Virus record (IMG/VR): IMGVR_UViG_3300042560_001323
Span: 179,167-243,166 of that record
Strand: one strand, 5' to 3'
Source of the DNA: a virus
DNA length: 64,000 bases
Of the stretch, positions 1-64,000 are shown one piece after another; the stretch's first letter is position 1, and each line of letters starts with the position of its first letter. Under the pieces are notes generated by a model. It was not told the origin of the DNA. It saw nothing but the letters and a program-made list of their open reading frames with translations, and did no database searches. The position numbers and the translations under genes were made by a program.

Positions 1-426
1 GACATTACTAATGAAAGAACCATTAACTACTAGATTATTGTTGACTAGAACATTATTAGGAAATGTTACATCAGATCCACCGAAACCAACTGCGGTCTGT
101 CCCGTTGATGAAAGAATTTCATCACCGCTTACCCTAATCTTGCCTAGAAATGATGTAATACCTGGGGTTGAAGTATTACCAATAGTGAGTGTTGTTGTTG
201 CATAAGAAATTATGCTTCTATAAGGATTAAAACTTAGCCCCGAACTTGTAAAAACCTGACTAGTTGAAGGTGTCGTTGAATTAACTCCAACGAAAGTCAG
301 ATAATAAAGAGCATCATTCTCTTTCTTTTGTGTGTAAATCCTAAAGGCGGAATCTGCAATCGGGTCTTGAATCGTGCTTACTTTATAGACTCCCGCCCCT
401 AGTCTTACCGAATACTGGTCACTCAT
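1..426 (-). CDS. Virion structural protein (tail-fibre-like), N-terminal part
   Basis: An open frame starts with ATG at 426 (MSDQYSVRLG) and runs off the left edge without a stop, giving 142 residues. The visible part is rich in Ser, Thr, Gly and Asn with short beta-type segments (LTFVGVNS, TLTIGNTSTPG, KIRVSGDEISS), the usual look of a cyanophage tail fibre or other virion surface protein. The start overlaps the stop of the upstream gene by four bases (ATGA), so the genes are translationally coupled. The C-terminal part, where a binding or trimerisation domain would lie, is outside the window. The structural role is inferred from composition and position in the tail operon. Confidence 0.7.
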   Translation of the reverse strand, partial: MSDQYSVRLGAGVYKVSTIQDPIADSAFRIYTQKKENDALYYLTFVGVNSTTPSTSQVFTSSGLSFNPYRSIISYATTTLTIGNTSTPGITSFLGKIRVSGDEILSSTGQTAVGFGGSDVTFPNNVLVNNNLVVNGSFISNV

Positions 427-755
427 CGTGCTGCGGTCTCCTCTACCATAATTGTACCTCTAACTGCCTTGATTGTCTCAAACTCATTTATAAGAAGAAC
501 ATCAAAGTAGTTTCTTCCGGTTTTCAGGTTTTGGGTGTCGGCTTTACCCATTTGGAGTGAAATATACCCGATTGCTCCTAGAGTTGCTGCGATAAACGTT
601 GCATAAGAAGGAGAACTGGGATACTTTCTTATTTTAGCAATAGGTGTATAACTTGATAAATCAAGGGGATTACCATCAAATGCGCTAATTAAAAAGGACA
701 CGGAAAAATCCGTTCCCTTATCAATTATAATACTAGTAATCTCTTGAACGGCCAT
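423..755 (-). CDS. Small virion structural protein, BppU-N-like
   Basis: A 110-residue protein. The segment LDLSSYTPIAKIRKYP followed by an FDVLLI strand resembles the beta-sandwich seen at the N-terminus of phage baseplate/fibre adaptor proteins and in small cyanophage structural proteins. It overlaps its downstream neighbour by four bases and touches its upstream neighbour at 755, placing it in one tail operon. No catalytic motif is visible. It is probably a fibre- or baseplate-attached adaptor, inferred from fold-like pattern and context only. Confidence 0.6.
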   Translation of the reverse strand: MAVQEITSIIIDKGTDFSVSFLISAFDGNPLDLSSYTPIAKIRKYPSSPSYATFIAATLGAIGYISLQMGKADTQNLKTGRNYFDVLLINEFETIKAVRGTIMVEETAAR

Positions 756-1021
756 TAGTTAGTAAATCCTACTTTATTTGCTTTAATTGCTGAATTGGTG
801 AAAATAACATCCGTTGGATTTTTTTGTAAAAATTCAACAGAATTTGCAGGAATTGTAAATACAAATGTTGCGGATGCACCAACAGAAGTTGAAATGCTGA
901 CTTGAATCGCTCCAGCGGTACTGTTACAGAGCCTAACGCAGGTTGCAGAGTTAAGGCTAGTAGCAGCCCCGGCAGATGTGGCGGTTGTAATTTCAGTCTC
1001 AATGAGTTTAGTGATTTGCAT
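755..1021 (-). CDS. Small virion structural protein
   Basis: An 88-residue protein rich in Ala, Thr and Ser that ends NKVGFTN. Its alternating hydrophobic/polar pattern (CVRLCNSTAGAIQVSIST, FVFTIPANSVEFL) suggests a small all-beta module, as in decoration or fibre-associated proteins of T4-like cyanophages. A perfect TATAAATA late-promoter motif lies 24 bases upstream of the start. The function beyond 'structural' is inferred from the operon. Confidence 0.6.
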   Translation of the reverse strand: MQITKLIETEITTATSAGAATSLNSATCVRLCNSTAGAIQVSISTSVGASATFVFTIPANSVEFLQKNPTDVIFTNSAIKANKVGFTN

Positions 1022-1044
1022 TAGTAAAAATAGTCCATAATTAT

Positions 1045-1052
1045 TATTTATA
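1045..1052 (-). promoter_or_regulatory. Late promoter motif TATAAATA
   Basis: On the minus strand the sequence is exactly TATAAATA, the T4 late promoter core, 24 bases before the ATG at 1021 and just after the stop of the preceding gene. It probably drives the three distal structural genes. Confidence 0.6.
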
Positions 1053-1055
1053 TTC

Positions 1056-2285
1056 TTAACGACTAATCTCTTCCCAATCTATGGAAGCGTGAATTTTGGA
1101 GTCATTGGAATTAGCTGCAGCCGCCAGGGTTATTTCAAACGGTGTTTTAGTCAGACTATTTCTTTCTAATTGGAATTTGAAAAGGGCTTCTTTCAAAATG
1201 TCTACGTTTGAATTATTCTGATTGGATGCACTAAAATACCCAGATGCGAGTGTTTTACCGCCGGTAATAGAACCGCCATTAATTTTATACTCAACTGCGG
1301 AATCTATTCCAGCGTCAATCCAAGTGCCGCCAGCCGTAGTTCCACTTGCAATAACTTTCCAATTATAGTTTGAGTTATTAGTAGTGCCCATCATAGAGAT
1401 AGCGGTCAAAATAACAATGGCATCCAATCTATCTGGAATAGTTTTTAATCTAAGTGACAATACGGGATACATCATTCCCGCTGTTGGCAGATTAACAGGA
1501 ACAGTAATTGGAGTTCCAATGGCTTGCTGTAAACCTCTTAATTCGTAACCACCTTCTGAGATAACGGTTGAACAAACCTGTTTTAATGTGCTTGAACTTG
1601 TAGTTACACCAGTATTGGTAATTTCATATCTAAGAGGGAGAGATGCTGTTGTCATATAAGTTGCTTCAATCGCATTTGCATGATGAAACGAATGTGCGTG
1701 TATTGTTTTTCCGTCTATAATAAATCCTGCTCTAACAGTTCCTTCACCTAACCATTCAATGTCGGTCCAGAAAATTTGGGCTTTAGTAATGTCTAACTTT
1801 ATTCCAGTTGGATTAGATGAACCTACACCAGTTAAGGTATCAACATTCCAAGCAGATTGTGGAACTCTATTTTCTGAGAGAATTCCAGTAACGATACTGC
1901 GTTCTACAATGTTTACTATATCTCCATTCAATTCAAAGTAAATTCCATTATCTACCCCAAAATAACCAATTCTTTGCCTAAGATTTTCCTTTGGATGATT
2001 CATAACGCCAGTATTGTCTATAGTCAAACCTTTTCCGGGTTGATACGAAAATACTTTCGTTGTTTCTCGGATAATCTGACAGGTAGAGCCGACACCAACT
2101 GTAAGCTCAATTAAACCCTGATTTTGATTAAATGAGTATGTGGTTCCTGCTCCAGTTGCAAGAGTTGACCAGAGATTATTGTCTCTATAACGATAGCTAG
2201 AATCAAATAAAGTTAAAGGATTAGAAACTTTTAGTCGTCCAAAAGCATCGTATAAATTTTGACTAGGAGTAAATAAATATGACAT
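1056..2285 (-). CDS. Virion structural / adhesion-type protein
   Basis: A 409-residue protein starting MSYLFTPSQNLYDAFGRLKVSNPLTLFDSSYRY. The N-terminal 'DAFGRLRVSNPxTLFD' pattern is shared by many phage structural or adhesion proteins. The rest is beta-rich with no enzymatic motif, and ends in a segment (ASIDWEEISR) common in this family. The ATG at 2285 is chosen because it overlaps the upstream stop (TAATG); the frame is open a little further upstream. The exact place in the particle cannot be told from sequence. Confidence 0.65.
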   Translation of the reverse strand: MSYLFTPSQNLYDAFGRLKVSNPLTLFDSSYRYRDNNLWSTLATGAGTTYSFNQNQGLIELTVGVGSTCQIIRETTKVFSYQPGKGLTIDNTGVMNHPKENLRQRIGYFGVDNGIYFELNGDIVNIVERSIVTGILSENRVPQSAWNVDTLTGVGSSNPTGIKLDITKAQIFWTDIEWLGEGTVRAGFIIDGKTIHAHSFHHANAIEATYMTTASLPLRYEITNTGVTTSSSTLKQVCSTVISEGGYELRGLQQAIGTPITVPVNLPTAGMMYPVLSLRLKTIPDRLDAIVILTAISMMGTTNNSNYNWKVIASGTTAGGTWIDAGIDSAVEYKINGGSITGGKTLASGYFSASNQNNSNVDILKEALFKFQLERNSLTKTPFEITLAAAANSNDSKIHASIDWEEISR

Positions 2286-3061
2286 TAAACTATTCTCCAA
2301 CCATTATTGTAAATAAATGTAAGCGAACCATAGTCAAAACCGATAACCGCTTTATCTTTTCCATCAACTGTATCTGCGCTTGTGGGAATTACTGTAATGT
2401 AACGATTTGCTCCTTTAGATGCTTGGCCTAGCTCATCCTTGACAACATAACAAGTTCCATTTTCAACATTACCCGGAAGCGTTATCGTTACCGCTCCGGG
2501 ATAGTTTACTCCAATATAGTAATCAGTTAACTGAACCACGTGTGCTGCAGATGTTACAGAAACGGTTGCATAACGAATTCCACTGCTTCCTGGATCGGCA
2601 CCCTCCCATTTTTTTGTTGTATCGTTGTAACGAAGAAACTTATTATTGACTTTAACTGAGTTTCTATCAACATCATCTAAAAATTCTAGGCGAGTTTCCC
2701 CGCCGCCACCTATAGTTGAAAGTTGCTGTTGTATTCTTGCCAAAAATGACTGATAATGCTTTTGAAAAGCCTCAACAGTCATAAAGTTCTGATTAAGAGG
2801 AGTTAAAGGATCCTCATTTTTTGTATTAGTTGGCTCAGCGAGAAGTCCTAATGATTTCTCTATTAAAGATACTTCTTCTTTAATTGGCTCAATCTTTGGT
2901 TTCGATTTTATTGTTTTAGTCTTTCTTTTTGGTTTGGCTTCCTCCAGTAAAGGCTTAACAAAAAAATCATCAAAAGAAGTGGAAACTAATTCTTCTACTT
3001 CTTTTTGTTGTATTTTTTTTTCTTTACTTACAGCCTCAAAGAAATCTTTGAGTTCGCTCAT
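2285..3061 (-). CDS. Virion structural protein with basic N-terminal linker
   Basis: A 258-residue protein. Residues 1-75 are charged, with a Lys/Pro-rich linker (KPKRKTKTIKSKPK). Around residues 110-140 there is GGGGETRLEFLDDVDRNSV followed by KFLRYNDTTKKWE, a pattern repeated in many T4-like cyanophage structural proteins. The C-terminal third is a beta-rich domain (ITLPGNVENGTCYVV). The start overlaps the stop of the gp67-like gene (ATGA). It sits where gp21 or gp22 lie in T4-like genomes but shows no protease or scaffold features. Confidence 0.65.
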   Translation of the reverse strand: MSELKDFFEAVSKEKKIQQKEVEELVSTSFDDFFVKPLLEEAKPKRKTKTIKSKPKIEPIKEEVSLIEKSLGLLAEPTNTKNEDPLTPLNQNFMTVEAFQKHYQSFLARIQQQLSTIGGGGETRLEFLDDVDRNSVKVNNKFLRYNDTTKKWEGADPGSSGIRYATVSVTSAAHVVQLTDYYIGVNYPGAVTITLPGNVENGTCYVVKDELGQASKGANRYITVIPTSADTVDGKDKAVIGFDYGSLTFIYNNGWRIV

Positions 3062-3219
3062 TCATCCTCTGAACCATTAAAGAGTGAAGTAGAAACTTCG
3101 GGAACTAGTGCATCAACTTTTTCCATTGCCTTATCCTTAATGATATCCTTGATAAGGTCACTAATTTGTGCCGGTGATTCGTCTGCTGCAATCAAATCAA
3201 GTAGGTCTTGGTCTTCCAT
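3058..3219 (-). CDS. 67: Prohead core protein, gp67-like
   Basis: A 53-residue acidic helical peptide (MEDQDLLDLIAADESPAQIS ... KAMEKVDALVPEVSTSLFNG) directly downstream of the portal gene. In T4-like phages the short prohead-core protein gp67 lies just after gp20, and the cyanophage versions have the same length, helical N-terminus and an (E)KV-x3-P-x5-LF ending. It would be a scaffold component removed or cleaved by the prohead protease during head maturation. A CTAAATAG motif lies about 21 bases upstream. Confidence 0.6.
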   Translation of the reverse strand: MEDQDLLDLIAADESPAQISDLIKDIIKDKAMEKVDALVPEVSTSLFNGSEDE

Positions 3220-3239
3220 TTTGTTATAAATTAACTAAG

Positions 3240-3248
3240 TCTATTTAG
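3240..3248 (-). promoter_or_regulatory. Late promoter-like motif CTAAATAG
   Basis: Minus-strand CTAAATAGA lies over the portal stop codon and 21 bases before the gp67-like start. It matches the T4-like late promoter pattern seen at other gene junctions in the window. Confidence 0.45.
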
Positions 3249-6200
3249 ATTTCCCCGCCCTTAGGCATTTTGGGTTCTTTGGGTTTAATATCCGGTTCTA
3301 CGGGAACTTTACCAGATTGACCTTTTATGTTGTTACCCGCGCTAGAGGCTGCTGTGGGGCTCTGTGGGGTGGCTGCAGTGCCTTCTGGTGGGACCATACC
3401 CACTTCTATGGGTAAACCAGTTCGTGGGTCAACTGGTGCATTTGGGTCGGGAATAATACCGTCTTCAATCTCCTTTGCCATAATTTCATCTTGCTCAATA
3501 ATCTCCTCATCAGTCTGACGAAGAATCTTGCGGCGCAAATAATCTTGTGAGAAATATCTTCCAACATAAGGCTCTGCCATAGATGCCATATTGAGCCTTT
3601 CGGTGAAGAGTTCAGATTCCTTAAGTTCAGCAAAGTGATTATCATATAGAAAGTCAAACTGAATATGTTCAGCCATTTTTTTCCAGTCTTCTGGCGTTAC
3701 GATATTCTTCAGTAAAAGTTGGGTTCTTAGGAGATCAATAAAAAGTTGAGAGAAGCGTTTGCGGAGTCTTCCCACAAATTTTGTGAACTTAACTTCATCT
3801 CTGAGGATTTCAGTTGAACGGCCAAGGTTAAATCCACTATCTCCGCCGATGCGAGTCTCTGGCACATTTAGTGCCTTATATAGATTACGTTTGAAGTAAT
3901 CTAAATCGGACAATTCGCCAAGACTGCTATTTTTAGTATAAATGCCACAGGAAAGAGCAAAGGTGTGATAGTTATGAATAGACTCGTCTGAATCAATAGT
4001 TAATGTTCCAACTTCAATTTCATCAGTTAGATATTCAATATTTGTAATAGTATGGTTATAAAATTTAGTTTCCATTCTAAAATGATGCCAGTTTTTGTAA
4101 CCAAAATCTTTAACCATATTCCTAACAATATTTACTGTAAACCCATTGGAGACGTTTACATTTGGGATAGACTTGTTAGCATTAAGTTCGCTGAAAAGAT
4201 TCCGCATTGAAATATTTTCATTGAGCATATTGCATACGTCAATTGCCTTAACTTGATGTGTGGTTTTTCCAATAACTATATTTTTTACGAACTCGAAATG
4301 TGAACGGGAAACTGCAACTTTTTGTCGCTCTTGATGATTCTCTTTATATTGTCTTGCATAAACTGGGTCACTAAAGCGCATCTGCGAAGACTCTCTACTT
4401 CTGTTTGCAGCTTCTTCCTTCATTTCTTCAGTCCAACTATTTCGTATTTGTTGTCTGAACCATTCATTGTAATCTGGGTCTTTTAATTTCTCCTGAAGGG
4501 ATTCTGATGCACCCTCAAGATTTTTTATAGAGGTTTCAATCTTCTTCTCTTTTTCATCCTCTGTGAGATTTTTAAAATGATTAATCTGACTGTTTTTTAT
4601 GTTTAAACACCATTCTTCTCGTTTTTCGGGAGTAATTGTTTCCCAGGTTCTTTTTCTTGCTTCAGAAGCCCGCTTCTTATATTCAAGGTAGAGTTCTGGA
4701 TTAGTTTCTTTTAAGGATTCAAGAAACAGTTTCTTGATTTTATTGATTTCTTTTGAATGATAATGAATATGGTCAAAATGACCCATAAAGCATAGATTAT
4801 CTGGGTTATTATTAAAACGGTTTAAATCAATGTGATGAATGGTTTGTTTTGGTTCATTTTTGTCCTCATAGATGAAATCATTACAGTAAGAGCCTTTACA
4901 GCGATTTGCAATTAATCTATGGGTGAATTTCCAAGTTTTATCAACATTATCATAAATCATTTCATAATCTGAAGAACTCTTGCTGATTTTTTCCTTCTTC
5001 CTATGAAGAGGGATCATACTTTGTCCTACAGTCAAATCCTTTGCCTCAACAAAACCCAGGTCATAAATTGGGAACTTGTGGTCGTAAGTGCATACAAAGC
5101 TCTCATCGTTATCAAGAGTAATCTTTATAACCTTTGCACTCTTTTGTGTTACTCCGGCCCAAGAAATCAAACCCGGCGCAAACTCACCAGTTGAAGGATG
5201 ACAAGAGTAAGTCCAAAGTTGCTCACCATTTTTCATTTCGGACTCAATCTCTGAAATTGTCAATTCTCTTCCATCTAGTAGAGACACTTTTGTATCCATT
5301 GATAGACAGCCCGCCGGTAAGGTGGTAACCTCAGTTCCGCGACCACCTTCTCTACGGGGGAACCAAAAGTCTTCCATAAGACTCATAAACTTACGAGAAG
5401 TATCTACCTCACCGGTAAGGCTATTGTAGTTCATCTTATTACGATACTTCATCATCTGCTCACGAAGGAACTGCTCAGCCTTGGGTTTTGGTAGATTACC
5501 TACGTCAATATAGAAAATTCTTTTTTCTGAACTTCTACTGAGACGATAAATGACTACACTATCTTCAATCATTCTAAGTTGATTGAGAACTTTGATTGCT
5601 TTATTAAGATATGAAAGGGATGTCCCCTTATTTCTATCAACCAAGCCCGAGGTACAATATGCGATGGATTCTTTTGTAAATTTGATTCCCTTTTCCGCAC
5701 CAGCGGTCATACCTGCTGCACCTACTGGATATGTTTGTTTGGGACTATAAACAAAATATTCCTCAAGTTCTGGGAAAACTTGTTCATTTGGCCCTTGATC
5801 TCCATACATTTTTGGACCAAGAATATCTTTCTTTTGCTTTTTCGCTTGACGAACATAGCGAATTTTCATTGCATCCACATACCGAATATCTTGAATTCCA
5901 GCGTGTGGGTCTTTAATGTCAATTAGTTTATGATAATAAAGCCGCCCATCAATATACCAGTTCCTAAAAATTTCGTGAGACTTTTTATCAAAATCGAGCA
6001 TTTCAAGAATTGCTTTAAATTCCTGACGAATCGCATTTTTAATTCCATCACTTGCATTAAGATTAGAAAGTTCAATCTCAATTGGAGAATCGTTTGTATC
6101 CGATACAATTGCCTCGTTTACAATATCTTCAATGGCGCTATCAACTTCGTGATGAAGCGCCATTTCCCGATAACGTTTGATTAAATCAAACTCTGTTCTA

Positions 6201-6352
6201 TAAACACCTTCAACATCAACATAAGAACCAAAAAAGCCGGTTGTCAAATAATGATCGGAACCATCATCATTATTAGGGGGGACCGGCGAAATTATATTTT
6301 TAGATAATTTTTTATCGTTATCTTCAATAGAAAATCCAAATAATCTAGCCAT
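3245..6352 (-). CDS. 20: Portal vertex protein gp20 interrupted by an intein
   Basis: A 1035-residue precursor. Residues 1-348 and 809-1035 are the portal (T4 gp20 family): YREMALHHEVDSAI, NWYIDGRLYYHKL, the MIEDSVVIYRL and FYIDVGNLPK segments, and SSLGELSDLDYFKRNLYKALNVP with RLRKRFSQLFIDLLRTQL. Residues 349-808 are an intein placed after TTLPAG. The spliced portal would have 575 residues, normal for T4-like cyanophages (T4 gp20 has 524). The ring of 12 portals is the DNA entry vertex and docks the terminase. The C-terminus is a Pro/Gly-rich tail (KEPKMPKGGEI). The late motif CTAAATAAG lies upstream at 6376. Confidence 0.95.
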   Translation of the reverse strand: MARLFGFSIEDNDKKLSKNIISPVPPNNDDGSDHYLTTGFFGSYVDVEGVYRTEFDLIKRYREMALHHEVDSAIEDIVNEAIVSDTNDSPIEIELSNLNASDGIKNAIRQEFKAILEMLDFDKKSHEIFRNWYIDGRLYYHKLIDIKDPHAGIQDIRYVDAMKIRYVRQAKKQKKDILGPKMYGDQGPNEQVFPELEEYFVYSPKQTYPVGAAGMTAGAEKGIKFTKESIAYCTSGLVDRNKGTSLSYLNKAIKVLNQLRMIEDSVVIYRLSRSSEKRIFYIDVGNLPKPKAEQFLREQMMKYRNKMNYNSLTGEVDTSRKFMSLMEDFWFPRREGGRGTEVTTLPAGCLSMDTKVSLLDGRELTISEIESEMKNGEQLWTYSCHPSTGEFAPGLISWAGVTQKSAKVIKITLDNDESFVCTYDHKFPIYDLGFVEAKDLTVGQSMIPLHRKKEKISKSSSDYEMIYDNVDKTWKFTHRLIANRCKGSYCNDFIYEDKNEPKQTIHHIDLNRFNNNPDNLCFMGHFDHIHYHSKEINKIKKLFLESLKETNPELYLEYKKRASEARKRTWETITPEKREEWCLNIKNSQINHFKNLTEDEKEKKIETSIKNLEGASESLQEKLKDPDYNEWFRQQIRNSWTEEMKEEAANRSRESSQMRFSDPVYARQYKENHQERQKVAVSRSHFEFVKNIVIGKTTHQVKAIDVCNMLNENISMRNLFSELNANKSIPNVNVSNGFTVNIVRNMVKDFGYKNWHHFRMETKFYNHTITNIEYLTDEIEVGTLTIDSDESIHNYHTFALSCGIYTKNSSLGELSDLDYFKRNLYKALNVPETRIGGDSGFNLGRSTEILRDEVKFTKFVGRLRKRFSQLFIDLLRTQLLLKNIVTPEDWKKMAEHIQFDFLYDNHFAELKESELFTERLNMASMAEPYVGRYFSQDYLRRKILRQTDEEIIEQDEIMAKEIEDGIIPDPNAPVDPRTGLPIEVGMVPPEGTAATPQSPTAASSAGNNIKGQSGKVPVEPDIKPKEPKMPKGGEI
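3929..5308 (-). other. Intein with HNH endonuclease domain inside gp20
   Basis: This is 460 residues, from Cys349 (block A CLSMDTKVSLLDG) to Asn808, followed by Ser809 as the +1 nucleophile. Block B is FVCTYDHKF, with His in the expected place. The C-terminal blocks are VGTLTIDSDE ... FALSCGIYTKN. The penultimate residue is Lys, not the usual His. Between the splicing halves is an HNH nuclease core (TIHHIDLNRFNNNPDNLCF followed by HIHYH), then a Lys/Glu-rich helical DNA-binding stretch. It should excise itself by protein splicing, and the HNH domain should cut intein-less gp20 alleles (homing). Confidence 0.9.
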
Positions 6353-6375
6353 TAATAAAGTTTACCTTTGTTTGA

Positions 6376-6384
6376 CTTATTTAG
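6376..6384 (-). promoter_or_regulatory. Late promoter-like motif CTAAATAAG
   Basis: The minus-strand motif lies 24 bases upstream of the gp20 start, in the short gap after the tail tube gene. Confidence 0.5.
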
Positions 6385-6385
6385 A

Positions 6386-7012
6386 TTAGAAAATTGGGGC
6401 GTTTACTTGGTCAGTAATACCGTTAGCGTTACCAGCAGTCCAATGTGTCATTTGGAACTCTACAGTAAAGGTCTGAATTTGGTCAGTTGAATCCCAGTTG
6501 AGGTCAATAGAGCTGACATTGGTTGGCCAGATATTATGAATAATATAAGTGCGAATTGGGTTTACAGTGGTGCCATTTGTTGCATTTGAAACTTGAGTAG
6601 ATTCAATTCCACTATCATAACCTCGGCCGAGTTGGTGAACATATGCAAGGTTCGCCATAACAGATTCTGGCCTTGTCACACCAGTACCAGTCTCCATACG
6701 ATTAATGGAATTTGACCACGATTCAAAAGCGGTACGGATCTTAAAGTTTTCATCATTAATAACGGTAATAGACCAAGGATCATAAGTTCTATCTCCAGGA
6801 ACTCTTAGAATACGACCTCTGAAACTTACGTCTACTGGGTTAATATTAGATGCGGGAATTGGGGCACCTTTACACATAAATGTAAATGTATCGTTATCCC
6901 AGCCGGGAACAATATTAGGAAATGCTGGAATACTTACCTCAAATAGATTAGAGCGAGCGCCGCCGCCTGCTAGTCTAGATTTAAAGCCGGTGATTGTTTT
7001 TAATGATGCCAT
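6386..7012 (-). CDS. 19: Tail tube protein gp19
   Basis: A 208-residue protein, close to the usual length of T4-like tail tube subunits. Hallmarks are SNLFEVSIPAFP near the N-terminus, FMCKGAPIPASNI, the RVPGDRTYDPWSITVINDENF segment and a C-terminal FTVEFQMTHW. Hexameric rings of this protein form the inner tube through which DNA leaves. The gene follows the sheath gene in the standard gp18-gp19-gp20 order. A strong Shine-Dalgarno (GGAGGT) precedes the ATG at 7012, consistent with the high copy number of the product. Confidence 0.95.
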   Translation of the reverse strand: MASLKTITGFKSRLAGGGARSNLFEVSIPAFPNIVPGWDNDTFTFMCKGAPIPASNINPVDVSFRGRILRVPGDRTYDPWSITVINDENFKIRTAFESWSNSINRMETGTGVTRPESVMANLAYVHQLGRGYDSGIESTQVSNATNGTTVNPIRTYIIHNIWPTNVSSIDLNWDSTDQIQTFTVEFQMTHWTAGNANGITDQVNAPIF

Positions 7013-7052
7013 TTTAGTTTTGAGACCTCCGTTTTTATTAGTTAGTTATAAA

Positions 7053-9218
7053 TCAAGCGCGACCAGTTACTTCTTCAAAACTTACACCCGTGCGGGTAGC
7101 AACGAAAGTAAGAGTTACAAAGTTAATTGCCTTAACTGGCTTGAGATAAATGTCGGCTCTAAACTCATTGTTATCAACAACATCATCTGTGTTATTTGAT
7201 TTATCACAAATAACTCGGAAATCGTAAATGCCACCCTTTGCTTGAATATCCCGAAGATACGGCTCAACAATGTTAATAAAGTTAGAGCGAGTTTGTTCGG
7301 TGTTGTTTTCAAATAATGTTGAATTTGCAGTTGAACTAATAGCCTGCTCTACAGTTAGGAACAACCTACGAACGTTAATCCGGTCAAATGCTGATGCATA
7401 ACCCAGAGCAGTTTTATCACCCCAAAGGGTTGGACCAAATCCCGGAACATTTACAATGGCATTAATGCGAGAAGGATATAGACGATCTCTCTGGCTCTTA
7501 TCCGGGCTATATGCAAGATTAATTGCACCATTGAGAACACCTCTTTGTTGGCCAGCAGGAGAATTCCAGGGATATGCAACAATATTAGTGCGAATCATTA
7601 GGCCGGCAATATCGGGGTTACAAGGAATGTAGCGGTAACTATTATTAAATCTATCAAACGTATATTTATAACCGGTATCAAATACTGCGTATGAACTACT
7701 AGAGAGACTGGTATAGAACTCAATAACGTTATTTGTCTGGGTTTCAGTATTTGTTAAACCTACAACATCAGGGCGATGTGGTGAAATGGTTGCGATACAA
7801 TCTTTTCTTTGGTTTGCGATAGAAATAAGTTGATTTGCTTTTGCCTGTGAATCAATCTTATTGGTATAACCTGGACCCATAATAAGGTAATCTAGGGGAT
7901 AATTATCCGCATCGGCAAAAAATTGATAAGAGGTAATAATATCGGCAAGAGTTGGCAGCATTCCACCATTATTGCCGTAATCTTTACCGCCTCTAAGTGA
8001 AAATACCGAATTGCCGATTGCACCAAATGTTACGCTTTGAGTGGGATTATTCCATAGACCTTGACCCAGCGTGAACGGGGTGAAACCACTACTAAATCCG
8101 GTTGAATAAACAACTTCATTGTTACTATTATCTGATGGATTATCTCCAACGTAAATATAATTAGAATACTCTGCAATATAACTTTTCCAGAAAATATTTT
8201 GAGGAACATTTACGGTTGAGCGGGCATCTGTCGCTTTAGAAAGATTAACAAACTTCTCAAGAAGATTTCCTTGAATGCCGGTAATAGTTCCGGTATCATC
8301 AATTACAACAATGTGAATTGCATCAGTTTTGCTATTGCGCTCCAGTGAATATTGATTAGATACGGGTTTAGGTGCGATTGATTTCCAATAAATGTTGCTA
8401 TTAGTAAGAGGAATTACTTGCTCGTTATACCAATCTTTTACTACTGAAGCAGTTGTAGTAGCAATACCGACACCATTATTATTGATTATAGAAATATTAT
8501 TGCTCGTTAGGAATGAACTAAGCTGTGAACGCTCAGCATAGGTTACGTCAGTTTCAACTCTATTTGAATCTACAACTGAAGTAATCTTTACATCAATGGT
8601 GCTATTGCCAACACCAGTGATAATTGCTTTTAGGTAACCATTGAAAAGAGATGTGGCACCGATACCAGCAGCGGGCTGATTGACTAATGGAGTAGTAACA
8701 GCAAAACCAACAATGCCTGAGGTTGCAGCGGCTCCTACGGTAAGAATTTGGTCTGCTTTGTCATCAATGATGGCGACTTTTAGATTATTTGCCCACTCAC
8801 CTGGAGTTTTGGCTGCGAAGATATAAGTTTGAGTATCGCTAGAATGATTAAGATTATAATCGTCAAAGTTTTTAATTTTTAAGTTGGCTTGCCCAACAGT
8901 TGAAACCCCAACCGCATCGTGTTTTGCATTAGCATTAACTAGATTGCTACCATCGCAACGGATAGTCTTAAGAACTCCACCATAAGTTAGAAAAGATGAG
9001 GCGGATAGCCAATACTCATACTGTGCATCATTATTTTGAGGCTTACCAAAAACGGTAAGCAGTTCCTGCTCGTTTCTAATATTTACAGCCTGTTCAACCG
9101 GCCCAATACTAAAAGGACCGGCAATCGCTCCAATATTATCAATAATGTTATCTACGCGACCAACCGTTTGGTCAACTTCTCTAATGATATATCCAGGAGA
9201 TAATTGGGGTGTCGCCAT
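7053..9218 (-). CDS. 18: Contractile tail sheath protein gp18
   Basis: A 721-residue protein. The N-terminus (TPQLSPGYIIREVD) and GPFSIGPVEQAVNI are typical of phage sheath proteins. The conserved C-terminal domain is clear: NPDIAGLMIRTN, SPAGQQRGVLNGAINL, GFGPTLWGDKTAL, FDRINVRRLFLTVEQAI, and a final R-TGVSFEEVTGRA. It is slightly longer than T4 gp18 (659). The sheath contracts around the gp19 tube on infection. A CATAAATAC late-promoter motif lies at 9249. Confidence 0.95.
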   Translation of the reverse strand: MATPQLSPGYIIREVDQTVGRVDNIIDNIGAIAGPFSIGPVEQAVNIRNEQELLTVFGKPQNNDAQYEYWLSASSFLTYGGVLKTIRCDGSNLVNANAKHDAVGVSTVGQANLKIKNFDDYNLNHSSDTQTYIFAAKTPGEWANNLKVAIIDDKADQILTVGAAATSGIVGFAVTTPLVNQPAAGIGATSLFNGYLKAIITGVGNSTIDVKITSVVDSNRVETDVTYAERSQLSSFLTSNNISIINNNGVGIATTTASVVKDWYNEQVIPLTNSNIYWKSIAPKPVSNQYSLERNSKTDAIHIVVIDDTGTITGIQGNLLEKFVNLSKATDARSTVNVPQNIFWKSYIAEYSNYIYVGDNPSDNSNNEVVYSTGFSSGFTPFTLGQGLWNNPTQSVTFGAIGNSVFSLRGGKDYGNNGGMLPTLADIITSYQFFADADNYPLDYLIMGPGYTNKIDSQAKANQLISIANQRKDCIATISPHRPDVVGLTNTETQTNNVIEFYTSLSSSSYAVFDTGYKYTFDRFNNSYRYIPCNPDIAGLMIRTNIVAYPWNSPAGQQRGVLNGAINLAYSPDKSQRDRLYPSRINAIVNVPGFGPTLWGDKTALGYASAFDRINVRRLFLTVEQAISSTANSTLFENNTEQTRSNFINIVEPYLRDIQAKGGIYDFRVICDKSNNTDDVVDNNEFRADIYLKPVKAINFVTLTFVATRTGVSFEEVTGRA

Positions 9219-9248
9219 TTTTATGCCTAATTTCAGTAAGTCTTAATA

Positions 9249-9257
9249 GTATTTATG
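9249..9257 (-). promoter_or_regulatory. Late promoter-like motif CATAAATAC
   Basis: The minus-strand motif is 31 bases upstream of the gp18 start, in the 61-base gap after the terminase C-half gene. Confidence 0.5.
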
Positions 9258-9279
9258 AATCTAAGCATTTAAACTACAA

Positions 9280-11046
9280 TTAATAATTGTAATTCCAGAA
9301 ATAAGAATAGTCGTCATCTGCTGTGTGCCAAAGATTACCCTCGCTGTCTCTCTCTGCTTCCAGATAATTATCATATAATTCTGCAATTTCATTTGGGAGG
9401 GAATCTGCTGAAGATACAAATCCAAATGGAGTTGAATCATTTTCTTCTAGTTCTTTTTCGTGCTCTTCTCTTAGTTTTTTGCGGATATCGGTTTCAGTCA
9501 TTTCTTTGAAATATTCCTGAGTGCTTATCCAAGCAAATAATACAAGGCAGATTGTCAGGTCATCATTTTTACCTTCTTCTGCACTAAAACTATTATAACG
9601 AGAAACAAATGTTGTAAGTTCTCCAATAATATCCCTATCGTTAAAAATAAGTTTATCTTCTTCAATAAATGTCTTTAAGTTTAAGCAACCAGTTCTTTTT
9701 ACTGGTTTAGACATCTTAATGCCATATTTAACACCCTTACCTGCTAAATTTTGACCTGCGACTTGTCCACCTCTACCCAAAGTTTTAGTTTGAATAACAT
9801 TAGGGTAACCATATTCAGTGTGAAGAATATATGCAACCTGGGAATCATTATTCACCTCACATAAAATAAATGCATCATTATATGCACGTCCAACTGGTTC
9901 AATAACATCTGGATATCTTAAACTTGGAATATCGTTGTTTCTATATTTTGCAACTACTCTATACGGAATCTGCGTCGTGTCAAATACAACAAATGCGGAA
10001 TAATCTAATTCAACACCTTCAGCAACGTCTACGGTAATAACATAGATTTTACCTGGCATTGGTTCTTCATAAACGTCAAGAAGGTCTTGGGTTCTTATTG
10101 GCGCTTCAACTACTAAATTGGAAAGTTTAGAACCGCTAATAAGGGTATCAGATGAGCCTAAAAATTCACACTCATATTCAGCATCCCAACGGGACTGTCC
10201 AATATTGGCAATAGTCTCTTCTTTAAAGGCAACATCATACTTATCTTGCCAATAAACGCGCATAGGAACATACTTGTTTATTCGCTTCAGTGCATCATCC
10301 CACAGCTTATAGTAGTGGTTCATACCCGCCGGGGTTGAAACGATAATAACTTTAGATTCTTTACCGGAAGTAATAGTCGGATATACCGAACTCATAAATT
10401 CATCGGCAACTTGGTGAGGGACGAAAGCAAATTCGTCAAGAAAAATAATATTGTATGAGCCACCTCTGACTGATGATGCCGAAGTTGATGCGGAAAAGAT
10501 TTTAGAACCATTTTCTATTTCTAATGATGCCTTATTCCAAGAGATAACTCCCTGTTGAAGCCACTTTGGAAGATTTTCGTATCCCCTCTGTAATCTGCTA
10601 AGAAGTTCCTTTGCGGTGCTTGCCTTGTTTGCTAGAACTGCAATATTTACGTTATCATTAAAAATAGCATAATGTAGTAGAAATGCCACCACTGCGGTTG
10701 AATTATGTGAGACAATATTATTAGTATAATAAATATTTCCATTTTCAACATCAATCAAGTCATACATATTCGACTTAACAGATGTTCTTTCTACAGATAA
10801 TATTTTTTCTAAACCTTCTTTTGTTTGTATTAAATCTCCAACCTTTAAATTTTTACAATAAATTTCATTCCAATTTTCGTCATATAGTATATGATTATCC
10901 GCACAAACTAGGGATGTTTCGTTTTCTGTTACTAAAATCCATTCCTCATATTCTATAGTTTTCCCTATTCCTGAAAAAGATTGCCACCCAGATGGCGTTT
11001 CAACTTCCCATTCATCTGTTAATAGTTCTTCTATAAATTTAGCCAT
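9280..11046 (-). CDS. 17: Large terminase gp17, C-half, fused to split-intein C-fragment
   Basis: A 588-residue ORF. Residues 1-115 are an intein C-fragment ending IVSHN; residue 116 onward begins STAVVAFLLHYAIF, the exact continuation of the Walker A motif that stops at ...RQVGK in the N-half gene (12539-12910). The rest is a full TerL: Walker B IIFLDEFAF followed by the STPAGMNHYYKLW coupling motif, and the RNase H-like nuclease with ITVDVAEGVELDYSAF and the late Asp of KNDDLTICL. After trans-splicing the terminase would have about 558 residues. It is the ATP-driven packaging motor and headful nuclease docking on gp20. The N-half lies 1.5 kb upstream beyond a TnpB gene, so an active enzyme depends on splicing in trans. 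Confidence 0.93.
   Translation of the reverse strand: MAKFIEELLTDEWEVETPSGWQSFSGIGKTIEYEEWILVTENETSLVCADNHILYDENWNEIYCKNLKVGDLIQTKEGLEKILSVERTSVKSNMYDLIDVENGNIYYTNNIVSHNSTAVVAFLLHYAIFNDNVNIAVLANKASTAKELLSRLQRGYENLPKWLQQGVISWNKASLEIENGSKIFSASTSASSVRGGSYNIIFLDEFAFVPHQVADEFMSSVYPTITSGKESKVIIVSTPAGMNHYYKLWDDALKRINKYVPMRVYWQDKYDVAFKEETIANIGQSRWDAEYECEFLGSSDTLISGSKLSNLVVEAPIRTQDLLDVYEEPMPGKIYVITVDVAEGVELDYSAFVVFDTTQIPYRVVAKYRNNDIPSLRYPDVIEPVGRAYNDAFILCEVNNDSQVAYILHTEYGYPNVIQTKTLGRGGQVAGQNLAGKGVKYGIKMSKPVKRTGCLNLKTFIEEDKLIFNDRDIIGELTTFVSRYNSFSAEEGKNDDLTICLVLFAWISTQEYFKEMTETDIRKKLREEHEKELEENDSTPFGFVSSADSLPNEIAELYDNYLEAERDSEGNLWHTADDDYSYFWNYNY
10702..11046 (-). other. Split-intein C-fragment (TerL)
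   Basis: This covers residues 1-115 of the C-half gene. It contains the block B-like TSLVCADNHILYD as well as the C-terminal blocks NMYDLIDVENGNIYYTNN and IVSHN with the +1 Ser. Because block B is on this piece, the split point lies just after block A, the 'atypical split' of metagenomic TerL inteins such as AceL-TerL. The fragment has its own ATG (MAKFIEELLTDEW). Confidence 0.88.
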
Positions 11047-11140
11047 TTAAAAACTCTAAGCAAGTGTTCACGATAAAATTTGGACTTTTTCTATATTCTT
11101 CTTCTTTTATAGTAACAAAAACCAATAAAATTCAAAAACT

Positions 11141-12337
11141 CTATTGGGTTTCTAGACGCTTCATAGCAGATGCTAAATGATGTGAATCACCATTTAGTCT
11201 TAATTCCGCTCCACGCCAGTAATCGACGTACTCCGCCGATGAAATTTCTTTATCGGTTAGATTCCTCCAACCTTCCTTTAAAATATTAATAGAGGCATTC
11301 AAATCTCTATCGTGCTGACAACCACAAGAAAGACAAGTCCATTCCCTAACCGAAAGCTGCATCTTGTCTTCTTTATGACCACAGTTAGAACAAGTCTTAC
11401 TGGAAGGAAAGAATCGGTTAATTTTAACCAGGACTTTACCATACCAGTTGCACTTGTATTCCAACATAGAAACAAAAGTAGACCACGCCGCATCGCTAAT
11501 AGACTTCGCTAATTTATGGTTCTTCCGCATTCCAGAAACGTTCAAGTTTTCAAGAACTATCAAGTCAAAAGTGTTCACTAAAGCAGTAGACACATTATGA
11601 AGAAAGTAAGTTCTTGAATTAGTAATGAAATCGTGTACTTTAGCAACTTTAATTCGTTGCTTAATGTAGCGGTTACTACCTTTAGTTTTACGACTTAAAT
11701 GTTTCTGGGCTTTTTTTAGTTTCGCTTGGTTCTTGCGAAACCATTTAGGATTGTTAATGACTTGACCATTACTTAAAACCATCAGGTCTTTAATGCCCAA
11801 ATCAATACCTACTACCTTGCCGGTTGAGGGTATTGGATTGAGTTCTTGTTTTACCAGGATAGAAACAAAATACTTTCCTGTTGGTGTTTTAGAAACCGTG
11901 ATGATCCTGAAATCTGCATCCTCCGGGATTTCACGGTCAATAACAACTTTAATCCAACCAATTTTCTCAAGTCTTACCAGACCGTTTTCTTGGTCTAAAA
12001 CGAACTTTTGATTGGGTAATCTAAAAGACTGCCGATTAGATTTTTTCTTAAAAGAAGGTCTACCTAGTTTGATTTTACGTTTTTTATTGAAAAACTGTTT
12101 CTCAAATTCAATAAAGTCATTTCTTTTCTGTTGAAGGGTAGCGGCAGAAACTTCTTTAAGAAACTCAAATTCAGGAGTGTCTTTTAATGTCTTTTCTGTA
12201 ACTACTTCTTTTGTCTGACTATTGAAGTTCTCAACAAGTTTATTCCAAACAAACCTGCAACAGCCGAAAGTTTTCGCTAATATAACTTCTTGTTCTTTAT
12301 CTGGATAAATCCGAAACTTGTATGCTTTTAAGTGCAT
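11141..12337 (-). CDS. tnpB: TnpB RNA-guided nuclease (IS605 OrfB family), copy 1
   Basis: A 398-residue protein with the family's N-terminal MHLKAYKFRIYPDKEQ and the helix-turn-helix start with FVWNKLVENFN. The split RuvC acidic residues are in VVGIDLGIKDL (Asp), IVLENLNVSGM (Glu) and CQHDRDLNASINIL (Asp), and the four-Cys zinc ribbon is CSNCGHKED ... WTCLSCGC. All catalytic residues are present, so it should be active. TnpB uses an omega-RNA, made from the 3' end of the gene and the element's right end, to cut DNA next to a short motif. Position between split-intein gene halves suggests a homing role. It is highly similar to the gene at 41635-42831. Confidence 0.95.
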   Translation of the reverse strand: MHLKAYKFRIYPDKEQEVILAKTFGCCRFVWNKLVENFNSQTKEVVTEKTLKDTPEFEFLKEVSAATLQQKRNDFIEFEKQFFNKKRKIKLGRPSFKKKSNRQSFRLPNQKFVLDQENGLVRLEKIGWIKVVIDREIPEDADFRIITVSKTPTGKYFVSILVKQELNPIPSTGKVVGIDLGIKDLMVLSNGQVINNPKWFRKNQAKLKKAQKHLSRKTKGSNRYIKQRIKVAKVHDFITNSRTYFLHNVSTALVNTFDLIVLENLNVSGMRKNHKLAKSISDAAWSTFVSMLEYKCNWYGKVLVKINRFFPSSKTCSNCGHKEDKMQLSVREWTCLSCGCQHDRDLNASINILKEGWRNLTDKEISSAEYVDYWRGAELRLNGDSHHLASAMKRLETQ

Positions 12338-12359
12338 TTGCTCTTTGGTTAGTCGTAAT

Positions 12360-12368
12360 ACTATTTAT
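12360..12368 (-). promoter_or_regulatory. Late promoter-like motif ATAAATAGT before tnpB
   Basis: The minus-strand motif lies 23 bases upstream of the tnpB ATG and is inside the mobile element. Copy 2 has the equivalent CTAAATAGT at the same distance. Confidence 0.45.
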
Positions 12369-12477
12369 AAAACTTAATAGTTTAAGAGGAGGAATAAATC
12401 CTCCTCAACCTGAAAAGCACGACCAACCCAGGCATCTTTATTTAGTGAAGTTTCATTTCACTTTCTCAAACTTTTTC

Positions 12478-12576
12478 TTAAGACTCGGTTTGAACGTGAA
12501 TTGAAAGAGCTTGACCACTCTTAAATTCTTTCCCACAATCAAGACACTTCGGAATCTTTCTCTCTAATTTTGCCAT
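12478..12576 (-). CDS. Small zinc-finger peptide, possible homing-endonuclease relic
   Basis: A 32-residue ORF in another frame, overlapping the end of the TerL N-half gene by 38 bases. It contains KCLDCGKEFKSGQALSIHVQ, a C2H2-type half-finger (C-x2-C ... H) with the second His missing. Such fingers occur at the ends of phage HNH homing endonucleases. It may be the remaining start of an endonuclease gene that once filled the gap between the intein halves. It is short, so it could be chance, but the Cys-x2-Cys-G-K-x-F pattern argues against that. Confidence 0.45.
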   Translation of the reverse strand: MAKLERKIPKCLDCGKEFKSGQALSIHVQTES

Positions 12577-12910
12577 AAAATTCACCCACAGTTATTTCAA
12601 GTATTTCGCCAGTTTTTTTATTTCTGACTCTTACAATTGTATTTATGTCAAAACACTTTCCAACTTGTCTAGGACATAAGACAATATTAAATCTATTTTC
12701 CTGGAACGAAGTCAACATCCTTTCTTGAAAAGGATACATATTAAAATTCTGTAACCCGTGATCGAGGGTTACAATTTTCATATATTTTTTAGAAAAATAA
12801 ACAGAATCTTCGGAACATTTGGCTAGTTCCAAGATTTGCTCTTCTGTCAAATCGACTTTAGTATTCGCTTTTTTTAGAAGCGGATTACCAAGATAGTGCT
12901 GTTCGGGCAT
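12539..12910 (-). CDS. 17: Large terminase gp17, N-half, fused to split-intein N-fragment
   Basis: A 123-residue ORF. Residues 1-85 are the TerL N-terminus ending in the first half of Walker A (VLCPRQVGK), preceded by YPFQERMLTSFQENRF. Residue 86 is the intein Cys, and residues 86-123 are a 38-residue intein N-fragment. The ATG at 12910 is preferred over an in-frame TTG one codon upstream. The remaining 473 residues of the enzyme are encoded at 9280-10701. Without trans-splicing the ATPase has no complete P-loop. The gene lies just after the DUF6321-type gene and gp16, as in other cyanophages. Confidence 0.93.
   Translation of the reverse strand: MPEQHYLGNPLLKKANTKVDLTEEQILELAKCSEDSVYFSKKYMKIVTLDHGLQNFNMYPFQERMLTSFQENRFNIVLCPRQVGKCFDINTIVRVRNKKTGEILEITVGEFYGKIREKDSEVS
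12542..12655 (-). other. Split-intein N-fragment (TerL)
   Basis: It starts at Cys86 directly after GK of the Walker A motif. Block A is CFDINTIVRVRN, followed by TGEILEITVGEFYGKI. It is only 38 residues long, as in atypically split TerL inteins whose N-part holds block A alone. The partner fragment is at 10702-11046. Confidence 0.88.
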
Positions 12911-12940
12911 CAAATGTTACAGATTAGTTCAGCATATTTA

Positions 12941-14314
12941 TTAACATTTCCATCTTCTACGGGCTGCTAGTCCTCTTGGTTTGTTCCAACTTCTTGAACG
13001 ACTGCAGAAATTTTTACGACGCTTCCAGGCTTTACTTCCCTTTTCAACATCTCCGGTTACTGGCGCCTTAAGGTTAGAACCAGTTGCACGATTGTATTTT
13101 TTTCTTCCTTTTGCTGTTAAACCGCCACCCGCTTCCACGGAAAGTTTTTCACCTCTGCCTACAGAAAGGCTAGGGCCAGCCTCTTCGAGATGATCAACTT
13201 CTTCTCCGATTGTTTTATTTTGAAGAAGATAGTTTTTTGACTTTGTATTGGGAAGCTGAATAATTGGCTGACCCACATTCTGGTTACCAACTTTATAACT
13301 TAAAACTCTTGCATCGGGATACACCTTAACAATGGCATCAGTTACTTCCTTCCTATTTGGAATCCGAACTTGGGGGAAGAAGAGTTGGCTGGTCATCATC
13401 TTTCCTCTCCAGGAGAAGAGGATCTGCATTACTTGACCATTCTGAACCGGTAGAGTTGCCTCCGATACTGGAACGCAGTTGGGGACTTCTTTCCCACCTT
13501 TTTTCTTAGTTCCAACCATCTCATAACCTTTCCAGCAGGGGTCTTTGCCTTTCATTTTTCTAGCCTCTTTAAGGCTAGCAGGAAGAACTAAATCAATAAA
13601 CTCAAATTTTGGGTTACCGAAAAGGTCAGTAACAATAGTTGATTCAGTTTGAACTTTCTCTACTTTTTTCAGTTCTGTGTAATAATTCGGTTTTTCTGCA
13701 AGATGTTGAAGTGCAATACCTTCTGCTTCTTCTTTATTGGTGGTATGCTCGCTTTCAACCTTAATGCCCATATTGAGTTGTTTTTGGATTCTCGCGGAAG
13801 ATACGCCGTGCTTGCCTGCAATATCCTCAACACTCATTACTGGCTTTGAGCCTTTTACATATCCTTTTTCCTTTTCTTTTTTATTTTCGGGACAGGGGCA
13901 TTCATCATCTTCGTTAAGTGAATTTAAAATTCTGTCTACGATTGTTGATTCCGTGCTAAATTTTGGTAATACCGATTCTTTTATTTTGTCAGTAATATCT
14001 TTTGTTAATTTACTGGTTGGAATTTTTGATTTTGCTTTGGTCCCAGCAGCAGGCCGTGAATGAGTTTCGGGGTTAATTTCAAACGATGATTCTTCTAACT
14101 CCTTACCAGTATTGAGATACTGTGCAGCATCTGTAGTAAAATCGGCTGCTCTCGTAATTTTAGATTGAATCCAGGCTGGAAGCTGTTGATTTTTACTTTT
14201 AATCTTTTTTCTTAAAATTGCAAGATTGGCTTCAATAGTATCTAATTCAACTGAAGACATATAACCTTCGGTATCATTCTTCATACCAGACTTAGCATTT
14301 TTACTTTTTGGCAT
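12941..14314 (-). CDS. Basic cyanophage protein with DUF5661- and DUF6321-like parts
   Basis: A 457-residue protein. Residues about 165-225 (SVEDIAGKHGVSSARIQKQL ... EEAEGIALQHLAE) match the DUF5661 pattern, with a small HTH-like element. A GKDPCWKGYEMVGTKKKGGK motif follows. The C-terminus (SVGRGEKLSVEAGGGLTAKG, KYNRATGSNLKAPVTG, RRKNFCSRS) matches the DUF6321 pattern found in T4-like cyanophages. The C-terminal part is strongly basic, suggesting nucleic-acid contact. The gene lies between the small and large terminase genes, so a packaging or head role is possible, but the function is not known. Confidence 0.7.
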   Translation of the reverse strand: MPKSKNAKSGMKNDTEGYMSSVELDTIEANLAILRKKIKSKNQQLPAWIQSKITRAADFTTDAAQYLNTGKELEESSFEINPETHSRPAAGTKAKSKIPTSKLTKDITDKIKESVLPKFSTESTIVDRILNSLNEDDECPCPENKKEKEKGYVKGSKPVMSVEDIAGKHGVSSARIQKQLNMGIKVESEHTTNKEEAEGIALQHLAEKPNYYTELKKVEKVQTESTIVTDLFGNPKFEFIDLVLPASLKEARKMKGKDPCWKGYEMVGTKKKGGKEVPNCVPVSEATLPVQNGQVMQILFSWRGKMMTSQLFFPQVRIPNRKEVTDAIVKVYPDARVLSYKVGNQNVGQPIIQLPNTKSKNYLLQNKTIGEEVDHLEEAGPSLSVGRGEKLSVEAGGGLTAKGRKKYNRATGSNLKAPVTGDVEKGSKAWKRRKNFCSRSRSWNKPRGLAARRRWKC

Positions 14315-14340
14315 TGAATTAGAAGCACAAGTTCATCTTA

Positions 14341-14348
14341 TTATTTAT
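14341..14348 (-). promoter_or_regulatory. Late promoter-like motif ATAAATAA
   Basis: The minus-strand motif lies 27 bases upstream of the start at 14314, overlapping the gp16 stop codon. Confidence 0.45.
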
Positions 14349-14779
14349 TCCACGACACCTTTTGGTTGTTGTCTTATAAGTTTTAATGCTTCTGCAGTTG
14401 TTCCAGTGAATACTACATTATTTGTAACAGTTGATGGACCTTTTTGAGATTTTTCTTCATTCATAACCTTCATTTTCTTCTGAAGGTCAATTAACTTGTC
14501 TGCTGCATCTGAAACGCTTTTGATAAGATGACTAACAACCTCATATCCTCTAGGTGTATCAAGTTCTTGGGCTAGGTCTAAGGCATTTGATATAGCCTCT
14601 TGACCCTTTTCAATAATCATATAGTAACTGTCTCTAGAGTATTTGTAATCTCCTTCAACATCTTCGGATACTTTTTGGATTGATTTTGGTTCTTCAACTA
14701 CTACTACTACATCCACATCAACAGGTTCTGCCAGATTGAAAGTTTCGTTTAGTTTACTGAACTTTTTAGGTCTTCCCAT
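14345..14779 (-). CDS. 16: Small terminase subunit gp16
   Basis: A 144-residue protein. The central region (YSRDSYYMIIEKGQEAI, AQELDTPRGYEVVSHLIKSVSDAADKLIDLQKKMK) is the helical oligomerisation core of T4-type gp16. The N-terminus has a short acidic stretch with a run of Val after MGRPKKFSKLNETF. It forms a ring that recognises viral DNA and stimulates the gp17 ATPase. It sits between gp15 and the terminase genes, in standard order. Confidence 0.9.
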   Translation of the reverse strand: MGRPKKFSKLNETFNLAEPVDVDVVVVVEEPKSIQKVSEDVEGDYKYSRDSYYMIIEKGQEAISNALDLAQELDTPRGYEVVSHLIKSVSDAADKLIDLQKKMKVMNEEKSQKGPSTVTNNVVFTGTTAEALKLIRQQPKGVVE

Positions 14780-14790
14780 AATATCACCCC

Positions 14791-15795
14791 TTAATTTATA
14801 TCAGAATCAAAGCCAAAACTGTCGCCATAAGGAATCAGTGAATTATCAGCTATGGTAATTCGTTTAACATTTGAACCTGAAACGTGTACCATAGCTGTTG
14901 TCCCATCTTGACCTCGTTTGACTTTTAGTTTATTGTTGTCCTTGGAGTCAACTAACATTTCTTCACCATTAATATCTATGTATGAATTTACTGCAATATT
15001 AGTTGCATCTACAACTTCAATTTGTTTATCATTTGCTGAAACTTCTTTTGTTAGGGTAGTTTCAACAATTCCGGTATAATTTTGAATGGCCCTTGGTGTG
15101 CTGCTTGAAACGACATCCCTTATAGGTGAAGTAGAGAGTTCTCCTGCAACAAGACCGATAGAAACTTTTTTAATGATTTGTGAACCAAGTGAACCAGAAG
15201 AGATTGGTCCAAATATATAAGTTTTTACAGTAAACTTTAAAGTATAAATTAGTGCCCGCCTTTCTTTGAAATCTCCCTCAAAATTATCTGTCATAGTAAT
15301 GTTATCAAGAACAATATCAAGGTCCCTTTTTTCGGATATTGAATCTAAAAGTGTCGCACTAATTTTAAGATTGGGTTGAAAATATGGAATAATCTGTTCA
15401 ATAATCTGGAACATATCATCATTGTGTTTTGTCATAATGTTCAACTCAAAGTTGAGATTATAAGGTGCCGGCATACTTACCACCCTTAAGACATTGTTAT
15501 TAATGTCCTTGGCGCAAAAAGAAGTTGCCGTGGTTAATTTTCTTGTTGAATCATAAGATAAACCAATCATTTCAAAAGACATTCTCGGTAATGTAATTTG
15601 AACAGGTTTATTGAGATCGGGAACTTCTCTTAACCGAGCTAAAAATTTTTGGGTTGGAGCATATGCAAGAGGGACTTTACCCTGAAAGAAGACCTCTCCC
15701 TGATCGTTGACTTGCCTAATCATAATATTTTCAAAGAGGCTACCGAAAACTATAACAGCTTTGCGGATGGATTCGTTGTAAAAATATTCAAACAT
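14791..15795 (-). CDS. 15: Tail terminator / sheath stabiliser gp15
   Basis: A 334-residue protein. The N-terminus (FEYFYNESIRKAVIVFGSLFENI), the APTQKFLARL and the RMSFEMIGLSYDSTRKL segments are typical of T4 gp15. After about residue 215 there is an extra domain with a DINGEEMLVDSKD ... VKRGQDGT pattern that also occurs in other structural proteins here (gp7, the 836-residue protein), so it is an insert relative to T4 (272 residues). gp15 caps the sheath and tube and joins the neck. Confidence 0.9.
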   Translation of the reverse strand: MFEYFYNESIRKAVIVFGSLFENIMIRQVNDQGEVFFQGKVPLAYAPTQKFLARLREVPDLNKPVQITLPRMSFEMIGLSYDSTRKLTTATSFCAKDINNNVLRVVSMPAPYNLNFELNIMTKHNDDMFQIIEQIIPYFQPNLKISATLLDSISEKRDLDIVLDNITMTDNFEGDFKERRALIYTLKFTVKTYIFGPISSGSLGSQIIKKVSIGLVAGELSTSPIRDVVSSSTPRAIQNYTGIVETTLTKEVSANDKQIEVVDATNIAVNSYIDINGEEMLVDSKDNNKLKVKRGQDGTTAMVHVSGSNVKRITIADNSLIPYGDSFGFDSDIN

Positions 15796-15817
15796 AAGAA
15801 ATTGTTACCGTCCCATA

Positions 15818-15827
15818 GCTATTTAAT
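15818..15827 (-). promoter_or_regulatory. Late promoter-like motif ATTAAATAGC
   Basis: The minus-strand motif is 23 bases upstream of the gp15 start, in the 35-base gap after gp14. Confidence 0.4.
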
Positions 15828-15830
15828 GCT

Positions 15831-17210
15831 TCAGAATATTCCAAATGGATTTTTTTCTGAAAAATTAACAATCTTATCAGATTCTTCTCGAATGTCTATA
15901 TTACTAGCGTATTCATCTGTAATATTGTCACCATAACTTGAAATTGCTACTTTATATTGTGCCCCACTTTCGGTGCCCAATACGATCTCATCTTGTAAGA
16001 ATGTTCCAGTTGGATTTGCAACTTGAAGAAGTTTTGACGTGGCATCCCAGCTTCTTACTCTTGCGGTATAACCAGTTGCTGAACCTACAACAATCTCGTT
16101 ATACTTATAGGTTCCTATGCCAACAAAAATTGGACTTGAAATTAAAATGGATGGCGGTTGAGTGTAACCGTAGCCGGTATTTGATAATACAATTGTTTTA
16201 ATGCTTCCATTTTCAATAATTGCGCGTCCTTCGGCCGGAAGGGAAGCAATGCCTACAAATGATACGGTAACAATGCCAACATATCCACTTCCTCCATTAA
16301 CTATATTAATAGTCTGAATAACTCCATTTCCTATAGTTGCAATGGCACTTGCATCTTTTCCACCACCCCCATTAAAGATAACAGATGGGGCTACAGTATA
16401 ACCAAACCCCGAGTTGGTTATATTGACTGATTGAACCCTTAATTTATCTGGATTGGGTCCACAAAGATCAACAATACCTCCAATCATATCCGCAACACCT
16501 GTGGCAGTCTGCCCGATACTTGGAGCGGAGCTAAACTTTACACTAGGAGCTGAAGTGTAATCATACCCCCTATTCAACATAGTTACAAAACGCACGCCAC
16601 CATTTACAATATTTGCAGTTGCTGATGCAGATGAGCCTGCTCCAACCATAACATAAGTTTGAATAAATCCCTCATTAATAATAATATTATCAACGGTGTC
16701 AATACCAGTAGCAATAACTTCATTTTGATATCTAAATAACTCACAATTTAACTTATAAATATAAGTTTTTCCTAGTTGATAGAATGGCTGCTCGTGCTCT
16801 ACGAACTTTATCTCAAAAATTCTATCTCCAAGTGGAAAATATATTAAATCTCCTTCTTTCGGGCGAGTTGATAGCTCTACATTTGGTAATCTTTTAATGA
16901 GAGCTGAAATATAAGTTTCAAACCTATCTTTAGATATAGTCAAAGTCATATCATTCATAGGTTGAATGCCAAACTTTGTCAATAGTGTTCCCGCGCCCTC
17001 ATAACCTTCATAAGTTTCAAGATAAGCCTCTAATGGGAAGGCATTTGTAAATTCTGATTCAATAACTTCTCTGATGACTGTTTTCTTAGTCAAGTAGAAT
17101 CTGGGCAGATAAAAAACATCAATGCCGTGTATCTGAATTGCTTCATTGATTAAATCTTGAAGCAATCCTTGTTCAACTTTTGTCTCGTTATGAAAGAAGG
17201 GGTTTAACAT
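15831..17210 (-). CDS. 14: Neck protein gp14 with inserted glycine-rich beta repeats
   Basis: A 459-residue protein. Residues 1-190 are gp14-like (LNPFFHNETKVEQGLLQDLI, HGIDVFYLPR, RPKEGDLIYFPLGDRIFEI). Residues about 195-390 are an insertion of at least four copies of a module with the core GxGYTxxPSVxF (RGYDYTSAPSVKFSS, SGFGYTVAPSVIF, GYGYTQPPSILIS). The C-terminus returns to the family ending SEKNPFGIF. T4 gp14 has 256 residues, so the insert nearly doubles it. Together with gp13 it forms the collar joining head and tail. Confidence 0.9.
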   Translation of the reverse strand: MLNPFFHNETKVEQGLLQDLINEAIQIHGIDVFYLPRFYLTKKTVIREVIESEFTNAFPLEAYLETYEGYEGAGTLLTKFGIQPMNDMTLTISKDRFETYISALIKRLPNVELSTRPKEGDLIYFPLGDRIFEIKFVEHEQPFYQLGKTYIYKLNCELFRYQNEVIATGIDTVDNIIINEGFIQTYVMVGAGSSASATANIVNGGVRFVTMLNRGYDYTSAPSVKFSSAPSIGQTATGVADMIGGIVDLCGPNPDKLRVQSVNITNSGFGYTVAPSVIFNGGGGKDASAIATIGNGVIQTINIVNGGSGYVGIVTVSFVGIASLPAEGRAIIENGSIKTIVLSNTGYGYTQPPSILISSPIFVGIGTYKYNEIVVGSATGYTARVRSWDATSKLLQVANPTGTFLQDEIVLGTESGAQYKVAISSYGDNITDEYASNIDIREESDKIVNFSEKNPFGIF

Positions 17211-17213
17211 TTT

Positions 17214-18020
17214 TTACCCAATTAAATCAAATGCCGGCATTTCATAATCATAAGTCATCCTTTCCATAATAATGTCAATTTCTTTTTGGGCATCATCATA
17301 GATTTGGCGACCATTAAACTCGACTCCTCCTGGCAATTTTATTCCTTGATATTTTATCAAATTATTACCCCATTGCCGCTTAATAATGGCCGTGGCATAC
17401 CGTTTGATGAAAGAATCATTCCAAACTTTTGAAGATTCTGTTGGATCCATTGCCCGGTAACAATCAAGAACAATATAATTTCCAACTTGAACATCTGACC
17501 AATTAATATCAAGATAAAGTTTATCGCCTCTTTTATTAAACCGAACCATTTTTTCTGGTGTTAAAATCCAGTCAATATCCTCAAGATACCGCTGAACCAT
17601 TGTATAGGAGAGCAATTCCATTGACCCCCAATAATATAAATCATTGAGGAATAGTTGATATTTAATATTGAAAAGACCGCTGGATAGAGTGCTACCCATT
17701 GAGAAGTTAAAAATCTTATTGATTCCAATAATGTGTGGTGGAACCTTAATATAGTTTGCTGTTTCTGTAAAATTATAACCATCTATTGAAGTGGATGCAA
17801 ACCCAACTCCACCCTTCGCCCTATCAATATCTTCTTGTTTTATTTGATATTTAAGAAATGCTTGAATAGTTCCATCAAAATGCCGCTCATAAAATAGTTG
17901 CAGGGCATCATCAATTAAATCGTCAAGTTGCTCTTCAGCAATTTCAATGTTGATTACTGGTGCTCCAAGTTTGCGGAGGCAATAATCAATTAGTTCTTGG
18001 CGGGATGATGGTTGTGCCAT
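17214..18020 (-). CDS. 13: Neck protein gp13
   Basis: A 268-residue protein that starts MAQPSSRQELIDYCLRKLGAP, then EEQLDDLIDDALQLFYERHFDG, LNDLYYWGSMELL and DCYRAMDP, the recognisable T4 gp13 adaptor pattern. It sits on the portal and binds gp14. Its ATG overlaps the stop of the 54-residue upstream gene by one base (TAATG), and gp14 follows after three bases, so the neck genes are translationally coupled. Confidence 0.93.
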   Translation of the reverse strand: MAQPSSRQELIDYCLRKLGAPVINIEIAEEQLDDLIDDALQLFYERHFDGTIQAFLKYQIKQEDIDRAKGGVGFASTSIDGYNFTETANYIKVPPHIIGINKIFNFSMGSTLSSGLFNIKYQLFLNDLYYWGSMELLSYTMVQRYLEDIDWILTPEKMVRFNKRGDKLYLDINWSDVQVGNYIVLDCYRAMDPTESSKVWNDSFIKRYATAIIKRQWGNNLIKYQGIKLPGGVEFNGRQIYDDAQKEIDIIMERMTYDYEMPAFDLIG

Positions 18021-18184
18021 TAGATTTTAGAAAGAACTTCTTGTTGTTTTAAGTAAAGTTTAATATAAGATTTGGACATATTTTTCAATGTCTCAATATC
18101 ATTAATACTATCTATATCTCTAGAAAGTTTTTCATATTCAAAAAGTTTATTCACATCATTTAAAATAATTTTATCGGGTTGCAT
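18020..18184 (-). CDS. Small conserved T4-like cyanophage protein
   Basis: A 54-residue ORF (MQPDKIILNDVNKLFEYEKL, RDIDSINDIETLKNMSKSYI) rich in Asp, Lys and Leu and predicted helical. It overlaps the upstream 75-residue gene by 14 bases and gp13 by one base, so the coding assignment is strong. The place next to gp13 is where T4-like cyanophages carry a short helical protein of unknown function. Confidence 0.75.
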   Translation of the reverse strand: MQPDKIILNDVNKLFEYEKLSRDIDSINDIETLKNMSKSYIKLYLKQQEVLSKI

Positions 18185-18398
18185 TAAGTAGCTCCAGTAG
18201 TAACGATTTAACTTGATTAATTTCTTCTTTTATTGTATCTAAATTCCTCTCTAAATCTTCAACTTTATTTTGTTCTTTTTGCTTTGCTAACGCCATTGTT
18301 AAATATTCTTCATAACCGCTTTTATTCGTATTTAGTATGGCATTTGTGTTCATATCCCTGATTAAATCTGGGTGACCTTCAATTTTAGATTGCTTCAA
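18171..18398 (-). CDS. Small coiled-coil structural protein
   Basis: A 75-residue protein. The N-terminal half has KIEGHPDLIRDMNTNAILNT; the C-terminal 35 residues form a coiled coil (VEDLERNLDTIKEEINQVKSL). It overlaps the large upstream baseplate gene by four bases (ATGA). A gene of this type is conserved between the baseplate and neck genes of T4-like cyanophages. No enzymatic motif is present. Confidence 0.7.
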   Translation of the reverse strand: MKQSKIEGHPDLIRDMNTNAILNTNKSGYEEYLTMALAKQKEQNKVEDLERNLDTIKEEINQVKSLLLELLNATR

Positions 18399-20905
18399 AC
18401 TGCTGCTCCCGCAAGTGCGATTACTCTTAGTTCTTTCACTCTTGGTGGATATGCCTGATTGATGGAAGTTCCAACAAGTTTAATACTATAATAACGGAAA
18501 GACGGTAGATTATCTACAGTGAATAAGTATTCCTTAAATTTAACACTATCACCTTCAAATCCGAGAGAATCTTCCTTAATTAATTTAGAATCGGAAAGAC
18601 CACTATTTTGAGAGGGGTCTATAGGTTTGTTGAAACTGTTTAGGTTAGTATAACCGGGAAATGGATAATAAACAAGCTCATCCCCTATTGTATTTGATAC
18701 TGAATAGAGACACTTTATTTCGTTGAAAATATTAACGTGTGCTGATATGTAAATTTTAATAGAATTTGCAGGAAGTTCAAGTTGAATTGGGACATTAGCA
18801 TAAACAAAGGCTGATGGATCGGTAGTTAATTTTGCAACCTTATCATCAATAATAAAATTGGTAATTAAATTGTCAACTCTATTGGTCGTAAAACTTATTG
18901 CAACTCTTTGTAAATCAATTGTTGGCGAGATATAAGAATTTGCTGTATTTAACTGCATATTAAGTGTAAAAGATTTTTTACCAGGAAGAGTAGTCAAGTT
19001 TTGAGTCTCATTAATTTTTGATGCAATAATTCTCGGTGAGTTTAAGTAATTATTTGAATTTAGATTTATTTCAGTAAATCCCGAATCAATATAAGAAAGT
19101 TCGCTTCCACTAATACTCGTTCCAGAGACTGTTCTTATTTTTGAGGAAATGCTCGTGCCCGGTAAAACCGTAGAGTCCACAATTGGTCGCACAATTTCAA
19201 ATGGAATATTTTGAGTTGCCTTAATATTCTCTCCCCCGGATGATTTAGTTTGTTTAAAGTATAATCTACCAAGTGGTGAACCTACGCCACGGCTAGTTTG
19301 TCCCTGAGGCAATGCTGTAATATTACCACCGTTTGTAAAATCAACCCTAACTTTGTAATAATCTAGGCCAATTGAATTATTCTCAGTTGAATCGCTAAGA
19401 GTAAATGTTTTGTTTATTCGTCTTAGTGATACACCATTTATCTCATACTTCATTACTGGAGTTAATGCAGAATAAGAACTCGCTAAAGTTTGGTCAATTT
19501 GCCTGGTGATTCCCGTTAATGTATTTCCCGAAACTCCATTATATGCAATAATTTCATTCCCTATCTTTACATAACCAGGATTTGTTATTGCAACACCGAT
19601 GTTTTCAAATGTTGAAAAATTAGTTGCATCTTGAATGCTAATGTTTCCAGTTGTGTTATTTGAATATGCAGTGGTTAGTTTGGATGGACTAATATCGCTA
19701 GAAGCATTATTTATAATAACTCTGTTTACATTAGAGTGCATTCCGTGGTTTCTGTGATTAATTTTGATGTGTTCTCCATTTTCATTTACAACTATGCTAC
19801 TTGGATATGCTTTTATGCCAGATGAAAAATAGATATCGCTAGTTATCCCAGAATTATTAACATAAGTTAAAGTTTTGGCAGAGAGGGCTTCTTCAAAATC
19901 TCCTTGAACGTTATCAACGATAAGCTCATTAATACCTGCAATATTTTGAACCGAAAGTTGCATATTTAATCCTAAATTCGAGGCCCCTATTTGAGTTGGA
20001 ACTAGGACATCACCAATAAGATAGCCGTTACCACCAGCCGTAATAGTAGCGCCAGCCGATGCTACTGAGCCATTAGTTATTGTAATGCTTGCCGTTGCAT
20101 TTCTGCCGCTTCCTGTCTTTGAGGTAAGTGCAATATTATTATAAGTGATTGAACCTGAAAATGGAGTATAACCTATACCAGCATTAACGATACCGAGAGT
20201 TCCAGTAGCAGAGCCAGCATAACCCACATAATTCCCGCTTCCCGATGCATTGAGTTGGGTAATATCGTTTCCAAATGTCAAATTTGAGGTTAAAATAGTA
20301 GCACCCAATCCAATTTTAATCTTTCTGGCGTTCATTTCAAGAGGATTGCTAATTAAATTTGCAACTTGATTATTGCCTTCTGTTAAATCTGGATTGTAAA
20401 AATTAATGTCTCCCTGAGAAGCCTTAAAGTTAGCGCGATAGAGAGTGAACTTTAAATCATCACTCTGCACTGGAGTCCAAGTTGAACCATTCTGTGATTT
20501 AAATACTGAACCAGATAATGGTTGTTTTGTTACAAAAACCCCGCTAGTTGAACTAGAGGTTAAATCCATTTCAGTTAATCTTGAAATGTGGACTAAATAT
20601 TGGTCTGAATTAGAAAGGATGCAAACGCAATGAAATGTATCACCCTTCAGAAAAACCGGAGATTCAAATGTAACCCTTGTTGCTAGAGTTCCATTATTTG
20701 ATGTTGAAATAATTTCTGGTCTTAAAACTACTTCAGAATGTCGGTAAACTGAATCTGTTGGCAATCCATATTCCATTGGGCGGAGTTGAACCGTTACCGG
20801 AAGCTCTGGATCTTTACTATAAAAGAATAAATCCAATGATGTTACAAAATAACCGCTAGTGGGTGCAACATAAAAAGACTGGGCAATTGGATCTACTAAC
20901 TTCAT
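18395..20905 (-). CDS. Baseplate wedge-region structural protein
   Basis: An 836-residue protein. The N-terminal domain (DPIAQSFYVAPTSGYFVTSLDLFFYSKDPELPVTVQLRP) is found in cyanophage baseplate proteins, often at the C-terminus of DUF4815 proteins; here it stands alone beside the 1696-residue DUF4815-type gene. Residues about 240-290 have a glycine-rich module (GIGYTPFSG) like those in gp7 and gp14. A KIGNEIIAYNG repeat related to parts of gp7 follows. It probably contributes to the baseplate periphery or fibre attachment. Confidence 0.75.
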   Translation of the reverse strand: MKLVDPIAQSFYVAPTSGYFVTSLDLFFYSKDPELPVTVQLRPMEYGLPTDSVYRHSEVVLRPEIISTSNNGTLATRVTFESPVFLKGDTFHCVCILSNSDQYLVHISRLTEMDLTSSSTSGVFVTKQPLSGSVFKSQNGSTWTPVQSDDLKFTLYRANFKASQGDINFYNPDLTEGNNQVANLISNPLEMNARKIKIGLGATILTSNLTFGNDITQLNASGSGNYVGYAGSATGTLGIVNAGIGYTPFSGSITYNNIALTSKTGSGRNATASITITNGSVASAGATITAGGNGYLIGDVLVPTQIGASNLGLNMQLSVQNIAGINELIVDNVQGDFEEALSAKTLTYVNNSGITSDIYFSSGIKAYPSSIVVNENGEHIKINHRNHGMHSNVNRVIINNASSDISPSKLTTAYSNNTTGNISIQDATNFSTFENIGVAITNPGYVKIGNEIIAYNGVSGNTLTGITRQIDQTLASSYSALTPVMKYEINGVSLRRINKTFTLSDSTENNSIGLDYYKVRVDFTNGGNITALPQGQTSRGVGSPLGRLYFKQTKSSGGENIKATQNIPFEIVRPIVDSTVLPGTSISSKIRTVSGTSISGSELSYIDSGFTEINLNSNNYLNSPRIIASKINETQNLTTLPGKKSFTLNMQLNTANSYISPTIDLQRVAISFTTNRVDNLITNFIIDDKVAKLTTDPSAFVYANVPIQLELPANSIKIYISAHVNIFNEIKCLYSVSNTIGDELVYYPFPGYTNLNSFNKPIDPSQNSGLSDSKLIKEDSLGFEGDSVKFKEYLFTVDNLPSFRYYSIKLVGTSINQAYPPRVKELRVIALAGAAV

Positions 20906-20925
20906 CTATCTTATTATTCTAACGA

Positions 20926-20934
20926 ACTATTTAG
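20926..20934 (-). promoter_or_regulatory. Late promoter-like motif CTAAATAGT
   Basis: The minus-strand motif is 21 bases upstream of the start at 20905. It overlaps the right end of the miniature TnpB derivative, so part of the promoter may have been supplied or displaced by that element. Confidence 0.45.
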
Positions 20935-21038
20935 TAACAAAAACCAATAAAAATAAAACTCTATTGATTTTCTAGACGCTTCATAGAAGATGCTAAGTGG
21001 TGAAAGTCAATATTTTAAGAGAAATAATAAATCCTCTT
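20932..21038 (-). mobile_element. Miniature TnpB-element derivative
   Basis: About 107 bp. In minus-strand order it has a left-end hairpin (AAGAGG ... CTCTT), then the last ~14 codons of a TnpB frame (DFHHLASSMKRLENQ plus stop), then the same right end (ATTGGTTTTTGTTACTA) as the two full copies. The whole tnpB core is missing. It keeps the segment from which an omega-RNA scaffold would be made. Its hairpin overlaps the stop codon of the 1696-residue baseplate gene. Confidence 0.75.
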
Positions 21039-24000
21039 AACTACTCCAATAGGTAGGATTCCCCTCGTAAAGTTTTTTAGCTATTGCATTTATTCTTTGA
21101 AGTTCAGAAACTGTATTTATTCTTCTAAGGCCAATGGCATCCATTAACACCCCAACTGTGAATGAAGTCCCATTTTTAGAATTTATACTGTTAACCAAAC
21201 TTTGTCCCTCGTCTGACGTAGTGACGCTTCTTCCATTAACTACAATATCACCATCTTGCCAGGGGCGAGAAACTTGAGTTTGCATGGGTTCTGGTGCCGG
21301 TGCAATTACGTCTGGTATAGCTACTTCGGGTGCTGGGGTAGATTGAACCTGTGTAGACACTTCGGGTGCTGGGGTAGATTGAACCGGTGTAGGTTCTGGC
21401 GGCGGGGGAGGAGTTTGTGGAGGCTCAACTCTAACGATATTCTCTTCAATAGAATTAAGTCTACCAGAAGAGTAATACTTTTCCTCTGCGAAGGATGTTG
21501 CAGCGCCTTCAACTAATGAATTTGTAGGACTATTAGTTAATCTAAAGACTCTAATTCCACTTTCAAAAGATGGATTCTGTTGAATATTACGGTTTGGAAT
21601 AAACAATGAACCTATAATATCGCCGGAATTGTCCGCTATCAGCTTAATATCCGAACTTATAGTGGCTTCCGCTCCGGTTGTTTGGCCCTTTATGGTCATA
21701 CCGCTTTCAATATAACCACTAAAACCACCTTGAACCATATTAGCTAAACTATAAGTGTCAACATTAATGATAGTAGATGTTGATGAATAATTTTCTGAAA
21801 TTATTGTATCTGGATAATATGGATTAGTGGAATACGTTACGGATGGAGAATCATATTGACCATATTTATGGTTACTTTTTGCAACTCTAAATTTAATTTC
21901 CGCACCGGTTGTGATGTTTGACCCAATTACTGTCTCGCCAATTTGGAACGTTCCGCTGGTCATTTGAATTTGAATAAGTTTAGGTACGATAAATTTATCC
22001 ATTGCTCTTCCATCAAAATAAGAATACAATCTAGAAAGAGGTTTCATTCTCTTAGCAGTAAATTCAATATTTCTGGAACGAAGATACGGAATAATTTCAC
22101 TTTTAATAAGTGTATTCCCCTTTTCCCAAATACTAGATACAGAATTCCATAAAACGGGATTAAATCCAAGTTGCTGGTCAAAACTAACTGCTGCAAGTTG
22201 AGAAATTGTAGGTGAATAGTTTGCAGCTGAAACTGTTTTAGTGGATACTGTTACTTGATCTGCCCACACATCCGAGGATGGGTAAACTATTATAGTTCCA
22301 CTAAATGTATTATTCCTATAAGAAGCAACATTATCAACTCTAGTTGAATACGGTTGGCTAAATGCAACAACTTCGTCATAATCTAATGTTAAAAGTTGAC
22401 CAGTTTTCTTGACATTAGAGCCAATTAAATCTGCGATATATCTTAGGTCAATACGACTATCTGCAACTGTTCCAATACCTGCAATAGAGTTTGTTGAAAT
22501 AACAAGATCGAGTGCGGTTGTGTAGTGGCTGGGCCGGAGTTCACCTGTATCTAAATCAACACTATTCTTAACTTCGGTAGTTTTAAGTTGGGATATAGTA
22601 TTAGAGAAATTGTCAACAAAGAAACCAGATTTAAAGCGGTTTAGACCGGAGCTATCTGGAATGAAAAGATTAGAGGTATGATTCTCTAGCAGTGTCAATG
22701 AGGTATAATATTCAAGATTTAAAATCCTATCTTCAAGATTTTTAATATCATTCATTCTATATCTTTTATTGGTTGCCAATTGAATGTCGGCATCTTCTGG
22801 AGCACAGAGATAGGCTGGGAGATAAATTGTAGCGATTTCCAAAGAATCTTCAATTTGATTGGGTGGCTGAGGTAACTCTGCTGGTGCCCCAGAAGAAAGT
22901 TGAAGTTGGCCGGTTTTAGATAAAAATATCTTATCAATTCTTGGTAAATAGAACGAGTAGTCTAAAATAATAGATTCATCTGATGCTAGAATGTTCTTAA
23001 TATTGGCAGAATTATTTGAAAAATCTCTACCTAAAAATTCAAAAGGAGACCTGGAGTTAACATTCACAACATTACGCGAAACTCTGGGGCGAGCATCAAT
23101 GATATCTGAGACAGAAATTCCATCAACTTTCGGTAAATCGCAGTAATCAAAGTTTGAATACGAGTTAACAGTTACAATATCTCCATCATCGGAAGTAAGA
23201 TAATCAGCCGATTCAAATACTACACTTAACTCTCTTGTCGGCTCTTTTGCATTTGTTTTTCTGACTAATTTTGAATAATCATAAATTGATGATTTTTGTC
23301 CAGGTTCAAATGTAAAGTTTGAAGTTATATTTGAATCGCCAAAATCCAAAGAAACAACATTTGCCGTAACACCAGTATCTTTAAATGTAAGGGTTTCGTT
23401 TACAGTAAAAGTAGAAGAATTTAGATAAACAAAGTTAATACTCAAATCGTTTACACTTTTAACATAAATTGCAACTGCCTTGGAATTTGAACCAATTATT
23501 GTTTCCCCGACTAACAAATCTCCTGTTTTGTTTGTTGGACCACTAATAGATGATAGAGTTAATCTAGGCAAAGATGGTGGAGTTACAGTAGATGACTCAA
23601 ATACTCCATAAATTTTTGTAACATCGGGCTCGAGAAGACAAATATCTATATCTTGAACTCTAGAACCATATGGGTAGTTTCCGTAAATTAGGCCATCGTT
23701 TAGTGTGGTATTTCCAATACCCGAGGCAATATATTTTGACTTGTCAATTGTAATTGTTTTTACTCTATTTTTATATTTAACTTTTTCCTTTACGTTAATT
23801 TTTCTAAGAGTTACAATAAGTTTTGCTTTAGAATTACTGCCGAGACCACTTATTGTAATAGTTGATGAACCACTTCCGTATGTAAATTTATCGGAAGTTA
23901 GAGTCTCGGTTATTCCATCTTCACGAATAAGGACATATCTTTCTTCATCAAATGGTAAGAAAGTTTCATTGGTATCTGATAAAATTGGGCCAACGGCATT

Positions 24001-26127
24001 TGATGAAATAATAACATCAAACTGCTTTCTTATGATAAGATTAGAACCCAATAGATTAACGTTATTTACATTCTCTTTTGGTAACTCCGTGTAAAGGGTA
24101 TTATCTTGTGATTTTGTTAATTGTGAAGACAGTAAAGTAAAATCTGAAGGATTAATCACAATAGAAGGCAATTTACCTTCACAAATACCGCTAACAGTTG
24201 TTACACCAGCTAATGTTAATGTTTTAGAACCAACGGTTTCAACCCTGGCATAATTGCTTGTTGAAATTCCTGGGGTAGTAAACGCGACCAGATTTCCAAC
24301 TTTAACGCTGCCAATAAATGAATTGTTTGTTCTAGTTACTGTTGATATGCCGGTTGATTGGTCAAATGCCGTGATATTTACTTGGCCAATTTGAGTTGAA
24401 GGGTACTGTTTAACATCTGCAGTAAAAGTATAAGCTGTACCTACTATTCCATATACAGCCTTTACATCATTTAAGGAATATGCTGTTACTGCCGTTGTTA
24501 CCCTTGTATTTTCAATACCGTTGAAAATAAGTTTTTCCCCGGTTGCAAATGTTCCACGAATATCGTATGCCGTAACAATGCCACTATTTCTTGAATCGTA
24601 ACGTATGAACCCAGATGCCCCACTAGATTTGCCGACAATTTGGCACGGAACATTATACTGAATGTCACTGTCTAGACTTTGATTTAATGTTAATTCTGTG
24701 TAGGATTGCACGTCAAAAAGCGAAATATCCCATTCATTTAGATTAGGATTATTCGTGGTATATGACCCAGATTCTAATGCAAAGTCATAAACCCTCGCCA
24801 GACCGATCTCTTTTCCTGGTGCAGATAGTTGAGAATTGCCTACTCTTGAATCTCTAAGACTTAAAGTATAATTTGTGCCAATTCCAATTACAGGCGTTCC
24901 ATAAACTCTGTTTAGGGTAAGAGTTGAACCGGTATAATAAATAATCTCTTGACCTTCAAGAAGTTTGGTGGTTCTAGGTTTTTTAAAATCAATAAATCTG
25001 GGGCTTGCGGTTTTCGCTTCGTAACCTTGAACGTATGCCTTTAGTGGGGAAACTTGATAAATGCCTAAACTATCACTTGGAGTATTGCCATCGTAAGTTA
25101 CTTCTCCTGCACCATAAACGCCATTATTACCAATAAGATTATTTAAAGATTCGCTAATTGATACAACTGGGGAATTGACGTAATAGTTTCCAGATTCATC
25201 AAATGTTCTTTTTGCAAACTCTTGCTCTAAAATATTGTAATTTACTACATCCTGATTTGAGATTAAAACCCCTTTTCTAATTTCTAAAAGTTGAACAAAG
25301 TTGCTAGGTTTCTCTTCTTCTGCAGCATATTTTGTTAGAATTAATTGAATGGAAAATCTATCAGCACCTGGAGCGGTATAGTTTGGGAAACCGCTAGCGT
25401 TATCAACAAGTTCAATCTTATCATCAGAAGTAACAATGGTTTCGGAAACAAAAAACCCCACCTTATAAGATGAAATATTCGAGTATTGGTCTAAGAGTAA
25501 TGTTTGTTTGTAAACGTTTACAAATGTTCCTCTAATAAAGTAAACTCCGTCAGAAATCGTTACAGATGATGCAACGGAATTACAATTGCTGGGAATAGTT
25601 ACAGCAATTGTTTCTCCAGCAGTAAAAACGACAATTTCACCTGTAGAGAGAGTTTCGGTTGAAGATGCCTCTAAGATGAGTTCTTCACCATCAGAAAATA
25701 ATTCTTCTAAACCGGTTGAAGTGTCTGAACTAATATATTTAATGTAAAGAGATGCATTACCTCTTTCTGACTCCTTTTGAGTTTGAAATAGAATTACGGT
25801 TGCCCTAATGTTGCTTCTTTTGCCTCTGATTGTTTTGCCAACTAATAGCGGAATATAAGTAGATACACTGGTTCCATTGTATGAGTTTTGTAGTTCTATT
25901 GCTTGAAGATCGTTATCATAATCAATATTGCCCGGAATTACTACTGACCCTTCTTTAAAAATATGATTACCAAATTGCTCAACTTGATTTTGAAGAATTG
26001 ATTGCAGGTTATTTAGTTCTCTACCTTGAACTGGATTTGATGGTTTAAATAATACGCGATAATAATTATCAACGGTATTAAAATCGTCATTATATGGAGT
26101 GATATTGAGATTTGTTTCCTGCGGCAT
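21037..26127 (-). CDS. Large baseplate structural protein, DUF4815 type
   Basis: A 1696-residue protein. The N-terminus (LNITPYNDDFNTVDNYYRVLF, PVQGRELNNLQSILQNQVEQ, HIFKEGSVVIPG) is the DUF4815 signature of cyanophage baseplate wedge proteins. The middle contains YRMNDIKNLEDRILNLEYYT and RMKPLSRLYSYFDGR, also conserved in the family. Near the C-terminus is a Pro-rich hinge with PPPPPEPTP and two near-identical copies of an STPAPEV unit, followed by a ~65-residue terminal domain. It probably forms a baseplate arm or fibre-docking structure. Confidence 0.85.
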   Translation of the reverse strand: MPQETNLNITPYNDDFNTVDNYYRVLFKPSNPVQGRELNNLQSILQNQVEQFGNHIFKEGSVVIPGNIDYDNDLQAIELQNSYNGTSVSTYIPLLVGKTIRGKRSNIRATVILFQTQKESERGNASLYIKYISSDTSTGLEELFSDGEELILEASSTETLSTGEIVVFTAGETIAVTIPSNCNSVASSVTISDGVYFIRGTFVNVYKQTLLLDQYSNISSYKVGFFVSETIVTSDDKIELVDNASGFPNYTAPGADRFSIQLILTKYAAEEEKPSNFVQLLEIRKGVLISNQDVVNYNILEQEFAKRTFDESGNYYVNSPVVSISESLNNLIGNNGVYGAGEVTYDGNTPSDSLGIYQVSPLKAYVQGYEAKTASPRFIDFKKPRTTKLLEGQEIIYYTGSTLTLNRVYGTPVIGIGTNYTLSLRDSRVGNSQLSAPGKEIGLARVYDFALESGSYTTNNPNLNEWDISLFDVQSYTELTLNQSLDSDIQYNVPCQIVGKSSGASGFIRYDSRNSGIVTAYDIRGTFATGEKLIFNGIENTRVTTAVTAYSLNDVKAVYGIVGTAYTFTADVKQYPSTQIGQVNITAFDQSTGISTVTRTNNSFIGSVKVGNLVAFTTPGISTSNYARVETVGSKTLTLAGVTTVSGICEGKLPSIVINPSDFTLLSSQLTKSQDNTLYTELPKENVNNVNLLGSNLIIRKQFDVIISSNAVGPILSDTNETFLPFDEERYVLIREDGITETLTSDKFTYGSGSSTITISGLGSNSKAKLIVTLRKINVKEKVKYKNRVKTITIDKSKYIASGIGNTTLNDGLIYGNYPYGSRVQDIDICLLEPDVTKIYGVFESSTVTPPSLPRLTLSSISGPTNKTGDLLVGETIIGSNSKAVAIYVKSVNDLSINFVYLNSSTFTVNETLTFKDTGVTANVVSLDFGDSNITSNFTFEPGQKSSIYDYSKLVRKTNAKEPTRELSVVFESADYLTSDDGDIVTVNSYSNFDYCDLPKVDGISVSDIIDARPRVSRNVVNVNSRSPFEFLGRDFSNNSANIKNILASDESIILDYSFYLPRIDKIFLSKTGQLQLSSGAPAELPQPPNQIEDSLEIATIYLPAYLCAPEDADIQLATNKRYRMNDIKNLEDRILNLEYYTSLTLLENHTSNLFIPDSSGLNRFKSGFFVDNFSNTISQLKTTEVKNSVDLDTGELRPSHYTTALDLVISTNSIAGIGTVADSRIDLRYIADLIGSNVKKTGQLLTLDYDEVVAFSQPYSTRVDNVASYRNNTFSGTIIVYPSSDVWADQVTVSTKTVSAANYSPTISQLAAVSFDQQLGFNPVLWNSVSSIWEKGNTLIKSEIIPYLRSRNIEFTAKRMKPLSRLYSYFDGRAMDKFIVPKLIQIQMTSGTFQIGETVIGSNITTGAEIKFRVAKSNHKYGQYDSPSVTYSTNPYYPDTIISENYSSTSTIINVDTYSLANMVQGGFSGYIESGMTIKGQTTGAEATISSDIKLIADNSGDIIGSLFIPNRNIQQNPSFESGIRVFRLTNSPTNSLVEGAATSFAEEKYYSSGRLNSIEENIVRVEPPQTPPPPPEPTPVQSTPAPEVSTQVQSTPAPEVAIPDVIAPAPEPMQTQVSRPWQDGDIVVNGRSVTTSDEGQSLVNSINSKNGTSFTVGVLMDAIGLRRINTVSELQRINAIAKKLYEGNPTYWSS

Positions 26128-26133
26128 TGGAGA

Positions 26134-27681
26134 TTAGAACTGCAAAATTACCTTGATGTCTTCTTTTTGATTAGTAGACCTAGTGAAAGACGGTCTATTA
26201 TCAATATGAATAATGTCCCCGGAATATTTCTTTACTTCTGAATTGGATAGTCCATTTGTAAAATATTGACCTAGATAACTATTATTTATTGGGTTATAAT
26301 CTCCATTAAAAGACGAGTCAATTGGAACAGTGTTGCTACCACAAATTAGATTTAAAGAACCTCCTGTTGAAGGGGAGGAGGTAAAACGATTTAGTTTAAA
26401 CCCATAAGTGGGTGAACCATTTTGAGTTCCATTAGTATTAAACCCAACAAGTGAACGATCTTGCCAATATTTAAGCACATTATTCGTATAATCAAATGAT
26501 GCTACTCTACCAACTGCTGTAATACCTGCTCCTACTGTCTGGGTAAATCTAGAATCTGCTGGAAAAGACGCTGCGGTTAGATTAGTCCCCGTTACCTTAA
26601 TAGCATAAAGAGCACTGGCTTTATCTACATTCAATCTAGATGTTGAGCCATAAGTTTGTGGGTTCTTTACAATACCAACTCTTGCGGTTTGATTGCCGAC
26701 AATGAAATCTGGATTTAAGGTGTCATTTTCAAATCTGGAATATAAAATAGCCTTCGTTGCACCGAGTTCTCTATAAATGTCATAACCGTGCCCACCCTTC
26801 GGTGGAATTATTACATTAAAAATTGGAGTAGTAGAACCTGTTGGGACACCGCCTGCAACCAAATCGACAGTCCCGTATGTATAACCAGAACCACCTTTTG
26901 TTATAATAATAGAATCAACTTGTGCATCATTATTTACAACAATTGTTGCTTCTGCATCGCTCCCATCCCCATTAATCGGGACTTTAGTGTAAGTGGTATT
27001 TGGTGAACCTATTGAAAAGCCCCGATTTACTACAGTAATAATTTTTAATTGGCCGCTATTTGATGCATTATTGCGAATGGAAGTATATTCTGAATTTGTT
27101 TCCCAATCAGAAGGAACTGGAATATAATTTGTTGAGTCAAATTTAATAATATCACTCGGCTTGATGGTATAGAGATATTTCCAAATATAACCATCACCAC
27201 TCTCACCAGCTTTTCTCGGCTCCAAATCCGTAAAAGTTGGCTCATTTAAAGATGGCTGCCCTCTTGGATTTTCTGGGTCAGTGCCATTAAAAAGACAGAT
27301 ATAAACTTTATAATCTTGGTTTACGACAAAATAATTTGAGGAATATAGACTAGTTGCCCCGGAAGGTTTTGATGTATTACTTCTAGTAATATCGTGCCGG
27401 TACATATCATAAGTTGTACCCGAAGTCCAAGCTGTTTTTTTAATAATTTGTTTAGCATTGGCAATGGTTACCTTTTTCAGTGCAATCATTGTATCCCAAT
27501 AATCGTTTTCTTGGTCAAAACTATCCTTAGGTGCCGGCGGCGCGGTATCCCAATCTGTTTGATAATCTGAGGCGTTCGGTAGTCCAATAAAAGTATAATA
27601 GGTATCCGTGCCAGTCGTAACAGTTTCAACAAACTTTTTAGCCTGAAAAATTCTAATTTGGTCGGTAATTATGGCTGACAT
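26134..27681 (-). CDS. 8: Baseplate wedge protein gp8
   Basis: A 515-residue protein matching the cyanophage gp8 pattern: YYTFIGLP, ALKKVTIANAKQII, YFVVNQDYKVYICLFNG, GDGYIWKYLYTIKPSDIIKF and YIPVPSDW. The middle has a glycine-rich module (ITKGGSGYTYGTVDL). T4 gp8 has 334 residues. gp8 is a wedge component that binds gp7 and gp10-type proteins. The gene is preceded by the CTAAATAGC motif and lies between gp7 and the DUF4815 gene. Confidence 0.92.
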   Translation of the reverse strand: MSAIITDQIRIFQAKKFVETVTTGTDTYYTFIGLPNASDYQTDWDTAPPAPKDSFDQENDYWDTMIALKKVTIANAKQIIKKTAWTSGTTYDMYRHDITRSNTSKPSGATSLYSSNYFVVNQDYKVYICLFNGTDPENPRGQPSLNEPTFTDLEPRKAGESGDGYIWKYLYTIKPSDIIKFDSTNYIPVPSDWETNSEYTSIRNNASNSGQLKIITVVNRGFSIGSPNTTYTKVPINGDGSDAEATIVVNNDAQVDSIIITKGGSGYTYGTVDLVAGGVPTGSTTPIFNVIIPPKGGHGYDIYRELGATKAILYSRFENDTLNPDFIVGNQTARVGIVKNPQTYGSTSRLNVDKASALYAIKVTGTNLTAASFPADSRFTQTVGAGITAVGRVASFDYTNNVLKYWQDRSLVGFNTNGTQNGSPTYGFKLNRFTSSPSTGGSLNLICGSNTVPIDSSFNGDYNPINNSYLGQYFTNGLSNSEVKKYSGDIIHIDNRPSFTRSTNQKEDIKVILQF

Positions 27682-27694
27682 ATTAAACTTTTTA

Positions 27695-27703
27695 GCTATT
27701 TAG
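27695..27703 (-). promoter_or_regulatory. Late promoter-like motif CTAAATAGC
   Basis: The minus-strand motif is 14-22 bases upstream of the gp8 start and overlaps the end of the gp7 coding region. Confidence 0.4.
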
Positions 27704-30700
27704 GTGTAATTTTTATATTTGAGTGGATTTACTCTTTTTAGTATAGGAGATGTAGATATTCCAGATAACCCATTATTATAAACTGTAAACTCATTTGAGG
27801 ATGCTCTTTGGAGAACTGTGATTTTACCCCAACTATAAGTTCCGTAAATGCCAGTGAAACCGATACCGGTAATGCCGTTGTTGGTGATACTTACAGTAAC
27901 TTTAGAAACTGAAGTTGTACCAACGCCGGTCACAAATGTTTGAGTAATTGAAACATCTGCAACTCTATAAACATTATCTATGAAACTACTTCCAATTGAA
28001 ATAATAGAGCCGGATTCATCTAAAGATGTGATTCCATTTCCAACGAAAGAATTTTTTAGAACAAAATAGTAACCAGTTTGAATGCCACTAATTGTAACAG
28101 CAGCGCCAACAATACTGTTGTTTCTCATTGCAGATTCTTGTGGTATGTAAAGATTGAATACGAGACCAGTAGATGCAACTCCAACAGAAGTTGTTGCCAC
28201 TCCAGTAATGATTCCAAAATCACCTTCAATTGTGCTTGCAGTTATATCTTCAAAAACACTGGAAGGATTGCTGACCATTACTTGTGGTGGTAGTGATGAA
28301 GTATATCCCGTTCCTGGTGTTGTTATGGTTATTGAACTAATTGAACCGGAGGATACAGTTGCTGTTGCATAAGCCCTAGACGCAGTTGTTAGCCCAATTG
28401 GATTTGAGAAAGAAACCACTGGAGGACTTATATACCCCCAACCTCCATCTAAAATTGTAACACTTCTAATTGTACCCGCAATAGAAACGGTAGCAGTAGA
28501 AATAGCCGGACGAGTTTCGTCTTGTGTAATAATTTTAAATTTATTTCTATAATCTACTATAGCGTTCTCGCGTTGATCATCAAAGAATGTCCTAATGTTT
28601 TCAACAAAAATTGTGGTAGAGTTAATGCCAACAGTTTTAATAATATTAGTTGAAGGTTCAATAATTGGCTCATAAATTTCTCTAGTTTTTGGAACTTCTT
28701 TTTGGTCAATAAATAAGTCTTCAGTTTGTCTGCACCATTTTACCGGCCTTGTATATGTTTCGTCTTCTGAAATTCCTGGACCGCTATATGAAATTGTATT
28801 AATAGAATCTGAAGAATTTACGCTGGTAACGACTCTTTCATTTTCTGAATAACCCCGATCACCATTTAATTTAACTGTATCACCCCGTTTTATAGACTCT
28901 AAAACGTCAACATCCACTACATCAACAGAACCAGTACCGCGATAGAAAAGAACTACACAAGAATATCCTTCTTTTGGTGCCTCAGTAAATGTGATGAAAC
29001 TACTACCCGTAAAGTTATATCCATCACCTGGAATTTGAAGTATACCATTCACGAAGATAAGGAGAGTAGATTTGATATCAATAGGTGAACCATAACGAGC
29101 CCTAATGCTTCTAAGTTCGTTATCAATTTTGATTGGGAAAGATTTTCTTAATCCATTGAAAAGGTTTTCAATTGAGTCAATAATTTGAAGTTCACCGAAT
29201 GTCCAACCCGCAAATTTATTATTGTAAATCTCATCAACAGATAATCTAAAATTGCTATACGACGGCGAAGTAATAGTAGGAATACCAACTGTACCACCTA
29301 GACCTATAGTTAAAATGTCTCCTTTTTTATATCCAAATCCTCTATTTGTTAACTCGAGATTGACAACACTCATTCCAAGTCCAACATTAATTTTAACTTT
29401 TCCTCCGGTTCCAATACCAGAAGAGAGTGATTGATATTGAAGGGGCAGGTCTACATATGGAAGTGGGTCATCAAATTTAACAACTGGTGGATTGGTTGAA
29501 GTGTAGCTAAAACCTGGATTAGTTATTGCAACAGAAACAACATTACCATTTAAAATTGAGGCAATGCCGATATATCTCACTGTTGAAATGCCAGTAGTTG
29601 AAACATAAAGTCCAACATTTACAGTCTGAAGACCCGATCTATACCCGGAACCACTATTTCCAATACTAATTGATCTGATAGTTCCAGCAGTAGAAACAAC
29701 TGCAGTTCCCCCCGCCGCTACAAGTGGCTGAAGACCAAATCCCTGCGAATAGCCTACGGAAACAATAACTCCACCAATTGGTAGTCCTGTGCCATTTACA
29801 TCATAAGTCTGCGCTGCAGGGGCTCCTAGGAACCTTATAGATGTGATTCCAGAAGACTCCTCTAATGTGTAACTCCCGTAAGTTCTAAATGAACCGGCAA
29901 AATCTGATGGCGTTTGAAAGACCTCATTAATAAGTATTGCCCCATTGTTTGGAGAAAATTCTGCTATATTTTGATAATTAGATTTTAAAGTAAAAGATGA
30001 TGAGATTCCATTAAAATTATTTGAGATATCGTCAAATATAAAGTTTGTAGAATACGCATCAACCGTGGAATTCTTTGCACCACTCCTCATAAATACTCTA
30101 CCATTAAAATCTAATGTCGTTGTAACCCCAACATAGTCGACATCTTCGCCAGAACCTGTTGTGGTGCCAATTGGAGATGGACCTTTCGGCGGATCAACAA
30201 AATGAATAGTGTTATTGATGATATTATAATCGCCCAGAATTTTATATACGGTTGAATTTGTTGAATGGGTTTCAATTCCGGTGCCAACCCAGCCACGTTG
30301 AACTGAAACATCGTTTGTTGAGGCAATGCCAACAGCCACTACTTTTACAATTTCACTATTAATTTTTGCAAAATCGCCACTGCTGAAATTCTCAATACTC
30401 GAGAATAAAATAACTGTAGAACCTATTCCAACATAAGAAGTAGTTTTAGTGGAAGATGCAGATGAAACAACTGGTGACTGTATAGCCCCTCCCAATGAAA
30501 TAAGTGCTCTAGTATTTTGAGATGTTGCAGTTAAAGTATGTGTTAAACCTGCACCAACATTAGTTAAAATGATAGGAACTGGAATATCTCTAAGGGCAGA
30601 TTCTGCAGATGTTGAAAGACCAATAGCTGATTCACTGTATTTTATTACATATACCGTTGAAGGAAGTTTGTCAGTTGAACCAATTCCACTGATTGATGTA

Positions 30701-33700
30701 GTTTTAATACCAATTGGCGAAACATCATAAGAGTATGCAAGTTTTTCACCGTTTGTGAAAAAGTGATTCTCTAACTGTAAAACATTTGATGCTACATTCA
30801 CAACAGATGAATTACTGCCGACAAAACTCCTATTAAAAATTGGGTCGCTATTATATTTTAAGTCAAATTGTTTATTGAAACCATCAAAACCTAGACTAAT
30901 ATCGTCAATAGTTAGAACCCTATTGCCTACCGTTTCTGAATAATCTTGGAGTATTCTATTATTAAAATAAACTTGGTTTGAACCTAAATTTGAATCTATC
31001 AGATAATTATTTTCTGTAACAAGATCATAATCCTCAACACAATTTAAATTAACTTCCGAATCATTAAAAATTATAATGTTGGTTAATGACTCGGTTTCAG
31101 ATGAGCCGGTTCCGATTATATTTTCTGACTCAACTACGAGATCACTAAATTTCTTAAAACCGGAGATATGATTTAGACTGCTAACTGCATTGTTCCAAGT
31201 TTGATAATCAACTTTTGATTTTAATGAATATGCAAAAGAATTATAGTAATTATTGTCTTGAATTCTTTGGAACTCGTTATCAAGGAACCCCTTTTCGGTA
31301 TTCCAACCTTTTTTAACTATAGATGAAGATTTAATAATATAACGTGAATTGAAATCATATACTGTAGAAATTTTACCCCCGGAACGAGAATCTGAACCAA
31401 TAATTAATTGACCGGGTGTAAACTGATCTGTTGTGGATATTGTTAGGAGTTCATTATCACTATTCCAAAACTGAACAATTCCCTTTAAATTGTCTGCCGT
31501 TACAACTTCACCAATTAAGAATAAATTTTTAGAAAGTTCTGTGATAAATTGTGGGAAGAATTTTTCGGGAACTACAGAACCCGATGAAACGGTTGAATTG
31601 TATACGCCAGGATATTCGGTGTCACTTAATTTGTTGGCCAAATTATAAGTTATGGAGCCGTTTGAACCGCCAATATTCGGGCTAATACTAGTAATAGTAA
31701 ATCTGGAGTAGTCATAAGAAGATGAATTGTAGCCTTTGGCGGATGAGTCGGTTAAAATTGATACATTTTCAACCAAAACTTTGTCTCCGATAGCAAATGG
31801 AAAATCTTCAATATTGCTATAACTTGTAGTGAGGACTATGGCAACATCTTTAGTTGTTTCATTGAAAGAAATTGAGCTGATACCAATTGCATTTGAGTTA
31901 TTTGTTGGTATAATAATAGGTTGAGCATTATTAATACCTTTGCTATTTTTAATAATTTGAACTTCAGAATCACCAAGTTGATATCTTAAATCAACACCCG
32001 GAACCGGCTTTAAAGTTAAGCCATCCAATAGAACTAAAGTTGGAGCAAAAATATAATTTCTTCCAGTTGAAACAACAGATATTGTTTTTAATGAAGTCTG
32101 GGGGGCTACAATGATAACTACTGGAGTTTGGGTGGACGGTGTAAGAGTTAAATCTGCAGGATAATCAAAACCAATGTTATTAATATTAACTCGGTTGACT
32201 GAGCCAATGGACTTACTAACTACTTCAAAAATTGCATTCCTTCCTTGGTTGGTTATAACTGAACTAATTCCTGGTAAAAATTTATAGTTGCTACCACCAG
32301 AAGTAACTCGTATCGTATTAACGGGGCCGGTTGTAGTTTTAGATGTTGTTGTGTATGTTACATTATTTGTATAAACAGCAGCCTCCGGGGTTGCATCAAC
32401 GCTGTATGTGAATGACGTTGAACCAACCCCGCTAATTGCATACGTTCCTGAATAACCGCTATCAACATAATTAAGAGTATTATATTTTGATGTATTTTCT
32501 TCATCAATGATGACTTGTTTATTTTTTCTGGGGGTTAATTTATAGAATAACTGATTTGGTAGATTTTCATCATAGTTTAAAGTTACTGTTGCATCTAAAT
32601 CTACACCGATACGTCCAGATTTAATTACATTAAATGACGGCCCGCTGAAAGTAGTTTCAAATTTATTAATAAATTGCTTGTCTGTATAAAAATCAAAATC
32701 AAAAGCTGGAACCAATTGGAAACCATCATTGTCAGACAAACTTGAGTCCGAAAGATCAAAAATTGCGGAATTATTTTTTACGATATTTATACTAGGATTT
32801 ACTTCTGAAATTGTTCCATACGAAGCATTAGAAAGAGAAATTATATTTGGCTCGCTTAAAGATGCATTATAATATGAACTAGACAAACTTATTACATTTG
32901 AATTCAGTACAATGACATAATAACTCGTATTGCTAATTAACCCAGTAGTCGGAACTAATGAAGTATGAAGAATCTTTTGTCCAGTAAAATAATTATGGTT
33001 GGGGATTTTTATCGTTCCATATATTATATTAACATCTGTGGCCAAAAACTCTCTGGGATTTACAAGTAGCCGTTGGGTTGCCTGATTGTATATAATTTTA
33101 ATGTTTTTTGTTGAATTGGGTGTGGCCGAAACTGTAATTAAATCGCCAACATTAAGCTCCGAACTAGTTTTGGGGAAAACTGATACTAAATTTTTATCTA
33201 CTTGACCAATAGTTGAATCATACGAAGTTATGATGCTATGCTTTTTACCAGTTCCATTAACATTAAAATAAAGAATATTTGCCCCACTCGTTGTGTTATA
33301 ACCAACAAAGTTTCCAGTAGCACCAACTCCAACCTTTTCAGTGGATAAGCCAACAAAATCACTTGAATACCTAACTGCATAGACGGTAGTATTATCTTTC
33401 AATAGCGAAGTTGTAATACCATTAGTTGATATGGTAATTTCAGTGCCACCATTTATTTTATATGTTAACTTTTCACCAGTTTTCAGATTATGATCTGGAA
33501 TATAGATTGATCTTGACGGAACAAAAATATTAGTTAGACCAACACCTGGGGTAGAAAATGTTATCGTCTTGCCGAGGCCAATTCCTACACATTCCTCTGG
33601 ATTAAAGTAAATTTCTTTATTGATAAAAGAATTATTGAAGTCTTGAATCTCTGCACTAAAAGAGAACTTTCTTGGTACTTCTTTTATCGTGACTCCCACA

Positions 33701-36700
33701 GTATGATAAGTTCCAGCAGTGCCACCATAAGCTCGCTCCACGAAAAGTCTGGATGATTGTGTATCAATGTTTAGGACTTTTACATTTTCATTGTCAATTT
33801 GTAAAATATCATTTTCTCGGAGATATGGAAAATCTAAGTTTCCGTAAAGATTGATATATGTTACAATTCCGGTAATACCTGAGACATTAACATCGGTATT
33901 TAATGTGTACTTTTGGCTTGAAACCGATGCCCTAAAAGATTTTTGCAGATTTAATTTATTGTGACTTAGATTTTTAATAGAAACTATATCTCCATTAGAA
34001 ATATTGTGAGGTAAACTACTAAATCCAATTACATTATTTGATGAATTAGGTATAAACTCTACATTAAAAATTGTTGTTGAACCTACACTAATGATGTTAA
34101 CATCTTTCCCTTTAACGGAAGAAACTTCTGCTGATGCATTAATACCTCCCGAAGTTTCGCTATCAAAAATTAACTTATCTTTAACTTTATAACCATCTCC
34201 ACCATCGGTGACCAAAACCTCTTCAACCGAACCAGTTAAAGTGCTGGTTACAGTAGAGGAATGATCGTATGTGTTAAATGGAGATAGAAGATATTTATAG
34301 AAACTTTTTTCAGATTTAAGCCTAAATGGGGTTGTATTTCTAAGCCAACCGGTTTTGTTTAAATCTATTGTATCTTGATTTGAATAATAATCAAAATTAA
34401 AAGTAATTGGTTTAGATTTATAGGATTCACCGATAAGATAAGGAAATACCGGTCTAAAATAATCCTTAAATGGGCCAGAGTTTTCAACCCCTTGGTCAGA
34501 AACGGTTGCAAAATATGCATAGGTTCCGTTGGGGAAATCTGGAGTGATGCAATATCTGCCATTATGCTCATCTAAATCACCAGAATTATTAAATTCGTAA
34601 TCTTCAATAAAAATACCAGCAGAATAGAGAGTCGTATTTGGGCGGCCTTCTTTAAGGGATAATCCATAACTACTCTGTAGTAATTTTACCCTTCCCGAGG
34701 TTTTATGTTCATAACCATACGGGCCGTAAATGGGATTCCCATCATATGCCCAACCAATAATAGGAGAATGTGAATCTGAAATTGTTTCCCTATTATAAGA
34801 ATCTAGAGTTAAGTCTGGACGATAGGTTGGGTTATTTGATACATATTTTACACCTTGCAGCATTTGCCGCAATTTCCTAGGGGCATACCCGTGGACATAC
34901 TCTAAACCTAAATCTGAGCGAGTTCCTCTTGTTATAAGTCCATCATCAGCCGTAATTTGATTGGTTTGTATTAAACGTTCATTCCAATTAATACTCCACG
35001 ATTTTGTATTAGTTCTTATTTCAGCATTTGAACCAGCGGAAACTACGGTTAGAGATGTATTTTTTTGCTCATAACCGTATCCAGAATTGATAATATTAAC
35101 ACTTTTTAATTCGCCGTCAGCGATAATTGGTGTTAATACTGCACCATTGCCGTTACCGCTGATTATAATATCTGGTGGAGAATTGTAACCTGAACCAGAG
35201 TTTATAATAAGAACTTCAGTAATTTTTCCATTTGATATAATTACTTGAAGTGTGGCATCTTTTCCGCTATTAATGGATATATTTGGCTGGCGATTATAGT
35301 TAATGATATTCTCTTGGCCATAATTTTGCCCACCACCCTCTACAAAAACTCTATTAATCCTTCCTCTGAAGATAGGGTTGGCGGGCGGTAATTCTGGAGT
35401 CGGTGTTGAACATAAATCTATAACCCCTTCAATAGTAACTTTAATTGGCTCATAATTAAAGAAATGTTTACCAATGCCGGAGGATGAAAAGTTGATATAT
35501 TGCTGAGAAGTTAAGTAAAAATCTTTACTTGTTAAAATACCTACGCTTGCTACTTGAGATAGCTTAAAATTGTTTTCATCAACTTCAGTTGCATAATAAG
35601 AAGTATTAGTTTGTATGCCTACGATTGGACTTTGGCTATAAGACTCGTAATTTATAAGTTCTCCAGTTTTAAAACCGTGACCGGGAAAGTTTATTGTATC
35701 GGTTATAATATTAATAGCTGAGGAATCAACAGAAATTCTACGATTTGTGTAACCTTTTCCTGGATTTGTTACCACGATTGATGAAATCTTTAGTTTCGGA
35801 CTAAAAGAAACTAACCTGTGAATACCAAATCCGGTTACATTAAGATTTATTGTATTTAAATCAGAAACTGAATCATCATAAGTTTTATAAAGTTTAACTT
35901 CATTTGGACTTACCCGCGAGACGTAATATTCGGCATTTGTTGTGATTCCTGTTACATATGAATAACCATCTGGAACGAATAGCACTTTTTCGTAATTAAA
36001 AAAGTTATGGCAATCTGTAAACTTGATAATATTACCAAAAATATTTTTAGTATTGAAGGTAGCAAAGTGCTCAAAATTACCAATTTCGGGTTCTGCTTTT
36101 GCTCCAGTTCCGTTACCACCAGTTATCGTTATTGATGGTTCACCGATAACGATTAGATTTGAGTTATTTAAGCGAATTTCTTTAAGATCCCCGACAATTT
36201 CTGGGGTTAATTTTGCTCCAGAACCCCGTTCATCTATAATATTAATTGTCGGTGGATTGTTAATGTCGTATCCATCGCCGGATGAAACCACAACAGCAGA
36301 TACAATTGGTCCATAGTAAACAGAATTTTGGGACTTATAATTTAAAATTTCAACACCATTTAAAAGAATACCAATATTGCCAACTGGAGTTGTTTCAACG
36401 GTCTTTCTATTGATTGGCTGCGTAATTTTTCTAATTATCTTTTGATTGGTTAATGTTTTACCAGTAAAATCATTATATTCTAAAGTATTATTGTTTACGG
36501 TGCCAGAAACGGTTAAATAACTCTCAGCTTTAAGATTGGAGAGGCTTGTTGCCAAAGAGAAAAAATCATCATTTACTTTTTTAATATAATATGTTCCTTT
36601 GGGTATACCCAAATTATTAACTGATGGATAGTCATATAAAACAATATCTCCAGATAAGAAGCCGTGATTTGTATAATTTAAAATTTCCCCAGAAAAGGTT

Positions 36701-38385
36701 CCAGATAATACGATTTTACGATTGGATACTTCTAGGGGCTGCTGAAAATAAAAAGGTAGTGATGGAGATGCAACAAAAACACTTTCGTTTAAATCTTCAT
36801 AAACATTTTGGACATTAGCTGAATAGATTTCTACATTTTTAAAATTGCTTGCGGAAACATTTGAAATGTTCTTTTCAATATAATCAATCGAAGAAAGCGT
36901 TAGCACCCCCTGCCCCTGAACAATAAAATTTGTAACATTTAATTTTGAGTAAACGTCTGTGGTTATTATTGTTCCATTGGTTAGAATAATATTCAAAGAG
37001 TCGCCAACTGAAAAAATGTTATCGTCAAAAGTTTTAATTTGATATTTTGATGTTATTGCATCAATAAGAGTAATACTTTCAACATAGTATGAGATTGGGA
37101 TATTATAAATCCAATTTTTTGAACGAACAGAACTGCTGAGTTTACCTAAAGTTTTTGGCTTAATAGAATCTCCTACTATTAGATTATATGCAGAATCAAT
37201 TTCTTCAAATTCGCCGATAACACCAGTTACTCTAACCGCAACAATATTGTTTTTATCTGAACCGCTATAACCATAAGCAAATGCATCAACTCTAACCGAT
37301 TCACCTGCTTCTAAATCTGATAAAATTCCACTACAGTCAAAAAATTGGGTTAAAGATTTTGATTCGTATTGAATTAAAGAATAATCATCTAAAACCAAAA
37401 AACCACTATAGGGAAATCCGACTGTAGAATCCACACTAATTGCATTTGAGCCCGCAATAACTTTTTTGCTTATTCTAGTCTTAGGATGAATAGAAAATTC
37501 ACCAAAAACAGAACCAGCAACGTCAATATCTTTGTTAAAATCGTAATCAAGACTTATAATGTAATAGTCACTACCGTTGCGAGATATTTTTTCGACTTTA
37601 CTGATTGAACCACTTGCCTTAGGATACTGGTCGGTCCTATCTTGGAATAAAGTTCTGTTTTCCAATAATAGTGGATCACCTAAAATAGCTTCAACAAAAA
37701 TATCTTTTGTTACCCGATATTCTGCCGCAGATGGTGTAAATAGATAATCTCTTGGTTTAATTACCTCTACTTTTTCACCGTAAAGAGCGCCGAAAAGAAT
37801 TTCAAAAGATTTGTCTGTTCCTTTTACTGAATAGAAGTCTTTTGATTTCTCAATGAATAGTTTTTGATTTACATTAGAACCAAATTCACGTCCTTCAAAT
37901 CCCGGAATATATTGCTTTTTGAGTTTATCTAGAAATTTATTAAGAAAAAGTATGCTAAGATTTTCTACAACTTCACCACTTAGATGACTATCAGAGACAC
38001 TTGCAGAAAATTCTAATTGAGAATTGGAAATTCCACTAAATCCCCTAACGCAATCAACAAAAGAAGTTTCAGTTTTTGAAGTATATGTAATAATTTCAGA
38101 ACCAATCTTCAATAGACCATAAGAAATTGGAAAGCCATCTGTAGATTCAACAAGAATGTCAGTATCTGAAAATGAAATGTCTGCAGAAAGGGTCGTATTT
38201 TCTACAAGATTGGTTAGATTTTGAAGCTTTGTATGATTAGAAAGATTTGATATTAAGTCAAAAGAAGCTCCAGGATATTCTCCAGAAATGTAATACTGCT
38301 TGATAAACTCCACTAAAAGTGGAGACTCTTGCCGCATAAATTCGGGAAATTGATTCTCAATAATAGAACTTATTTTAACTGACAT
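27700..38385 (-). CDS. 7: Giant baseplate wedge protein, gp7-type with YHYH motif
   Basis: A 3561-residue protein starting MSVKISSIIENQFPEFMRQE, the usual start of cyanophage gp7-type wedge proteins. Near residue 1200 is IIGWAYDGNPIYGPYGYEH, the YHYH-domain signature, followed by YCITPDFPNGTYAYFAT. The rest is made of repeated beta modules: many copies of a GSGYxxxPxIxI unit, and several of a (D)GLIxIGxEIITYTS type unit. T4 gp7 has 1032 residues; the extra length is the repeats. It is the initiator and backbone of the wedge and contacts gp6, gp8 and gp25. The gene is co-directional with gp6 after a 2-base gap. Confidence 0.9.
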   Translation of the reverse strand: MSVKISSIIENQFPEFMRQESPLLVEFIKQYYISGEYPGASFDLISNLSNHTKLQNLTNLVENTTLSADISFSDTDILVESTDGFPISYGLLKIGSEIITYTSKTETSFVDCVRGFSGISNSQLEFSASVSDSHLSGEVVENLSILFLNKFLDKLKKQYIPGFEGREFGSNVNQKLFIEKSKDFYSVKGTDKSFEILFGALYGEKVEVIKPRDYLFTPSAAEYRVTKDIFVEAILGDPLLLENRTLFQDRTDQYPKASGSISKVEKISRNGSDYYIISLDYDFNKDIDVAGSVFGEFSIHPKTRISKKVIAGSNAISVDSTVGFPYSGFLVLDDYSLIQYESKSLTQFFDCSGILSDLEAGESVRVDAFAYGYSGSDKNNIVAVRVTGVIGEFEEIDSAYNLIVGDSIKPKTLGKLSSSVRSKNWIYNIPISYYVESITLIDAITSKYQIKTFDDNIFSVGDSLNIILTNGTIITTDVYSKLNVTNFIVQGQGVLTLSSIDYIEKNISNVSASNFKNVEIYSANVQNVYEDLNESVFVASPSLPFYFQQPLEVSNRKIVLSGTFSGEILNYTNHGFLSGDIVLYDYPSVNNLGIPKGTYYIKKVNDDFFSLATSLSNLKAESYLTVSGTVNNNTLEYNDFTGKTLTNQKIIRKITQPINRKTVETTPVGNIGILLNGVEILNYKSQNSVYYGPIVSAVVVSSGDGYDINNPPTINIIDERGSGAKLTPEIVGDLKEIRLNNSNLIVIGEPSITITGGNGTGAKAEPEIGNFEHFATFNTKNIFGNIIKFTDCHNFFNYEKVLFVPDGYSYVTGITTNAEYYVSRVSPNEVKLYKTYDDSVSDLNTINLNVTGFGIHRLVSFSPKLKISSIVVTNPGKGYTNRRISVDSSAINIITDTINFPGHGFKTGELINYESYSQSPIVGIQTNTSYYATEVDENNFKLSQVASVGILTSKDFYLTSQQYINFSSSGIGKHFFNYEPIKVTIEGVIDLCSTPTPELPPANPIFRGRINRVFVEGGGQNYGQENIINYNRQPNISINSGKDATLQVIISNGKITEVLIINSGSGYNSPPDIIISGNGNGAVLTPIIADGELKSVNIINSGYGYEQKNTSLTVVSAGSNAEIRTNTKSWSINWNERLIQTNQITADDGLITRGTRSDLGLEYVHGYAPRKLRQMLQGVKYVSNNPTYRPDLTLDSYNRETISDSHSPIIGWAYDGNPIYGPYGYEHKTSGRVKLLQSSYGLSLKEGRPNTTLYSAGIFIEDYEFNNSGDLDEHNGRYCITPDFPNGTYAYFATVSDQGVENSGPFKDYFRPVFPYLIGESYKSKPITFNFDYYSNQDTIDLNKTGWLRNTTPFRLKSEKSFYKYLLSPFNTYDHSSTVTSTLTGSVEEVLVTDGGDGYKVKDKLIFDSETSGGINASAEVSSVKGKDVNIISVGSTTIFNVEFIPNSSNNVIGFSSLPHNISNGDIVSIKNLSHNKLNLQKSFRASVSSQKYTLNTDVNVSGITGIVTYINLYGNLDFPYLRENDILQIDNENVKVLNIDTQSSRLFVERAYGGTAGTYHTVGVTIKEVPRKFSFSAEIQDFNNSFINKEIYFNPEECVGIGLGKTITFSTPGVGLTNIFVPSRSIYIPDHNLKTGEKLTYKINGGTEITISTNGITTSLLKDNTTVYAVRYSSDFVGLSTEKVGVGATGNFVGYNTTSGANILYFNVNGTGKKHSIITSYDSTIGQVDKNLVSVFPKTSSELNVGDLITVSATPNSTKNIKIIYNQATQRLLVNPREFLATDVNIIYGTIKIPNHNYFTGQKILHTSLVPTTGLISNTSYYVIVLNSNVISLSSSYYNASLSEPNIISLSNASYGTISEVNPSINIVKNNSAIFDLSDSSLSDNDGFQLVPAFDFDFYTDKQFINKFETTFSGPSFNVIKSGRIGVDLDATVTLNYDENLPNQLFYKLTPRKNKQVIIDEENTSKYNTLNYVDSGYSGTYAISGVGSTSFTYSVDATPEAAVYTNNVTYTTTSKTTTGPVNTIRVTSGGSNYKFLPGISSVITNQGRNAIFEVVSKSIGSVNRVNINNIGFDYPADLTLTPSTQTPVVIIVAPQTSLKTISVVSTGRNYIFAPTLVLLDGLTLKPVPGVDLRYQLGDSEVQIIKNSKGINNAQPIIIPTNNSNAIGISSISFNETTKDVAIVLTTSYSNIEDFPFAIGDKVLVENVSILTDSSAKGYNSSSYDYSRFTITSISPNIGGSNGSITYNLANKLSDTEYPGVYNSTVSSGSVVPEKFFPQFITELSKNLFLIGEVVTADNLKGIVQFWNSDNELLTISTTDQFTPGQLIIGSDSRSGGKISTVYDFNSRYIIKSSSIVKKGWNTEKGFLDNEFQRIQDNNYYNSFAYSLKSKVDYQTWNNAVSSLNHISGFKKFSDLVVESENIIGTGSSETESLTNIIIFNDSEVNLNCVEDYDLVTENNYLIDSNLGSNQVYFNNRILQDYSETVGNRVLTIDDISLGFDGFNKQFDLKYNSDPIFNRSFVGSNSSVVNVASNVLQLENHFFTNGEKLAYSYDVSPIGIKTTSISGIGSTDKLPSTVYVIKYSESAIGLSTSAESALRDIPVPIILTNVGAGLTHTLTATSQNTRALISLGGAIQSPVVSSASSTKTTSYVGIGSTVILFSSIENFSSGDFAKINSEIVKVVAVGIASTNDVSVQRGWVGTGIETHSTNSTVYKILGDYNIINNTIHFVDPPKGPSPIGTTTGSGEDVDYVGVTTTLDFNGRVFMRSGAKNSTVDAYSTNFIFDDISNNFNGISSSFTLKSNYQNIAEFSPNNGAILINEVFQTPSDFAGSFRTYGSYTLEESSGITSIRFLGAPAAQTYDVNGTGLPIGGVIVSVGYSQGFGLQPLVAAGGTAVVSTAGTIRSISIGNSGSGYRSGLQTVNVGLYVSTTGISTVRYIGIASILNGNVVSVAITNPGFSYTSTNPPVVKFDDPLPYVDLPLQYQSLSSGIGTGGKVKINVGLGMSVVNLELTNRGFGYKKGDILTIGLGGTVGIPTITSPSYSNFRLSVDEIYNNKFAGWTFGELQIIDSIENLFNGLRKSFPIKIDNELRSIRARYGSPIDIKSTLLIFVNGILQIPGDGYNFTGSSFITFTEAPKEGYSCVVLFYRGTGSVDVVDVDVLESIKRGDTVKLNGDRGYSENERVVTSVNSSDSINTISYSGPGISEDETYTRPVKWCRQTEDLFIDQKEVPKTREIYEPIIEPSTNIIKTVGINSTTIFVENIRTFFDDQRENAIVDYRNKFKIITQDETRPAISTATVSIAGTIRSVTILDGGWGYISPPVVSFSNPIGLTTASRAYATATVSSGSISSITITTPGTGYTSSLPPQVMVSNPSSVFEDITASTIEGDFGIITGVATTSVGVASTGLVFNLYIPQESAMRNNSIVGAAVTISGIQTGYYFVLKNSFVGNGITSLDESGSIISIGSSFIDNVYRVADVSITQTFVTGVGTTSVSKVTVSITNNGITGIGFTGIYGTYSWGKITVLQRASSNEFTVYNNGLSGISTSPILKRVNPLKYKNYT

Positions 38386-38387
38386 AT

Positions 38388-40298
38388 TTAACGTATTATA
38401 GTTTTATCTGAATAACTTGATGTAGTAATATATGTAGTACCGGAAATATCACCACCGGAAGAAATATCATCTGTAACCATATTAATGACTGATTTACTTA
38501 TATCCATTTGTAAATACAAATCCTGTAAACCAATAACATCATTAGATGTTGGAGAAGCAGAGATTTCAATAAAATTTTGACTATCTTTAACTATAGTTGT
38601 TGATAGAATATTGATTGAGCTTATTTTTATCTCACCTTTTGAATAATCAATGGTTCCAACATTGCTGCGAATTATGATTGGAGTTATAGTAATGGAAAAT
38701 AAAACTAATGTTCCAGTAAAATTATCGTTTGGAATATCAGCCAAATAAACAGTATCGGCTATACCACTTACTTTAAAACCTGAAGATTTTATATTGTAAC
38801 CCTTTGAATCTTTAATATGAAAAGGGTTACCGAAGCAAATTTCATAATTTGCGAATGTGTTTATTAGAGCCTTTAAATCACGACGAATCTGAATATTTGT
38901 TATATTTGATGTTATAGCTGATAGGCTGTCATCAATAAGTTTTTGGAATTTACTATATTTAAATCTAGCACCATATCTGTTTAGTTCGTGGGAATCTGCA
39001 TAAGCCTGTATATTTTTTGCAACAGTGCTCTTAACTTGTTCAACTGAAGAGGTAAGATTAGGATTATAGTAAACATTTGTTACATATTCAATGAAAAGAT
39101 ATTTTAAGTCAATAATTTCGGGAACAATCCCGGATACTGCATAACGTCTTAGTTTCTTTTTGAGATTATCTTTGATACTATTTGGAACAAAGTTACCGTA
39201 GAATGGTTTAATAGTAATGAATACTTTTCCATATTGTGGCGGAGTTAATGTCTCTCCTCCATATGCCGAAACGCTCTCTGCCTCTGGATATATTCTAGGA
39301 ATAACGGCCTCATAATCTTCCGGGGTCACACATCTGCCTTGAGCGGAATAGTTCTTCGGTGCCAGGGTTTTAATTGAACTAATACTCTCTATTTCTTTGC
39401 CACCACTAGAAGAGATATTGGTAGTTAATAATGAAATTCCAGAAGTAACTGAATTGTTGTTATTATCTACAATTCTACCAATAAAGGAAAAGGAAGAAAC
39501 GCCGTTGGCTTCCCTTTGGTTTGTTACAACGTATGACACTTCAATAAAATTTTGGTCTTGAAGTGCTACTCCAAAGATTCCGTCACCAAAAATTAACTCA
39601 TATCTTTGGTCTTCAACTTCTTGAACAAAGAAAATATTAGAGGTGGAGGTAACATTGAATAAATTATCCGCAAAAGTGAACTTATTACTCTTAGAAGAAA
39701 TTCTATTATCTCTTACTGTAACTGTTATGGTTGAGGTATCAATATTTGGGTTATCTAAAATGTATCTTTGCGGCGGGGCCGGGTTAGTTCCCGCGACTGT
39801 AAAATTATCAACTACAAATGAACCTTCAACAATCTCTATGCTCTCAAAATATGCAATATCGTTGACAACTGGAACTGTAATATCGCTAGAGACTGAAAAA
39901 GCATAAGACTCATTACCAAATGCTGAAGATGAACAAACAAGTCCTTTCTTTAATGTTAATGAAACAGGGCGATAGGAATAGGAAGAAGTATCAACAAAGA
40001 ATGAAATATTTGCCCGTGCTGCTGTTGCACTTCTAGGAAGATAACCGATTTCTCTGGCAGCAGAGACAACGTTTTCTCTTAGTGTTGCGCTGTCAAGAAA
40101 GACCTCATTAGAGAGCATATTGCCAATGAAGGCATTAGTATAGGTATTGTATGCAAGAACATCAAGAATAACTGAAAGGTTAGAGCCCTCAAAGTCATAA
40201 TCGGTAAAATTGGAGTTCGCTCTTAGATAATCCTGTAGTGAGGCTCTTATCTGGTCGTAATCTAAAGTGGTAAAATTAACAATTGGTGATGTTGCCAT
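38388..40298 (-). CDS. 6: Baseplate wedge protein gp6
   Basis: A 636-residue protein (T4 gp6: 660). The J-domain features are clear: NFTTLDYDQIRASLQDYLR, FEGSNLSVILDVLAYNTY, NEVFLDSATLRENVVSAARE, IGYLPRSATAARA and CVTPEDYEAVI. Dimers of gp6 link the wedges into the ring around the hub. The ATG at 40298 overlaps the stop of gp25. Confidence 0.95.
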   Translation of the reverse strand: MATSPIVNFTTLDYDQIRASLQDYLRANSNFTDYDFEGSNLSVILDVLAYNTYTNAFIGNMLSNEVFLDSATLRENVVSAAREIGYLPRSATAARANISFFVDTSSYSYRPVSLTLKKGLVCSSSAFGNESYAFSVSSDITVPVVNDIAYFESIEIVEGSFVVDNFTVAGTNPAPPQRYILDNPNIDTSTITVTVRDNRISSKSNKFTFADNLFNVTSTSNIFFVQEVEDQRYELIFGDGIFGVALQDQNFIEVSYVVTNQREANGVSSFSFIGRIVDNNNNSVTSGISLLTTNISSSGGKEIESISSIKTLAPKNYSAQGRCVTPEDYEAVIPRIYPEAESVSAYGGETLTPPQYGKVFITIKPFYGNFVPNSIKDNLKKKLRRYAVSGIVPEIIDLKYLFIEYVTNVYYNPNLTSSVEQVKSTVAKNIQAYADSHELNRYGARFKYSKFQKLIDDSLSAITSNITNIQIRRDLKALINTFANYEICFGNPFHIKDSKGYNIKSSGFKVSGIADTVYLADIPNDNFTGTLVLFSITITPIIIRSNVGTIDYSKGEIKISSINILSTTIVKDSQNFIEISASPTSNDVIGLQDLYLQMDISKSVINMVTDDISSGGDISGTTYITTSSYSDKTIIR

Positions 40299-40699
40299 TA
40301 TCGTGTGGGCTGAAGGGCAAAAGATAACTGTTGTGGTAGGGCTTCAATGCCAATTATATTGTAACGAATGACCACATCATAGGCATTTTCATCATAATTT
40401 GGAATAACTTCAACCGCGATTAGAGATATTCTTGGTTCGTAGTTATTAAGAGTATTTTCAATCTCGCTCTGTATTGACGAAGCCGTTGAGTCTGTAATAT
40501 TTTCAAAAAGACTTCTTGATACGCTACAGCCAAGATTGCTCTGAAAAAACCGTTCGCCTTGTATAGTCAGAACTAGATTGCGAACCGAGCGGGAAATAGC
40601 AGTTTCATTTTTGATTGCAATAATATCATAGGATAAGGGATTGACCTTAAACGATGAAGAAATGTCCTTAAATGATTGAGTAACCCTCTCTACCGGCAT
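40298..40699 (-). CDS. 25: Baseplate wedge protein gp25
   Basis: A 133-residue protein (T4 gp25: 132), lysozyme-like-fold family of contractile tails. It has SRSVRNLVLTIQGERFFQSN, LFENITDSTASSIQSEIENTL and EVIPNYDENAYDVVIRYNI. gp25 sits at the inner wedge, initiates sheath assembly and interacts with gp6. It is the first gene of the minus-strand morphogenesis block, with an ATAAATAA late motif upstream. Confidence 0.95.
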   Translation of the reverse strand: MPVERVTQSFKDISSSFKVNPLSYDIIAIKNETAISRSVRNLVLTIQGERFFQSNLGCSVSRSLFENITDSTASSIQSEIENTLNNYEPRISLIAVEVIPNYDENAYDVVIRYNIIGIEALPQQLSFALQPTR

Positions 40700-40720
40700 T
40701 TAATTATAGAAATCTACTTC

Positions 40721-40728
40721 TTATTTAT
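40721..40728 (-). promoter_or_regulatory. Late promoter-like motif ATAAATAA
   Basis: The minus-strand motif is 22 bases upstream of the gp25 start and would drive the baseplate operon. Confidence 0.5.
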
Positions 40729-40847
40729 CACTCGAGGATTACCTTATCTTTCTCCTTTTTTTCTTTCAGTTCAAAGATTTCAGTCTCTTCTAGTGTGGTC
40801 TCAAAGAACTCTTCGCTCTCTACTTCTCTGATTAGTCGTTGTTCCAT
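40728..40847 (-). CDS. Small acidic hypothetical protein
   Basis: A 39-residue ORF (MEQRLIREVESEEFFETTLE, then EIFELKEKKEKDKVILE), almost all Glu/Lys with Phe and Leu. It lies between gp25 and the divergent plus-strand genes, with its own late-type motif (CAATAAATAGT) about 21 bases upstream. The function is unknown. The position between two promoter motifs supports it as a gene. Confidence 0.5.
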   Translation of the reverse strand: MEQRLIREVESEEFFETTLEETEIFELKEKKEKDKVILE

Positions 40848-40867
40848 TGTGATTTAGAATGAGTTCC

Positions 40868-40890
40868 ACTATTTATTGAAATTATAAATA
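40868..40890. promoter_or_regulatory. Divergent pair of late promoter motifs
   Basis: On the minus strand AATAAATAGT (from 40877) faces the 39-residue gene. On the plus strand ATTATAAATA (40881-40890) faces the gene at 40916, 25 bases away. This is where the transcription direction of the late block switches. Confidence 0.6.
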
Positions 40891-40915
40891 GTTTCACCAT
40901 AGTTAGAAAACAGTA

Positions 40916-41491
40916 ATGGACAGACAGGAAATGCTTAGGTTATATGAGTCTTATGTGAACGTTTATGAAAAGAATGAGTCCTGTGATGAATACGAAGATG
41001 TAGAAAAGGGCGAAAAAGAAGAAAAAGGTGAAAAGGAGGAAAAAAAATCCAAATCTAAGGCTAAAAAAGATAAAGATGAAAAGGAAATGAAAGAGTCTAA
41101 TGACCTTTATGACATAGTTCTTGGGTATCTTCTTGATGAAGGTCTTTGCGAGTCAGTTGAAAATGCTGAGATTATGATGGCTCATATGAGCGAAGGTTGG
41201 GTTGAAAGTATTATTGAAGTAACTGGAGGCGGCAAGGTGGAGTATAAACCCGTCTTTAGGGGAACTTCTGAAAGACCAGGACATCGAATTCAACCAAAAC
41301 CAGGATGGGATCCAGAAAAAAGAGGGATGGGGAGTTACCCTGGCCATAAAACTGCCAATAAAATAGATCAATTAAACTACCAAAGATCAAATACACCAAA
41401 GAGCCAGAGAAGTAAATTAAATAAAAGAATTTCAAAATTACAAGCAAGATTCGATAAGGATGGCGGAGATGATCAAGCGTATTCGGGGTAA
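40916..41491 (+). CDS. Late protein with charged linker and YDxVLxYLLxxG helical domain
   Basis: A 191-residue protein. Residues 1-25 start DRQEMLRLYESYVNVYEK, then a long Glu/Lys linker (about residues 26-58), then DLYDIVLGYLLDEGLCESVENAEIMMAHMSEGWVESIIE, a helical domain also present in the proteins at 44034 and 45808. The C-terminus is basic (SPKSQRSKLNKRI pattern). It is driven by a plus-strand late motif and closed by a strong terminator. It is probably virion- or packaging-associated; the function is unknown. Confidence 0.7.
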   Translation: MDRQEMLRLYESYVNVYEKNESCDEYEDVEKGEKEEKGEKEEKKSKSKAKKDKDEKEMKESNDLYDIVLGYLLDEGLCESVENAEIMMAHMSEGWVESIIEVTGGGKVEYKPVFRGTSERPGHRIQPKPGWDPEKRGMGSYPGHKTANKIDQLNYQRSNTPKSQRSKLNKRISKLQARFDKDGGDDQAYSG

Positions 41492-41532
41492 GATTTCCCA
41501 CATTTAAAGGTAAAAATCTCGGTAAATTCTAA

Positions 41533-41571
41533 CAACAAAAAAGCCCTCGGTTAGGAGGGCTTTTTTGTTGT
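41533..41571 (+). terminator. Rho-independent terminator
   Basis: Stem AAGCCCTC / GAGGGCTT with loop GGTTAG, flanked by A-runs and a run of six T, so it can work in both directions: after the 191-residue plus-strand gene and after the TnpB element on the minus strand. Confidence 0.9.
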
Positions 41572-41634
41572 CAAAAATCGTTATACGCCAACTATTTCCT
41601 TATAATAGTAACAAAAACCAATAAAAGTAAACCT

Positions 41635-42831
41635 CTATTGATTTCCTAAACGCTTCACAGCAGATGCTAAAGGGTGAAAATCACCGCTCAGTCTTAATTC
41701 CGCTCCACGCCAGTAATCGACGTACTCCGCCGATGAAAGTTCTTTATCGGTTAGGCTGCGCCAACCTTCCTTTAAAATATTAATAGAGGCATTCAAGTCT
41801 CTATCGTGTTTTGAACCGCAAGACGGACAAGTCCATTCCCGAATTTTTAAAGGCATCTTGTCTTCCTTATGTCCACAAGAACTACAAGTCTTACTGGAAG
41901 GAAAGAATCGGTTAATTTTAACCAGGACTTTGCCATACCAATCACACTTATACTCTAACATAGTAACAAAAGTAGACCAAGAGGCATCCGAGATTGATTT
42001 GGACAACTTGTGATTCTTCAACATCCCAGAAACATTCAAGTCTTCAACCGAAATTACATCAAAAGTTCTAACCAGAGCTGTTGAGATGTTATGGAGAAAG
42101 TAAGTTCTGGAATTGGTAATGTATTCGTGTATTCTAGCAACTTTAATACGTTGCTTAATGTAACGATTACTGCCTTTAGTCTTGCGACTTAAATGCTTCT
42201 GGGCTCTTTTGAGTTTCGCTTGGTTCTTGCGAAACCATTTAGGATTGTTAATGGCTTGACCGTTTGAAAGAATGAACAAGTCTTTAATACCCAAATCAAT
42301 ACCTACTACCTTGCCGGTAGAGGGTATTGGATTGAGTTCTTGCTTAACCAGAATAGAAACGAAGTATTTACCGGTTGGAGTTTTAGAAACCGTGATGATC
42401 CTGAAATCTGCATCCTCCGGGATTTCACGGTCAATAACAACTTTAACCCAACCAATTTTCTCCAGTCTAACCACTGAATTTTCTTGGTCTAACTTGAACT
42501 TTTGATTGGGAAGTCTAAAAGACTGACGATTTGATTTCTTCTTAAAAGAAGGCCGTCCTAATTTGGCCTTTCTTTTCTTATTGAAAAACTGTTTCTTGAA
42601 CTCAATAAAGTCATTTCTTTTTTGTTGAAGTGTAGAAGCTGAAACTTCTTTAAGAAACTCAAATTCTGGAGTGTCTTTTAATGTCTTTTCGTTAATAAAT
42701 TCCTTAGAGTTACTGTTGAAGTTTTCAACGAGTTTATTCCAAACAAACCTGCAACAACCGAAAGTCTTCGCCAGTAAAACTTCTTGCTCTTTATCTGGAT
42801 AAATCCTGAACTTGTATGCTTTTAAGTGCAT
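41635..42831 (-). CDS. tnpB: TnpB RNA-guided nuclease (IS605 OrfB family), copy 2
   Basis: A 398-residue protein, same length as copy 1 and highly similar along its whole length. RuvC residues are intact (VVGIDLGIKDL, ISVEDLNVSGM, SKHDRDLNASINIL), and the zinc ribbon is CSSCGHKED ... WTCPSCGS. The differences are scattered substitutions without frame damage, as expected if both copies are kept active. The bases just past 41606 (TTATAAGGAAATAG...) would be its guide if the omega-RNA model applies. Confidence 0.95.
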   Translation of the reverse strand: MHLKAYKFRIYPDKEQEVLLAKTFGCCRFVWNKLVENFNSNSKEFINEKTLKDTPEFEFLKEVSASTLQQKRNDFIEFKKQFFNKKRKAKLGRPSFKKKSNRQSFRLPNQKFKLDQENSVVRLEKIGWVKVVIDREIPEDADFRIITVSKTPTGKYFVSILVKQELNPIPSTGKVVGIDLGIKDLFILSNGQAINNPKWFRKNQAKLKRAQKHLSRKTKGSNRYIKQRIKVARIHEYITNSRTYFLHNISTALVRTFDVISVEDLNVSGMLKNHKLSKSISDASWSTFVTMLEYKCDWYGKVLVKINRFFPSSKTCSSCGHKEDKMPLKIREWTCPSCGSKHDRDLNASINILKEGWRSLTDKELSSAEYVDYWRGAELRLSGDFHPLASAVKRLGNQ

Positions 42832-42855
42832 CTGCTCTGATTATTGGTTGGCAAT

Positions 42856-42864
42856 ACTATTTAG
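42856..42864 (-). promoter_or_regulatory. Late promoter-like motif CTAAATAGT before tnpB
   Basis: The minus-strand motif is 25 bases upstream of the tnpB ATG, inside the element, at the same place as in copy 1. Confidence 0.45.
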
Positions 42865-42871
42865 TAAAGTT

Positions 42872-42958
42872 TTATTTTATAAGGGGAGAAGAAATTCTCC
42901 CCACCTGAAAAGCGCCAACCAACCAGGCATCTTTATTTAGTGATGTTTTTACTGCCAT
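42872..42958 (-). CDS. Short ORF running into the TnpB element's left end
   Basis: A 28-residue ORF (MAVKTSLNKDAWLVGAFQVG...) with a very good Shine-Dalgarno (AAGGAG) eight bases before its ATG. The segment TSLNKDAW(V)GxAFQV is also encoded, without a start codon, in the left end of TnpB copy 1. It may be a real peptide truncated by the insertion, or left-end sequence that only looks coding. The function is unknown. Confidence 0.35.
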   Translation of the reverse strand: MAVKTSLNKDAWLVGAFQVGRISSPLIK

Positions 42959-42968
42959 TTTTTACTCC

Positions 42969-43109
42969 TTAGATATATTCAAAGTCAATTTTGTCTTCGT
43001 CAATTTCGCCTTTATAGGCTTGTTCTGCAAGTTCAAGAAGAATGGGCACGGCTTCTTCTTCTGTAATCTGGCGATGAATAATGCGCCCATCATAGAGAAT
43101 ATTAATCAT
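42969..43109 (-). CDS. Small conserved hypothetical protein
   Basis: A 46-residue ORF (MINILYDGRIIHRQITEEEA, VPILLELAEQAYKGEIDEDK, IDFEYI) following the glycosyltransferase-like gene after three bases. The acidic helical pattern EEEAVPILLELAEQAYKGEID is typical of a short protein recurring in T4-like cyanophages. No function is known. Confidence 0.65.
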   Translation of the reverse strand: MINILYDGRIIHRQITEEEAVPILLELAEQAYKGEIDEDKIDFEYI

Positions 43110-43112
43110 TGC

Positions 43113-43952
43113 TCAAATAGGGAAGGTTTTTTCGTGACCAACGCGAATACGAGGGTCAACCCAGATTTTAAAGCCCTTTTCCTTGGCTTTCAGGCAGAAA
43201 CCAACGTCTTCACCACAGAAATCAACGATTGCGCCATCTTCAAATGACTGAAGAAGCGGCGGCCACCAGGGATAATCCATTCCTTCAAACACACCTTTTT
43301 GAATCATCAGCCAGCCGCCACCGACATAATCACAACTAAAGGGCTTCTTGCGATTCATCATCGTTTCAATCTTCTCCATATTCATCACACCACCGTTCTT
43401 GCGGAACTCTTCGGCTTCTAGCCAGAATGCACAGGCAGTATGAACACGGTCTTCAGTTGAATACCAGCCAGATGCAATTGCATTAGTCTTGGTTTCATCC
43501 ACTAGTTGCTTATAGCCAACAAGTTCACCTGCTTCATTCTTAACTTCTTCATATGATACTGCCTCATCGGGTAGGGCAAGGTCACAAAGTTGCCAGAAAT
43601 GCTCTGCGGTGAAGGCAATGTCGCTATCAATCCACATTTGATAATCGTATTCAATCTGTCCCTGCCAAGGCTTTTGTTTGGGGCCAGCAAGAACATTTGC
43701 CCCGAGAACTTTACAGCGGGCAAAGTTCACCATACTACTGTAATCTTGGCTGATATGAAATTGCATATTGTTGCCTGCAATTTCAAAGCAGAGTTGAACA
43801 AAGTTCTTTAGGAAATTATAGGAACAACCGCGACCGGGAAGACAGAGCATAATTGTTTTGCCCTGCATCTTCTGTTTAATTTTTGCATAATCCCAATTTG
43901 GTTGGGATTCTTGTTGTGGCTCTTTAGCCTTGATTTGAAAACCTTTTGCCAT
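43113..43952 (-). CDS. GT-A-type glycosyltransferase-like protein
   Basis: A 279-residue protein. After a 30-residue linker there is TIMLCLPGRGCSYNFLKNF (nucleotide-sugar-binding strand), then YQMWIDSDIAF, where DSD is the metal-binding DxD motif of GT-A enzymes, and later DYVGGGWLMIQKGVFEGMDYPWW followed by FCGEDVGFCLKAKEKGFKIWV (the ED acid motif). This architecture recurs in cyanophage GT2-like proteins of unknown acceptor; modification of a virion or host surface is possible. The gene is transcribed away from the plus-strand late genes. Confidence 0.75.
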   Translation of the reverse strand: MAKGFQIKAKEPQQESQPNWDYAKIKQKMQGKTIMLCLPGRGCSYNFLKNFVQLCFEIAGNNMQFHISQDYSSMVNFARCKVLGANVLAGPKQKPWQGQIEYDYQMWIDSDIAFTAEHFWQLCDLALPDEAVSYEEVKNEAGELVGYKQLVDETKTNAIASGWYSTEDRVHTACAFWLEAEEFRKNGGVMNMEKIETMMNRKKPFSCDYVGGGWLMIQKGVFEGMDYPWWPPLLQSFEDGAIVDFCGEDVGFCLKAKEKGFKIWVDPRIRVGHEKTFPI

Positions 43953-44002
43953 AATAATCGTGATAATTGTTTAAACGCGCACTATATAGGCATCCGAAAA
44001 TC

Positions 44003-44010
44003 AATAAATA
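44003..44010 (+). promoter_or_regulatory. Late promoter-like motif AATAAATA
   Basis: The plus-strand motif is 23 bases upstream of the ATG at 44034, heading the operon of internal-protein candidates. Confidence 0.5.
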
Positions 44011-44033
44011 ATATGAACAGATATTGGTAAAAG

Positions 44034-44543
44034 ATGGATAGTAATAAGTTAAAAGCTGCAATTGCGCGAGGCGCGGAAAGTCTTAAAACGCCAGCCAAAG
44101 AAGGTCAAACCCATAGCAGACAAACCGATGATGCACATAAAAAGAGAAAGGAAATAACGGCAGAACTGGCCAAAGAATCTTATGAAGTGGTGGCGGATTA
44201 TCTCTTCTCTGAAGGATATGCTAATTCATTTGAGAGTGCTCTTATTGTTGCAGATGTTATTAGCGATGAGTGGTTTGATGATATTTTAGAGGCAACGGCT
44301 GCAACTAGGGCAACTGTAAGAGGCCGTGGCAGAGTTCCCGGTGCGGCTCAAAGGGCAACCGCGACAAATGATAGGAAAGCCGAAGCCAAAGCAAGAGCAG
44401 ATGACCGGCGGGCGCAGTTAGAGACTGAGAGAAAATATGCTGAAGAAAGACGGAATAATCCTGCGATTCTTACGAAGGAAGCCAGAAAAAGAACTCTTTC
44501 AACAAGAATGGAAAGAGCCGCCCAGAAGTTAGGACTACAATGA
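44034..44543 (+). CDS. Basic late protein with YDxVLxYLLxxG helical domain
   Basis: A 169-residue protein. Residues about 50-85 (ESYEVVADYLFSEGYANSFESALIVADVISDEWFDDILE) are the same helical domain as in the proteins at 40916 and 45808. The C-terminal half is Arg/Ala/Lys-rich and helical (ARADDRRAQLETERKYAEER), suggesting nucleic-acid binding. It overlaps the next gene by four bases (ATGA), the first of three genes with capsid-targeting starts. The function is unknown; a head-related role is likely from context. Confidence 0.65.
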   Translation: MDSNKLKAAIARGAESLKTPAKEGQTHSRQTDDAHKKRKEITAELAKESYEVVADYLFSEGYANSFESALIVADVISDEWFDDILEATAATRATVRGRGRVPGAAQRATATNDRKAEAKARADDRRAQLETERKYAEERRNNPAILTKEARKRTLSTRMERAAQKLGLQ

Positions 44544-44773
44544 AAACATTTGAACAGTTTATAGATGAGGCCAAAAAGCCTCTTCCTATTGAAAAAATGC
44601 TAAAACAGGCTGGAAGGCATAGAGAATATGCTGGTTGGGTTACCGGTGAGTTGGAAGGAAATAGATTCAATCAACATAAAAAGCGCAAGCCCGCACAAGA
44701 GATTATCCAAAGGGCAAATGATAAGGCTGATATGATTAATAGGGTTCTTCTTTCTAAAGTTCAAGAAAAATGA
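44540..44773 (+). CDS. Probable head-packaged internal protein with capsid-targeting signal
   Basis: A 77-residue basic protein starting MKTFEQFIDEAKKP. This matches the T4 capsid-targeting sequence of internal proteins (MKTYQEFIAEA in T4 IPIII), in which the prohead protease gp21 cuts after the Glu of (I/L)-x-E. The mature product would be about 67 residues and Lys/Arg-rich (HKKRKPAQEIIQRANDK). It would be packed into the prohead, processed, and injected with the DNA. It overlaps both neighbours by four bases. Confidence 0.65.
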   Translation: MKTFEQFIDEAKKPLPIEKMLKQAGRHREYAGWVTGELEGNRFNQHKKRKPAQEIIQRANDKADMINRVLLSKVQEK

Positions 44774-45411
44774 AAACATTTGAAGAGTTTATAGCGGAAG
44801 TAAAACACGGCCCGCGCACCGGGAGAGCCGGTTTACGCCAAAGGGGGGAGAATCTTTCAAAAGCACTGCAAAGAAAAATGGGAACCAGAGCACCAATTAG
44901 AGGTGGAGTTGGAGAATATACGCATAGAACAACAGATCCTGACGATGTTTCAACTGAAGTAGAAGTTTACAAAAATCCTTCCCATTATGCTGCGGCACAT
45001 TCACCAAAGGTAACAACTAAAGACGGGAAGAAAAAAGTAATTTCTACCGGTGAACGAGCATTTAAGGCAAAGCAATTTCGCCAGCAGTTGACGAATAATC
45101 GTAAAACCCCAAAGGGAAGAGTTTATAATGTTGATATTGAGCCAAATCTCCAAAGAGACCACGGAGATACCGAGAATCTAAGAAAGAGAACGACAAACTT
45201 TAAAGGGGCTGTTGCAAATGTTCCAAAAGTTGTAAAAGATGCTGGAGCAAAAAGTGGCGATTATACGGTTGGTGCCCCCGGACAACCACAAAGAATAAAA
45301 GGAGTTCCCCATGGGGCAGGAACACGTTCTAGGGCTAGACTTTATACTCAACTACCGGGGGCTGGCAAACTTTCTAAAACAACTGGTCGTATTGTGGGTA
45401 AAGTAAAATGA
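44770..45411 (+). CDS. Probable head-packaged internal protein with capsid-targeting signal
   Basis: A 213-residue, strongly basic protein starting MKTFEEFIAEVKHG, a capsid-targeting signal with predicted gp21 cleavage after FIAE. The body has SPKVTTKDGKKKVISTGER, KQFRQQLTNNRKTPKGRVYNVDIEP and a C-terminal SRARLYTQLPGAG ... TGRIVGKVK. The protein at 51665-52336 has the same body but carries the KTFxxFIxE motif at its C-terminus instead. It is probably a DNA-condensing or host-directed internal protein. No enzyme motif was recognised. Confidence 0.65.
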   Translation: MKTFEEFIAEVKHGPRTGRAGLRQRGENLSKALQRKMGTRAPIRGGVGEYTHRTTDPDDVSTEVEVYKNPSHYAAAHSPKVTTKDGKKKVISTGERAFKAKQFRQQLTNNRKTPKGRVYNVDIEPNLQRDHGDTENLRKRTTNFKGAVANVPKVVKDAGAKSGDYTVGAPGQPQRIKGVPHGAGTRSRARLYTQLPGAGKLSKTTGRIVGKVK

Positions 45412-45787
45412 AAACCTTTGACGACTTCATCAATGAGGCAAAAGAAGCAAAACCCGATGCCCTGAGAACCATTGAAAGAAAATGGAAAAATAGACCCGGA
45501 CATAAAGGTTTAAATGTTTATGCATCTAAAAAGATAGTCACATAAAACTCCACGATTTATTTGTTCCTCCACATTTAAGAGGCAAAAAAGTCGGCAGTAG
45601 AATTATGAAAGGCTTAACTAAGTATGCCGACCGTCAAAATGCATCAATGTCTTTAAAACAAGCACCGGAAAAAGGATGCAAACGTAAACTTGGAGACTTC
45701 TACAAGAGATTTGGCTTTAAATCGAATAAGGGACGAAACAAAGACTTTACAACTAGAGATACACATATTAGGCAACCTAATAAATAG
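45408..45787 (+). pseudogene. GNAT acetyltransferase with capsid-targeting start, broken by a -1 frameshift
   Basis: The frame from 45408 starts MKTFDDFINEAKEAK (capsid-targeting signal) and runs to YASKKIVT and a stop at 45545. The -1 frame continues from ...SKK into HIKLHDLFVPPHLRGKKVGSRIMKGL and FYKRFGFKSNKGRNKDF, ending at 45787. HLRGKKVGSRIM is the GNAT acetyl-CoA loop (RGxGxG/A type), so the joined product would be a 126-residue N-acetyltransferase. The shift falls at TCT-AAA-AAG, where a slip on the A-run restores the frame. It could be mutation, sequencing error or programmed slippage. An injected acetyltransferase would parallel T4's packaged Alt enzyme. Confidence 0.65.
45779..45787 (+). 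promoter_or_regulatory. Late promoter-like motif AATAAATAG
   Basis: The plus-strand motif overlaps the GNAT stop codon and is 20 bases upstream of the ATG at 45808. Confidence 0.5.
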
Positions 45788-45807
45788 TTTTACTATAGTT
45801 AAATGTA

Positions 45808-46161
45808 ATGAATACCCCTAGCGAACTGTTTGATTTTTATGGAGCTTATTTGAATATTTACGAAGCTCAAAGTGATAATAACTCTAACATTCCGAATAGT
45901 CCTAATGATGTGTATAGAACCGCATTAGGTCGTTTAAGTGTTGAAAAACTTAGAAAACTTAAACTACTTGCAGATAAACAAAAGTTAGAGAGCTTATTTA
46001 GAAAAAAAAGTGCTACAGTGGAAGATTCTATTGAATACGTTCTAAATTATCTTATTGATGAAGGCTTTACTGATTCTTATGAGGGTGCAGAAGCCATTCT
46101 AGAAACAATGTCGGATAAATGGTTGAAGGAGATTATTGAAGGCGCAATTGATTTGTATTAA
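45808..46161 (+). CDS. Late protein with YDxVLxYLLxxG helical domain
   Basis: A 117-residue protein. The N-terminus (TPSELFDFYGAYLNIYEAQ) resembles that of the protein at 40916 (MLRLYESYVNVYEK). The C-terminal third (DSIEYVLNYLIDEGFTDSYEGAEAILETMSDKWLKEIIEG) is the shared helical domain. It has its own late motif and a terminator. It is the third member of this small family in the window; the function is unknown. Confidence 0.7.
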   Translation: MNTPSELFDFYGAYLNIYEAQSDNNSNIPNSPNDVYRTALGRLSVEKLRKLKLLADKQKLESLFRKKSATVEDSIEYVLNYLIDEGFTDSYEGAEAILETMSDKWLKEIIEGAIDLY

Positions 46162-46186
46162 AAAAAGCCCCTTGCGAGGCTCTTTT
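46159..46186 (+). terminator. Rho-independent terminator
   Basis: Imperfect stem AAAAGCCCC/GAGGCTCTTTT with a TTGC loop and trailing T-rich tail immediately after the stop at 46161. Confidence 0.75.
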
Positions 46187-46189
46187 ATT

Positions 46190-46348
46190 TCAACTATCTA
46201 CAAACTTACATTCAAATTCTTGGTTCCAGGCATCAATGCCAATATTAGCAATCATCTGTTCTTTCCATTCATTATTTCTTCCTGGAATCTCATCACATTT
46301 GATTAGGGTTCTTACGAACTGATTCTTACCGTCTTCGGAGTCTTTTAA
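46190..46348 (-). pseudogene. Fragment of a second large terminase (TerL)
   Basis: The minus-strand frame has no start codon but is open for 52 codons: EDGKNQFVRTLIKCDEIPGR, NNEWKEQMIANIGIDAWNQE, FECKFVDS. This corresponds to the TerL segment that in the window's own terminase reads EETIANIGQSRWDAEYECEFLGS. The ATPase and nuclease parts are absent. Its upstream end is fused into the end of the 72-residue gene at 46326. It looks like a leftover of gene exchange or of a duplicated terminase. Confidence 0.6.
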
Positions 46349-46544
46349 CTAGATATCCATCTGAAAACATGGCTTTTTCCATATAATAAATATGTTTTTG
46401 ACTCCATTCAAGAGGTCCAGCATCAAGTTGTTGTTGAACTCCTTCCATAGATGCAAATTTGCAATAGAATTCTCTATCATTCTCTTTAATACCAACAAAA
46501 GCATCTTCAAGAGTTTTAATTTGTTCAGGTGTGAGTTGTTTCAT
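46326..46544 (-). CDS. Hypothetical protein
   Basis: A 72-residue protein (MKQLTPEQIKTLEDAFVGIK ... MFSDGYLVKRLRRR), mostly helical, with no recognised motif. Its last 23 bases overlap, in another frame, the terminase fragment, so its C-terminus (LVKRLRRR) may have been created by that junction. A CTAAATAGT late-type motif lies 22 bases upstream. Confidence 0.55.
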   Translation of the reverse strand: MKQLTPEQIKTLEDAFVGIKENDREFYCKFASMEGVQQQLDAGPLEWSQKHIYYMEKAMFSDGYLVKRLRRR

Positions 46545-46565
46545 AATGTTTCAATTTATTGGCGT

Positions 46566-46574
46566 ACTATTTAG
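46566..46574 (-). promoter_or_regulatory. Late promoter-like motif CTAAATAGT
   Basis: The minus-strand motif is 22 bases before the start at 46544 and overlaps the stop of the preceding gene. Confidence 0.4.
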
Positions 46575-46924
46575 GAGTCCTCTTCTTTTAGAATATTCTT
46601 GGCGAATTCAATTACATCATCTTCCCACATATCAGAATCTTCTAATACGCCATTCGCCCATTTTGCATCTGGTATAGAAAATGGCTTTACGCCTCCATAA
46701 GATTCCCAGGCTCTAAGCATATCATATTTTTTAACTACCCAAGTACCTTCAAGGATATCATAACGATTTTCTCCAAATTTAGCATTTTCTAAAACGTAAT
46801 CTCTCTTGCATTTCTTACAAAATCCATAAGTTTTATCTGAAAGTCCTAGAGTAAACCCGCACCAAGGTTTTTCTTTAAAATTAAATTCACACGAATCGGG
46901 TTTTGTTCTTTGTTGAAGTTTCAT
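46571..46924 (-). CDS. Hypothetical protein with CxxC pair
   Basis: A 117-residue protein. The N-terminal part has Cys residues at EKPWCGF and a CKKC motif (YGFCKKCKRDYVL), suggesting a zinc knuckle. The C-terminal half is acidic (EDSDMWEDDVIEFAKNILKEED). It overlaps the upstream coiled-coil gene by four bases, so the two are co-translated. The function is not recognised. Confidence 0.6.
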   Translation of the reverse strand: MKLQQRTKPDSCEFNFKEKPWCGFTLGLSDKTYGFCKKCKRDYVLENAKFGENRYDILEGTWVVKKYDMLRAWESYGGVKPFSIPDAKWANGVLEDSDMWEDDVIEFAKNILKEEDS

Positions 46925-47148
46925 ATTGTTTGGTTGTCGTCAAGTTCTTGAAGCACCTCTCTAATTAATCTTTTAATTCTCAGATCCTCTTCTATTCTGG
47001 CAAGTTTTTCGTTTTGCTCTCTAAGTTTTTCAGTCTCCTCTCTGATTTTTTCAGTTTCTTGTCTTATTTTCTCAGTTCCTTCTCTCATTTTTACGTTTTC
47101 TTGTCTGATGCGTTCAGTATCTCGTCTGAAGGGTTCTAGCCAATCCAT
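46921..47148 (-). CDS. Coiled-coil hypothetical protein
   Basis: A 75-residue protein that is one continuous charged coiled coil built on a seven-residue repeat (EKIRQET, EKIREET, EKLREQN, EKLARIE). No other motif is present. It is probably an oligomeric adaptor for the CxxC protein encoded directly downstream. Confidence 0.65.
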   Translation of the reverse strand: MDWLEPFRRDTERIRQENVKMREGTEKIRQETEKIREETEKLREQNEKLARIEEDLRIKRLIREVLQELDDNQTI

Positions 47149-47155
47149 TTGTTTG

Positions 47156-47296
47156 TTAAATCTTTTCTATCTTATAGGTTTTCCCATTTACTGTAACCGT
47201 TCCATCACTCTCGCCCGTTAATGCTCTTCTTAATTGCTTACTGGCATCGGGGTCTCGGAGTATTTCTTCTAGCTTTTTACTTATTGGTAGTTTCAT
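47156..47296 (-). CDS. Small hypothetical protein
   Basis: A 46-residue ORF (MKLPISKKLEEILRDPDASK, QLRRALTGESDGTVTVNGKT, YKIEKI): a short helix followed by a beta-hairpin-like end. It lies 7 bases upstream of the coiled-coil gene on the same strand. It has no recognised homologue. Confidence 0.5.
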   Translation of the reverse strand: MKLPISKKLEEILRDPDASKQLRRALTGESDGTVTVNGKTYKIEKI

Positions 47297-47323
47297 TTTG
47301 TTTGTGCTGCTGTGGCGTCTTAT

Positions 47324-47716
47324 TTAAGATAATTTTGAGGTATCTTCATTTTTCAGGACTTCTTCTTGAAGTTTTAGAACTGGTTGCAAAATGAATTTTC
47401 TGAACTTGTTTATGATATTTTCACGAAGATAACGTTCCATTAGAACCGAATCCCACTTTGGCGGGCAAGATAAGACTTTTCCGTAATGATGGGCAAATAG
47501 TTCTCCCCAGAATGATTTATGGTCTTGTAGTGCTTCCCTATTTACGGTAATCTTAAATTCTACTACTGGAATTAGATTCTCATTAACATAGGTTTTTTCT
47601 TCAAATTGAAATGCATTCTCGTCTTCAAAAATATTGTATTCTGGAATATGAATACCTTGAGATTTTAGAGTCTTTTTAAGGTGTTCGTCAATTGTAAAGT
47701 TTGAAAATAATGTCAT
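47324..47716 (-). CDS. Hypothetical protein
   Basis: A 130-residue protein (MTLFSNFTIDEHLKKTLKSQ; SFWGELFAHHYGKVLSCPPK; RENIINKFRKFILQPVLKLQ). Mixed beta then long C-terminal helix. The leader before it (CATACATAAGACTCCCAAAC, minus strand) resembles the leader before the next gene upstream, suggesting a shared promoter type. The function is unknown. Confidence 0.6.
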   Translation of the reverse strand: MTLFSNFTIDEHLKKTLKSQGIHIPEYNIFEDENAFQFEEKTYVNENLIPVVEFKITVNREALQDHKSFWGELFAHHYGKVLSCPPKWDSVLMERYLRENIINKFRKFILQPVLKLQEEVLKNEDTSKLS

Positions 47717-47746
47717 AATGTTTGGGTTTGGGAGTCTTATGTATGG

Positions 47747-47950
47747 TTATGGAATGGTGGCAATATTTTCTGGTTCTACGTAAGGTTCAAACTCTCTCAA
47801 AAAAACTCCAAGAGAGCATCTAAACTTATTACCATCTGGATTTGTTCCCAACACTCTTGAGTGATAAACTTCGGTGATAGTAAGAATGTAGTTTGGTTCA
47901 TCTGGTCTTATCCATTTGGTTCCTGGTATTAATTCTTCTACTTTAGCCAT
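47747..47950 (-). CDS. Hypothetical protein
   Basis: A 67-residue protein (LIPGTKWIRPDEPNYILTIT, REFEPYVEPENIATI), predicted as a small beta-barrel with a single G-x-K-W start motif. Its leader contains the CCATACATAAG sequence also found before the 130-residue gene. The function is unknown. Confidence 0.6.
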   Translation of the reverse strand: MAKVEELIPGTKWIRPDEPNYILTITEVYHSRVLGTNPDGNKFRCSLGVFLREFEPYVEPENIATIP

Positions 47951-48054
47951 AATGTTTGGTTCTTATGTATGGTTATGAAAACATTGATAGTATGAAGAGG
48001 AAGACTCCGAAGAGTTCAAAGAATAGGAGGATTTGGAGCATTTTGAACTTTAAT

Positions 48055-48084
48055 GAAAAAGGAACTCCGAAGAGTTCCCTTATT
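48055..48084 (-). terminator. Rho-independent terminator of the psbA locus
   Basis: Minus-strand stem GGAACTC-TTCG-GAGTTCC with the stable UUCG-type tetraloop, followed by five T, directly after the psbA stop codon at 48087. Confidence 0.9.
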
Positions 48085-48086
48085 TA

Positions 48087-48562
48087 TCAACCAATAGTTG
48101 GGGCTTTTAGAGCAATTTCTTGAGTAGAAACTGCAGCCAAATCTACACTTGACCCATAAGTTTACCATTCTTATGGAGTGGACTATATCATCACCCTTTA
48201 AGGTGTCGGACGCTTATTCCTGTTATTAAGGGAACTATATCCCCCAGGTAGTCTCTGAAGTTTCCTTGAGTGTACTCAAGGCTCACCTGCTGATTGCCCA
48301 TGTTTTTGGGGGGGGGGGTTCCAGCAATTCACCCAGTTTCGTCAATACTCTTACGAGTAAGGGACACCGATTAAAACTTAATGTCCACGGGAGGTGCTGC
48401 AATAAATGCTAAAATAAAGCAAATAGTAGCAGCAAGTAAACAGGGAATCATAAGAACCGAAAAATGCCCAAGATAGAGGCGATTATTCGTACTTGTTACC
48501 CAATTAAGATAACGTTCCCAGAGGTTGTCGCCAGAACGGCGTGTAGCAATTGTAGCAGTCAT
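48087..48562 (-). pseudogene. psbA: psbA (photosystem II D1) remnant: two ends around a group I intron
   Basis: The first 61 codons from ATG at 48562 are D1 ([34 protein letters not shown]). The last codons, ending at 48087, are the D1 C-terminus (DLAAVSTQEIALKAPTIG). Between them are only about 235 bases with group I intron features. D1 has about 360 residues, so roughly 280 codons, including all transmembrane helices after the first and the Mn-cluster and quinone ligands, are missing. The reading frame of the first exon ends 2 codons into the intron. A cyanophage psbA normally replaces host D1 during infection; this copy cannot. Confidence 0.88.
48146..48379 (-). ncRNA. Group I intron (ORF-less) in psbA
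   Basis: On the minus strand the core elements appear in order: P-like AATTGCTGGAA, Q-like GGGCAATCAGCAGG, R-like TTCAGAGACTACC and S-like GATATAGTCCACTCC, where GACTA and TAGTC form P7. No endonuclease ORF is present. An 11-base G/C homopolymer (48308-48318) lies in a loop. The exact splice sites cannot be fixed by eye; the 5' site follows the I61 codon closely and the 3' site lies just before GATTTGGCTG. An ORF-less psbA group I intron is known from cyanophage S-PM2. Confidence 0.75.
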
Positions 48563-48631
48563 ATTTGAAAATAGGGTAGAAAAAGTTCGTAGGGACGAAC
48601 GTGTTTATTATTTCTTCTCACCCCTAGAGAA

Positions 48632-48684
48632 GATATGAGAGACGTATTTGACGTGCAAAGTCTCGGTAAGCACGAGCAGCAATG
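48632..48684. repeat. 53-bp direct repeat, copy 1
   Basis: It is 52/53 identical to 49200-49252. On the minus strand it can be read as IAARAYRDFARQIRLSYLL before a stop, which looks like the end of a lost gene. It lies just upstream of psbA. Confidence 0.9.
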
Positions 48685-48710
48685 AAGTTTATGTTATTAT
48701 TTTGTAATAA

Positions 48711-48878
48711 TCAAAAACTTAATCCTTTAAATCCATCAATAATATTTTGTAAATGTTTCTCGGCACTTTCTATATTAGAACCATTTTTCTTTATTAATTC
48801 CATCAATTCATCATAACTTCTTCCAGATATTTCTGGGTCAAGAGGAACAGATTTGATAAATTCTTCTTTAGTAATCAT
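48711..48878 (-). CDS. Small hypothetical protein
   Basis: A 55-residue ORF (MITKEEFIKSVPLDPEISGR, SYDELMELIKKNGSNIESAE, KHLQNIIDGFKGLSF), predicted all-helical and amphipathic. It is one of two small genes between the 53-bp direct repeats. The function is unknown. Confidence 0.5.
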   Translation of the reverse strand: MITKEEFIKSVPLDPEISGRSYDELMELIKKNGSNIESAEKHLQNIIDGFKGLSF

Positions 48879-48905
48879 AAGTATTAAAAAATTATTTTAG
48901 TAAAA

Positions 48906-49175
48906 TTAATGTTTCATCCATTCACCATTTTCAACATCCCAATGCCTCCTATCATAAACTTGGAAATTAACAGTTATGAAAAATAGTGAAATACTAGTCC
49001 AAAGTCCTGCGTGGTCTGTTTTGATAGTATATTTAAACTCAACTCCAAACAAAATATTATCTATATTTACTTCAAATTCCCAGAACTTATGTTTAAGTGG
49101 AGTTTTATCAGAAATAAAATAAATATTTTTAAAGTTGTCTATTGGCAGTTCAATTTTAAAATTTACCGTAATCAT
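48906..49175 (-). CDS. Hypothetical protein
   Basis: An 89-residue protein (MITVNFKIELPIDNFKNIYF ... WDVENGEWMKH), mainly beta strands. The ATG at 49175 is preferred; the longer frame to 49250 starts inside the 53-bp repeat and has no coding character there. It lies between the direct repeats with the 55-residue gene. The function is unknown. Confidence 0.5.
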   Translation of the reverse strand: MITVNFKIELPIDNFKNIYFISDKTPLKHKFWEFEVNIDNILFGVEFKYTIKTDHAGLWTSISLFFITVNFQVYDRRHWDVENGEWMKH

Positions 49176-49199
49176 TATTTTTATAAAAATGGCGGTATG

Positions 49200-49252
49200 G
49201 ATATGAGAGACGTATTTAACGTGCAAAGTCTCGGTAAGCACGAGCAGCAATG
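49200..49252. repeat. 53-bp direct repeat, copy 2
   Basis: The partner of 48632-48684, 568 bp away. The single difference changes the minus-strand frame from CGTCAAATA to CGTTAAATA, introducing an earlier stop. Confidence 0.9.
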
Positions 49253-49306
49253 TGAGGATTTCCTGACTTGCTGATGTATTTATAGTAACACCAGTTCACG
49301 TTTTTG

Positions 49307-49969
49307 TCAATGAGTATTTGTGCCGGTTAAAGGAGCGTCCAGGTTATCAAACATAAGAAAGAAAACTGGTTGCTGGCCCCGTTCTTCCAGAATGTGTCGT
49401 CCTATTAATTCACATGATGCTGCTAATACGGCAGAGGTGACTTGTAGGGTTAAAGCAGACCAGCAACCATTAGCTGGATTATAGCCGTAAGATGATTGTA
49501 ATAGTGCATCATACTGGTCCTTAACATTATTAATCGGGGAGGGTTTTACAGTTGAAGCCGGATACTCACTAAAGACAATATCTGCTACCTCTTTTGCAAT
49601 ATTTTCCGCTTCTTGTCTGGCGTCCCAAGAAACACTTTCAGCTGCTTTTCTAGAATTTAGCCAGGTTAAAAGTTTGGCTGCACTCAAGTTATTTGTTCCA
49701 ATAGCCTCATCTAAGGCTGCATCTGCGGCAGCCAAGCTATGACTAAGCTCGGGAAAATTATTGAACCGTATTTTTACTTCATTCCATTGTTTTTCCGTAA
49801 GAGTATCAATATATTTCCAAAAGTCAATAACGGCTTGATAGTTTGGTCCAAGGTAATATTGGGGATACCACAACATTTTGGGGTCATTTATTTTTTCGCT
49901 AAAATTACTGTGCGTTTTTGAAAATGGAAAATATTGTAGTAAATGAGATGGTAGTTTTAAGTCGTTCAT
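49307..49969 (-). CDS. Hypothetical protein, same family as 63381-63995
   Basis: A 220-residue protein. Residues 38-62 (YYLGPNYQAVIDFWKYIDTLTEKQWNEV) match [26 protein letters not shown] of the 204-residue protein near the window's end, and the C-terminus (SCELIGRHILEERGQQPVFFLMF) matches its [17 protein letters not shown]. The Ala-rich middle (AAADAALDEA, WDARQEAENIAKEVADI) is less repetitive here. It is a phage protein family of unknown function with an Ala/Trp helical centre. Confidence 0.65.
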   Translation of the reverse strand: MNDLKLPSHLLQYFPFSKTHSNFSEKINDPKMLWYPQYYLGPNYQAVIDFWKYIDTLTEKQWNEVKIRFNNFPELSHSLAAADAALDEAIGTNNLSAAKLLTWLNSRKAAESVSWDARQEAENIAKEVADIVFSEYPASTVKPSPINNVKDQYDALLQSSYGYNPANGCWSALTLQVTSAVLAASCELIGRHILEERGQQPVFFLMFDNLDAPLTGTNTH

Positions 49970-50078
49970 AATTTTCCTTGTAATTTGTTTATTCTATACT
50001 TATTTAGTAAAGTAATGCTTTTCAGCGTGATAAATGTTTATTTGTTGTCAGTTGAGGGAATGTCCTTCTTTAAGAATG

Positions 50079-50312
50079 TTAACTGGTGGCAAATTTATTA
50101 TATTTTTTGTTACACTGAATCGCTTCTTCTATAAGAGAATCATCATTTAACTCATATTCCTCAATAAAAACTTGAGGTTTTCTGGTAGCAACACGAACGA
50201 AAGACTCCTTTAATAATTCCATCTGCGCATTTGCCAGATGATAATCATCAAAGAGTCCACAAGTAACCTTCTCATCATATGGCCATTGATAGTTAACAGA
50301 ATAGATTGTCAT
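50079..50312 (-). CDS. Hypothetical protein
   Basis: A 77-residue protein (MTIYSVNYQWPYDEKVTCGL, FDDYHLANAQMELLKESFVR). The ATG at 50312 follows the upstream gene's stop by two bases; a TTG two codons further up is less likely. The alpha/beta pattern with 'YxxANAxxELL' recurs in small phage proteins that describe no known function. Confidence 0.6.
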   Translation of the reverse strand: MTIYSVNYQWPYDEKVTCGLFDDYHLANAQMELLKESFVRVATRKPQVFIEEYELNDDSLIEEAIQCNKKYNKFATS

Positions 50313-50314
50313 AA

Positions 50315-50866
50315 TCAATTGGTAATAGTAATCTTTTGAGTAAGAAAGTCGCCAATAATATGAATAATGTTATGCCATCTGAAGTATCTTTCCTTAGTGG
50401 TATAAAAGAGTTCAATATCTTCTGCACAAAGAAACTTCGAGTCATTCTTTAAAATGCTTTCTACAATATTAATATCCAAGTTCCACTGCTCGGCAATCTG
50501 TTGAGCAGTCAACCAGCCATATCTAGATTCCTTGATTGCAAAAACAATTGTAGAAGTTGTTTCTTCTAATGTATTAAAATGTTCAGCAACAAGAGCTTCA
50601 ACATCCACTGACTTGATGGCCGCTCTTACTTGTTCTAGAGGAATTGTTGGTTCACCAGAATTTCGATGGTCTTCCAGAGCAGTTGTGCCGGTTTTAACAT
50701 CTTCTGCATACTCTAAACCGATCATAATCCGATGAGCAACAATTTGTTCAAAGGCTTCTCCCAAACTATCTGCACAACCGTCATAATGGTCAATACCTTC
50801 GGGACCATCATATAATGACCACTCATAATGGTCATTTTCTACTCTATGCCATATTTCAATGTTCAT
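50315..50866 (-). CDS. Hypothetical protein with possible winged-helix C-terminus
   Basis: A 183-residue protein. The N-terminal half is acidic and aromatic (WHRVENDHYEWSLYDGPEGI). Residues about 115-150 (YGWLTAQQIAEQWNLDINIVESILKND) look like a helix-turn-helix. It overlaps the upstream 62-residue gene by 11 bases, so it is co-translated. A DNA-binding role is only a possibility. Confidence 0.55.
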   Translation of the reverse strand: MNIEIWHRVENDHYEWSLYDGPEGIDHYDGCADSLGEAFEQIVAHRIMIGLEYAEDVKTGTTALEDHRNSGEPTIPLEQVRAAIKSVDVEALVAEHFNTLEETTSTIVFAIKESRYGWLTAQQIAEQWNLDINIVESILKNDSKFLCAEDIELFYTTKERYFRWHNIIHIIGDFLTQKITITN

Positions 50867-51044
50867 TTCGTTCTCCTTTTGCTCTATCTTCAGAATAGAC
50901 TTTGGTTGCTATCTTGGCAAGTTCAAGGTAAGTTTTAAACATTTTTTCTTGATTTTCTGCTCCCCATTTACAAACAACTCTATAAGAAACTTTTTCCGTT
51001 ATAAGTCTAGTGTAAATGTTTGCTAAAAGTTCTTCGTCGCTCAT
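50856..51044 (-). CDS. Small hypothetical protein
   Basis: A 62-residue helical protein (MSDEELLANIYTRLITEKVS ... KTYLELAKIATKVYSEDRAK). Its ATG directly follows the stop of the 181-residue upstream gene. The function is unknown. Confidence 0.55.
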   Translation of the reverse strand: MSDEELLANIYTRLITEKVSYRVVCKWGAENQEKMFKTYLELAKIATKVYSEDRAKGERNEH

Positions 51045-51590
51045 TTAAACTCCTCCAGATTCTTGAATTGTATTAAACCTAATTTTTCCATTACTAAAAA
51101 CTGTAATTGGAATATCCTCTTCACCTACGATTAATGTTTGGTTCCATTTCTTGCTATAGGGGTTTCCCCACCAATCTGTACGAGGTAAATATGCCCTGTA
51201 TCCTTCCACAGTCCTTTCAATTTTTACTATAACAGTTCCGAGTTTATTTCCATGAACAGGATAATTTCCATTGATATACCACTGAGATTTTTTATCTCTA
51301 AAAACTACTTTTAATGCCCAGGATACAGCATAGCCATATTCACCAATTTCCATTTCATTGATAGGCTTTTCTTTTCTCACTGCAGAAATCTTATAATTAT
51401 TCCCCTCAAGTATTTTAACTCTTTCTTCCAGAGACTCAATTCTATATGTCAATGAAAGGTTCTCGTCTTCCGGTTCCGGTTCACATAATCCGAGAGCGTT
51501 TATAATTTCATCCATATATTTTTCAATGGAAGTTAATCTTTTTCTTGTCTCATCAACGAAATCTTTAATCCACCAACGTTTTTTGATCAT
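51045..51590 (-). CDS. Hypothetical protein with coiled coil
   Basis: A 181-residue protein. The ATG at 51590 (MIKKRWWIKDFVDETRKRL) is preferred over a GTG eight codons upstream. Residues about 50-65 (YRIESLEERVKILEG) form a short coiled coil. The C-terminal half is a beta-rich domain (GEYGYAVSWALKVVFRD, GYRAYLPRTDWWGNPYSKKW). A similar N-coil plus beta-domain layout is common in small phage structural proteins. The function is not known. Confidence 0.55.
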   Translation of the reverse strand: MIKKRWWIKDFVDETRKRLTSIEKYMDEIINALGLCEPEPEDENLSLTYRIESLEERVKILEGNNYKISAVRKEKPINEMEIGEYGYAVSWALKVVFRDKKSQWYINGNYPVHGNKLGTVIVKIERTVEGYRAYLPRTDWWGNPYSKKWNQTLIVGEEDIPITVFSNGKIRFNTIQESGGV

Positions 51591-51664
51591 ATTAGTGTTC
51601 TGCTTTTTGAACACTACCTATTATGGACCATTTTTGGCGAAATGGTTGATTGAGTGGACAGTTT

Positions 51665-52336
51665 TTAGGGTGTCCACTCTTCAATAAACTGAGAGAAGGT
51701 CTTATATTCTTTTACCTGGGCAACTTGTACTCGTGTTACAGGGTCCCATTTCGTTGCCCCAAGTGCCCTAGAATACAAACTTCTCCTAGACTTTCTCCCT
51801 TTTTCTGGGTCTTTTGAACCAACCATAACTTCAGCCGCTTTTCCTACAATCTTATCTCCTTTATTACCACCAGACTTTTTAACTTCCTTTGGAATTTCTC
51901 TTACTGCTTGATGATATTCCTTTCCCCTGGAAATTAATTCTTTTGAATCATTTTTTTTAAAATCACCTTTTGGTAAAACGTCTACATTATGAACGCCTCT
52001 TCTCGTTCTGGTGGTTCTTAATTGTCTACGCAGTCTTCTTAAATATAATGCCCTGTCTTGTGTTTTTCTTACTCCTCCTCCATACATACGTTCCTTCTCT
52101 TTACTAGGAAGCATATCCTTTGCATATGCTGATTGAGATGGATACGAAGTAATTGCGGTTTTACTATAATTGTTTTGGTCGTTTGTTGAAGTGAATCTTT
52201 GTCTCTTTCCCCCGGTATGGGTTCTTCTCATACCTGCCCGGCGAAATGCTGCTCTTTCCGATGCATCTTGCCTTTGCCTGGTTGAACCTGCTCGGCTACG
52301 ACTTGGACCAGTTGTGAGTTGTTTTAACTTACCCAT
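51665..52336 (-). CDS. Basic protein related to the internal protein at 44770, KTFxxFI motif at C-terminus
   Basis: A 223-residue, very basic protein. The body aligns with the 213-residue internal-protein candidate: RALYLRRLRRQLRTTRTRRGVHNVDVLP versus KQFRQQLTNNRKTPKGRVYNVDIEP, and RRSLYSRALGAT versus SRARLYTQLPGA. The other protein carries MKTFEEFIAE at the N-terminus, while this one ends EYKTFSQFIEEWTP. The first 60 residues are Arg/Ser/Thr-rich (SRSRAGSTRQRQDASERAAF). It is probably another DNA-associated or head-packaged protein. Confidence 0.6.
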   Translation of the reverse strand: MGKLKQLTTGPSRSRAGSTRQRQDASERAAFRRAGMRRTHTGGKRQRFTSTNDQNNYSKTAITSYPSQSAYAKDMLPSKEKERMYGGGVRKTQDRALYLRRLRRQLRTTRTRRGVHNVDVLPKGDFKKNDSKELISRGKEYHQAVREIPKEVKKSGGNKGDKIVGKAAEVMVGSKDPEKGRKSRRSLYSRALGATKWDPVTRVQVAQVKEYKTFSQFIEEWTP

Positions 52337-52616
52337 TATTTTTAGTTCTATTTATATTGGGGATATTTGGGTGAATTTTTTGGGCGGGAAATTTTTTTGA
52401 GGACAAGGGGTGTCTTAAGCCATATGGGACCCAATGGTTTTTATTATAAAACGCACTTGGGGGTTAGTATCTTATCGCTAGGCCACGGGGCTAGGCGACG
52501 GGGACGGTAGTACAACTGTCCTATAAGAACTGCTAATAGTACACACATACCCTATACCGACTGCTAGGATCGGCCCCAATAAGATATACCAACCAGGGCC
52601 AACTGCTAATCATACT
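52337..52616. other. Gap at the boundary to the accessory zone, no gene found
   Basis: No supported ORF. It contains several 'actgcta' repeats (ACTGCTAATAGT, GACTGCTAGG, AACTGCTAATCA) and a GC-rich stretch with CTAGGCCACGGGGCTAGG. A tRNA-like minus-strand stretch was considered and rejected. Base composition changes here from AT-rich to more balanced. Confidence 0.6.
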
Positions 52617-52898
52617 TTACACCCCCAACTCTCCAAGGCGGAGAGCTATCTTATGACGGGCAATCCTGGCCCCATTCAATGTAAACGTAAACCGACGATT
52701 GCCAGCTTGATTAACTTTAATCCGGCAGCCAATCACTACATCAGAAGGAGGATTGCCATGCCCAGTGTATCCCTGGCAGTGATACTCTGCCTCGGCGATC
52801 ATACCATCGCCGCGTAATCCGCCACGATCGAGAGAATCAATAGCAAACTGTTCTGTATCATTAACCTTTGAGATTAGCTCGTTCATTGTAGACAACAT
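52617..52898 (-). CDS. Hypothetical protein
   Basis: A 93-residue protein (MNELISKVNDTEQFAIDSLD, GMIAEAEYHCQGYTGHGNPP, FTFTLNGARIARHKIALRLG). The GYTGHGNPPSDV loop followed by a C-terminal 'NGxRIAR..L' resembles small phage proteins from other cyanophages. No motif gives a function. It is the first gene of the accessory zone. Confidence 0.55.
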   Translation of the reverse strand: MLSTMNELISKVNDTEQFAIDSLDRGGLRGDGMIAEAEYHCQGYTGHGNPPSDVVIGCRIKVNQAGNRRFTFTLNGARIARHKIALRLGELGV

Positions 52899-52945
52899 GG
52901 CTGAGAATGCGATGGGATTGTGTGAATGAAAGTGTCGCCGATTGT

Positions 52946-53221
52946 TTACATCCTCTCATTACAAACGATGCGGGAAGTATATTGCCGGCCGTCACGGTAG
53001 AATGTTTCAAGATCATCATCCAGTTCTTGAAGAGTATCATTCAAGGTTTCGTATTCTTCTCTTTCAATATAACCAGACTGCAGCATTCCAACATTGCACA
53101 TACCACCAAATACTAGGAACTTTGGTGTTGAAACTACTTCAAAGTATCCTCTTAGAGTCCCAATAATTCCGACATAATCTGCATTGGAGATGTCAACCGC
53201 AGACCATTGTGTGTTGGCCAT
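52946..53221 (-). CDS. Hypothetical protein
   Basis: A 91-residue acidic protein (MANTQWSAVDISNADYVGII, GYFEVVSTPKFLVFGGMCNV, EETLNDTLQELDDDLETF pattern in the C-terminal half). It reads like a small beta-strand half followed by an acidic helix. The function is unknown. Confidence 0.5.
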   Translation of the reverse strand: MANTQWSAVDISNADYVGIIGTLRGYFEVVSTPKFLVFGGMCNVGMLQSGYIEREEYETLNDTLQELDDDLETFYRDGRQYTSRIVCNERM

Positions 53222-53287
53222 TGTTCTAACGAAAGGGGAAAGGATTGGAGGTGCCGGGATTATGGCTCCCGGCTGGCCAGAGTGTAA

Positions 53288-53452
53288 CTAACCCTCAATA
53301 AAGTTGGTATGAAAATGCTCTGCAAAATCGCGGGCATCGTCTACATCCATCCGGTTAATCATCTCTCGTGCTACAGTTTCCCACGAGAAATCATCGGCAA
53401 AGCAGATAATGGCACTGCGGGCATCATTTGCATTGAGAGTAGAGAAATCCAT
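53288..53452 (-). CDS. Small hypothetical protein
   Basis: A 54-residue ORF (MDFSTLNANDARSAIICFAD, DFSWETVAREMINRMDVDDA, RDFAEHFHTNFIEG). Acidic and helical. A perfect hairpin (CCGGCA-GGT-TGCCGG) sits 8 bases upstream of the ATG, as before the gene at 56044, and block A of the intergenic promoter repeat lies 105 bases upstream. The function is unknown. Confidence 0.6.
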   Translation of the reverse strand: MDFSTLNANDARSAIICFADDFSWETVAREMINRMDVDDARDFAEHFHTNFIEG

Positions 53453-53460
53453 TGTTTGCA

Positions 53461-53475
53461 CCGGCAACCTGCCGG
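53461..53475 (-). promoter_or_regulatory. Leader hairpin CCGGCA-GGT-TGCCGG
   Basis: The hairpin is 8 bases upstream of the ATG at 53452. The only AGG that could serve as Shine-Dalgarno is at the stem/loop junction, so the hairpin may control translation. An identical hairpin at the same distance precedes the gene at 56044. Confidence 0.5.
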
Positions 53476-53530
53476 GGCTGAACTACCCTGTAAGAATACA
53501 GCATCCACAACCGGAACGGTCGGAATAACC

Positions 53531-53646
53531 GATAAGCATTGCTAATGGTTGAGGACTTGACAGGCTGGGCTGGTTCTGTTATTATAGTTTCATACAAGGA
53601 AACCAGCGCAAGAAGCGCATCATATAAGCGGCCACAATAAACCTGC
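53531..53646 (+). promoter_or_regulatory. Intergenic promoter repeat, block A
   Basis: In plus-strand order: GATAAGC block (53531), TTGACA (53557), 17-base spacer, TATTAT (53580), hairpin GCGC-AAGAA-GCGC (53606-53618), and the conserved GGCCACAATAAACCTGC (53630-53646). It points away from the gene starting at 53452. Confidence 0.65.
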
Positions 53647-53679
53647 TCGTTAATAACACTATAAAAAGTATAAAGAAAA

Positions 53680-53697
53680 GGCCCGCAATCGCGGGCC
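53680..53697 (-). terminator. Rho-independent terminator
   Basis: Stem GGCCCGC/GCGGGCC with ATCG-type loop, followed on the minus strand by TTTTCTTT. It terminates the 44-residue gene at 53717. Confidence 0.8.
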
Positions 53698-53716
53698 TGT
53701 AGGGTATGCTGGCAGA

Positions 53717-53851
53717 TCAATCAATCCAGGCCAGCCACGCTGCCGCAACAGCATGGGGAACCATTAGCATCCCGCCCGCGATGGGGCCAGCCGGAACCGC
53801 CAGCACGGCCAGCACGGCGGCGGTGGCAAGCAGGCAATGGCGGCGATTCAT
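53717..53851 (-). CDS. Tiny membrane or secreted peptide
   Basis: A 44-residue ORF. The N-terminus MNRRHCLLATAAVLAVLAVP has the positive start and long hydrophobic stretch of a signal peptide or membrane anchor, followed by AGPIAGGMLMVPHAVAAAWL, a second hydrophobic stretch. It has its own leader, terminator and upstream promoter repeat (block B), so it is a free-standing gene. The function is unknown; host-envelope targeting is possible. Confidence 0.55.
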   Translation of the reverse strand: MNRRHCLLATAAVLAVLAVPAGPIAGGMLMVPHAVAAAWLAWID

Positions 53852-53910
53852 GGGAGGAATCCTAAACTGCTCCGCCATCCTACAACATCGGCGGCCAGAT
53901 CAGCCGGATT

Positions 53911-54023
53911 GAACGATCAGAATTGCTGATCGTTCCAGGGCTTGACGGATCGGCCATTCCATCCTATAGTATATTCAACAACGAAAGACGAGCGGGCGAA
54001 CCGCGATGATACAAACGGCCACG
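53911..54023 (+). promoter_or_regulatory. Intergenic promoter repeat, block B, with operator-like palindrome
   Basis: A perfect inverted repeat GAACGATCAG/CTGATCGTTC (53911-53935, 5-base loop) lies just before TTGACG (53942), then a 17-base spacer and TATAGT (53965). The hairpin GCGG-GCGAA-CCGC is at 53992-54004, followed by CGGCCACG. It starts 60-90 bases upstream of the gene at 53851, pointing away. The palindrome could bind a dimeric repressor. Confidence 0.6.
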
Positions 54024-54306
54024 TTAATTCTGCCTTCTAATAATAAGAAATGAGGAGATCATCAAGATTCATCGGAGGAACTTTTAAGGTCTCCTAATAA
54101 TAGTCTATTTTAGGCCAGCCGTAGTTAGTGTGTGTGCCAACTGTCAAACCGTCACCAGAGGCACCCAGAAGCCCCTAGAAGGTGCTACAATACAGTGAGA
54201 CAAGTAAAGACAGCAGGCGAACCGCATTTATATAAATTAGCACAATAAACCAGCCTTGAGATAATAAAATATAAAGAAAGGCCCGCGATTGCGAGCCCAT
54301 TGGTTA
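54024..54306. other. Gap with degenerate promoter repeat and terminator
   Basis: No supported gene. A degenerate copy of the intergenic repeat is visible (TACAAT at 54186, GGCGAACC hairpin remnant near 54216, CACAATAAACCAGCC at 54241). The stem GGCCCGC/GCGAGCC at 54280-54298 is the terminator of the minus-strand gene at 54307. Confidence 0.55.
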
Positions 54307-54738
54307 TCAATAAACCACTTCAATGACGGCACATTGAAGTAAGCCACGGGGTTCAAGTCTGATAGAATCGCCATAATCGGACTTGATGCACGGAATGTTA
54401 TTCCAACCCAGTTCATATTTCACCGCCCGAATGATAGCAAGATCCGTTTTCTTGCCGAGAATTGGCACCTCAAACCTCCTATCGGTGGTGTTCACTTCAC
54501 CACCAAATAATCCGTAAACAGTAACCATAACCGATGGCACTTGTTCATAGCTGATACTATCAACACAATAATTGGCATAATCTGTTACTGCCTCCACTAT
54601 ATCATCCTCCCCATCAACAATGAATACCTTATTGCTAAACCTTTTATTGTAGTCTGTGGTTTTTTCTTGAGTGAGTTCTTCATCTTCACAGTCGGTGCTA
54701 AAGTCGAACTCAACTTTGGTGATTCTGTAAGCTGGCAT
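54307..54738 (-). CDS. Hypothetical protein
   Basis: A 143-residue alpha/beta protein (AYRITKVEFDFSTDCEDEEL, KVFIVDGEDDIVEAVTDYAN, VMVTVYGLFGG, DLAIIRAVKYELGW). No catalytic pattern was recognised. Terminator at 54280-54298 and promoter repeat D 91 bases upstream. Confidence 0.6.
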   Translation of the reverse strand: MPAYRITKVEFDFSTDCEDEELTQEKTTDYNKRFSNKVFIVDGEDDIVEAVTDYANYCVDSISYEQVPSVMVTVYGLFGGEVNTTDRRFEVPILGKKTDLAIIRAVKYELGWNNIPCIKSDYGDSIRLEPRGLLQCAVIEVVY

Positions 54739-54801
54739 TGATCCGAATCTGAATGTCCCACTAACAATAAACTGTTTTCGTCAGTGTGTCAATGGTTGTT
54801 T

Positions 54802-54918
54802 GATAAGCATTACTGATCATTCGGGGGCTTGACATACTGGATTGGTTCGGTTATTATAGTTTCATACAAAGAAAACCAGCGGAAGAACCGCTACAAATAA
54901 GAGGCCACGATAAACCTG
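54802..54918 (+). promoter_or_regulatory. Intergenic promoter repeat, block D
   Basis: GATAAGC block (54802), TTGACA (54829), 17-base spacer, TATTAT (54852), hairpin GCGG-AAGAA-CCGC (54879-54891), GGCCACGATAAACCTG (54903-54918). A stem followed by T-rich sequence at 54951-54980 would end a plus-strand RNA of about 110 bases. Confidence 0.65.
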
Positions 54919-54950
54919 TCTTTCATTATTAGAATATAAACAATACAAAA

Positions 54951-54980
54951 AGGCTTCCAGATTGGAAGCCTTTATTATAT
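54951..54980. terminator. Bidirectional terminator
   Basis: Stem AGGCTTCC/GGAAGCCT with A-run before and T-rich sequence after, so it can stop the minus-strand gene at 55020 and the plus-strand transcript of block D. Confidence 0.8.
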
Positions 54981-55019
54981 TTTAGGAGTTGACTAATTGT
55001 TATAGTCAACCCCACAGAC

Positions 55020-55148
55020 TTACCGGCAGTCAGTGATAACGACGGTCATTGGGCGGGGGCGTGCCAATGCAGCCGGAACACCATTTGGGCGGTAAACCGG
55101 GCGGGGGGCAGGTTGACGGACAGGGCGGGGGGTGAGTGTGGCAGCCAT
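55020..55148 (-). CDS. Small Pro/Arg-rich peptide
   Basis: A 42-residue ORF (MAATLTPRPVRQPAPRPVYR, PNGVPAALARPRPMTVVITD, CR). It is rich in Pro-Arg pairs and probably unstructured. It has its own promoter (minus-strand TTGACG, about 18-base spacer, TAGGAT) and terminator, which argue that it is real. The function is unknown. Confidence 0.5.
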   Translation of the reverse strand: MAATLTPRPVRQPAPRPVYRPNGVPAALARPRPMTVVITDCR

Positions 55149-55179
55149 GGGGGGTGATAGGCTTGGAACTCCATCATCC

Positions 55180-55210
55180 TACACCACAGACCGCCAAACC
55201 GTCAACCAAT
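55180..55210 (-). promoter_or_regulatory. Sigma70-like promoter for the 42-residue peptide
   Basis: Minus-strand TTGACG, 18 bases, then TAGGAT (within TGTAGGAT), about 37 bases upstream of the ATG at 55148. TGTAGGAT-like sequences also precede genes at 53851 and 56044. Confidence 0.5.
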
Positions 55211-55350
55211 CGGGGGCCATTGGTCAGAAAATGCTCACACTAGGACGGTTTCATAGATTATCGGTGATTCTATCCGACTGACAGAACCATCCTACCTGGC
55301 TAGCCAGAACACCACAAAAACCAAAAGTATAATAAAACCCGCAGACAATA

Positions 55351-55380
55351 AAAAGGCCAGGGTTATTAACTCCCTGGCGC
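55351..55380 (-). terminator. Rho-independent terminator
   Basis: Minus-strand stem GCCAGGG/CCCTGGC followed by TTTTT, after the stop of the gene at 55403. The gap 55211-55350 shows no gene. Confidence 0.85.
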
Positions 55381-55402
55381 CGGTTATACTGGAGCCCGAA
55401 AA

Positions 55403-56044
55403 TCACTCCGGGAACTGCGAAGAATATGAAGGAAGTATGTTTACTTTCATACAATGTTCAAACGGAATATCACCTTCCATAGGATTGAACACATACCATT
55501 CGTGGTCCCTCTGGAATAACTGACAACCGCAATAACGCATCAGGATTCTATTCATTCGCTCTTTAGTTGAGCGGCTCCTTTTAATAGGATCATATAGTGT
55601 TACTCTTCCTAATACAGGAGCATAAAGGGCAATTAGCTTACCATGATGCATAAAATGAATCAGCTCAAAGATAGAGCCTACATCCGTAGCCTTAATTTCA
55701 TCGTTATTTTTCTTATAGTTGACACGATTCTCAGCATAGAATATCATCGTCTTGATACAATCTGCCCCGCCGCGATCGTTCATAAGATCCTGGCGTTGTT
55801 GCCAGTGTTTGATCTTAAGAACCGCCTCGTAATACTCTGTGAAGCATAGACGCTCGGCCCCATCTTTATTCAACCGAGTATAACCAGCCGTGCGGACTTT
55901 CTCTCCTTTAGTATAATGAAATGCCTTGTGGTGCGCTAGAAGAGTAGAACCCGTGAGGCGTTTCTGTGGAAACTCTATAGGCAGTTGCTCCATAGGAGCC
56001 TGGCGAAACATTACAGGCGGAAAGGTGCGGGTGATAAGATCCAT
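55403..56044 (-). CDS. Hypothetical protein
   Basis: A 213-residue protein. The ATG at 56044 is chosen because a leader hairpin lies 8 bases before it; an in-frame TTG further up is inside that hairpin. Segments include HHKAFHYTKGEKVRTAGYTR, ERLCFTEYYEAVLKIKHWQQ, YRVNYKKN-type and MRYCGCQLFQRDHEWYVFNP. A similar 'RDHEWYVFNP' ending (KDYVWYCDKGEFED) closes the protein at 59155, so the two may share a C-terminal domain. The function is unknown. Confidence 0.6.
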   Translation of the reverse strand: MDLITRTFPPVMFRQAPMEQLPIEFPQKRLTGSTLLAHHKAFHYTKGEKVRTAGYTRLNKDGAERLCFTEYYEAVLKIKHWQQRQDLMNDRGGADCIKTMIFYAENRVNYKKNNDEIKATDVGSIFELIHFMHHGKLIALYAPVLGRVTLYDPIKRSRSTKERMNRILMRYCGCQLFQRDHEWYVFNPMEGDIPFEHCMKVNILPSYSSQFPE

Positions 56045-56052
56045 CTGGGAAA

Positions 56053-56067
56053 CCGGCAACCTGCCGG
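56053..56067 (-). promoter_or_regulatory. Leader hairpin CCGGCA-GGT-TGCCGG
   Basis: Same hairpin, same distance (8 bases) from the start codon as at 53461-53475. Confidence 0.5.
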
Positions 56068-56123
56068 TGCTTTGTTTGCCTGCTTATCCTACAGCATCGG
56101 CAAGCATTCCGGCCGTTTCCGTT

Positions 56124-56240
56124 GATAAGCACTACTAATGGTTCGGGGTCTTGACAGACAGTGTTGAATGGGTTATTATAGTTTCATACAAGGAAACCAG
56201 CGCAAGAAGCGCATCATATAAGCGGCCACAATAAACCTGC
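56124..56240 (+). promoter_or_regulatory. Intergenic promoter repeat, block E
   Basis: GATAAGC block (56124), TTGACA (56151), 17-base spacer, TATTAT (56174), hairpin GCGC-AAGAA-GCGC (56200-56212), GGCCACAATAAACCTGC (56224-56240). It is nearly identical to block A over 70 bases. Confidence 0.65.
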
Positions 56241-56272
56241 TTCTTAATAAGAAAATATAACATATAAAGAAA

Positions 56273-56294
56273 GGGGAAGGAATGCTCCCTCCCC
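56273..56294 (-). terminator. Rho-independent terminator
   Basis: Minus-strand GGGGAGGGA / TCCTTCCCC with CCTTTCTTT tail, after the gene at 56303. The same terminator sequence type recurs at 58133 and 58807. Confidence 0.75.
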
Positions 56295-56302
56295 GGTTAT
56301 AC

Positions 56303-56686
56303 TCAGTCTGCAATCGTCGGACATTTAATACCTTCCCACGCCCTTGAATAATTATCAATAACCTTGTCAATGAGTGATTCTAGCTTAGGGTGATAAGTGT
56401 AATCACAGACAATCTCTTCCGGTTCATGGTCGAGAACAATCCACAATCTAGCCCGCATTCCGTCTTTGTTAATGTAGACTGTGGCCGCATCTACTGAAAC
56501 TACAATATCTGTAGCAGCATGGCGGATTTTTGTATTAGATTGCTCTTGGTCAATCTTGATAGTCTCCTCGCCATCATTTACAGCAGTGATAGCGAATCCT
56601 TCCTGTTGAAACTTGGCAAGAAGAGACCTAACGGGAACCGACCAATTAAAAGCCGTTTGGAAAGGTTCCAATTTGTGGCTAGCCAT
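56303..56686 (-). CDS. Hypothetical protein
   Basis: A 127-residue protein with alternating strands (SLLAKFQQEGFAITAVNDGE, ETIKIDQEQS, ATVYINKDGMRARLWIVLDH) and a C-terminal helix (HPKLESLIDKVIDNYSRAWE). The pattern is a small alpha/beta protein seen in other phage accessory regions. The function is unknown. The two-box promoter motif lies about 25-70 bases upstream. Confidence 0.6.
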   Translation of the reverse strand: MASHKLEPFQTAFNWSVPVRSLLAKFQQEGFAITAVNDGEETIKIDQEQSNTKIRHAATDIVVSVDAATVYINKDGMRARLWIVLDHEPEEIVCDYTYHPKLESLIDKVIDNYSRAWEGIKCPTIAD

Positions 56687-56709
56687 GATGTAATTCCTGA
56701 AGACTCTTT

Positions 56710-56770
56710 AAGAATACCAGAATTGAGAGACCGGGGCTCTTAGTGTGTGCCAGTTCAACAACTGGCACAC
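56710..56770 (-). promoter_or_regulatory. Two-box promoter motif with perfect palindrome
   Basis: Minus strand: AACTGGCACAC (56745-56755), 26 bases, GGTATTCTT, then the gene at 56686. The upstream box is doubled as a perfect inverted repeat with an 11-base arm and 4-base loop (56745-56770), as expected for a regulator-binding site. Confidence 0.5.
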
Positions 56771-56813
56771 ACAGCCTGCTTTTGCTGCTCACATAAATAA
56801 TACCAAAAAACCT

Positions 56814-56987
56814 TTAATTGTTCCAGGAATGAATACGCTTCCGGCGGCCGTCTTCCTGGATTTCCCATAGATTGCCGCGCCATACATTAAACCCGTAGGC
56901 ATAATGTAGGTTACCGGTAGTGATCTTAAACCTTTTTCCCTTCCGGTCGATTCCGGTGATAACGTAGCTGGTGGCGGGAGTTGCCAT
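56814..56987 (-). CDS. Small hypothetical protein
   Basis: A 57-residue ORF (MATPATSYVITGIDRKGKRF, KITTGNLHYAYGFNVWRGNL, WEIQEDGRRKRIHSWNN). Basic and beta-rich; the pattern 'YVITGIDRxGKRFKI' and 'NxWRGxLWEIxxDGRRKRI' is that of a short cyanophage/host conserved protein. Its leader shares 29 identical bases with that of the gene at 57931. The function is unknown. Confidence 0.6.
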   Translation of the reverse strand: MATPATSYVITGIDRKGKRFKITTGNLHYAYGFNVWRGNLWEIQEDGRRKRIHSWNN

Positions 56988-57187
56988 GGTCTGTGGTGCG
57001 GTTGACCTTCATACAATAGCACCGGGAAGCCCGACCCGTCAAGCATCTGTCAGCGATTGCCCACACTTGAGCGGAAACTCTTTTTATCGTAGATTCTGGC
57101 GGAACCGATGGGCTATCCTACCCTTGCCACCAGAATACGAAAAAACAGAAAGTATAGTAAACCATTGGCCATTCTTAATTACAATAA

Positions 57188-57222
57188 AAAGGGCCAGAGG
57201 GATTCTTATATCCCCCGGCCCG
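57188..57222 (-). terminator. Rho-independent terminator
   Basis: Minus-strand GGGCCGGGGGA ... TCCCTCTGGCCC followed by TTTTTATTG, after the gene at 57242. The rest of 57019-57187 shows a degenerate intergenic repeat and no gene. Confidence 0.8.
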
Positions 57223-57241
57223 TTATACTATCGGTTAGGTA

Positions 57242-57931
57242 TCACCGTGCCCCACACAATGCACGGGTTTGGCTACCTGATGTTTGACGATGTAGACTTG
57301 CATTCGCTCCAGCACTGGAGCCTAATTGAGCGGCAATTCCACTAGCCCGAGATGTACGATGGGTCCGAAGTTTAAGACGAGCGATCACTACTGCAGTGTG
57401 TTCCTTATCGGGATGATCCGCACGATTGAGTTTCATTTCATACAACCGATCTCGCACCATGGCTGCGTATTGTTTACAGAAATTGGATCGGAATCCGTAG
57501 GCACTATAGGAATTGCCCTTCAATTCTGCTAATACCTTCTCACCAGCAATTGCAGTCTCACACTCCCGGATCATACAACCCTTCAGGAAATCGTAGTATA
57601 AACGAACCTGAATCTGTTGCGCCTCTGTGCCAATACACTTAAGAGTTGTAACCTTCCTTCCAGTTTGATGGCTAGGGCTGGACATACCGAGAGCATCATA
57701 AAACCGGGCGATTGCACAAAAAAGAATAAGATGCGATTCGTCAAGTTTCTTATAAGTCTCAAACGCTTCAGTAAGAACCTCAGGTGTATTGACATCATCA
57801 ATTGTTACACCGTGTTGTTTACACAGTTTATCAATAAGTGTGGCGGCAGCATTAGCCTCGCCATCAAAACCAGTTGATTCTTGCAGCCTGAGCATGGCTG
57901 AAATTTTCTTAAGAATGGCTTGACGATCCAT
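57242..57931 (-). CDS. DUF2786-family protein
   Basis: A 229-residue protein. Residues 1-45 (MDRQAILKKISAMLRLQEST, FDGEANAAATLIDKLCKQHG) are the DUF2786 signature, seen in many phage and plasmid proteins. The centre (ESHLILFCAIARFYDALGM, VRLYYDFLKGCMIRECE) matches the domain that usually follows. The C-terminus is basic (RLKLRTHRTSRASG). The ATG at 57931 is preferred over the longer frame because the conserved domain begins there. The molecular function is unknown. Confidence 0.75.
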   Translation of the reverse strand: MDRQAILKKISAMLRLQESTGFDGEANAAATLIDKLCKQHGVTIDDVNTPEVLTEAFETYKKLDESHLILFCAIARFYDALGMSSPSHQTGRKVTTLKCIGTEAQQIQVRLYYDFLKGCMIRECETAIAGEKVLAELKGNSYSAYGFRSNFCKQYAAMVRDRLYEMKLNRADHPDKEHTAVVIARLKLRTHRTSRASGIAAQLGSSAGANASLHRQTSGSQTRALCGAR

Positions 57932-57934
57932 TGA

Positions 57935-57963
57935 TCTGTGGTGCGGTTGACCTTCATACAATA
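57935..57963 (-). repeat. 29-bp leader repeat shared with 56990-57018
   Basis: These 29 bases are identical to 56990-57018, each ending 2-3 bases before a start codon. On the minus strand it contains GTATGAAGGTC. It may be a common translation leader copied between genes. Confidence 0.75.
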
Positions 57964-57995
57964 ACCGATTAGGAGCCCTTTGAAAGGGTTTCATT

Positions 57996-58103
57996 GATTA
58001 GCAATGCTTATTGTTCTAAGGCTTGACATACTGGCTGGAATCTGTCATACTGTATTCAACAGGCGGAAGAACCGCGACAGATAAAGTGACACAATAAGCC
58101 TGC
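57996..58103 (+). promoter_or_regulatory. Intergenic promoter repeat, block F
   Basis: GATTAGC block (57996), TTGACA (58023), 17-base spacer, CATACT (58046), hairpin GCGG-AAGAA-CCGC (58063-58075), GACACAATAAGCCTGC. It lies 92 bases upstream of the DUF2786 gene, pointing away. Confidence 0.6.
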
Positions 58104-58132
58104 TTCTTAATAAAATATACAGAATAAAGAAA

Positions 58133-58154
58133 GGGGAAGGATTATTCCCTCCCC
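58133..58154 (-). terminator. Rho-independent terminator
   Basis: Minus-strand GGGGAGGGA / TCCTTCCCC-type stem with T-rich tail after the gene at 58184. Confidence 0.75.
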
Positions 58155-58183
58155 GATAAGTATGAGAATCGTTTTAGTATTGC

Positions 58184-58417
58184 TTATGCATACCAGTTTG
58201 CGGCAATTTCCTTTGCATTGTCTCCAAGAAAAATATGAAAAGCACGATTAGGTGATCTACCGAGAATTTGACAACAGCGTTTCAATTCGTCTCCATCCGC
58301 TTGCACTTGGACGTAGGCTTCATAAGCCATATTGACGGTTGATGCTAAACCATTGTCGCCAATGTGGCCGTTTACATTATAATTTGAATGGCTGGCACAT
58401 GTAGTGAAGAAAATCAT
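58184..58417 (-). CDS. Hypothetical protein
   Basis: A 77-residue protein (MIFFTTCASHSNYNVNGHIG, STVNMAYEAYVQVQADGDEL, HIFLGDNAKEIAANWYA). The middle is helical. No motif identified. It is followed by its own terminator. Confidence 0.5.
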   Translation of the reverse strand: MIFFTTCASHSNYNVNGHIGDNGLASTVNMAYEAYVQVQADGDELKRCCQILGRSPNRAFHIFLGDNAKEIAANWYA

Positions 58418-58468
58418 TGAAGGGAAGCGATTGGGTTGGAAAGGAAACCGGGAAACTTCTTGTTGTAA

Positions 58469-58690
58469 TCAATAGGCGTGAAATACCTCTAGGATCTTAC
58501 CGTTTTGAACAATCTTGGCATGAGGATAGAATACCCATTTTGAACCAACATTGTTGATTGCATCATAAGCATCTTCTAATGTTTCGTAAACCCCATCTCT
58601 AACTTGTTCATCATCGTCATTGAAAAAGTAAACAATTAGATCATCTTCTGAAACCAAATTGGCGGGTCTTTTGTTGAAAAAGGTGAACAT
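58469..58690 (-). CDS. Hypothetical protein
   Basis: A 73-residue protein (LVSEDDLIVYFFNDDDEQVR, DGVYETLEDAYDAINNVGSK, WVFYPHAKIVQNGKILEVFH). The pattern of a short strand, an 'ETLEDAYDAI' helix and two strands ending in G-K-I resembles small proteins that record or modify sequence features in phage accessory regions, but no function is known. Confidence 0.5.
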   Translation of the reverse strand: MFTFFNKRPANLVSEDDLIVYFFNDDDEQVRDGVYETLEDAYDAINNVGSKWVFYPHAKIVQNGKILEVFHAY

Positions 58691-58806
58691 TGGATGCCTG
58701 GGGGTGACTTATGAATAATAGGGCACCTAGAAGCCTCTCTAGGTGCCGCTGGTGACACTTATTAAGCTGGCACACTAGCCCTTGACTTCAGGACAGAATA
58801 GAGAAA

Positions 58807-58828
58807 GGGGAAGGATTGCTCCCTCCCC
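58807..58828 (-). terminator. Rho-independent terminator
   Basis: Minus-strand GGGGAGGGAGC / TCCTTCCCC stem with TTTCTC tail, after the gene at 58843. Confidence 0.7.
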
Positions 58829-58842
58829 GATAAGTATGAGAT

Positions 58843-59052
58843 TCAATAACAACCATACCCCATTAGCATAATTTCCTGTCCGATTAACTGTTCACAATCT
58901 CCACTTTCTTTGGCATCATTGGTGGTAACGGTGTACCTAATTGGCCCGAGATTGATTTCCCTTGGATGACCGCCGCCGTTAAATCCATCCAAAATCATTA
59001 TTTCGTGATTCGGACCTTTGAGTAAACGTTGAGCGAGTTCGTGGGCTTTCAT
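58843..59052 (-). CDS. Small phage protein with GFNGGGHPREINLGP motif
   Basis: A 69-residue protein starting MKAHELAQRLLKGPNHEIMI. The ATG at 59052 is preferred; the longer frame has no coding look and no ribosome site. The 'KAxELAQxLLxGPxxEIMI ... GFxGGGHPREIN' pattern recurs in small phage proteins of unknown function. Confidence 0.65.
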   Translation of the reverse strand: MKAHELAQRLLKGPNHEIMILDGFNGGGHPREINLGPIRYTVTTNDAKESGDCEQLIGQEIMLMGYGCY

Positions 59053-59071
59053 TTTCAGCTCAGAAAAGTGG

Positions 59072-59136
59072 GTGACTTGTATAGAATACCCGTTTATCGG
59101 GTTAAGTGTTGGAAGTGTTGGAAGTGTGCGCCAGTT
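59072..59136 (-). promoter_or_regulatory. Two-box promoter motif
   Basis: Minus strand: AACTGGCGCACAC, about 33 bases, GGGTATTCTATACAAGTCA, then the gene at 59052. The spacing is longer than in the other copies. Confidence 0.35.
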
Positions 59137-59154
59137 GTTTAACCGGCACATTGT

Positions 59155-59493
59155 TCAGCTAATTGCAAACTCCATATTATCTTCAAACTCTCCTTTATCA
59201 CAATACCATACATAATCCTTCTGGAAGATTCCACCCAGGTTGTAATGATGCAGGATAGAATTCAACCGACTTTTGGTTGTTTTTGTCGCCCAACCACAAG
59301 AAGAAAGAATCATCTTATTGCCAGGGAAGATGCTGGCAATCTTATGGCCGTGAAGTTTAACTTGAATCTCCTTTTGATAAGAATGTGTCCCGTGAATGCC
59401 ATTGTGAACAACCTCTACTGATGTGTTATCTTTCCGCCAATCGGTCTCATTTGAGATGGCTCGGATCATCTGTTGCTCAATGATGCGAGACAT
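59155..59493 (-). CDS. Hypothetical protein
   Basis: A 112-residue protein (MSRIIEQQMIRAISNETDWR, KEIQVKLHGHKIASIFPGNK, STKSRLNSILHHYNLGG-type helix, YVWYCDKGEFEDNMEFAIS). The second half looks like the end of the 213-residue protein at 55403 (QLFQRDHEWYVFNP). Both promoter types found in this zone lie upstream. The function is unknown. Confidence 0.55.
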   Translation of the reverse strand: MSRIIEQQMIRAISNETDWRKDNTSVEVVHNGIHGTHSYQKEIQVKLHGHKIASIFPGNKMILSSCGWATKTTKSRLNSILHHYNLGGIFQKDYVWYCDKGEFEDNMEFAIS

Positions 59494-59510
59494 TGCGGTT
59501 GGAGCTGCTT

Positions 59511-59562
59511 ACTTGTATAGAATACCAGGATTGAAGCCTTGTGCTCCTATTGTGTGCCAGTT
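59511..59562 (-). promoter_or_regulatory. Two-box promoter motif
   Basis: Minus strand: AACTGGCACAC, 25 bases, GGTATTCTATACAAGT, ending about 18 bases before the ATG at 59493. Confidence 0.5.
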
Positions 59563-59593
59563 GTTGAACCGTCCACCTGGCCGGTTAAACCGT

Positions 59594-59664
59594 CTTAATT
59601 CGTGCCATACTGTATTCATTGGGCGGAAGAACCGCGACAGATAAAGAGCCACAACAAACCTGCC
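59594..59664 (+). promoter_or_regulatory. Intergenic promoter repeat, block G
   Basis: A weaker copy with no TTGACA; CATACTGTATTCA (59606) as in block F, hairpin GCGG-AAGAA-CCGC (59633-59645), AGCCACAACAAACCTGCC. It lies about 100 bases upstream of the gene at 59493. Confidence 0.5.
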
Positions 59665-59693
59665 GTTTTATAGTCATATAAATAATACCAAAA

Positions 59694-59712
59694 AGCCTCC
59701 AATAAGGAGGCT
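59694..59712 (-). terminator. Rho-independent terminator
   Basis: Minus-strand AGCCTCC/GGAGGCT stem followed by TTTTTGG, after the DUF1566-type gene ending at 59741. Confidence 0.8.
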
Positions 59713-59740
59713 AATGGAGTTAAAATTCAAATAACAAAAT

Positions 59741-60207
59741 TCAATAAGAAACACACCGGACGGAACGCACACAGTAAGTGCTGCTCTTGTAGTTGGTGTA
59801 GTGGTAACCACTATTGGAGAAGCGGATGCCACAAGCGCAAGACGCATTGAACTCGCTAGAACTCCAATAGCTTGCCTTATTAAATTCATTAGGAATTACT
59901 TTATATGCAAGTTTCAGTTGTTCTACTGAAGGGATAAACCATTGAGACTTATTAAACCCTTCTTCCGCAAGTCTATCAAAGACTTCTGAGAACTCTTTGG
60001 ACCACTTACAATTAACTTCCGTCGATTTCGGTGCAACAAGAAGGGCAAGACCGTTTTCTTTCTTTAGAACAATTGAACCGTCTTCAAGGGTATCACCAAC
60101 GACGGCTTCTTGAATGGTTGGTGTTTTTTATTCAGTTGTTCCTTTAGTCTACTCAGTTGTTCTTCGGTTTCTTGAATAGACTTAAGGAGTTGTTGCTTGG
60201 TGTTCAT
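59741..60207 (-). pseudogene. DUF1566-type variable protein, copy 1, with frameshift
   Basis: The N-terminal frame MNTKQQLLKSIQETEEQLSR is shifted at a run of six A (60124-60129). The -1 frame continues EDGSIVLKKENGLALLVAPK, SQWFIPSVEQLKLAYKVIPN and SYWSSSEF, ending VRSVRCVSY. It is close to residues 138-286 of the gene at 62339, but its last ~26 codons before the end differ mainly in the first two codon positions. The YWSSSE end is the DUF1566 (C-type-lectin-like) ligand-binding fold, a common target of diversity-generating retroelements. The frameshift could be real or a homopolymer sequencing error. Confidence 0.65.
59774..59851 (-). other. Candidate DGR variable region, copy 1
   Basis: The partner of 62372-62443, two codons longer. 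The flanks are nearly identical at DNA level, while this stretch is highly different. Confidence 0.6.
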
Positions 60208-60223
60208 TTGAAAAACAGTGGTT

Positions 60224-60277
60224 GACTTGTATAGAATACCAGATTATCATTCCCCGTCTTGCTCTACTGTGCCAGTT
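60224..60277 (-). promoter_or_regulatory. Two-box promoter motif
   Basis: Minus strand: AACTGGCAC, about 28 bases, GGTATTCTATACAAGTC, 17 bases before the start of the DUF1566 copy 1 gene. Confidence 0.5.
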
Positions 60278-60501
60278 CTTATTGTGACACAATAATCCAA
60301 ATAATCACTATTTGATTTTCTACCATCCCTCAAATAAGACGTAACAATGACGGGCACCATATCGGGCCACTTATATGCCCCAGTATCCTCTAGACCTTCG
60401 GATACGCCAGTAACTTCTACTTAACCGCCGTCTGGGGTTTTGTAGATCTTAGTGCCAAACTGTTTTGCTGCAGAAGGACTATAAAATGCTAGTCTTTGCA
60501 T
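60247..60501 (-). pseudogene. Hypothetical gene interrupted by an in-frame TAA
   Basis: From ATG at 60501: MQRLAFYSPSAAKQFGTKIY, KTPDGG, then TAA (60421-60423), then in the same frame VEVTGVSEGLEDTGAYKWPD, MVPVIVTSYLRDGRKSNSDY, ending at 60247. The frame is coding-like on both sides, so a sense codon (CAA, for Gln, by one change) probably became a stop. The function is unknown. It overlaps the upstream gene by 13 bases. Confidence 0.5.
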
Positions 60502-60707
60502 GGTGAGCAAGAGTAAATAAACTTCAAAAATGCCGACACTTTACCATCATCGTAGAAACAATCTGCTTCTTTCGGGATAATAATAGACGGGTTCTCATCC
60601 ATAAATCGGCCACTAAGAAACTGTCCGTATCTTAGACCCCCTTTATGTGTATGTGTATGCCATGCAGAGTTTGCATCTCTCAAAAACAATTCGGGGCAGA
60701 ATTCCAT
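60489..60707 (-). CDS. Hypothetical protein
   Basis: A 72-residue protein (MEFCPELFLRDANSAWHTHT, GGLRYGQFLSGRFMDENPSI, FLKFIYSCSPCKD) with an HTHTHK cluster and a C-x2-C near its end, suggesting metal binding. Two-box promoter motif 17-70 bases upstream. The function is unknown. Confidence 0.5.
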   Translation of the reverse strand: MEFCPELFLRDANSAWHTHTHKGGLRYGQFLSGRFMDENPSIIIPKEADCFYDDGKVSAFLKFIYSCSPCKD

Positions 60708-60723
60708 CAGTGGTTGGAGCGGT

Positions 60724-60777
60724 TGACTCTTATAGAATACCAGAATCTGTGGCCTGGGGGGAGTCGGTGTGCCAGTT
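60724..60777 (-). promoter_or_regulatory. Two-box promoter motif
   Basis: Minus strand: AACTGGCACAC, 25 bases, GGTATTCTATAAGAGTC, ending 16 bases before the ATG at 60707. Confidence 0.5.
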
Positions 60778-60914
60778 TGTTGGCCGGCTGGGGGTTCTTT
60801 ATACTTTGTGATTTTTCGGTGATTCTATTTGCGGGCGGGTGTTCGTGTGCATTTGGTGCAGGGTTGTTGATCGTTTTATATAAGGCGGGCCAAGTCCACT
60901 AAGACTGGCCACAC
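60778..60914. other. Gap, no gene found
   Basis: GT-rich spacer leading into the tandem-repeat array. It contains a CTAAGACTGGCCACACGA segment like those inside the degenerate repeats at 61155-61290. Confidence 0.5.
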
Positions 60915-61154
60915 GAGAACTATTTTTAATAAGAGAGAACTATTTTTAATAAGAGAGAACTATTTTTAATAAGAGAGAACTATTTTTAATAAGAGAGAAC
61001 GGATTTTAATAAGAGAGAACGGATTTTAATAAGAGAGAACGGATTTTAATAAGAGAGAACTATTTTTAATAAGAGAGAACTATTTTTAATAAGAGAGAAC
61101 TATTTTTAATAAGAGAGAACTATTTTTAATAAGAGAGAACTATTTTTAATAAGA
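60915..61154 (+). repeat. Array of twelve 20-bp tandem repeats
   Basis: The unit is GAGAACTATTTTTAATAAGA. Two variants alternate in blocks: four units with CTATTTTTAAT, three with CGGATTTTAAT, then five with CTATTTTTAAT; otherwise the units are identical. Each unit has a single AATAAGA box and an AT-rich core. Confidence 0.95.
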
Positions 61155-61290
61155 AGAAATGACTATAAACAGTTTACAATAAGACTAGCCAACATAAAAT
61201 GACTTTTAATAAGAAGGAATAGCTATAAACAGTTTACACTAAGACCGGCCACACAATAATGACTTTTAATAAGATATACCAACTAAGAAT
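61155..61290 (+). repeat. Two degenerate ~60-bp repeats after the array
   Basis: Two units share CTATAAACAGTTTACA followed by CTAAGAC/ATAAGAC, GGCCA/AGCCA, and TGACTTTTAATAAG. They keep the AATAAGA box of the 20-bp units and the GGCCACA box of the intergenic promoter repeats. Confidence 0.8.
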
Positions 61291-61363
61291 GGTTCTCAAT
61301 AAGATACTTTTGGATACTATCCAAAAACACCATAAAAAACAATAATAAACGATTAAACAATAA

Positions 61364-61390
61364 AAAATGACCATTTTTAGTGGTCATTTT
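61364..61390 (-). terminator. Bidirectional terminator
   Basis: A perfect stem AAAATGACCA/TGGTCATTTT with a 7-base loop closes the repeat region and follows the minus-strand gene ending at 61434. Confidence 0.85.
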
Positions 61391-61433
61391 AGATAAATTC
61401 AAAACGGCACACTGTTATACGCAACCTTAAACA

Positions 61434-61721
61434 TCATACAGCATCCTGTGCAGATTGCTCACTATACATAACAGCTCGAGCTGATTGATTGGCTGGATTA
61501 TCCTGAACTAAAGGTTCGTGCCATTCACCAGCACAAGGAGTTTCGTCAGTGAAACTCAACACAAACTTATCTGGGTTCTTAAGATAAGATTACAGAACCC
61601 GTGCTTTCATCGTATCAGAATAGGCATGAAATGTTAGAGGGTGTTGAATTTTATCAAATCCAGATTCAACAATAGACTTAGTGGAAATACCACCAATGAT
61701 TTGCACCTTGATTGTTTTCAT
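61434..61721 (-). pseudogene. Hypothetical gene interrupted by an in-frame TAA
   Basis: From ATG at 61721: MKTIKVQIIGGISTKSIVES, FHAYSDTMKARVL, then TAA (61590-61592), then in frame SYLKNPDKFVLSFTDETPCA, GEWHEPLVQDNPANQSARAV, ending at 61434. A CAA-to-TAA change would explain the stop. The joined product would be 95 residues with an alpha/beta start; the function is unknown. Confidence 0.5.
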
Positions 61722-61800
61722 TGTCTTTGTGTGGTTGACTTCGTTAGTTTAGGCTATGTTCTGGTTGGTTTGGTGGTCGCTTGTGCCAGTTTATTGACTG

Positions 61801-62337
61801 TCACGGTACAAATTCTACCCTATTATTAATATGTTCTTGCAACAACAATCTCCAATTTGTGAGTCCTTGTTTTATCTTTTCATTATAGTCTTCAATAAGA
61901 TAAGAATCAATTACTGTAATCTTTTTCTCGAGATACCAGAAGTGTGCATCTGTTGGATTACGGAATTCTTTCTCTAATCTCTTTCCGTTTCTATTTTTAC
62001 ATCCTGCACGATAGCATTTGTTTGCAGTATGATAATGGACTCCTAACGGCAGTTCACCTCTATCATTATGACGAAGAGTAAACAATGAATTGAGTGCTAG
62101 TGGTAAGAATAAACAGGTTTCTGCTGAATAAATCTTATTTCTTGGAAATAGCAAATCTTTATCTAATTGCCACCCGTCAACATAATTCTCATCAAACCAT
62201 ACTTTATAGTTGGAGAGTGTATGCCATTCTTCACTGACAGTACAACCAATGTATGTTGGTCTTTTTATATGAAAGGAAGGTGAATAACACCTTATAAAAA
62301 TACTCTTCCAAGAATTATAAAGTTTTTTATCTGCCAT
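61801..62337 (-). CDS. HNH/AP2-type endonuclease-like protein
   Basis: A 178-residue protein. Conserved segments are WKSIFIRCYSP, RPTYIGCTVSEEWHTLSNYKVWFDENY, GWQLDKDLLFPRNKIYSAETCLFLPLALNSLF and a C-terminal GVHYH ... EFRNPTDAHFWYLEKK. The W-x-x-M/I-x-x-RCY start, the C-x2-EW-H centre and the LDKDLL ... YSPxTC pattern define a phage HNH-like family of free-standing homing endonucleases with an AP2-like end. The start at 62337 is one base after the stop of the DUF1566 gene. Confidence 0.75.
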   Translation of the reverse strand: MADKKLYNSWKSIFIRCYSPSFHIKRPTYIGCTVSEEWHTLSNYKVWFDENYVDGWQLDKDLLFPRNKIYSAETCLFLPLALNSLFTLRHNDRGELPLGVHYHTANKCYRAGCKNRNGKRLEKEFRNPTDAHFWYLEKKITVIDSYLIEDYNEKIKQGLTNWRLLLQEHINNRVEFVP

Positions 62338-62338
62338 T

Positions 62339-63199
62339 TCAATAAGAAACACACCTGAAAGCCCGCACACAGAGAGCGTTGCTCTTGGTGATGTTCTGGG
62401 TACGATTATTGAAGTAGACGTGACAAGAGAAAGGGGCAGTGTTCTCGCTAGAACTCCAATACCATACCCTATTAAATTCATCAGGAATTACTTTATGTGC
62501 AAGTTTCAGTTGTTCTACTGAAGGGATAAACCATTGAGAAGAAATAAACCCTTGTTCTGTAAGTTTATCGAAGACTTCTGAAAATTCCTTGGACCACTTA
62601 CAATTAACTTCCGTTGATTTGGGTGCAACCACCAGGGCAAGACCGTTTTCTTTTTTAATAACAATTGAACCGTCTTCAAGGGTATCACCTACTTCTGCAT
62701 TTTCAATTGTAGGTGCCTTTTTGGATTTAAGTTGTTCCTTTAGTCTACTCAGTTGTTGTTCAGTGTCCTTAATAGACTGGAGCAGTTGTAGTTTAGGCTG
62801 TGTTTTTACGATCATTACAATGTCCATTGGGTGTTCGTAATCGTAATTGTAATCGTAATTGTAGACATAATTTCCTTCTGCGGTCCAAGTTTCAGTCCCC
62901 CATAATACTTCCATTTTGAATGGATAGACACTTCCATTTGTGTGTGCCTTAATGATGCCCGTAAGAACTTCACCGTTGCGTAGAGTAATCCTTACTTCGG
63001 TGTTGAGGAATTTGGAGAGATTGATAGTCATTTGGTGTTGTTGGGTGAACAGAGCAAGACCTAGCTCAAAATGAAACCAATCGGCTTCATAGGCCTCGTA
63101 AGTTTGGTAGGATGAGCGGTTTTTCTTGACATTTTCGATGCAAAATTCTAGGGAATCTTTTGTGTAGTAAGATGCACTAGCAAACGGTTTGGTACACAT
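62339..63199 (-). CDS. DUF1566-type variable protein, copy 2, with Sm-like middle domain
   Basis: A 286-residue protein. Residues 1-55 are an N-terminal extension (ASYYTKDSLEFCIENVKKNR). Residues 57-130 (MTINLSKFLNTEVRITLRNG, EVLTGIIKAH) look like a small Sm-like beta barrel that occurs alone in other phages. Residues about 133-160 are a coiled coil (SIKDTEQQLSRLKEQLKSKK). Residues 160-286 are the DUF1566-type domain (SQWFIPSVEQLKLAHKVIPD, WYWSSSEN), ending VRAFRCVSY. The last part is the variable region. It is the intact counterpart of 59741-60207. Confidence 0.75.
   Translation of the reverse strand: MCTKPFASASYYTKDSLEFCIENVKKNRSSYQTYEAYEADWFHFELGLALFTQQHQMTINLSKFLNTEVRITLRNGEVLTGIIKAHTNGSVYPFKMEVLWGTETWTAEGNYVYNYDYNYDYEHPMDIVMIVKTQPKLQLLQSIKDTEQQLSRLKEQLKSKKAPTIENAEVGDTLEDGSIVIKKENGLALVVAPKSTEVNCKWSKEFSEVFDKLTEQGFISSQWFIPSVEQLKLAHKVIPDEFNRVWYWSSSENTAPFSCHVYFNNRTQNITKSNALCVRAFRCVSY
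62372..62443 (-). other. Candidate DGR variable region, copy 2
   Basis: The segment between conserved TATTGGAGTTCTAGCGAG and TGTGTGCG. Compared with 59774-59851, most codon pairs share the third base and differ in the first two (TTC/AAC, TGC/TTC, GGC/CAC, CGC/TAC, TAC/CTC), the pattern left by adenine mutagenesis of AAY codons. Confidence 0.6.
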
Positions 63200-63380
63200 T
63201 GCCAGGCCGTCTTTAGTCAGTTGCCAATTGCCCAGTTGCCCAGTTGCATTAGAACCACTCGGAGGAATGTTTAGTATTACAGGTAAATCAATATTCTGCG
63301 GAAGTCATTGTTCGGTAGCAGTGAACGTTTGTATTCTACGGGTAACGGATGCCAGTCCTAGTTGCCATTGTGCCAGTTAA

Positions 63381-63995
63381 TCAACCGGCCGCAAAACCTT
63401 CAAACATCGGTAGAAAAACAGGTTTCTCAATACCTCCAATTAGTTCATAAGTGGCAGACCCGGCGGCAGACCCGGCGGCATCCCAGGCGGCATCCCCGGC
63501 GGCAGACCCGGCGGCATTCCTGGCGGCATACCAGGCGGCAGACCCGGCGGCATTCCTGGCGGCAGACCAGGCGGCATAGTCTAGGGCGCGGTAGCGGCGG
63601 GCAACTTCTTTCCATTGGTCGGCAGTAAGACTATCCATGAACCACCAGAAGTTAAGGACCGCCCGGTAGTTCTTGCCGATGTATTTCTTGGGATTGGTTA
63701 GAACATCAGACGGGGCTCCAGGTTCACCATCGTTAATTCTGCGAAGAAGAACCGAATGTGCAACTGAAATACCGAGCAGTCGGGCAACTTCTTGGTCGGC
63801 TTTAGATTGTTCGGTGTTGCGGAGCTGTTCCTCGCTATAACCGCCAATCTTGTATAGTACCTGACCTTGAGCACACATACAGGTTGTTGGTTCTTTACCA
63901 TCTTTAGGTGGTTCACTGGAGATAAGACTATTCTTAAAGGGGATGTTGCGGGGATCTTCCCAGAAAGCCAGAAGTGTTTCGGCTGCGGTGTTCAT
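63381..63995 (-). CDS. Hypothetical protein with Ala/Trp repeats, same family as 49307-49969
   Basis: A 204-residue protein. Residues 101-130 ([30 protein letters not shown]) are the conserved family core. Residues 135-185 are tandem repeats of a 5-10-residue Ala unit ([21 protein letters not shown]) encoded by near-identical GGC/GCC-rich DNA. The C-terminus is [27 protein letters not shown] segment lies near residue 40. The repeats should form an extended amphipathic helix. The function is unknown. Confidence 0.65.
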
Positions 63996-64000
63996 TGGTG

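What the first reader, a model, noticed from the sequence alone, without database searches (positions are those of the whole stretch)
9280..12910. Fractured terminase with an atypical split intein and a TnpB gene in the gap
The Walker A motif of the packaging ATPase is cut between GK and ST: the first half carries a 38-residue intein N-part, the second a 115-residue intein C-part that already contains block B. Known 'fractured genes' have a free homing endonuclease between the halves; here the place is taken by an intact TnpB, a small RNA-guided nuclease. TnpB may act as the homing enzyme of a split intein, an arrangement I do not know as described. It also makes terminase activity depend on trans-splicing of two late products.
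Basis: partly seen in the sequence, partly recalled or inferred. Interest (0 to 1): 0.92.

Follow-up and report, generated by a model that had tools for sequence, protein, structure and literature searches.

The report
TnpB replaced a split-intein's homing nuclease
In a large phage, a DNA-packaging gene already broken in two by a known kind of split intein had its homing nuclease gene invaded and mostly replaced by a small RNA-guided nuclease element (TnpB), whose predicted guide is copied from the remains of the gene it replaced and so points at rival copies that still carry that nuclease.

Summary
TerL (gp17-type) is split inside Walker A (GK|ST): 85 aa + 38-aa IntN, then 115-aa IntC + 473 aa, with an intact TnpB between. 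The split intein is of a published type (atypical TerL inteins AceL/GOS-TerL; best PDB match is the engineered CatC).

The interpretation changes. The gap once held the usual free-standing Vsr/DUF559-like homing endonuclease (HEN). Its first 32 codons and last 23 codons survive on either side of the TnpB element, and related phages carry the intact HEN in the same place. TnpB is part of a phage-borne element (about 1.34 kb, covarying omega-RNA) present five times in this genome. The bases read as its guide are HEN 3' coding sequence: 1-4 mismatches in 20 to HEN genes of most near relatives, chance-level in intein-free terL. So TnpB is not placed to home the intein into unbroken terL. It is placed to cut HEN-carrying versions of the same locus.

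A second fractured terL (L128) holds a decayed TnpB element in its HEN, and a fractured uvsX (L246) holds an unrelated TnpB beside a possible nuclease relic. This shows recurrence, not enrichment. Splicing, cutting and spread are untested. New variant of a known kind.

The parts
12656..12910 (-). TerL N-extein (85 aa, ends PRQVGK, first half of Walker A)
   Evidence: 100% identical at protein level to contiguous TerL of L006 and L007
12539..12655 (-). Intein N-part, 38 aa (Cys1)
   Evidence: 59-69% identical to IntN of L126, L128, L130, L132, L134
12478..12576 (-). Relic of the HEN 5' end: 32 codons MAKLERKIPKCLDCGKEFKSGQALSIHVQTES, starting inside the IntN gene in another frame, as in intact relatives
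   Evidence: tblastn E 2e-5 to 9e-4 to N-termini of intact HENs in L150, L152, L155, L149, L144; C2H2-like finger
12447..12482 (-). 36-bp patch identical to G000:43352-43387 (3' end of an unrelated 83-aa gene); non-canonical junction at the left end
11110..12453 (-). TnpB element, left end to right end (about 1.34 kb)
   Evidence: boundaries shared with other copies in the genome and with copies in other viral contigs
12439..12445 (-). CTAAATA, T4/cyanophage late-promoter-like motif in the left end (one of two)
   Evidence: a late-promoter-like motif (ATAAATA or CTAAATA) at this position in all 11 copies compared
12357..12371 (-). TTTATAAATAGTATT: second late-promoter-like motif, upstream of tnpB
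   Evidence: ATAAATA or CTAAATA at the equivalent place in all copies
11141..12337 (-). tnpB, 398 aa, RuvC residues D179/E263/D345 and zinc ribbon present
11110..11240 (-). Predicted omega-RNA scaffold (3' end of tnpB plus right end ...TTACTA)
   Evidence: consensus structure with 9 pairs showing two-sided changes; kept in copies that lack tnpB
11090..11109 (-). Predicted guide TAAAAGAAGAAGAATATAGA = HEN coding sequence
   Evidence: 1-4/20 mismatches to HEN genes of most near relatives, 5-7 (chance) to intein-free terL
11039..11110 (-). Relic of the HEN 3' end: IKEEEYRKSPNFIVNTCLEFLNG*, stop overlapping the IntC start
   Evidence: HEN profile E 1e-7; tblastn E 8e-6 to L125; HEN C-terminus of L008
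10702..11046 (-). Intein C-part, 115 aa, contains block B, ends SHN
   Evidence: PDB 6DSL CatC E 1e-12, VidaL E 7e-7
9280..10701 (-). TerL C-extein (473 aa, starts STAVVAF)
   Evidence: Terminase_6N and Terminase_6C; phrog_2

Best explanation
This was an ordinary fractured terL: two gene halves joined after translation by an atypical split intein, with a free-standing Vsr-like homing endonuclease between them. A phage-borne, TnpA-less TnpB element entered that endonuclease gene near its 3' end, and most of the endonuclease was lost, leaving 32 N-terminal and 23 C-terminal codons (shown by relics and relatives). TerL must still be made by trans-splicing (inferred from conserved splicing residues and an incomplete Walker A in each half). 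The omega-RNA made from the tnpB 3' end and right end reads endonuclease 3' coding sequence as its guide (shown as sequence). The inferred consequence is that in a co-infected cell TnpB cuts versions of the locus that still carry the endonuclease, and repair copies the TnpB version over them: an RNA-guided element that preys on a homing endonuclease. It cannot, with this guide, move the intein into unbroken terL.
For: HEN relics on both sides, in the right order, orientation and overlap with IntN and IntC. Intact HEN in the same gap in most fractured-terL relatives, and a HEN-profile hit in 147 of 181 (redundant) loci with such an IntC, of several host genes. Sharp element ends shared with other copies. 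In HEN genes of relatives the orthologous insertion point reads ...CATA|TTAAAG, resembling the A(A/T)TA-type left flanks of other copies and the empty site of the L007 element. Guide matches HEN, not terL. TnpB catalytic residues intact and dN/dS about 0.1; omega-RNA structure supported by covariation. A second terL case, L128: decayed TnpB element of the same left-end type inside the HEN, with a HEN C-terminal relic after its right end. TnpB 'homing' to element-less sites and a guide taken from the right flank are published proposals or results for ISDra2 (PMC8612924; PMC10278001).
Against: No experiment. The closest HEN known still has one mismatch at guide position 2, within the TAM-proximal 12 nt that matter in ISDra2 TnpB, so cutting of known relatives is unproven. 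The left junction is not canonical (36-bp patch, no TAM), so the element as it stands may not excise. TnpB elsewhere in this genome sits in ordinary intergenic places, so presence in a HEN could be a harmless landing. No enrichment: about 18 non-redundant TnpBs in 6.45 Mb of records with fractured loci predict about 0.3 in the gaps, 1 intact case seen. The guide core also occurs in four unrelated viral contigs.
Confidence: 0.72

Rival explanations
1. Passive passenger: the HEN gene in a split-intein gap is dispensable DNA, so a TnpB element that jumped there survived. TnpB is maintained only as part of its own element and does nothing to other versions of this locus.
For: Four other TnpB copies and six omega-RNA-only copies lie elsewhere in the genome; TnpB in gaps is not significantly more frequent than background; other loci have lost the HEN with no replacement (L156, L164, L136).
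Against: tnpB is intact and under purifying selection, and its guide-position bases match HEN-bearing versions of the site, which are common among relatives.
Confidence: 0.25
2. One reading: TnpB took over as the homing enzyme that carries the split intein into intein-free terL.
For: TnpB occupies the place of the HEN, and TnpB homing to element-free sites is an accepted idea.
Against: The guide is HEN sequence; intein-free and contiguous-intein terL match only at chance level; no other tested omega-RNA guide in the genome matches terL.
Confidence: 0.04
3. Assembly or binning artefact joining a split terL with a TnpB repeat.
For: Metagenomic contig with several TnpB copies; a 36-bp repeat lies at the left junction.
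Against: Copies differ by about 15%, so they do not collapse; both flanks are relics of one HEN gene; L128 shows the same kind of arrangement in another contig.
Confidence: 0.03

Closest known systems
Atypical split TerL inteins (AceL-TerL, GOS-TerL, engineered Cat)
   Same: Short IntN, long IntC that contains block B, terminase large subunit host; IntC matches CatC 6DSL at E 1e-12. Published IntN 25 aa (AceL-TerL) and 37 aa (GOS-TerL) (PMC11766414); here 38.
   Different: Nothing essential in the intein; what lies between the halves differs.
Fractured genes (Dassa et al. 2009): split intein plus free-standing homing endonuclease
   Same: Two gene halves in one direction, split intein, HEN overlapping the IntN and IntC genes; relatives of this locus fit that description.
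   Different: The HEN is reduced to two relics and replaced by a TnpB element.
IS200/IS605-family TnpB elements (ISDra2 TnpB)
   Same: TnpB domains, right-end omega-RNA, guide from the flank, TAM-like left flanks at other copies.
   Different: No Y1 TnpA in the record; carries late-promoter-like motifs; this copy sits in a homing endonuclease gene with a non-canonical left junction.
IStrons (group I intron plus IS605 element)
   Same: A splicing element and an IS605-type element share one locus, so the host gene product is spared.
   Different: Here splicing is at protein level, in trans, and the TnpB element is nested in the HEN rather than fused to the splicing element (comparison from general knowledge and the abstract of PMC4227781).

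Membership tests
Atypical split TerL intein | Short IntN (25-37 aa in published cases) and IntC of about 104-115 aa with block B | tested here: met
   38 aa and 115 aa
Atypical split TerL intein | Sequence relation to the Cat/AceL/GOS family | tested here: met
   6DSL CatC E 1e-12
Atypical split TerL intein | Protein trans-splicing activity | not testable with these tools
   Splicing residues conserved only
Fractured gene | Host gene in two ORFs, each with one intein part, at a site where relatives have a contiguous gene | tested here: met
Fractured gene | Intact free-standing homing endonuclease between the halves | tested here: not met
   Only 32 + 23 codons remain; intact in relatives
TnpB RNA-guided nuclease | RuvC catalytic residues, HTH and zinc ribbon | tested here: met
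TnpB RNA-guided nuclease | omega-RNA from the 3' end of tnpB and the right end | tested here: met
   Two-sided changes in 9 of 41 pairs, 16 copies; no Rfam match; transcription not shown
IS200/IS605 transposon | TAM immediately 5' of the left end | tested here: not met
   This copy has a 36-bp patch there; other copies have A(A/T)TA-like flanks
IS200/IS605 transposon | Y1 transposase TnpA in the element | tested here: not met
   Absent from the whole 243-kb record; many TnpB elements lack tnpA
Homing enzyme of the split intein | Cleavage target lies in the intein-free host gene | tested here: not met
   Guide matches HEN, terL only by chance

The most novel reading that the evidence does not exclude
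An RNA-guided nuclease preys on a protein-guided one: TnpB elements invade homing endonuclease genes of fractured loci, write the endonuclease's own sequence into their guide, and then convert endonuclease-bearing versions of the locus in mixed infections, a nested drive that has arisen more than once (terL in two phages, possibly uvsX with an unrelated TnpB).
Probability: 0.35. Interest if true: 0.82.

Novelty: new variant of a known kind. Interest (0 to 1): 0.62.

Why it matters
Homing endonucleases and TnpB are the protein-guided and RNA-guided versions of the same selfish trick. Here one has displaced the other inside an essential packaging gene that a split intein keeps working. The relics and the guide make a directly testable prediction of what the TnpB targets. 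It also shows that fractured genes can outlive their homing enzyme and serve as safe landing sites for other mobile nucleases, and it gives a natural case of competition for one site: class-3-like contiguous intein, split intein with HEN, split intein with TnpB, and split intein alone all occur at terL GK|ST.

Tried and rejected
TnpB as homing enzyme for intein-free terL: rejected by guide matching. The zinc-finger ORF 12478-12576 as an unrelated small gene: rejected, it aligns with HEN N-termini at the same place. Enrichment of TnpB in fractured gaps: tested on 84 records (6.45 Mb), not significant. Rfam for the omega-RNA: no match in the window or in L128. An exact guide-core search of IMG/VR gave 6 contigs: 2 truncated HENs in fractured terL and 4 unrelated genes, so the core alone is not specific. 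IntN alone against PDB: no hit, too short. HEN nature of the uvsX relic in L246 (EVKS...): no supporting database match, kept as inference only. The profile hit to the N-terminal relic was weak; pairwise tblastn was the better test. Dassa et al. 2009 itself is not held and could not be read; what is said of it rests on general knowledge and on papers that cite it.
Full report
WHAT IS THERE. The window is the last 64 kb of a 243-kb viral record. On the - strand a T4-type terminase large subunit is broken at GK|ST of Walker A. The upstream half (12910..12539) is 85 aa of TerL plus a 38-aa intein N-part; the downstream half (11046..9280) is a 115-aa intein C-part plus 473 aa of TerL. The C-part holds block B and ends SHN before S+1, with these residues invariant in 13 relatives. 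Its best solved relative is CatC, engineered from the AceL/GOS TerL inteins (E 1e-12), then VidaL. Published IntN lengths are 37 (GOS-TerL) and 25 (AceL-TerL) (PMC11766414). So the split intein is a member of a known kind.

THE ELEMENT IN THE GAP. TnpB (398 aa) has all three Pfam domains and close relation to ISDra2 TnpB (E 1e-70). Comparison with other copies in the genome and in other viral contigs fixes the element at 12453..11110. dN/dS against other copies is 0.10-0.16; within this genome copies differ by dS about 0.5-0.6, so they are old and separately maintained. The last ~130 nt before the right end fold into a consensus structure with two-sided changes at 9 pairs across 16 copies, including copies without tnpB. 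All 11 left ends compared carry two late-promoter-like motifs. No TnpA lies in the record.

THE LOST HOMING ENDONUCLEASE. Fractured terL relatives in viral contigs usually hold a ~340-aa endonuclease in the gap (DUF559/Vsr-like). It starts inside the IntN gene in another frame and ends on the IntC start with ...CLEFLNG*. In the window, 12576..12478 and the codons just before it encode VNFMAKLERKIPKCLDCGKEFKSGQALSIHVQ against VNFMKNSRKKVILTCLDCGEVIKGGSHMSRHVK (L149) and NFMKKSRKKTILTCLDCGKVVCGGKHLSHHIQ (L152) (E 2e-5 to 9e-4). 11110..11039 encodes IKEEEYRKSPNFIVNTCLEFLNG* against IKEEDYRQNPDNVVKICLEFLN (L125; E 8e-6; profile E 1e-7). Both ends of one lost gene therefore flank the TnpB element. 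The left junction carries 36 bp identical to the end of an unrelated gene at 43352 in the same genome, which suggests template switching during repair (inference); the right junction looks canonical.

WHERE THE GUIDE POINTS. In ISDra2 the last ~16 nt of the RNA come from DNA just outside the right end (PMC8612924). Here that is TAAAAGAAGAAGAATATAGA. At the orthologous codons of HEN genes the mismatches in 20 are: L126 1; L145, L149, L157 2; L125, L144 3; the L152-L158 group 4. More distant HENs match worse (L130 and L132 5; L129, L134, L135, L150 no better than chance). Intein-free or contiguous-intein terL score 5-7, equal to shuffled sequence. Across all loci then held, HEN genes of fractured terL made up the best matches apart from one stray one-mismatch site (L343), and no guide tested matched terL. 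In the HEN genes the site reads CATA|TTAAAG, resembling the A(A/T)TA left flanks of other copies and the empty site of the L007 element (GTTAATA|AATATGC). So the cis guide is aimed at HEN-bearing versions of the locus.

OTHER CASES. L128, a different phage: split terL whose gap has a left end of the same type, a scrap of tnpB (profile E 4e-4; Pfam OrfB_IS605 E 0.0056, below its cut-off), a hairpin right end, and then the HEN C-terminus RNNPQECVLKCVDFLNG*. L246/L190: uvsX split by a canonical split intein; a TnpB of another family begins about 40 bp after IntN, and between its right end and IntC lies an open frame with an E-V-K motif that may be a nuclease relic (no database support). At the same uvsX site L253 has an intact HEN. 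Among 84 records with fractured loci (6.45 Mb) there are about 18 non-redundant TnpBs, so about 0.3 would fall in gaps by chance; one intact case was seen. Recurrence is shown, preference is not.

STATES OF THE SAME SITE. At terL GK|ST I find: no intein (L009-L012); a contiguous 329-aa LAGLIDADG intein starting P/S/A with Cys in block F, class-3-like, in two contigs with about 97% identical TerL C-exteins (L006, L007); split intein with HEN (most of L125-L166); split with truncated HEN (L126); split with nothing (L156, L164); split with TnpB (window; decayed in L128). The split intein thus outlives its homing enzyme.

MECHANISM AND CONFIDENCE. Shown: anatomy, relics, element ends, guide sequence and its matches. 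Inferred: trans-splicing, omega-RNA production, cutting, conversion. The arrangement was not found in the held literature, which omits most subscription journals.

Noticed in passing
G000:63042-63213, 92826-92961, 93425-93529, 112468-112622, 129510-129642, 200098-200181 (the last = window 20932-21015, -): Six omega-RNA/right-end copies without tnpB; at least three (92k, 93k, 112k) fuse a left end directly to the omega-RNA, like mini-elements. The five intact right ends each have a different flank, so they could supply guides in trans.
   Followed up: partly
window 41605-42948 (-) and G000:22661-24011, 30910-32254, 14199-14981: Four more TnpB copies (one truncated) of the same family, mostly in intergenic places; the window copy at 41605-42948 sits just after an ATG (ATGGCAGTAA|).
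   Followed up: partly
L006:5029-6015, L007, L013-L018, L028: Contiguous 329-aa LAGLIDADG intein with P/S/A at position 1 (class-3-like) at the same terL GK|ST site in near relatives.
   Followed up: partly
L238/L246 (IMGVR_UViG_3300027784_000010): Fractured uvsX with an intact TnpB of another family in the gap; possible nuclease relic before IntC; the same contig has a fractured gp41-type helicase without HEN.
   Followed up: partly
L134 / L163: terL apparently broken by intein parts at three sites, with HENs in two of the gaps.
   Followed up: no
L007:1-156: Another element of the same TnpB family sits directly upstream of terL in a close relative; the window has the empty site.
   Followed up: partly
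TnpB left ends, e.g. window 12453-12340: A long inverted repeat in the left end covaries between copies (e.g. GGTTGGTCGT/ACGACTAACC, GGTTGGTTGGC/GCCAACCAA), with late-promoter-like motifs in and beside it.
   Followed up: no

Follow-up and report, generated by a model that had tools for sequence, protein, structure and literature searches.

Repeat blocks in the spacers of a T4-like cyanophage

The DNA analysed here (the window, 64,000 nucleotides) covers the final 64 kb of an IMG/VR virus record 243,166 bases long, corresponding to a T4-like cyanophage. Synechococcus phage B23, also T4-like, comes from a subarctic lake and infects the Synechococcus-Cyanobium complex (PMC7171214); the tail sheaths of the two phages exhibit 65% identity. 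Portal-like and terminase-like ORFs (3245-6352 and 9280-11046, minus strand) appear with intein-like insertions, and two closely similar 398-aa proteins (11141-12337 and 41635-42831, minus strand) have the look of TnpB-type nucleases. A gene for an alanine-rich repeat protein of about 200 aa is present in several near-copies at both record ends (63381-63995 and L005 4141-6171, minus strand). A tandem array of 20-base units (GAACTATTTTTAATAAGA-like) occupies 60875-61304.

Between 53.5 and 59.7 kb, where the genes lie on the minus strand and are mostly without known function, we identified seven copies of a repeat block, all on the plus strand (Table 1). An earlier note on this DNA had described at least six spacers with the same order of parts; the copies proved to be seven, with the claimed order in only five. 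TTGACA followed after exactly 17 bases by TATTAT, TATAGT or CATACT is found in A, B (as TTGACG), D, E and F. Blocks C and G lack both the -35 and the GATAAGC block, and exhibit in their place an extended -10 preceded by an element of GTGCCA type. TTGACA is thus not a defining part of the family, being absent from C, G, most copies of a related contig (G011, see below) and all scored copies of phage B23. The compensatory stems are as described before, GCGC/GCGC in A and E and GCGG/CCGC in B, D, F and G; the AAGAA-type loop, held to be constant, recurs in the copies so described except B, which has GCGAA. The reported position 90-107 bases upstream of a minus-strand gene is the distance from TTGACA to ATG. 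The gene on the gene side of block C looks lost, and a search on the gene adjoining block E found no loci or phage records.

Table 1. Parts of the seven window blocks and of the promoters opposite them
Feature	Position	Strand	Description
Block A	53528-53666	+	dyad GATAAGCATTGCTAATGG; TTGACA-17-TATTAT (53557-53585)
Block A hairpin	53606-53618	+	GCGC-AAGAA-GCGC; linker end CACAATAAACCTGC (~53646)
Gene-side -10 opposite A	53493-53498	-	TATTCT; 81 bases from block -10
Terminator hairpin, gene converging on A	53679-53698	-	U-tract on gene strand, weak on block strand
Block B	53912-54053	+	near-perfect dyad CGATCAGAATTGCTGATCG; TTGACG-17-TATAGT
Block B hairpin	53992-54004	+	GCGG-GCGAA-CCGC
Gene-side -10 opposite B	53877-53882	-	TAGGAT; 82 bases from block -10
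Block C	54140-54274	+	GTGCCA-type upstream element; without TTGACA; extended -10 TGCTACAAT
Block C hairpin	54213-54225	+	one A-C mismatch
Gene-side -10 opposite C	54097-54102	-	TATTAT; 83 bases from block -10
Block D	54799-54939	+	dyad; TTGACA-17-TATTAT
Block D hairpin	54878-54892	+	AGCGG-AAGAA-CCGCT
Terminator after D	54949-54973	both	good on both strands
Gene-side promoter opposite D	54764-54769 (-10)	-	TTGACA-17-TATTGT; 82 bases from block -10
Block E	56121-56260	+	dyad; TTGACA-17-TATTAT
Block E hairpin	56200-56212	+	GCGC-AAGAA-GCGC
Gene-side -10 opposite E	56086-56091	-	TAGGAT; 82 bases from block -10
Block F	57993-58120	+	dyad; TTGACA-17-CATACT; short leader
Block F hairpin	58063-58075	+	GCGG-AAGAA-CCGC
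Gene-side -10 opposite F	57958-57963	-	TATTGT; 82 bases from block -10
Block G	59560-59683	+	GTGCCAGTT-type element; without TTGACA; extended -10 TGCCATACT
Block G hairpin	59623-59635	+	GCGG-AAGAA-CCGC
Gene-side -10 opposite G	59519-59524	-	TATTCT; 81 bases from block -10

A seven-copy profile run across the record gave strong matches solely at 53.5-59.7 kb, together with two weak left-end matches to the promoter parts only. A covariance model built from the seven window copies alone (R1), searched against 24 cyanophage records, matched the IMG/VR contig G011 (best E-value = 2e-15) and phage B23 (best E-value = 4e-5). Since a model from window copies alone finds an independent contig and phage B23, chance is excluded; the repeat family is a real, well-conserved module. 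Contigs G032 and G033 were added by pattern scans. With a second, wider model (R2), the copies numbered 7 for the window, 9 (clear ones) for G011, 6 for G032, 5-6 for B23 and 6-7 for G033. By eye, one further degenerate copy was recognised in B23. Counting the window virus, the five phage records together have about 36 known copies.

The wider model found nothing convincing in other relatives including S-SCSM1, S-SM2, RB11-B, DSL-LC03, S-SCSM2R, P-TIM68 and the freshwater phage S-CRM01. About 40 other cyanophage records gave no copy of the family; many of these are fragments, and absence from the fragmentary IMG/VR records is weak evidence. A host origin was not borne out: 16 cyanobacterial genomes gave no match (a weak result, the run having no positive control genome), and 201 genomes of one family gave a single match at E = 0.009, the chance expectation. 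When the window hairpin and motif were taken together as an exact pattern for scanning IMG/VR, seven matches were returned, all by chance. We found no description of the family in the open-access text searched; the B23 genome announcement reports short repeat insertions/deletions between B3 and B23 and mentions no such element.

Geometry of the probable two-way promoters

Five of the seven window blocks score 10-11 of 12 against a TTGACA-17-TATAAT-like sequence, as expected for sigma70-type early promoters; the remaining ones rely on the extended -10 without a -35. In the whole family, TTGACA is present in a minority of copies. In 22 modules from three phages, the gene strand was scored for a second -10 element with at least 4 of 6 matches to TATAAT. 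The distance from -10 to -10 is 81-84 bases (about 8 helical turns) in 17 of the 22 scored modules and in all seven window blocks, against a maximum of 10 conforming modules in 1000 trials with shuffled upstream sequences. In some exceptions the distance is longer by roughly one helical turn (94 bases) or two (102-103 bases). Where the dyad is clear, its centre lies 41-43 bases from each -10. Two dyad types, GATAAGC-like and GTGCCAGTT-like, occur with identical geometry. Both arms are plain in some G011 spacers, which read TATTCT...TTGACA on the gene strand, the dyad GATAAGCACTGCTGATGG, then TTGACA...TATACT on the block strand. The genes next to the blocks of B23 run opposite to them, as in the window.

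The fixed distance and the central dyad are those of a divergent promoter pair, for which a shared operator is predicted. The earlier note had the block pointing the other way from its gene; the orientation is correct, but it was misread, the block pointing away from the gene because it would be one arm of such a pair. Taken jointly with the structured RNA discussed below, such an arrangement, with the central dyad shared between the arms and the two -10 elements at a fixed distance, is somewhat probable. A string of small genes in this lake cyanobacterial virus and its close relatives thus appears to be started from two-way promoters of fixed geometry.

The left-end sites (AAGAACTGCTTATC...TTGACA-17-TATTCT) are oriented like the genes that they drive and lack a hairpin; the dyad with its promoter therefore looks like a general early promoter of the window phage, and the hairpin part like an addition. 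A perfect palindrome, GTGCCAGTTCAACAACTGGCAC (56746-56770), lies upstream of gene 56303-56686 as a clean operator of the second type without a block.

Operator-centred divergent promoters such as lambda pR/pRM and phi29 A2b/A3 consist of two back-to-back promoters around shared regulator sites, and the modules resemble them in this arrangement. They differ in occurring 7-10 times per genome, in the constant 81-84-base -10 spacing, in the two interchangeable dyad types, and in having one arm that is apparently non-coding.

The block arm: hairpin, linker and 3' end

In nearly all copies, the hairpin begins 11-23 bases after the block -10. Its stems are GCGC/GCGC, GCGG/CCGC, GCGA/TCGC, GCGT/GCGC, GCGC/GCGT, AGAGC/GCTCT, AGAGG/CCTCT and AGAGCC/GGCTTT. 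Across 34 distinct aligned rows, pairing holds in 99.2% of cells, and the covariation score is 0.458 against 0.134 for shuffled rows and at most 0.14 for slid structures. The alignment was fitted to the hairpin model, the stems being nonetheless readable in the raw sequence; both-sided change occurs in only two of its four stem pairs. These are compensatory changes that preserve a helix, as in structured RNAs. On the block strand, 14 distinct stems comprise 58 Watson-Crick and 4 G-U pairs with no mismatch. Read on the minus strand, the four wobble pairs are broken, giving 4 mismatches. The confinement of G-U pairs to the block strand therefore points to an RNA of that strand. The earlier proposal that an RNA is selected named covariation in further copies as a check; the further copies keep the covariation, in support of the proposal.

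A short inverted repeat near a promoter might instead be a DNA-level dyad, either a protein binding site or a replication element. We regard this as very improbable: the stem core varies (GCGC, GCGG, GCGA, GCGT, AGAGC, AGAGCC) with pairing kept, whereas a binding site should keep its sequence, and the wobbles occur solely as G-U on the block strand.

Between B23 and G033, spacers that are orthologous have mostly identical flanks with the hairpin replaced as a unit. At one locus GCGCAGAAGCGT becomes GCGGGAAACCGC (GCGC..GCGT to GCGG..CCGC), and at another the leader and hairpin are replaced together. One locus of G011 and G032 likewise exhibits GCGAACGACTCGC versus GCGGACGAACCGC (GCGA..TCGC to GCGG..CCGC) within mostly identical flanks. 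Such in-place swaps look like exchange between family members, constrained to stay paired.

The swaps bear on whether the block arm is a by-product of the promoter, its divergent transcription keeping the operator underwound or occupied and the hairpin merely protecting a short transcript. Promoter geometry is indeed the strongest regularity of the family, and gene-only modules with the same operator and no block arm exist. We nevertheless judge a by-product quite unlikely: the stem is kept through the swaps, and in nearly all copies the hairpin is followed by a 28-29-base linker ending in CCTGC, a distance that persists through large sequence change.

The leader has no conserved ORF, and peptide coding was rejected on this ground. 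Minimum-energy folding of the leader does not predict the hairpin in several copies. Some folds show a further hairpin that ends in CCUGC; its register differs and the AGAGC class lacks it, so it is not claimed here. A different hairpin, ACCGGCAACCTGCCGGT (or ACTGGCA..TGCCAGT), lies just before the start codon of some genes (53455-53485 and 56050-56070 in the window; L123 9548-9570). On the mRNA this hairpin includes GCAGGTT, the complement of AACCTGC in the block RNA, a match that may be due to chance.

In most copies, a hairpin 22-31 bases downstream of CCTGC is the terminator of the converging gene. Among 32 such hairpins, a good tail (at least 5 T) is found in 27 on the gene strand and in 11 on the block strand. 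A discrete RNA of about 100 bases, put forward earlier as a possibility, is plausible for some copies only, a U-rich tail on the block strand being present in just those 11. The weakness of the block-strand terminator in most copies implies that the RNA may run on as antisense. One G011 copy precedes a helicase-like gene in the same direction, with no terminator between them; it could equally be a leader or a free RNA.

Lambda-type nut/boxB leaders carry, in the nascent 5' RNA, a small hairpin with a purine-rich loop, its stem variable between phages. The blocks share these properties, and differ in having no recognised boxA, no downstream genes on the block strand and no identified N-like protein. 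The hairpin and linker may accordingly be conceived as a cis-acting leader (like lambda nut or HK022 put, or a stabiliser) on a longer antisense transcript, with which polymerase passes the convergent terminator and silences the gene. The mostly weak block-strand terminators, the codirectional G011 copy, and a small hairpin near the 5' end with a purine-rich loop of 4-6 bases at constant spacing from a conserved single-stranded motif agree with this reading. However, no genes are seen downstream on the block strand, no clear boxA was seen by eye, and for some blocks (D in the window, several in B23) the terminator ahead is good on either strand. We consider a cis-acting leader unlikely.

We favour a bidirectional early promoter module: two sigma70-type -10 elements at a distance of 81-84 bases, with a putative dyad operator halfway between them. 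A small early gene would be started from the gene arm. The block arm would start an RNA at least about 75 bases long, which carries a hairpin at its 5' end and a linker that ends in CCUGC. One dimeric regulator bound at the dyad would control both arms. The block RNA would be a structured non-coding RNA, most likely acting in trans, with dosage provided by the 6-10 copies and the RNA most likely binding a single phage or host partner. The geometry, hairpin, strand preference, conservation and assortment, all read from sequence, make the bidirectional promoter with a structured RNA on its block arm the better bet, if not a strong one. The trans-acting step, taken alone, is put forward tentatively. 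A more far-reaching reading, which we think improbable, is an undescribed class of multi-copy phage RNAs, diversifying by in-place hairpin exchange and acting in trans on the host, for example by titration of a defence component or an RNA-binding protein. In this reading, a bidirectional promoter would couple each copy to a small early gene.

Assortment of modules and comparison with known RNAs

The blocks are modular units ahead of single genes, as the earlier note had suggested. For genes 52617, 56303 and 58184, which have no block in the window, the relatives in G011 or B23 do have one; gene 59155 is the reverse case, with a block in the window and none in G011. Genes 55403 and 57242 keep the block with a changed dyad class between orthologues. 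Since orthologous genes differ in both block and operator class, the gene, the operator and the RNA arm assort separately. MITE/REP-like elements have terminal inverted repeats and target duplications and insert at scattered sites. The blocks occur only in promoter spacers and keep register with the promoter of the gene; some genes have a block where their orthologue has none, but no empty-site junction could be made out. The whole looks like an undescribed, movable control module with an RNA family. A second type of block may be present in two more spacers (55190-55400 and 57050-57230), which have another sequence in common, ATCCTACC...CCAGAA...AAAGTATA.

Large cyanophages contain many small genes of unknown function, and a uniform two-way module with exchangeable operators would offer a route to their joint gain and regulation. 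The RNA arm is a candidate new phage RNA family, carried on exchangeable bidirectional promoters and absent from Rfam. As B23 is a cultured phage, transcription, structure and knock-down of the RNA are directly testable.

In the Rfam scans, no family reaches threshold for any block. There is some likeness to the RsmY sRNA (RF00195), against whose full model block A scores 30.6 bits; shared are the GCGC hairpin and a hairpin that acts as terminator. A CsrA-titrating sRNA of this kind, which would have repeated GGA motifs, was rejected, the gathering score being 57 bits and the hairpin loop having no GGA; RsmY has an AGGA motif where block A has AAGA. No RsmY match was reported for block E, which has the same core. 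With regard to a solitary CRISPR-repeat RNA (anti-CRISPR RNA), no CRISPR family appeared in the Rfam scans at E-values up to 0.5-5.

The cyanophage RNAs listed previously are CfrI, PhotoRC-II, wcaG, manA, glnA and abiF (PMC9964418). The last five, which are in Rfam, resemble the blocks as structured RNA elements of T4-like cyanophages; the blocks match none of them. Those RNAs are single leaders or an sRNA, in contrast to a multi-copy family on divergent promoters. The window itself contains a group I intron and a PhotoRC-II element around a 63-aa psbA first exon (48154-48390, 48600-48687 and 48371-48562, minus strand), and contig G011 exhibits four group I intron matches at the corresponding place next to PhotoRC-II (L123 662-2929).
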